From a virus: a stretch of 22,888 bases of DNA. The translations under genes and the position numbers were made by a program. The stretch spans positions 1 to 22,888 of IMG/VR virus record IMGVR_UViG_3300017748_000155. One strand, given 5' to 3'. This document shows, piece after piece, positions 1-22,888 of this stretch (position 1 is the first letter of the stretch; each line of letters begins with the position of its first letter). The notes beneath the pieces are model-generated. The model had not been told where the DNA came from. It did no database searches and worked only from the letters and a program-made list of their open reading frames with translations.

Positions 1-1
1 T

Positions 2-2260
2 CAAGACAGCTTTCATAGATTAAGACTATACGCTAGAGGTGAACAGAGTATACAAAAATATAAAGATGAATTATCTATTAATGGTGATTTATCTTACCTT
101 AATTTAGACTGGAAACCAGTACCTATTATACCTAAGTTTGTAGACATAGTGGTTAATGGTATATCAGAAAGAGTTTTTGATATAAAAGCTTACTCACAAG
201 ATCCATACGGTGTGGACAAAAGAACACAATATATGGAAAGCATATTAATAGATATGCAAAACTTAGAACTTAATAAACAAGTTCAAGACTTTTACGGTAT
301 AAGTATACTTGAAAATGACGCAGCTAATATACCTGAGAATAAAGAAGAACTAGAATTACACATGCAGCTTAACTACAAGCAAGCTGTTGAAATAGCTGAA
401 GAACAAGCTATAAATACATTGTTAAACGGTAACAGATACGAATTAACAAGAAAAAGATTTTACCAAGATTTAACTATATTAGGTATTGGAGCAGTAAAAA
501 CTACATTTAATACATCGGAAGGTGTTGTAGTTGACTATGTTGATCCTGCTAATTTAGTTTGGTCTTACACTGAAGACCCTTATTTTGATGATATATATTA
601 TGTAGGTGAAGTTAAAACAGTACCTGTAAATGAATTAGTTAAGGAGTTTCCAGAACTAACAGATGAGGATTTAAAAGATATAACTAACCAGAGTTTTAAA
701 AAAGCTGGTTACTACAGTGCTCATAATGATCACGATGAAATAGATAAAAATCAAATACAAATATTATATTTTAACTATAAAACATACTCCAAAGAAGTAT
801 ATAAAGTGAAAGACACTGCTACAGGCGGTACTAAAGTTATAGTTAAAGATGATACTTTTAATCCTGTATTAGATGCTGCGCTAGAACAAAGGTTTGGTAG
901 ATTAGAAAAACAAATAGAAGTTTTATATGAAGGAGCTTTAGTTTTAGGTAGTGAAAAATTATTAAAGTGGGAGTTGGCTAAAAACATGATGAGACCTAAG
1001 AGTGATTACACTAAGGTTAAAATGAATTATAATATAGTTGCTCCACGTATGTACAAGGGTAAAATAGAATCTTTAGTTAGCAGAATAACTGGTTTTGCTG
1101 ATATGATTCAATTAACTCATTTAAAACTCCAACAAGTCCTTTCGCGAATGGTACCTGACGGCATATATATGGATGCTGATGGTCTTGCAGAAGTTGATCT
1201 TGGTAACGGTACTAACTATAATCCACAAGAAGCGCTTAATATGTTTTTTCAAACAGGTTCGATTATAGGTAGATCAATGACGTCTGACGGTGATATGAAC
1301 CCAGGAAAAATTCCTATTCAGGAAATTCAATCTGGGAGTGGTGGTGCTAAATTGCAATCACTGATTCAAACTTACAACTATTATCTTCAAATGATAAGGG
1401 ACGTAACCGGATTAAACGAAGCAAGAGATGCTAGCACGCCTGACGCGAAAGCTCTAGTTGGTATACAAAAAATAGCTGCAGCTAATAGTAATACAGCTAC
1501 AAGGCATATATTACAAGCTGGTTTATTTTTAACAGCTGAAGTTGCTGAAGCGTTATCTCTTAGAATATCTGATATTATAGAATACTCACCAACAAGAGAT
1601 GCTTTTATACAAGCTATAGGATCTCATAACGTAGCTACATTACAAGAAATGGCTGAGTTACATTTATATGACTTTGGTATATTCATTGAATTAGAGCCAG
1701 ACGAAGAAGAGAAGCAATTATTAGAGAATAATATTCAAGCTGCTTTAGCTCAACAAAGCATAGAGCTAGAAGACGCTATTGATCTTAGAATGATTAAAAA
1801 CGTTAAGCTAGCTAATCAATTGTTAAAAATAAGACGTAAGAAAAAACAAGAGAGAGACCAAGAGTTAGCTGAAAGAAATATACAAGCACAAGCAAAAGCT
1901 AATGCTGAAGCGCAACAAGTAGCTGCTCAAGCTGAAGTTCAAAAGCAAGAGGCTATAACTCAAATGCAAACACAACTAGAACAAGTTAAAGCTGAAATAT
2001 CTAGTAATAAACTTGTACAAGAAGCTAAACTTAAAAAAGAATTAATGGCTTATGAGTTTCAATTAAACATGCAAATTAAAAACATGGAAAACTCTATAGC
2101 TGATAAAAAAGAAACTCAAAAAGAGGATAGAAAAGACCAGAGAGTACAATTACAAGGTGAAGAGCAAAGAAAAAGCAAGAATAGCGCTAAAAGCTTTGAG
2201 TCTTCAGGTAATGATACTCTAGGGCAAGGAATAGACATGAGCGTGTTTAATCCTAGATAA
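2..2260 (+). CDS. Portal protein (5' partial)
   Basis: Probable portal protein, the dodecameric ring at the capsid vertex through which DNA is packaged and ejected. The frame is open from base 2, giving 752 visible residues; the true start lies upstream of the window. An internal ATG at 149 is not chosen because the 49 codons before it are open and read like portal sequence (RLYARGEQS, then a PVPIIPKFVDIVVNG stretch). Around bases 530-613 there is a DPANLVWSYTEDPYFDD-type stretch followed by YYVGEV, a pattern I associate with portals of crAss-like and related podoviral phages. From about base 1690 to 2200 the protein becomes a Gln/Lys/Glu/Ala-rich predicted coiled coil, which fits the helical crown or barrel of a portal. 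The next genes are a scaffold-like protein and the capsid protein, the usual order after a portal. The assignment rests on pattern memory and context, not on a search. Confidence 0.85.
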   Translation, partial: QDSFHRLRLYARGEQSIQKYKDELSINGDLSYLNLDWKPVPIIPKFVDIVVNGISERVFDIKAYSQDPYGVDKRTQYMESILIDMQNLELNKQVQDFYGISILENDAANIPENKEELELHMQLNYKQAVEIAEEQAINTLLNGNRYELTRKRFYQDLTILGIGAVKTTFNTSEGVVVDYVDPANLVWSYTEDPYFDDIYYVGEVKTVPVNELVKEFPELTDEDLKDITNQSFKKAGYYSAHNDHDEIDKNQIQILYFNYKTYSKEVYKVKDTATGGTKVIVKDDTFNPVLDAALEQRFGRLEKQIEVLYEGALVLGSEKLLKWELAKNMMRPKSDYTKVKMNYNIVAPRMYKGKIESLVSRITGFADMIQLTHLKLQQVLSRMVPDGIYMDADGLAEVDLGNGTNYNPQEALNMFFQTGSIIGRSMTSDGDMNPGKIPIQEIQSGSGGAKLQSLIQTYNYYLQMIRDVTGLNEARDASTPDAKALVGIQKIAAANSNTATRHILQAGLFLTAEVAEALSLRISDIIEYSPTRDAFIQAIGSHNVATLQEMAELHLYDFGIFIELEPDEEEKQLLENNIQAALAQQSIELEDAIDLRMIKNVKLANQLLKIRRKKKQERDQELAERNIQAQAKANAEAQQVAAQAEVQKQEAITQMQTQLEQVKAEISSNKLVQEAKLKKELMAYEFQLNMQIKNMENSIADKKETQKEDRKDQRVQLQGEEQRKSKNSAKSFESSGNDTLGQGIDMSVFNPR

Positions 2261-2264
2261 TTTG

Positions 2265-2290
2265 TTTAATTATATAATATTATATTATGG
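2265..2290 (+). promoter_or_regulatory. AT-only leader ending in the scaffold start, repeated before the gene at 5033
   Basis: The sequence TTTAATTATAT, then AATAT, then TATATTATGG runs into the ATG at 2287. The same element without the AATAT insert occurs at 5016-5036 and runs into the ATG at 5033. There is no Shine-Dalgarno sequence. It could be an AT-rich translation-initiation leader or part of a phage late promoter; the sequence alone cannot separate these. In such AT-rich DNA a chance match is possible. Confidence 0.35.
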
Positions 2291-3555
2291 CTAAAAAAGA
2301 AGAAAAAGTAGTTGAAGAAGTTCAACCTACTCAAGAAGCCAAAACTGAAGTTAAAAAAGTAGACGAACCAGTTTTGCAAGAAGGTGGAGACATGAAAATG
2401 AAAACACCGAAAAAACCTAAGCAATTAGGTAAACAAGATAACTCTGTTGCTAAAATAGATTTAAGTAAGGCAAAAGAAGAAACTAAAAAAACAGAAGAAC
2501 CTGTTGCTAAAGTTGATCTAAGTAAAAAAGAAGAACTTAAACAAGAAGAAAAAGTTGTTGAGGTTGTTGAGGAAAAGCCAAAAGAAGAGGTTGTTGAAGA
2601 AACACCTGTACTTGAGGAAATTACTGAGGAACAGAAAGAAGAAATAAAAGAAGAAATTGTTGAATCTAAAACAGAAGAACTACAAGACAAAGTAGAGCAA
2701 GCTGTTCAAGAATCACAAGAAACAGGTGTTGATTTACCAGAGAATATTCAGAAGGTTGTAGAATTTATGAATGAAACTGGTGGAACTCTTGAAGATTATG
2801 TTAGATTAAATCAAGATTATTCTAATTATGATGACAACACTTTGTTAAGAGAATATTATAAACAAACTAAATCACATCTTACAGATGATGAAATTAGTTT
2901 TTTAATGGAAGATCAATTTTCAGTTGATGAAGAAGTCGACGAGGAAAGAGATGTCCGTAGAAAAAAATTAGCGCTTAAAGAGCAAGTTGCCAGTGCTAAA
3001 AGCCACTTAGACGGGCTAAAGTCTAAATACTATGACGAAATCAAAGCTGGGGTTAAGTTAACTCCCGAGCAGAAGAAGGCTGTTGATTTCTTTAATAGAT
3101 ATAACCAAGAGCAAGGTGAAAATCAAAAAGTTGCAGATCATCAAGCGTCTATTTTTAACAATGAAACTAGTAAAGTTTTTAACCAAAATTTCAAAGGTTT
3201 TGAATATAAAGTTGGTGATAAGCGTTATAGGTTTAATGTTAAAGATGCTGATAAGGTTAAAAGTAGTCAAAGTGATATTACTAATTTTGTTAAAAAGTTT
3301 TTAAACGATAAAAACGAAATGAGTGATGCAAGTGGTTACCATAAATCTTTATTTACTGCAATGAACGCTGATGCTGTTGCTAATCATTTCTATGAGCAGG
3401 GCAAAGCAGATGCTATTAAGAATAGTATTGCTAATGCAAAAAACGTGAGCATGGACCCCAGACAAACGCATAAAACTGTTGAAGCTGGTGGTATGAAAGT
3501 AAGAGCAATTACAGGTAGTGATTCTAACTCGTTTAAGGTTAAAATACGTAAATAA
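2287..3555 (+). CDS. Probable capsid scaffolding protein (acidic, Lys/Glu-rich)
   Basis: 422 residues located between portal and capsid genes, the position of scaffolding proteins in many tailed phages. The first ~145 residues are low-complexity and extremely rich in Glu, Lys and Val, with an imperfect internal repeat (VAKIDLSKAKEE, then VAKVDLSKKEE). The rest looks mainly helical (DEEVDEERDVRRKKLALKEQ and following). The C-terminus is basic and ends SFKVKIRK; short basic C-termini contact the coat protein in some known scaffolds. I recognise no catalytic motif and no capsid maturation protease in the window. Only 3 of 13 isoleucine codons are ATA, so codon use is shifted toward that of the capsid gene, consistent with an abundant product. 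The start is the first ATG, 26 bases after the portal stop, without a Shine-Dalgarno sequence. A role as an internal head protein is the main alternative. Confidence 0.6.
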   Translation: MAKKEEKVVEEVQPTQEAKTEVKKVDEPVLQEGGDMKMKTPKKPKQLGKQDNSVAKIDLSKAKEETKKTEEPVAKVDLSKKEELKQEEKVVEVVEEKPKEEVVEETPVLEEITEEQKEEIKEEIVESKTEELQDKVEQAVQESQETGVDLPENIQKVVEFMNETGGTLEDYVRLNQDYSNYDDNTLLREYYKQTKSHLTDDEISFLMEDQFSVDEEVDEERDVRRKKLALKEQVASAKSHLDGLKSKYYDEIKAGVKLTPEQKKAVDFFNRYNQEQGENQKVADHQASIFNNETSKVFNQNFKGFEYKVGDKRYRFNVKDADKVKSSQSDITNFVKKFLNDKNEMSDASGYHKSLFTAMNADAVANHFYEQGKADAIKNSIANAKNVSMDPRQTHKTVEAGGMKVRAITGSDSNSFKVKIRK

Positions 3556-3586
3556 AAATAAGTTAAACATTTAAAAATTAAAAATT

Positions 3587-4954
3587 ATGCCTTTTAGTTC
3601 ACTCGGTGCGTATCAAGCGCACTTAACTCCGAGACCTACGCAACAGTTATTTAACGATAACTATTTGTCGTTTGACTCGGCTTCTGGTGGTGGTACATTT
3701 GCTCAGCAATTCCTACCAGAAATTTATGAAAAAGAAGTGGAGAGATTTGGAAAAAGAACAATCTCTGGCTTCTTAAGTATGGTTGGTGCAGAAATGCCTT
3801 TAGCTTCTGATCAAGTAATTTGGTCTGAGCAAGGTAGATTGCATATTGCTTATAGCGCGGAAACTTACAATGACGGTACATCTGCTGTTGAAGTTAAAGT
3901 AGCTGCAAACAATACAATTACTTTACCTGCAAACAACTTAATTCAAAACCATGACACTATTGTTATTGCAAACTTACCTAACTCTAAAGTTTTAAAAGCA
4001 ATTGTTGTTAGTGGTGGTGGTACAACTGAAATTACTGTTGCACCTTATACACAAGCACATTTAGCGGCTGCTCCTGATTCAGGATCTACTAACGGTGCTG
4101 TTGACTTTTCTAACAATGAAGATGTAAACATCTTTGTTTATGGAACTGAATATATCAAAGGATCTTCTGAAGACGGAGCTTCTGGTTACCTTTGGTATTT
4201 AAAATCTGAGTCTGAAGCAAGATTAAGATTTAACGATTACCTTGAGATGGCAATGATTGAAGGACAGCAAGTTGAAATGCCTGCTGGACATAACTTTGGT
4301 GGTACTTCTGCTTTTGCAGTTGGTGGTACTGAAGGTTTATTCTCTGCATTAGAGTCAAGAGGTTTAGTATGGACTGGTACTGATTTCGATCAATTATCAG
4401 GTAACGTTCAAGGCGGTTTAGCTGAGTTTGATACTATTCTACAAGAATTAGACAAGCAAGGTGCTATTGAAGAAAATATGATGTTCTTAGATAGAGGTAC
4501 TTCTCTAGAAATTGACAACATGTTAGCTTCTATTAACTCTGGAAACGTTGCATCTGGTGGATCTGGTTACGGTGTATTTAACAACGACGCTGATATGGCG
4601 TTGAACTTAGGTTTCACTGGTTTTAGAAGAGGTTCTTATGACTTCTACAAAACTGACTGGAAATACTTAAATGATTCTGTAACAAGAGGACTTATTGGTG
4701 ACATCGAAGGTGTTATTGTTCCTGCTGGAACTTCAACAGTTTATGATGAGTCAATGGGTAAAAACATCCAAAGACCTTTCTTACACGTAAGATATAGAGC
4801 ATCTGAGGCTGATGATAGAAAAATGAAATCATGGATCACTGGATCTGTTGGTGGAAACTACACATCATCTGCTGATGAAATGGTTGTTAACTTCTTATCA
4901 GAAAGATGTTTATGTGTTCAAGCTGCGAATAACTTCGTATTGCTTAAAGCATAA
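3587..4954 (+). CDS. Major capsid protein
   Basis: 455 residues; probable coat protein forming the icosahedral shell, presumably with an HK97-type fold, although the fold cannot be shown from sequence alone. The N-terminal part has SGGGTFAQQFLPEIYEKE followed by GKRTISGFLSMVGAEMP, and the C-terminus has FLSERCLCVQAANNFVLL; I recognise both patterns from major capsid proteins of podoviral phages of Bacteroidetes and marine metagenomes. Residues about 95-165 form a Thr/Val/Asn-rich beta segment (NNTITLPANNLI, DTIVIANLP) that looks like an inserted surface domain. No ATA codon is used: its roughly 22 isoleucines are all ATT or ATC, unlike neighbouring genes, which suggests selection for high translation. 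Lysine, asparagine and phenylalanine also lean to AAA, AAC and TTC. A hairpin follows 15 bases after the stop. The start is the first ATG, in an A-rich context (TTAAAAATTAAAAATT) without Shine-Dalgarno. Confidence 0.88.
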   Translation: MPFSSLGAYQAHLTPRPTQQLFNDNYLSFDSASGGGTFAQQFLPEIYEKEVERFGKRTISGFLSMVGAEMPLASDQVIWSEQGRLHIAYSAETYNDGTSAVEVKVAANNTITLPANNLIQNHDTIVIANLPNSKVLKAIVVSGGGTTEITVAPYTQAHLAAAPDSGSTNGAVDFSNNEDVNIFVYGTEYIKGSSEDGASGYLWYLKSESEARLRFNDYLEMAMIEGQQVEMPAGHNFGGTSAFAVGGTEGLFSALESRGLVWTGTDFDQLSGNVQGGLAEFDTILQELDKQGAIEENMMFLDRGTSLEIDNMLASINSGNVASGGSGYGVFNNDADMALNLGFTGFRRGSYDFYKTDWKYLNDSVTRGLIGDIEGVIVPAGTSTVYDESMGKNIQRPFLHVRYRASEADDRKMKSWITGSVGGNYTSSADEMVVNFLSERCLCVQAANNFVLLKA

Positions 4955-4969
4955 CAATTACTGTAATTT

Positions 4970-4996
4970 TTACCCTCGTATTTTGTACGGGGGTAA
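4970..4996 (+). terminator. Hairpin after the capsid gene, probable intrinsic terminator
   Basis: An 11-base-pair stem, TTACCCTCGTA paired with TACGGGGGTAA, with a 5-base loop TTTTG. All pairs are Watson-Crick except one T-G wobble, and the middle is GC-rich in an otherwise AT-rich region. The downstream tract (TTATTACTTTTATA) is T-rich but broken, so termination may be partial; the stem could alternatively stabilise the 3' end of the capsid mRNA. It begins 15 bases after the capsid stop codon. Confidence 0.7.
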
Positions 4997-5015
4997 TTAT
5001 TACTTTTATAAACTT

Positions 5016-5036
5016 TTTAATTATATTATATTATGG
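5016..5036 (+). promoter_or_regulatory. AT-only leader before the 245-aa gene, copy of the element at 2265
   Basis: TTTAATTATAT followed directly by TATATTATGG, ending in the ATG at 5033. It matches the leader of the scaffold gene except for a 5-base gap (AATAT). It lies just after the hairpin at 4970-4996, where a new promoter or a strong initiation leader would be useful. Its function is not demonstrated. Confidence 0.35.
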
Positions 5037-5770
5037 AAAAATGGGAATACAAAGATAGAGTGTATATTGTAAAAGGTGAAAATTCTCCACCTATATTATC
5101 AATACAATCTAAACATACACAAAGAAAACCTTTACTTTATTTTGATGAGGAAAAAGGTCACAATAGAGAACTAAGGTATGCTACTAACCAAAAATCAGTA
5201 TTTGCTGATGAACAAGAAGGTTATGCAACATTAGGTCACATATATTTTAAAGAAGGTAGATTATCGGTGCCAAAAAGCAAACCAGCTTTACAAAAGTTGT
5301 TATCGTTATATCACCCTAAAAGAAATACATTGTGGTATGAATACACACCAGAAGTGTATGCTGAAAATGAAGTTGATGAAATAGAACTGCAAATAGAAGC
5401 TTTAAACTTAGCTAAAAAATTAGAGATAGATGAGTTAGAAGCTATATTAAGAGTACAGAAAGGTAATAAGGTAAGTAAAATGTCTACTAAAGAAGTAAAA
5501 AGAGACGCTTTGCTACTTGCTAAAAACCAACCAGCTGCTTTTATAGAACTAGCTGCAGATGACAACGTACATTTAAGAAACATTGGTGTTAAAGCTGTTG
5601 AAGCTAATATTATAAAACTCGCTAACGACAATAGATCGTTTACGTGGGGTGATGGCAGAAAATTATTTACTGTACCATTTGATGAAAACCCTTACTCAGC
5701 ATTAGCTGCATGGTTTAAAACAGATGACGGTATGGAAATTTTAAAAGCTGTTGAAAAGAAAATAAAATAA
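5033..5770 (+). CDS. Conserved-looking phage protein of unknown function, 245 aa
   Basis: Function not known. The N-terminal half carries a beta-rich stretch with RELRYATNQKSVFADEQEGY and LGHIYFKEGRLSVPKSK, then QKLLSLYHPKRNTLWYEY. The middle is a helical acidic segment (DEIELQIEALNLAKKLEIDE). The C-terminal part has STKEVKRDALLLAKNQP and HLRNIGVKAVEANI, and ends with a distinctive FTWGDGRKLFTVPFDENPY then SALAAWFKTDDG. I recall similar proteins beside structural genes of marine phages, but with no assigned role. There is no signal peptide or membrane segment, so a cytoplasmic or virion-assembly role is likely. It is set apart by hairpins on both sides (4970-4996 and 5785-5809), so its expression may be tuned separately. 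Isoleucine is mainly ATA, unlike the capsid gene just upstream. A neck, decoration or assembly factor is possible but not supported by any motif. Confidence 0.85.
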   Translation: MEKWEYKDRVYIVKGENSPPILSIQSKHTQRKPLLYFDEEKGHNRELRYATNQKSVFADEQEGYATLGHIYFKEGRLSVPKSKPALQKLLSLYHPKRNTLWYEYTPEVYAENEVDEIELQIEALNLAKKLEIDELEAILRVQKGNKVSKMSTKEVKRDALLLAKNQPAAFIELAADDNVHLRNIGVKAVEANIIKLANDNRSFTWGDGRKLFTVPFDENPYSALAAWFKTDDGMEILKAVEKKIK

Positions 5771-5784
5771 ATCAACTTATAGAG

Positions 5785-5809
5785 GTAACCATCTCTATGA
5801 GGTGGTTAC
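5785..5809 (+). terminator. Hairpin after the 245-aa gene, possible terminator or mRNA-processing stem
   Basis: An 11-base-pair stem, GTAACCATCTC paired with GAGGTGGTTAC, with a 3-base loop TAT and one T-G wobble. It begins 14 bases after the stop at 5768-5770 and ends 21 bases before the next ATG. The sequence after it (TTACTATAAATAAAAAAAATT) lacks a solid T-tract, so it may be a weak terminator, an RNase barrier or a leader structure for the connector gene at 5831. Confidence 0.5.
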
Positions 5810-5830
5810 TTACTATAAATAAAAAAAATT

Positions 5831-6595
5831 ATGGCGGTTAATATAGATACAGTTTATCAAAGAGTTTTAGCAATAGCTAACAAAGAACAAAGAGGTTATA
5901 TAACACCTCAAGAGTATAATCTATACGCTAATCAAGCTCAGATGGATATATTTGAGCAATATTTCTATGATTTAAACGCGTTAAATAGAATACCAGGCAA
6001 TGATTACACATACGCGGATCAAGTCGATATATTACAAGAAAAAATAGATATATTTGAAAGATACAGACAAACAGTTGTTATGTCATCAACTGGATCTGAA
6101 GCTGGACTAGGGACTTTACCAGCTTACTATAGACTAGGTGAAGTTTACCACAAACACAAAGGTGGTTATATAGAAATAGAAAAAATAAGTCAAAACGAAG
6201 TTCATCACATACAGAACTCACCATTGACTGCTCCTTCGTTAACACAACCTGTTTATGTAAGAACTGGTGGTGTTACTCCAACTGGACAAACATCAACTGT
6301 TCAAAACGAAATAAACCTATCAAGATCAATACAAATTTACCCAACAACTATAACTTCAAATGTAGTGTGTAACTATATAGCTAGGCCTACAACTGTAGAG
6401 TGGTCTTATACAACTGTTTTTGATGAACCGTTGTTTAATGTAAACAATAGTCAAGATTTTGAATTACATCAATCAGAGGAGACTGAGTTGGTTATAAAAA
6501 TATTAGAACTTGCTGGTATTGAAATAAAAGATCCACAAGTATATCAAGTAGCTGCTACAGAAGAAGCACAGAACGTACAACAAGAAAATAAATAG
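5831..6595 (+). CDS. Probable head-tail connector / ring protein
   Basis: 254 residues. The N-terminal half is helical and begins with IDTVYQRVLAIANKEQRG, then YITPQEYNLYANQAQMDIFE, a pattern I associate with adaptor or ring-type proteins of podoviral phages of Bacteroidetes and marine phages. Residues about 85-200 are beta-rich (PAYYRLGEVYHKHKGGYIEI; SIQIYPTTITSNVVCNYIAR), and the C-terminal ~40 residues are an acidic helix plus a Gln/Glu tail (TEELVIKILELAGIE-like region). Its position between capsid and muzzle genes fits a protein sitting under the portal. It is separated by 2 bases from the next gene, so the two are probably translationally coupled. The start is preceded by ATAAATAAAAAAAATT with no Shine-Dalgarno. 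Stop is TAG, so TAG is not reassigned here. Confidence in the exact role is moderate. Confidence 0.68.
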   Translation: MAVNIDTVYQRVLAIANKEQRGYITPQEYNLYANQAQMDIFEQYFYDLNALNRIPGNDYTYADQVDILQEKIDIFERYRQTVVMSSTGSEAGLGTLPAYYRLGEVYHKHKGGYIEIEKISQNEVHHIQNSPLTAPSLTQPVYVRTGGVTPTGQTSTVQNEINLSRSIQIYPTTITSNVVCNYIARPTTVEWSYTTVFDEPLFNVNNSQDFELHQSEETELVIKILELAGIEIKDPQVYQVAATEEAQNVQQENK

Positions 6596-6597
6596 AT

Positions 6598-7713
6598 ATG
6601 CCATTATTTGAAGGAACACAACAACAGTATTACGGCTCGCAAACTTTTATAGCTAGTGGCGGTCAAACAGATTTTGTATTAACGTTTCCGGAAAACGAGA
6701 CGTTGTTAAATAATTTAGCGACAATGCCTGTATCTGCTGCTGAGTTTACTATTACTGTAAATGGTGTAGGTACTACAAACTTCACGTTCCCTAAATCAAA
6801 CACCACAGACACTGTTGTATTAAACAACGCGGCAAGTAACGATGATGTTGTAGTTATTACAGTAACAAATCCACAATTAGGTAATTATCAATTTATATCA
6901 CTACAAACTATTGTAAATAATTTTATTATTAGTTATGTAGGTAGTGATAAAATAATACCTAGAACAAAAAGATCTAATGTAGCTTTTCACGCACAAAGAG
7001 CAATACAAGAATTAAGCTACGATACTTTTAAGTCTATAAAATCTCAAGAAATAGAACTACCACCTAATTTAAAAATGCCTTTACCACATGACTATGTTAA
7101 TTATGTTAAAGTATGTTATGTTGATAACGCTGGTGTTGAAAAATTATTATATCCAACTAGAAAAACAGGTAATCCTACAGGTATATTACAAGATGGAGCG
7201 TATGGTTACACTTATGATAGCTTTGGTAATCTAGCAACACCTAGTGATTCTACAACATGGTCTAGATTTCAAAACAGTAGTAATTCTAACTCAGAAAGCG
7301 ATACTGATAACTATAGAAACACAGAAGAAGATTTTAACTTAGTAGAAGGTAGAAGGTTTGGTTTAGAACCTGAAATGGCTCAGTCTAATGGAGTATTTTA
7401 TATTGATGAACAAAAAGGTTATATACATTTTAGTTCTTCATTAAGTGGTAAGCTAATATCATTAAAATATATAAGTGATGGTTTGGCTACAGATGACGAA
7501 ATGGTTGTGCATAAGTTTGCTGAAGAAGCGGTTTACAAACATATAGCTTATGCTATCGCTAGCACACATACATCTGTTGCTCCAACATATATACCTTTAT
7601 TAAAGAAAGAAAGATTTGCTGCGACTAGAAACGCTAAACTAAGGTTATCTAATCTAAAAATAGAAGAACTTACACAGGTGATGCGAGGTAAGTCTAAACA
7701 AATTAAACACTAA
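6598..7713 (+). CDS. Tail tubular A / gp11-like connector protein with extra N-terminal beta domain
   Basis: 371 residues. From residue ~105 onward it looks like a connector of the tail-tubular-A or ring class: NNFIISYVGSDKIIPRTKRS, then FHAQRAIQELSYDTFKSIKS, then LPHDYVNYVKVCYVD, and a C-terminal helical bundle with DDEMVVHKFAEEAVYKHIAY and LLKKERFAATRNAKLRLSN. Residues ~11-98 form a separate beta-rich module (IASGGQTDFVLTFP, ITVNGVGTTNFTFP, DDVVVITVTN) that resembles the beta module often found near the N-terminus of phage fibre and appendage proteins. The protein probably joins the portal ring to the tail nozzle; the beta domain may dock fibres or decorate the collar. It begins 2 bases after the preceding stop and its stop is 5 bases before the muzzle start. 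No Shine-Dalgarno is present. Confidence 0.7.
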   Translation: MPLFEGTQQQYYGSQTFIASGGQTDFVLTFPENETLLNNLATMPVSAAEFTITVNGVGTTNFTFPKSNTTDTVVLNNAASNDDVVVITVTNPQLGNYQFISLQTIVNNFIISYVGSDKIIPRTKRSNVAFHAQRAIQELSYDTFKSIKSQEIELPPNLKMPLPHDYVNYVKVCYVDNAGVEKLLYPTRKTGNPTGILQDGAYGYTYDSFGNLATPSDSTTWSRFQNSSNSNSESDTDNYRNTEEDFNLVEGRRFGLEPEMAQSNGVFYIDEQKGYIHFSSSLSGKLISLKYISDGLATDDEMVVHKFAEEAVYKHIAYAIASTHTSVAPTYIPLLKKERFAATRNAKLRLSNLKIEELTQVMRGKSKQIKH

Positions 7714-7718
7714 CAAGT

Positions 7719-10700
7719 ATGCCAGATATTAAACATTACTTCCGTTCAGGTAAAATGAATAAAGACCTGGACGAGAGATTAGTACCTAATGGAGAGTATA
7801 GAGATGCGTTGAATATCGAGATGTCTACATCTGACGGTGATGATGTAGGTACTATTCAGAATGTTGTAGGTACTAACAAAATTACGGGTAAAACATACGA
7901 TACTAATAAGAACTCAATAACAGCTAACTGGTCTGGTGATAGTTTTGGTTTAACAAAAGCTGTTTGTATAGGTGTTAAATTAAATAATGAAAACGATAGA
8001 ATATATTGGTTTATTTCTTCTGCAGAAGCTTCTTGTATTGCTGAATATAGTGATAGCTCTGGTATTATAAAACCTGTACTAGTAGATACTCTAGGTATAC
8101 TTAATTGGACTTCAGAAACAAACATAACAGGTATAAACATTGTTGAGGACATGTTGATATGGACTGATAATGTAACTGAGCCTAAAAAAATAGACATAAA
8201 GGTTTTTAAATCTGGTTGTGCAGATAATTTTACCACTCATACTAAATACACTGGACAACGAATACTTCCATCAAACTTATCTGCAGCATCTAACTTTTCA
8301 GAAGAACACATAACAGTTGCTAGATTAGCTCCTATGAATACACCAACACTTAATATGTCAAACTCTACAAGAGGTGGTTTAGGAACAGGTACGTCTACTG
8401 TTATTATAACAAACGCTAGCGCAACAACGTTTACAGATTTACAAGGCGTTTCTATAGACGCTGGAACTGTTTTAAATCTAACTTTTTCACCACTTCCAAA
8501 TTGGCAGCCTGGCGACATAATAACATGTACAAGTACCTATGAAGAATTAGGTCAACAAGAAACTTTAGAGATAAAATTATTAATAAACAGTATAAGTCAA
8601 AATAACACCTTTAGTTGTAAAGTACAAAGTATACCTGTACAAATACCTTATGCTACTTTAATATGGGAAGCAATACTTAGTGAAGAAGGTGTTTTATTTG
8701 AAAAGAAATTTGTAAGGTTTGGTTACAGGTGGAAATATTACTCAGGTGAATATTCTACGTTTTCACCTTTTAGTGAGGTAGCTTTTTTACCAGATACTTT
8801 TGAGTATTTATCTACTGATGGTTATAATGACGGTATGATAAATAACCTAAGGCAGTTAACTATAAATATAACAGAGTCAAGACCTATTGATGTAGAAGAA
8901 GTTGACATACTATATAAAGAATCCAACAATAACAATGTTTACGTTGTAGATACTTTAAAATATAATTCAGATGGTACCTTTCCAACAGAATATAAACTAG
9001 AATCAGAAATAATAAGTAAAACAGTATCTAGCAATCAAATGATTAGACCTTGGGATAATGTTCCAAGAAAAGCTAAAGCGCAGGAGGTTACAGCTAATAG
9101 ACTTATATTTGGCAACTATTTACAAAACTATGACATATTAGATTTTAACCTACCTGATATTAGCATGTCTATATCTCAAGCTGCTATAACAACAGTAAAA
9201 GAACCTCAACTTTCTTTAAAATCATTAAGGACATATCAAACAGGTGTTGTATACATTGATAAATACAATAGACAATCACCAGTTTTAACTAGTGATTCAG
9301 CTTCTAAGCAAACTAGTAAGGACTACGCACCAAGTGTTAACTCTATAAACGTTACTTTAAATAATCAGCCACCAGACTGGGCTACGCATTTTAAATACTA
9401 CGTAAAAGAAACTGCTAACGAATATTATAATTTAGCTATGGATAGATATTATCTAGCTGAAGATGGTAATGTTTGGTTAAGCTTTCCATCATCTGAAAGA
9501 AATAAAGTTGATGAGGAAACTTATTTAATATTAAAAAAGAAACATGATTCAGACGACTTTGTGTCAACAAAATCAAGATATAAAATATTAGATATATCTA
9601 ATGATGCTCCTGATTTTCTTAAACTAAAACAAAGAGCTGTAGGTAACGGTGCTGTTAAAGCTGGATCATCTAATATACCTCAAATAGGTAGTGTATCATT
9701 TGAGTTTTTAGGCCCAGATCCAGTTTCAAACCCTAGTTTTGGTGAAGGTTTTTCATCAGATGCTGTTATTCAAATATCTGTGGGTGGTGTTGTATCTGAT
9801 AAATACAAGGTTGTAAGTGGTGGTCCTACTGGTGAAGATGGTGGTTCCGCACCTTTTAAGCATACATATAAAATAACTTTAGCTGAACCTATAAAAACAA
9901 CCGATACAATGGTTTCAAGTATATCATCTGGAACACAGTTTGAGATTGTACTTTTTGAAGAAAAGTTTGAAAGAAAAGCTGAGTTTTATGGTAGGTTTTT
10001 TGTAAAAGTAAATAGAGATAGTAATTTTGATACAAACATTATAGCTTCTTTTCCAGAAGAAGACGAGCAATTTGGTATATCAGACACTAGAGCTATATTT
10101 GGTAACGCGCCTAACACAGGTCCAAATGATTCAACATCTGAAGCGTCTTGGTACGACACTAGAGCAAAACATAACAAAAGAAATCAAAACGGTAATGGCC
10201 ATCCAAAATTAGGGTCTAAATTTATGACAATATATTTTACTGGGTCTCCTAAATCTGGTGATAAAAGCTTTGACGAAGCAAACACAATAAACAACTTTTT
10301 AAAGTCAATAAGTCAACAAGGTACTTTATTTAGGTTTAAGGGTAGTCAAACAGGTGCTTTAAGTGAAATATACAAAGTATCTAAAAACGCAACAATATCA
10401 TATAGTTATAGAAGAACTGGTAGAAAAAGATTATTTTCTAGTAAAAGAAGAAATTATAGAATAGAGTTTGAACACTACAAAAATGCAACACCATATGAGG
10501 ATTCATTTGTTTACCCTTCTAGTGGTAGCGCTAACAATTTTGCTGATGAAATACAAATATTACAAAACGTTGTAACTACAGATGTAGAGGTTTTAACATC
10601 AAACAACCCTGCAATATGGGAAACAGAACCTAAAGAGTCTGTTGAGTTAGATCTTTATTATGAAACAGGTTTATCTAGACCTATATCACAACACGGGCAA

Positions 10701-13700
10701 GCACATGTTTTAGATTTTAAAAACTGCTACTCATTTGGTAACGGTGTAGAGTCTGATAGAATAAATGACGATTACAACGCTCCTCGTATAGGTAAAGGTG
10801 TTAAAGTATCTACTGTATTAGACGAACCATATAAAGAAGAAAGAAAAAGAAATGGTTTAATATTTTCAGGTATATTCAACTCTACAAGCGGTGTTAATAG
10901 ATTAAATCAATTTATACAAGGTGAGGCTATAACAAAAGACATGAATCCACATTATGGTAGTATACAAAAACTACATGCTAGAAATACAGATTTAATTGTA
11001 TTGTGTGAAGATAAGTGTTTAAAGGTATTAGCCAATAAAGATGCTTTATTTGAAGCAAGTGGAAACCCACAACTTACAGCTACTAATAGAGTTTTAGGTC
11101 AAACGATACCTTTTATAGGTGAGTATGGTATATCTAAAAACCCAGAATCATTTGCTTCATATGCTTATAGATGTTATTTTACAGATAAATCAAGAGGAGT
11201 TGTTTTAAGACTGTCTAGAGATGGTTTAACGGCTATATCTGAAAACGGTATGAGAGACTTCTTTAAAGATACTTTACCTTTAAATAGAAAAATGATTGGT
11301 AGCTACGATGGTAGTAAAGGTTTATATAATTTAACACTAAATGATAAAACCGTAGCTTTTGATGAAAAAGTAAATGGTTTCCCTAGTTTTAAATCGTTTG
11401 TGCCAGAAGGAGCCGCATCTCTTAATAACGTTTATTATTCTATTAAAAATGGTGAATTACACTCACATAACAATGCTACTAGAAATAATTTTTACGGAGT
11501 GCAATATGATAGCTCTGTAACGTTTTTAATAAACGAAATGCCAGAGGTTATAAAAGGTTTTAAAACTTTAAACTATGGCGGATCTGCTTCTAGAAAATTT
11601 ACTGGTGCTAACCATACAGATGGTTGGTACTGTGATTATATACACACAGATACTCAACAAGGTTTTATAAAAGAACTTAAAAGAAAAGAAGGTAGATACT
11701 ACAACTATATAAAAGGTGAAGCTACTACTTTAGCTAACTTAGACTCTAGAGAGTTTAACGTTCAAGGTGTAGGTCAATATACTAATATAGCTGGAGATGT
11801 TAATTTAGCTGACAAAAAACTTACAGTTCAATTAACGGGTATTGCAAACACTACAAACCCAGGTGCTACTTTTGATGTAGAAGCTGGTAGTGAAATACAT
11901 GAAGAAAAAGAATTTGTAGAAATATTGATAACACCGGACACTGGTTCTACATTAACAGCTAGTGATTTAAGTTTTAATGCTTCTGGACATACATATATTC
12001 ATAGTGTAGCATTTGTTCAAGATGGTCTTAACGTAAAATCAAAAGTAAACTTCAAAGATGGTGTTAACATGCCTCTCGCTGATTTGACAATAACATTAGC
12101 TATTGTAGGTGATGGTGTTTTAAACAAATATCTTCTTAAAAATTTAAATATAGTTGATCAAAGTGATTTTTATTCAGCTACAACTATAACTTATAACGGT
12201 AGTGGTCTTAATGAAACAGCTAATCCAAGTGGTAATCAATTAGGTTATAAAGCTGAATATGGTACACAGAATCAAGTTGCTGTTGTCAAGTTTAACCTAA
12301 ACAACGCTTACAATTTTAAAAAACCACCTAGTTTTAGAATAACAATTGAAGACAATGATGCTGAAAGTTTCTATGTCATAACACATCAAGATAAACTTTC
12401 TACTGGCGTTGATTTTACAATAGGTGATACTGTTAATGGAGTTGTTACTACTTTAGCTGATGTAGATCAAAGATGGTTTACAATACAATATAAGTTCCCA
12501 GCTCAAGACACGGATAAAAATGAAATAGTATTTAGTGCTGAATCTGTTTTAGAAAATGACCCTGAAAATAATAAAATAACAGGTTACAATGTTGTTGGTG
12601 GTAATATAGTAAGTAGGTACGGTGAAACTAAAGAGGTTAAAATATTTGGAGCAATAGGTGCTGATTTTAGAGTTAAAAATTGTGCAACATCTACAGGTAG
12701 CACACCAGCTGCAAGCACAACTACATTAAACTTAACAGCTGTAAATAACGATATTAAAACAGGTATGGTTATAACAGGTACAGGTGTAAATGGAACTGTT
12801 ACTGTTGTTAGCATAAACGGTACGCAAATAACTATGTCTAGTAATCAAGGTATAAGCAGTACGACTTTAACATTTACAGAATGGTGGAACGGTACTAGGT
12901 TTGGAGGTTCTGAAACTGACTTAGAAATACCATCTACTGGTATATATATTATGCCAATAGATTTCTTTGAGACGTCTATATCTAAAACATATTACTTAGA
13001 AATACAACCTATAGCACAAACAACTCTTTCAAGCACTTTACAAGGTAACGTATACAATACAGCTACGCCACCTTTAGTGCAGCATCCTTTTTATATATAT
13101 CAATTTGTTGATGTAGATATAACTTTAGGTATGCATCAGGTTGGTACTGATTTTACAATAACATCAAGTGACGTTTCAAAAACATATACGGCTGGTGCTT
13201 ACCCCGTAGAGGGTTCTGATTTCTCAGCATTTAACCTAAGTTTAACAGCTACAGCAAGTAGTAATATAACTAAAACAAAAGATCCAGAAGCAGATGATTG
13301 GTCAAACTACGTTTCTACAACTGATGATATTGATTTGTTTGCTAATAATTTCGAGTTAGATTATCCAACACCTATAATAGATATAAATAACAACGCATCA
13401 CCTAAAACAATAACTATAACAGGTAGAATGTTTGTAAACAAGTATGGTACTGATGATTTAGTTTCTGATCTTGCTATAAATAATTTTGCATCAGTTGCTA
13501 ATAGTGGTGGTGGTGCCCCAGGAGGATTTAGAATGTATACACCAACTGTAACAGGTGGTATTGGATTAATAGCGGGTGCTGTAAGAGCTTCATATAGTGG
13601 TGGAGGTTTTAGCGGTACAAACGTTAAAAACGTAGCTATTGGCACACCTAACAATACAAACTTAATAAGTGGAACAGGTGCTTTATACGGTGACTTTAAT

Positions 13701-13907
13701 GATAACGGTATAAACGATATTACGTTAACTATAACAGCTGATGGAACAGCAGCTATAGATAATCTAACTATAACTAAAGACACTTTAACTGGAGGCTTTA
13801 ATTCATACGATTTAACTTACACATGGGAAGGTAAAACGTCAGAAGTTATAGATGCTTCGTCCATTATGACATTTAACGTGCATGTGGCATTAACTAACGA
13901 ACCTTAA
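7719..13907 (+). CDS. Large tail nozzle ('muzzle'/stabilisation) protein, 2062 aa
   Basis: The N-terminus (KHYFRSGKMNKDLDERLVPN, then GEYRDALNIEMSTSDGDDVG) is a pattern I recognise from the large tail stabilisation or muzzle proteins of crAss-like and related marine podoviruses. Such proteins form the distal end of the short tail and gate DNA release. Residues ~1065-1190 (HARNTDLIVLCEDKCLKVLA; GQTIPFIGEYGISKNPESFA; YRCYFTDKSRGVVLRLSRDG) look like beta-propeller blades with the conserved FTDKSRG and SENGMRDFF turns. The last ~750 residues are Thr/Asn/Gly-rich beta modules. One, about 1658-1720, has the phage motif MVITGTGVNGTVTVVSINGT. Near the C-terminus there is a Gly-rich segment (NSGGGGAPGG-like). 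No catalytic motif was recognised. Isoleucine codons are mostly ATA. The start lies 5 bases after the previous stop. The extended C-terminal modules could be receptor-facing, but that is inference. Confidence 0.75.
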   Translation: MPDIKHYFRSGKMNKDLDERLVPNGEYRDALNIEMSTSDGDDVGTIQNVVGTNKITGKTYDTNKNSITANWSGDSFGLTKAVCIGVKLNNENDRIYWFISSAEASCIAEYSDSSGIIKPVLVDTLGILNWTSETNITGINIVEDMLIWTDNVTEPKKIDIKVFKSGCADNFTTHTKYTGQRILPSNLSAASNFSEEHITVARLAPMNTPTLNMSNSTRGGLGTGTSTVIITNASATTFTDLQGVSIDAGTVLNLTFSPLPNWQPGDIITCTSTYEELGQQETLEIKLLINSISQNNTFSCKVQSIPVQIPYATLIWEAILSEEGVLFEKKFVRFGYRWKYYSGEYSTFSPFSEVAFLPDTFEYLSTDGYNDGMINNLRQLTINITESRPIDVEEVDILYKESNNNNVYVVDTLKYNSDGTFPTEYKLESEIISKTVSSNQMIRPWDNVPRKAKAQEVTANRLIFGNYLQNYDILDFNLPDISMSISQAAITTVKEPQLSLKSLRTYQTGVVYIDKYNRQSPVLTSDSASKQTSKDYAPSVNSINVTLNNQPPDWATHFKYYVKETANEYYNLAMDRYYLAEDGNVWLSFPSSERNKVDEETYLILKKKHDSDDFVSTKSRYKILDISNDAPDFLKLKQRAVGNGAVKAGSSNIPQIGSVSFEFLGPDPVSNPSFGEGFSSDAVIQISVGGVVSDKYKVVSGGPTGEDGGSAPFKHTYKITLAEPIKTTDTMVSSISSGTQFEIVLFEEKFERKAEFYGRFFVKVNRDSNFDTNIIASFPEEDEQFGISDTRAIFGNAPNTGPNDSTSEASWYDTRAKHNKRNQNGNGHPKLGSKFMTIYFTGSPKSGDKSFDEANTINNFLKSISQQGTLFRFKGSQTGALSEIYKVSKNATISYSYRRTGRKRLFSSKRRNYRIEFEHYKNATPYEDSFVYPSSGSANNFADEIQILQNVVTTDVEVLTSNNPAIWETEPKESVELDLYYETGLSRPISQHGQAHVLDFKNCYSFGNGVESDRINDDYNAPRIGKGVKVSTVLDEPYKEERKRNGLIFSGIFNSTSGVNRLNQFIQGEAITKDMNPHYGSIQKLHARNTDLIVLCEDKCLKVLANKDALFEASGNPQLTATNRVLGQTIPFIGEYGISKNPESFASYAYRCYFTDKSRGVVLRLSRDGLTAISENGMRDFFKDTLPLNRKMIGSYDGSKGLYNLTLNDKTVAFDEKVNGFPSFKSFVPEGAASLNNVYYSIKNGELHSHNNATRNNFYGVQYDSSVTFLINEMPEVIKGFKTLNYGGSASRKFTGANHTDGWYCDYIHTDTQQGFIKELKRKEGRYYNYIKGEATTLANLDSREFNVQGVGQYTNIAGDVNLADKKLTVQLTGIANTTNPGATFDVEAGSEIHEEKEFVEILITPDTGSTLTASDLSFNASGHTYIHSVAFVQDGLNVKSKVNFKDGVNMPLADLTITLAIVGDGVLNKYLLKNLNIVDQSDFYSATTITYNGSGLNETANPSGNQLGYKAEYGTQNQVAVVKFNLNNAYNFKKPPSFRITIEDNDAESFYVITHQDKLSTGVDFTIGDTVNGVVTTLADVDQRWFTIQYKFPAQDTDKNEIVFSAESVLENDPENNKITGYNVVGGNIVSRYGETKEVKIFGAIGADFRVKNCATSTGSTPAASTTTLNLTAVNNDIKTGMVITGTGVNGTVTVVSINGTQITMSSNQGISSTTLTFTEWWNGTRFGGSETDLEIPSTGIYIMPIDFFETSISKTYYLEIQPIAQTTLSSTLQGNVYNTATPPLVQHPFYIYQFVDVDITLGMHQVGTDFTITSSDVSKTYTAGAYPVEGSDFSAFNLSLTATASSNITKTKDPEADDWSNYVSTTDDIDLFANNFELDYPTPIIDINNNASPKTITITGRMFVNKYGTDDLVSDLAINNFASVANSGGGAPGGFRMYTPTVTGGIGLIAGAVRASYSGGGFSGTNVKNVAIGTPNNTNLISGTGALYGDFNDNGINDITLTITADGTAAIDNLTITKDTLTGGFNSYDLTYTWEGKTSEVIDASSIMTFNVHVALTNEP

Positions 13908-13916
13908 TAGATAAAC

Positions 13917-14243
13917 ATGGCAACTACACAAAACATAACTATGACATTTCCACACGTTCAGGACTCAGTTCAGGTTGGTGATATGATATATTATCAAAAT
14001 ACTAGTAGTGTAATAGTACAAATGGGTTTAGCTACAGCTGTAACACAAACAACAATAAGTTGTAACATAGGTGGTACTGTAACTAGACCAACGGCTAATG
14101 ATTTTATTCTTTTTAGTAAAGACGCTAGAATAAATACATCATCTATAAGAGGTTATTATGCTGAGGTAAAAATGGTTAACGATGCTAACACTGCTTGCGA
14201 ATTGTATGACGTTGGTAGTGAGATATTTGAATCTAGCAAATAA
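13917..14243 (+). CDS. Small beta-rich virion-associated protein, unknown function
   Basis: 108 residues. Not assigned. It is rich in Thr, Val, Ile and Asn and predicted to be mostly beta strand: NITMTFPHVQDSVQVGDMIY, VTQTTISCNIGGTVTRPTAN, then FILFSKDARINTSSIRGYYA and EVKMVNDANTACELYDVGSE, ending ESSK. I recall small phage proteins ending in a similar 'GYYAEVK...LY.VGSE...ESSK' pattern near structural genes, without known function. It starts 9 bases after the muzzle stop and shares the same transcription direction, so it is probably a minor virion or tail component. No signal peptide or membrane segment is seen. The start is ATG in ATAGATAAAC with no Shine-Dalgarno. Confidence 0.78.
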   Translation: MATTQNITMTFPHVQDSVQVGDMIYYQNTSSVIVQMGLATAVTQTTISCNIGGTVTRPTANDFILFSKDARINTSSIRGYYAEVKMVNDANTACELYDVGSEIFESSK

Positions 14244-14282
14244 TGTGTAATAATAATAGTAACTTAAAATAACAATAAAAAT

Positions 14283-14888
14283 ATGATACCAGGAGCAGCA
14301 ATAAGCGCGGGAGTTCAAGGTTTAGCAGGTATCGCTGGTGGTATAATCGGTGGTGGTAAGCGAAGACGTGAACAAAGAGCTGCGCAAGCAGAAATGGCAA
14401 GGTCAAAAGCTAGAATGATGAACTTAGATACTTCTAACTTAGCAGCTAATATGGAAAATCCATACGAAGATCTAACTGTAAATACACAAGCAGCAGACTT
14501 TGCTGCACAACAAAATCAAGCTAATTTAGCTAACACTATGTCTGGTTTACAAGGCGCTGCTGGTGGAGCTGGTATTGCAGCTTTAGCACAAAGTATGGCT
14601 AACGCTGGTGCTCAACAAAATCAAGCTGCTTCAGCTAGTATAGCTCAACAAGAAAATGCTAACGCTAAAATGGCTGCTCAAGGAGCTATGCAAGTACAAC
14701 AAGCTGAAATAGCTGGCGCTGGTGCTGCTAGAGGATTAGAATATCAAAAAGCTGGTGGAGCATTAAGTATGGCACAAAATAGATTAGGTGCTGCTAACGC
14801 CGCTAGGCAACAAGCTACACAAAGTATAATGGGTGGTATCGGTGCTTTAGGTGCTGCTGCAGGTGCTTATCACGACGAAAATAGATAA
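14283..14888 (+). CDS. Probable internal virion (ejection) protein, Gly/Ala/Gln-rich
   Basis: 201 residues. The N-terminus is hydrophobic and glycine-rich (PGAAISAGVQGLAGIAGGII, then GGGKRRREQRAAQ), followed by an Ala/Gln/Asn-rich helical region with SGLQGAAGGAGIAALAQSMA and ASIAQQENANAKMAAQGAMQ, and a second Gly/Ala segment near the end (IMGGIGALGAAAGAYH). This composition and the position directly before another internal-type protein resemble small ejection proteins that enter the cell envelope with phage DNA, analogous in role to P22 gp7 or T7 gp14; homology to those is not claimed. The two hydrophobic ends could insert in a membrane. The start follows AATAACAATAAAAAT without Shine-Dalgarno. 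The stop is 4 bases before the ATG of the next gene, which suggests coupled translation. Confidence 0.65.
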   Translation: MIPGAAISAGVQGLAGIAGGIIGGGKRRREQRAAQAEMARSKARMMNLDTSNLAANMENPYEDLTVNTQAADFAAQQNQANLANTMSGLQGAAGGAGIAALAQSMANAGAQQNQAASASIAQQENANAKMAAQGAMQVQQAEIAGAGAARGLEYQKAGGALSMAQNRLGAANAARQQATQSIMGGIGALGAAAGAYHDENR

Positions 14889-14892
14889 TACA

Positions 14893-16236
14893 ATGGCAAC
14901 AACAAAAACAACTCAACCAAATTATTTCGGAAACTTAAGAACTCCAGCTGCTAACTTTGCTAACAGTAGTGGTATAAATACTTTTGATGCTGTATCTAAG
15001 GGAGCTGCTGCTGCTCAAAGAGGTATGCGTCAAAAACCTCAGTACACTCAAGATGAGTTAGATAAAATGAGGGCAGATAACGTGGTTGCTAAAAATCTAG
15101 ATGAGTCTCCACAGATAAGCTGGGGTGATTATAAAAACTTACCACCAGAAATATCTGGATTGTTTAACGAAAAAATAGCTAGCTTAGGTTCTCAAATAGG
15201 TTATCAAAAACACATACAACAAAATATGGGTAAAACAGATTTTCAAGGAAGATCTCAAATGGCTAATCAAATAAGTAACATGCAAGGTGTTATAACTAGT
15301 AAGATACCAAAACAATTAGCTACTTTAAATGAAATGTATGGAGATTTTGATGGTGACTATATGGACGGTATAATGTCTGAAATGATGGATCCAAAAGATC
15401 AACAACTAATAAGTGATATACAGCATGGTAAAATAAAACCTAAAATGGACGATGAAGGTAATATTACTTTTAACGGTATGTCTATAAATGATTTACCACA
15501 GTATCACAATAAAGATCTTAAAACAGGTAGTATGCTTACTAAAAATCTTGTAGGCGCTTTTGATAGAGGTAGTAAGTTAACAGAAAATGAATTAGCTTTG
15601 CAGAGAGTAAACATAACCAACACGTTAAACGAAGGTGGTACACCATCTATATTATCTGTAGGTTTTGAAGACGTAATGGGTATGGGTGGTTCTCTTTTAA
15701 AGAAAAAAGATTATCAAAGCCAAATAGCTGATTTAAGAAGTGGTGATCCTATGAAAGTTAGAGAAGCTAAACAAGTAATATCTAACGCTATAACAGATGA
15801 ATATTTAGCAAGGTTAAGTAAACAAGCTAGTGATGGTTACGATGCTAAAAACCCTGCCAATCCTAATGGAGCTACTGAAAGTAAGTTTGGGCAAAGAATA
15901 GATGATGCTGTTAATTCTGGTAAAGAGTTTACAATACCTGTTGGAAAAAGAAATTACCAGGTTGTTGAGTATCCTCCAGGATCAGGTGAGTACAAGTTGT
16001 TTACTGGTAATTCTACTTATACTGATTTTGATCTTGGTAACGCTACGAGAAACACCAGGACTTTATCCTCTGATCCAGCTAAAAGAAAGCAGCAAATATT
16101 AGAAGCTGTAACTGGAGATATTAATCAAGGTTTTGAATGGTCAACACCTGAAACAGATTGGTCTTCAGCACCTGAACCTAATGTTCCTTTTATAGGTCCA
16201 AGACAAGCAGCTAATCCTAACATAATTACAAAATAA
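14893..16236 (+). CDS. Probable internal virion protein, 447 aa
   Basis: An open frame extends upstream to an ATG at 14851, but that start would overlap the preceding gene by 38 bases with a poor N-terminus (MLLQVLITTK). The ATG at 14893, 4 bases after that gene's stop, gives MATTKTTQPNYFGNLRTPAA, resembling usual virion-protein N-termini, so I prefer it. The protein is soluble-looking and helical, with Gln/Met/Asp-rich stretches (YGDFDGDYMDGIMSEMMDPK; NITNTLNEGGTPSILSVGFE), a short beta region near residue ~345 (FTIPVGKRNYQVVEYPPGSG), and a Pro-rich tail. I do not recognise a domain. The context between a Gly/Ala-rich ejection-type protein and a giant internal protein suggests a middle-size ejection protein, similar in genome position to T7 gp15. 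The next gene follows after 16 bases. Confidence 0.7.
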   Translation: MATTKTTQPNYFGNLRTPAANFANSSGINTFDAVSKGAAAAQRGMRQKPQYTQDELDKMRADNVVAKNLDESPQISWGDYKNLPPEISGLFNEKIASLGSQIGYQKHIQQNMGKTDFQGRSQMANQISNMQGVITSKIPKQLATLNEMYGDFDGDYMDGIMSEMMDPKDQQLISDIQHGKIKPKMDDEGNITFNGMSINDLPQYHNKDLKTGSMLTKNLVGAFDRGSKLTENELALQRVNITNTLNEGGTPSILSVGFEDVMGMGGSLLKKKDYQSQIADLRSGDPMKVREAKQVISNAITDEYLARLSKQASDGYDAKNPANPNGATESKFGQRIDDAVNSGKEFTIPVGKRNYQVVEYPPGSGEYKLFTGNSTYTDFDLGNATRNTRTLSSDPAKRKQQILEAVTGDINQGFEWSTPETDWSSAPEPNVPFIGPRQAANPNIITK

Positions 16237-16252
16237 TTAAACTAAATTTTAA

Positions 16253-19200
16253 ATGGAGGATTTAATACTATTTCAGTTTGCTGATGGTAGCGAACAAAAT
16301 GTACACATAGGTAGGATTGATGCTTTTAAGCAACAATACCCTGATGCTGTACAAATAGGTGAAATTCCCAAGCCAAGAGAAAAATCAGTGTATACTAAAA
16401 AAGTTTTTAGAGGTGGTGGTGATCCTAAGGACGGTATACGAGGCTTTGGTTTATATGAAGATGTTGAAACAGAAGATAATATAGACGAAAAAATATATCC
16501 TACAACAATGCCAGATGGTTCTACACAGAACTTATCACTTCTTGATCTGGCAGATCCCAAAATAAATACGAACTTAGAAGATGCTATAATAGCTGAAGAA
16601 GAAGCTTTAGATGATCCTAATATTTTTAAACCTTACCAACAACAACCAGATCCATTAGACGGTTTTGATAGCTGGACAACTGAGGGTATAGTTTATCCAA
16701 TGATACAGCCTTATGAAAAAGAGTTACAATTAAACAAAGAAAGGCTTAATGAATTAAGTAAGTTAGGTAAATTTGAAGGTGAAGAATATACTTGGAATAA
16801 TGATCCTAACAATGGTGGTACACTAGAGGTTCCTCAAGATATATTAGAAAAATACACTAGAGACCAGTTAAAGCAAGGTGTAAAAGGTAGAGAAATAGGT
16901 AAAATTTGGGAAGAGGTATTAGAAGACATGCCTAATGACCAGAAAGAGGCGAATACTTTAGCTAGAAAAAAAATATATGATGATGCTGATGCTGAAAACT
17001 ATGTAGTCGATACAGAAAAATTTATGATGAGACAGCAAGCTTTTGCTGATAATGAACAGTTTAAATCTGTGTTTGATTTTGAAAACAACGTTTTAGACAA
17101 TGAATTTACTTTTGAAAACCCTAATGACGAAAAAACTATAGAAATAAATGGAAAGCAAGTGCCATTATCTTTATACAAAAAATATACTACTAATCTTCCT
17201 TTTGTTCAAACAGAACAATTTAAATTAACAAAAGAATATGAAGATCTTTTTAAAAGAAGAGAAGCTATAGAGAACGTCGGTATAGAACTAGATTTATTAG
17301 GAAGAGATTGGAGTATGCTTTCTAAGTTTGGTTTTCTAGCTATGAAAGGAGCTGGTGACTTAATTGTTGGAGCTGGTGAATATTTAGAAGCTGGAGCAAA
17401 CATATTAAGGGATTTTGAAGGTGTTTCTATTCCTGGTGGAGGAACTGGTTTTGTTTATAGGGAAAAAGAAGGTAACGAGTTTAATACAATATCTAATTAC
17501 GCTAAAAAAAGAAGACAAAAGAACGCTAAATTAAAAGAAAAGTTTAGACCTGATCAAGAGTTTGGAGAAGCTTTTGATAGTCTTGAAAATTTTGTTGAGT
17601 TTTTTGTTGAAGAATCTGGTAGACAGCTACCTATATTTGCAGCGATAGCCGCTAGTGGTGGTGCAGCAAGCGCTTTAGGTGCTGGAACAGCGTTATCAGC
17701 TGCTACTTCAGCTACTACTCTAGGTGTAATGACTGGTGGTCAACAAATAGGTGATATTACTTATCAAGACTTTTTGCAAGGTGAAGCAGAAATAATGAAA
17801 TATGGTAAAGATTTAGAATATAACAACAGAGACTGGAACGATCTTGAAAAGTTTTTAATAGGTACTGGCTACGGTGCTGCTGAAGGTATATTAGGTACGG
17901 CACCTACTTTTTTATTAATGAAAAGAGGTAAAGATTTAATTACAGCATCTGGTATGAAAGGATTGCTAAACAAGAAAACAAGAGATATGTTTTTAAAAGA
18001 CCTTCCTAAAGAAATTGGTATTGGTGTATCTTTAGAAGCGCCTACGGAAGGTTTGACACAGCTTTTTCAAAATGGTCTAATGATTTCTATGGGTGATAAA
18101 AACGTTGATCTGTTTGACGGTGTAGGTCATGCAACTTTTGCTGGTGGTATGTTTGGTGGTTTATTGGGTGGTGGTTCTGTAGCTATGGGTATGGCTATGA
18201 ATAAAATGATGCCTAAAAAAGAAAAAATTGAATTACAAAAACAATTTGATGCTTTAGATGAATTAAAAACTAAATACAACGAGGCTTTTAATACAAAAAG
18301 TGATGGAAGTGATTTTAGAGTAAACCGTTTAAAGTTTTTAAAAGAAAAAATAAATGAAAGAAAAACTATTATAGATAGCAAGCTTGATGATTTTAATAAA
18401 ACTATTCAAAAAAGACTTGGAAACGGTAGAATATATGAAGAGTTTAAAGCTTTAAAAGCTGGTCAATACGATATAAGAGCTGAAGCTAATAGAATATATG
18501 AAGACCCAGAAATAACAGATGAATCTAAAAAAATATTAATAGACGACTTAGCTTATAAATATCAACTATATGACAATGCAATAAATACTTATTTAGGTAA
18601 AACAGATCCTAATAGATTTATAGCATTGGCAGAAAACGACAAAGAAAGATATAACAAAATACTAAAGCAAGCTGAAGACGTTTTAGTTAAAGATGGTAAA
18701 AAAATAACAGACGAAGCTGTACAAAAAAAAGCTTACGACATATATTTAAGAGAAGAAGTAGATACCGATATAAAGAAAACTCAAGAGATGTTAAAGAAAA
18801 CGTCTTTAAACACGGAGAACTTTATATTTGAAAACGAAAACCAAGCAAAAATAGCAGCTAGGGTAGCTTTAGCTGATCCTAATATAACTCAAGAAGAAAA
18901 AACATTTTGGGAAAATTTACTAAAAGCAGACGGTGGTATGAATGGTTTTGCTATGAGAGTAAATGATAAATACACGTGGGTCAATATAAAAGACTCAATG
19001 GTTGAAAACGAAAGAACTAACACAGCCACTCATGAAGCAGATCACATAGTTATGTGGAACTCTCTTTTAAAAGGTCAAGATTTTGATTGGCAAAAAATGG
19101 CAGATGAAATAGAGTTATTTTTAAAAGAAACAAATCCAGAGGTATACAATACTATATTTGGTATTAGCCCTTCACAAAGTGTTGAGAAAGGTAAAGACAA

Positions 19201-22200
19201 TAAACCTAAAGCAGAAGAAGTTGTAATAAACTTTATGGAGAGAATAAACGATATTGATTTATCTACGTTAGGTGGTAAAAGATTTATGCATTGGTTTGGT
19301 GGTGAGGTTAACAATGTTACTGGTGGTGATATAAACTGGAAAAACAACGATGATATTGTTTTATTTATAAGTCAATTAGCTAAGAAAATAGCTAATGGTG
19401 ATTTAACTAAAAACGATATAGAGCTATTAAGAAAAAGTGAATTACTAAATAAATATAAAATAGACAAGGCTGACGTTGAACAAACTGGTAAATCAGAGAG
19501 TACTTTATTTGAAAAAACAGAAGAGCTAGGTGCTAACTGGAGTAATTTAAGTGAAGATGAAAAAGTAAACAAAGCTCAACAAATAGGTTTGTATTGGGAA
19601 AACTTTTTAAACAAAAAAATAAAACAACAAATAACAGTTGATGAAACAGAACAGTTTGCTTTATTAAATAAGTTTTTAGGATTAGACACCGATCCTTCAC
19701 AAATGAAAAAATCATTTGGTTACAAAAGAGGTTTTATAGACATTGTAAAAAGATGGGATCCTGCTAAGAATAATTCATTAGCTGCGTGGATACAGTCAGC
19801 AAACAACTTACCAATGAGAATATTAGAATTAGCACAAGGTTCTAAAAGGTTTGGTAGGTTTGAATCTTCTATTGACGAACAAAGAGAAGGTAGCAGACCT
19901 ATCGATATTAAGGTCGAAGAAAATGTAGAGTTTGATCAAGTTAAAGATCAAGTAAACGAAGTTAGAAAATTATTAAATATAGAAAACAATTCTAAGCTAT
20001 ATAATAAAACCTTAGGTGATGTTACTAAAAAACTAACCGACGTTGAACTAAAGAATTTAGTTAAAGAAAACCCTAAGAAACTAAGACAAAACTTAAAAAA
20101 GAGTTTTGAAAAAGCTTTAGCTAAAGAAATATCTAACATTATAGGCACTCAAAAATCTCAAAAGTTTAAAGACTTTATAAACAATAAAGAAAACTTACAA
20201 AAAGTAATAGATTTACTAGGTGTTAAATATAGAAACAGGTTTCCTATGTTTACCAATGATGGCGGTAGAGCAAATGTAGCACAAAGTAAAATAATACAAG
20301 AGTCTGATCAAGGTTCTTTTATTAGTGATACTAAAGCTGGTAATCAAATATGGATGCCTAAAGACGTTAATAAAATGTCTGAGCAAGAAGTACAAGACAT
20401 AGCTAATGATTTTATACAAGGTAGAGAAACAAAATATAAGTCTTTAAAAAATGCTTTAGCTACAGAATTAGGTTTAGATGCTGTATTTACAGCGTTAGAA
20501 AAAAGTCCTAACCTACAAAACCAATATGATGGTTTAACGGGTAAATTAGCAGAGTCTATTAAGAGAAGTCCAGAGGCTGCTTTTAGCATGAGTAAACAAC
20601 AACAAGGTGATTTACTTAATGAATATTTAAAAGTAGCTAAAAACGGTACAAACAAAGCTGAGTACATGCGGGATGAGTTTGAAAACAATGATTTACTACA
20701 TTTATACGATAGAGCTAAAGCATACATAGAAAACAACGGTATTGATGGCCCAAACGGTTTTATACAAACTCTAACCAGTAAAAATCTTCCGTCAAAAATA
20801 GGCAAAACCATAAGACAAAAAGAAATAAAATGGATTAGAGACGGTGATTTTAAACAGTTTGAGCAATATCAAAAAGATATATTAAAATTAGCCGGCGTGT
20901 TAGATCCTAGGGTTTTAAAAATGTTTGGTATAGATTTTATGGGTATACATTACAGGCATTTAGATCCTGTAAAATTTAAAGCATTTATAAAAGAATTAGA
21001 AAATGCAGCTTCACAAGAAGCTGTTGATGATAAGTTTTCTTATTTATTAGAAAACATAGAAGATGTAATTAAAGTTGTTAACTCTGGTAAACTTGGCGAA
21101 ATAATAAAAGATATAAATGAAGCTGAATCTGTTAACGATAAGTTGCAAATAATGTTAACAAACTACGATGTTTTACAAGCAGCAAACGAAGCTAATACTG
21201 ATTTAAGAAATTATATAGCTTTAAAAATAAATGAAGCTAAATTAAGTAATGAAACCATTTATTTAATGCTTCAATCACAAACAAACATTATAAATGGTTT
21301 TAGAGCTTTAAGTACAATAGAACATTTTAGATTAATTGACGGTATACAGCAACCAGCAAAGATGAATCTACCATCAAAAATAGTTACTAGAACTAAAAAT
21401 GGAGTAAAAGCTAAAATACCAAATCCTAAATACAACGAGCAATTAAAAGCGTATTATGATAGTTGGAAAAAAATAAATGGTTATAACGAAGCTTTAAAAG
21501 ATAACGAAGGAGATCGCGATAAAGCTATAACAGATTTAAAAACTAAAAATGAACACCTAGGAGCTAATTCTGCGACAATGGGTGAATTAGCTGTGGCTTT
21601 ATTTTACAACCAAATAAAAACTGTAGAAGATGCCAACGAAATATTTAAAGATCACATAACTTTATTTAGCACTAACAAGGTTTTAAATGGTATTGATGAC
21701 GCCGGTGGTAAAGTCAACCAAGCTGCTGAATTTAGAGTTAACATGTTTATGACAGTTAACGAGGCAGGAAATCATTATCATATATCAGGTGTAAATTCTG
21801 CTGAATACATAAGAGATAAAAAAGCAAAAGAAATATTATCAAACGATATAAACAAAACATCTACAACTAGAAAAAACTTACAACAAGCTAATAGTAAGTC
21901 TGTAGCTAAAAAGAAAGGTATTAGTGTTTTTGATTTTGATGATACTTTAGCTAGAACAAAAAGTAAAATACTAGTTACATTAGATAATAAAAAGTTTAAA
22001 ATAGATGCCACTGAATTTGCTTTACAATCAGCTGATCTTGAAGCTGCTGGTGCTAAGTTTGATTTTAGTGAGTTTAACAAAGTTGTTGAAGGTGAAAAAG
22101 GTCTTTTAGCTGATTTAGCTTTGAAAAGAGCTGGTAAGTTTGGTACAGGTGATATATTTGTTTTAACAGCAAGACCACAAGAAGCAGCGTATGCTATACA

Positions 22201-22888
22201 CGCGTTTTTAAAAGGTATTGGTTTAAATATACCTATAGATAATATAACTGGACTAGAAGACGGTAGACCAGAGGCTAAAGCTGATTGGATTATAAACAAA
22301 GTATCTGAGGGTTATAATGACTTTTATTTTGCTGACGATGCTATTAAGAATATAAAAGCTGTATCTGATATATTAAAAGATGTAGATGTTAAAAGTAGAG
22401 TTGAATTAGCGTTTAGTAAATCTGATAATAAGTTTGAAGGAAAAATAAACCAAATAATAGAAAACCAAAGTGGAGTAAGAAAAGAAACAAAATACTCAGA
22501 GGTTGTAGCAAAAAGAAGAGGTGCTGATATAGGTAAATATGAAATGTTTATGCCAGCTTCAGCAGAAGACTTTGTAGGTTTATTAACTTATTTAACTGGT
22601 AAAGGCGAGAAGGGTAGTAAAGATAGACAATGGTTAATAGATAACTTAGCTAAACCATATTTTAAAAGTGTAGACGCTATAAATATAGCTAAAACTATTA
22701 TTAAAACTGATTACAATAAACTTTTAAAAGGTTATAAAAACATAGATAAAATACTAAATGATCTTATACCTAATGGTAACTTTACATATGATCAAGCTAT
22801 AAGGATTTATATATGGAATAAACAAGATCAACAAATACCTGGTTTGTCTAAAAGAGATATACTTGATGCCACTAAAGCTGTTATAAAA
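16253..22888 (+). CDS. Giant internal virion / polyvalent protein with peptidase and HAD domains (3' partial)
   Basis: The frame runs 2212 codons without a stop and leaves the window, so the C-terminus is missing. The N-terminus (FADGSEQNVHIGRIDAFKQQ then YPDAVQIGE) fits a pattern I know from giant phage virion proteins. Hydrophobic Gly/Ala-rich segments lie at about 460-507, 530-560 and 624-655 and could reach a membrane. HEADH at 927-931, with candidate third ligand E988 or E989, marks a zinc metallopeptidase-like domain. Residues ~1155-1210 (RWDPAKNNSLAAWIQSANNL) weakly resemble sigma-factor region 2. A HAD phosphatase domain spans ~1889-2050: D1894 and D1896 in DFDDT, T1972, K2009, and D2028/D2029 in FADD. 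After it comes a conserved-looking stretch (KYEMFMPASAEDFVGLLTYL). The likely role is ejection with the genome, followed by proteolytic or phosphatase action in the host. Individual domain activities are inferred from motifs. Confidence 0.82.
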   Translation, partial: MEDLILFQFADGSEQNVHIGRIDAFKQQYPDAVQIGEIPKPREKSVYTKKVFRGGGDPKDGIRGFGLYEDVETEDNIDEKIYPTTMPDGSTQNLSLLDLADPKINTNLEDAIIAEEEALDDPNIFKPYQQQPDPLDGFDSWTTEGIVYPMIQPYEKELQLNKERLNELSKLGKFEGEEYTWNNDPNNGGTLEVPQDILEKYTRDQLKQGVKGREIGKIWEEVLEDMPNDQKEANTLARKKIYDDADAENYVVDTEKFMMRQQAFADNEQFKSVFDFENNVLDNEFTFENPNDEKTIEINGKQVPLSLYKKYTTNLPFVQTEQFKLTKEYEDLFKRREAIENVGIELDLLGRDWSMLSKFGFLAMKGAGDLIVGAGEYLEAGANILRDFEGVSIPGGGTGFVYREKEGNEFNTISNYAKKRRQKNAKLKEKFRPDQEFGEAFDSLENFVEFFVEESGRQLPIFAAIAASGGAASALGAGTALSAATSATTLGVMTGGQQIGDITYQDFLQGEAEIMKYGKDLEYNNRDWNDLEKFLIGTGYGAAEGILGTAPTFLLMKRGKDLITASGMKGLLNKKTRDMFLKDLPKEIGIGVSLEAPTEGLTQLFQNGLMISMGDKNVDLFDGVGHATFAGGMFGGLLGGGSVAMGMAMNKMMPKKEKIELQKQFDALDELKTKYNEAFNTKSDGSDFRVNRLKFLKEKINERKTIIDSKLDDFNKTIQKRLGNGRIYEEFKALKAGQYDIRAEANRIYEDPEITDESKKILIDDLAYKYQLYDNAINTYLGKTDPNRFIALAENDKERYNKILKQAEDVLVKDGKKITDEAVQKKAYDIYLREEVDTDIKKTQEMLKKTSLNTENFIFENENQAKIAARVALADPNITQEEKTFWENLLKADGGMNGFAMRVNDKYTWVNIKDSMVENERTNTATHEADHIVMWNSLLKGQDFDWQKMADEIELFLKETNPEVYNTIFGISPSQSVEKGKDNKPKAEEVVINFMERINDIDLSTLGGKRFMHWFGGEVNNVTGGDINWKNNDDIVLFISQLAKKIANGDLTKNDIELLRKSELLNKYKIDKADVEQTGKSESTLFEKTEELGANWSNLSEDEKVNKAQQIGLYWENFLNKKIKQQITVDETEQFALLNKFLGLDTDPSQMKKSFGYKRGFIDIVKRWDPAKNNSLAAWIQSANNLPMRILELAQGSKRFGRFESSIDEQREGSRPIDIKVEENVEFDQVKDQVNEVRKLLNIENNSKLYNKTLGDVTKKLTDVELKNLVKENPKKLRQNLKKSFEKALAKEISNIIGTQKSQKFKDFINNKENLQKVIDLLGVKYRNRFPMFTNDGGRANVAQSKIIQESDQGSFISDTKAGNQIWMPKDVNKMSEQEVQDIANDFIQGRETKYKSLKNALATELGLDAVFTALEKSPNLQNQYDGLTGKLAESIKRSPEAAFSMSKQQQGDLLNEYLKVAKNGTNKAEYMRDEFENNDLLHLYDRAKAYIENNGIDGPNGFIQTLTSKNLPSKIGKTIRQKEIKWIRDGDFKQFEQYQKDILKLAGVLDPRVLKMFGIDFMGIHYRHLDPVKFKAFIKELENAASQEAVDDKFSYLLENIEDVIKVVNSGKLGEIIKDINEAESVNDKLQIMLTNYDVLQAANEANTDLRNYIALKINEAKLSNETIYLMLQSQTNIINGFRALSTIEHFRLIDGIQQPAKMNLPSKIVTRTKNGVKAKIPNPKYNEQLKAYYDSWKKINGYNEALKDNEGDRDKAITDLKTKNEHLGANSATMGELAVALFYNQIKTVEDANEIFKDHITLFSTNKVLNGIDDAGGKVNQAAEFRVNMFMTVNEAGNHYHISGVNSAEYIRDKKAKEILSNDINKTSTTRKNLQQANSKSVAKKKGISVFDFDDTLARTKSKILVTLDNKKFKIDATEFALQSADLEAAGAKFDFSEFNKVVEGEKGLLADLALKRAGKFGTGDIFVLTARPQEAAYAIHAFLKGIGLNIPIDNITGLEDGRPEAKADWIINKVSEGYNDFYFADDAIKNIKAVSDILKDVDVKSRVELAFSKSDNKFEGKINQIIENQSGVRKETKYSEVVAKRRGADIGKYEMFMPASAEDFVGLLTYLTGKGEKGSKDRQWLIDNLAKPYFKSVDAINIAKTIIKTDYNKLLKGYKNIDKILNDLIPNGNFTYDQAIRIYIWNKQDQQIPGLSKRDILDATKAVIK

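Follow-up and report, generated by a model that had tools for sequence, protein, structure and literature searches.

A giant multidomain protein closes the structural operon of a marine podovirus and is probably delivered into the host

A podovirus structural operon ends in a gene for a giant protein in which a hydrophobic block, a zincin-type peptidase, a sigma-region-2-like module, a HAD phosphatase and a helical tail follow one another in a single polypeptide. It is a member of a new, uncatalogued and abundant subfamily of polyvalent proteins, the class described by Iyer et al. 2017 (PMC5512222), and versions of it occur in hundreds of marine viruses. By analogy with proteins of cultured phages, the giant is very probably a component of the virus particle that is delivered to the host. 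The explanation that we favor, to which we assign a probability of about 60%, is that this virion protein would be ejected into the host and act at infection, combining conduit parts with cargo modules.

The window, i.e., the whole stretch of DNA analyzed here, is the entire 22,888-base IMG/VR record IMGVR_UViG_3300017748_000155, and the giant gene is therefore truncated at the contig end. The frame (16253..22888, + strand, as are all features described below) begins with an ATG at 16253 and runs through 22888 without a stop codon, in agreement with the single open frame of 2212 codons read in an earlier note on this DNA. Relatives with a complete giant extend about 556 residues beyond the end of the predicted product (hereafter P0001), from which a full length of about 2,770 residues can be estimated, so that P0001 would represent about 80% of the protein. 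The extent of this missing C-terminus had not been seen in that note. In the nearest relative, IMGVR_UViG_3300017750_000072, the giant is truncated as well. Complete relatives are mostly 2200–3400 aa long, and after removal of duplicates the comparison set comprised 69 complete giants of 1,365–3,370 aa. An assembly artefact or a random open frame was ruled out by these 69 non-redundant sequences.

The genes upstream of the giant are those of a podovirus particle. A portal protein lacking its 5' end (2..2260; PHROG 6547, portal, E 3e-138) shares 42–52% identity with the portals of Manatee Spring, Panino and elemo phages. It is followed by a head protein, probably the major capsid protein (3587..4954; PHROG 13704, head and packaging, E 5e-71), which occupies the position of the MS/MS-detected gp104 of phi18:3, by two virion structural genes of the ring/adaptor type (5831..7713; PHROG 14543 and 13977) and by a 2062-aa virion structural protein of the tail/muzzle type (7719..13907; PHROG 14478, E 2e-138). 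The portal/head/tail gene order is common to Elemovirus, Maribacter phage Panino, the Manatee Spring podovirus, and the Cellulophaga phages phi38:1 and phi18:3, and the operon is syntenic with those of Elemovirus, Pervagoviridae and Pachyviridae phages. Every syntenic operon compared closes with a giant gene, whose product ranges from 1,691 to 3,859 aa in Elemovirus, Panino, Manatee Spring and phi38:1. With its place at the end of an operon of conserved synteny, the giant lies among late virion genes, as polyvalent proteins do. The cultured relatives of this podovirus infect flavobacteria.

Two ejection-type genes were said to precede the giant, and both have homologues in phi18:3. By iterative profile searches, the 201-aa Gly/Ala-rich protein (14283..14888) matches gp120 (E 2e-26) and the 447-aa protein (14893..16236) matches gp121 (E 6e-14). 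For the latter gene, the start at ATG 14893, overlooked in the first reading, is more likely than GTG 14851.

In phi18:3, gp120, gp121 and the giant gp123 are all annotated as "structural protein, experimental MS/MS proteomics". The giants of the cultured phages have in common with P0001 a hydrophobic Gly/Ala block (residues 351–653; 17303..18211), which is homologous to residues 194–437 of phi18:3 gp123 (E 2e-46), 268–563 of the phi38:1 giant (E 2e-58) and 433–697 of the elemo giant (E 5e-51), with no match to reversed decoys. The hydrophobic segments previously noticed at about residues 460–655 thus belong to a real block, but its extent by homology is 351–653 and the hydropathy of a membrane helix is reached in residues 459–484 only. 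Since the giants of phi18:3, phi38:1 and Panino are devoid of HExxH, the virion evidence transfers solely through this one shared block and the synteny. The earlier view of the giant as a virion protein is supported on these grounds, chiefly by analogy with the syntenic gp123 and its homologous block, the proteomics being that of phi18:3 rather than of the window's own phage.

The zincin-type metallopeptidase domain (residues 881–1060; 18893..19432) is a block conserved in 78 sequences. At residues 927–931 (19031..19045), exactly where it had been noticed before, lies HEADH, with the predicted zinc ligands and catalytic Glu, which is invariant in the two alignments A6 and A8. The predicted third zinc ligand, E989 (19217..19219), is nearly invariant, with Glu in 99% of the 78 sequences, so that the HExxH and downstream Glu ligand of zincins are both present. 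Exactly one HExxH occurs in 67 of the 69 non-redundant complete giants, compared with 0.009 expected per protein from shuffled sequences; the two exceptions (L130 and L190) are split genes with the HExxH in the upstream frame. An AlphaFold2 model of residues 860–1480 reached a pLDDT of mostly 72–92 over the core, but the best zincin-like match in a fold search of this region was weak (Z 3.8). Neither phmmer against the PDB with the zincin region alone nor a PDB search with a profile of 35 zincin rows returned a credible zincin, and Pfam M78 and ATLF were the commonest weak matches. For this reason, we infer the zincin fold from the motif: the assignment is strong with regard to motif conservation, while the fold search falls short of proving the fold. 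A sliding-window profile for residues 751–950 drifted to 84 matches and was discarded.

Downstream of the peptidase, a sigma-region-2-like block spans residues 1100–1309 (core about 1100–1200; 19550..20179). A profile built from residues 1160–1309 has matches in 34 other sequences, and the block sits between the zincin and the HAD in every giant that has both landmarks. Several results, each weak alone, converge on its identity. Just two PDB profile matches have E < 0.1, and both are sigma factors (E 0.0035 and 0.023). In two relatives, Pfam Sigma70_r2 gives sub-threshold matches at this position (E 2e-4 and 0.008), and the model residues corresponding to P0001 1100–1197 align with region 2 of sigma-28 (Z 5.3). 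P0001 itself is without part of the sigma motif. In 14 records, Sigma70_r4 was absent from the giants and present only in separate genes of about 250 aa, which is why the module is named sigma-region-2-like and not a sigma factor. Of the proposed sigma-like region, the conserved block is real, but the support for its sigma identity is moderate. A separate sigma factor gene of about 250 aa occurs in 10 of 12 records of at least 60 kb, which suggests that phages with the giant probably rely on the host RNA polymerase in some way.

The HAD phosphatase (residues 1885–2050; 21905..22402) is the best defined of the modules. Its four motifs, already noticed at about residues 1894–2029, are complete in P0001, i.e., D1894/D1896 (DFDDT) for DxDxT, T1972 (TAR) for the motif II Thr/Ser, K2009 for the Lys and D2028/D2029 for the DD pair, and these residues are invariant or almost so across 53 aligned relatives. 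PHROG 415, polynucleotide kinase, matches this region of P0001 (E 2e-5). The fold search used the predicted model of a relative, L128 (mean pLDDT 75.7), whose HAD has the T4 Pnkp 3'-phosphatase as its best fold match (Z 13.7, rmsd 2.3 Å over 126 residues). The case for a HAD with a Pnkp-like 3'-phosphatase fold is thus strong, the fold being that of the relative's model. Of the two folds for which the earlier note had suggested structure prediction as a check, the HAD was found, whereas the zincin appeared only as the weak match given above.

In some relatives, the HAD is also a site of insertion. Three of them (L126, L155 and L202) carry a P-loop kinase (AAA_33, E 1e-16 to 1e-10) inside the HAD, directly after DxDxT. 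The PDB profile of the inserted kinase retrieves zeta toxins, adenylate kinases and "Metallophosphoesterase" entries at similar E-values, the last of which we take to be structures of the C. thermocellum Pnkp kinase. Other insertions occupy the same site in L182 and L195; they are perhaps of the ART type, with PF18760 at E 0.2 in L195 as a mere suggestion. According to a survey of jumbo phages (PMC7824862), the RNA repair enzymes of phages include a HAD of the Pnkp type, which is usually found in fusion with a kinase.

The first part of the conserved C-terminal tail (residues 2051–2212; 22403..22888) follows, the remainder being missing from the window. In relatives, no other conserved part of the giants is as long as the tail; it is all helical in the model and Lys-rich at its end in many members. 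Its matches in BFVD are C-terminal portions of proteins annotated as "Large polyvalent protein associated domain", "PolyVal ADP-Ribosyltransferase" and "MuF C-terminal", with E-values of 1e-8 to 1e-5 over 800–1100 columns but high rmsd (about 8–26 Å). A PDB fold search of the tail gave clear matches for the HAD only, the other rows being unrelated helical membrane proteins. LPD38 (PF18857) did not match the tail, and neither did the control. Searches of Pfam, NCBIfam and PDB sequences with P0001 or the tail returned no meaningful family. The module formed by the HAD and the tail was found in at least 576 viral contigs, and in cultured phages among 50,697 records it was absent, bar one weak match. 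Matches in MAGs ("Maricaulis", "Woesearchaeota" and others) are probably phage contigs in bins, one of them (L208) being 99.9% identical to a viral contig (L160), and were therefore dropped as indications of the host. It could be argued that the giant is a late intracellular protein rather than a virion component, as its enzymatic modules could work inside the cell. However, the position at the operon end, the MS/MS-detected syntenic giant with its homologous block and the structural similarity between the tail and polyvalent proteins render this highly improbable.

The order that had been proposed for the window (hydrophobic block, zincin, sigma-region-2-like module, HAD and conserved tail) recurs in many marine giants, but the modules differ between close phages. 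The window and IMGVR_UViG_3300017750_000072, the only near-identical copy found in DNA scans, are 99.76% identical over 10.7 kb of the operon. Their giants diverge at residues about 115–660, about 1430–1820 and beyond about 2035, whereas residues 660–1430 and 1820–2035 stay near 100% identical. Similar patchwork divergence is seen in three further pairs (L163/L201, L148/L158 and L167/L170). With four such pairs, chimeric assembly is unlikely as the sole cause, although it is possible for any single pair. Near-identical phages can therefore bear giants that differ in most modules. This pattern bears on the suggestion that the giant is mainly a conduit across the envelope, comparable to T7 gp16 or the P22 ejection proteins, with minor or relict zincin, sigma-like and HAD modules. 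The hydrophobic block is indeed the part in common with MS/MS-detected giants, and the tail exceeds every other conserved part in length. Such a role is nevertheless quite unlikely, given that the catalytic residues of the zincin and the HAD are near-invariant across otherwise divergent giants, and that two phages with differing hydrophobic blocks are about 99–100% identical in the zincin-sigma block and the HAD.

The borders of the modules coincide with those of separate reading frames in some relatives, between the hydrophobic block and the zincin in L128, and between the sigma-like module and the HAD in L130 and L190. These split genes would suit a zincin that acts in virion assembly and cuts the giant before or during packaging, as proposed for P1 DdrB, which is cleaved prior to packaging (PMC5512222); virions would then hold fragments, and no processing would occur in the host. 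On the other hand, the N4 virion RNA polymerase (vRNAP), which also has an HExxH domain, is packaged unprocessed (PMC5512222), and we regard cleavage during assembly as rather unlikely.

In the favored explanation, i.e., a virion protein acting in the host, the giant would travel in the head alongside the two small ejection-type proteins and, like N4 vRNAP, be ejected into the host when infection starts. The helical tail and the hydrophobic block would be the packaging and membrane-conduit parts, and the modules between them the cargo. After entry, the zincin would probably cleave the giant or a host protein, thereby releasing the modules. The sigma-region-2-like module would probably bind the host RNA polymerase and steer or block it before phage gene expression, while the HAD would probably strip 3'-phosphates off RNA or DNA ends, either to counter host nucleases or to repair nicks; the kinase inserted in some relatives may provide the matching 5'-end activity. 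A more specific version of this scheme is offered tentatively, as a possibility that falls below even odds: a self-processing package that would deliver, prior to expression, a sigma-region-2 piece redirecting the RNA polymerase and a Pnkp-type end-healing phosphatase (with a 5'-kinase in some phages), the modules being exchanged among near-identical phages as counter-defense cargo.

Because near-identical phages can differ in their giants, the idea that the modules are cargo lends itself to direct testing, and cultured relatives with syntenic giants (Elemovirus and Cellulophaga phages) open the way to bench work. Compared with known systems, the giant fits the polyvalent class to which the earlier note had assigned it. 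Like the proteins of that class (PMC5512222), it is large and multidomain, uniting disparate domains (zincin, sigma-like module, HAD, hydrophobic block and tail) in one polypeptide, lies beside late virion genes, has a zincin as hub and shuffles its effector modules; its helical tail is structurally similar to annotated polyvalent proteins. Unlike catalogued members, neither P0001 nor the tail is matched by any Pfam or NCBIfam model, and the terms "haloacid", "polynucleotide kinase" and "sigma" are absent from the main text of the survey that founded the class (PMC5512222), so that calling the combination poorly described was fair. The sigma-like and Pnkp-type HAD modules add two types to those in that main text, and the insertion site within the HAD, kinase-bearing in some relatives, is another addition. 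T4 Pnkp has the 3'-phosphatase closest to the HAD fold of the giant, and some relatives add a P-loop kinase to it; however, the kinase of T4 Pnkp lies N-terminal to the phosphatase, whereas in these relatives it is inserted after motif I, and P0001 is kinase-free. The giants of phi18:3 (gp123, Pachyviridae) and phi38:1 (gp101, Pervagoviridae) hold the same operon place and a homologous hydrophobic block, and gp123 was detected in virions by MS/MS, but they are smaller (1935 and 1691 aa) and have neither HExxH nor the HAD-tail module. N4 vRNAP (Schitoviridae) is likewise an ejected podovirus protein, of about 3,500 aa, with a likely membrane N-terminus, an HExxH domain and a large helical C-terminus. 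It carries an RNA polymerase, whereas the giant has a sigma-like piece and a HAD instead, and P0001 is without any Pfam match. By this analogy, it is N4 vRNAP (PMC12633501) that the giant would resemble most in its delivery, with a different cargo.

The closest relative of the window phage, IMGVR_UViG_3300017750_000072, is a near-identical phage, sharing 99.76% identity across 10.7 kb with window positions 5911-22888. Three blocks of the giant protein diverge between the two, and its zincin-sigma and HAD blocks are ~100% identical. Within three further pairs of viral relatives (L163/L201, L148/L158 and L167/L170), the flanking DNA is 94-98% identical, and close similarity of the giants is confined to the HAD-tail or sigma-like parts.

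In the giants of L126, L155 and L202, the HAD module is interrupted after motif I (DxDxT) by a P-loop kinase, which occupies residues ~1716-1859 in L202. Other insertions, possibly ADP-ribosyltransferase-like, are found at the same site in L182 and L195.

Most long relatives of the window phage group also carry a stand-alone sigma factor gene of ~255 aa (records G013, G028, G036, G040, G042 and G044-G048; L204, L129, L144, L152, L158, L168, L173, L177, L178 and L186). Downstream of the giant, many relatives (L112/L128, L113, L114, L115, L118 and L121-L124) encode a 359-398 aa protein; all five examples checked lacked a match in the PHROG phage protein families.

The tail-type protein of the window (7719-13907) has an extended C-terminal part and measures 2062 aa, compared with 946-1612 aa for its counterparts in cultured relatives.
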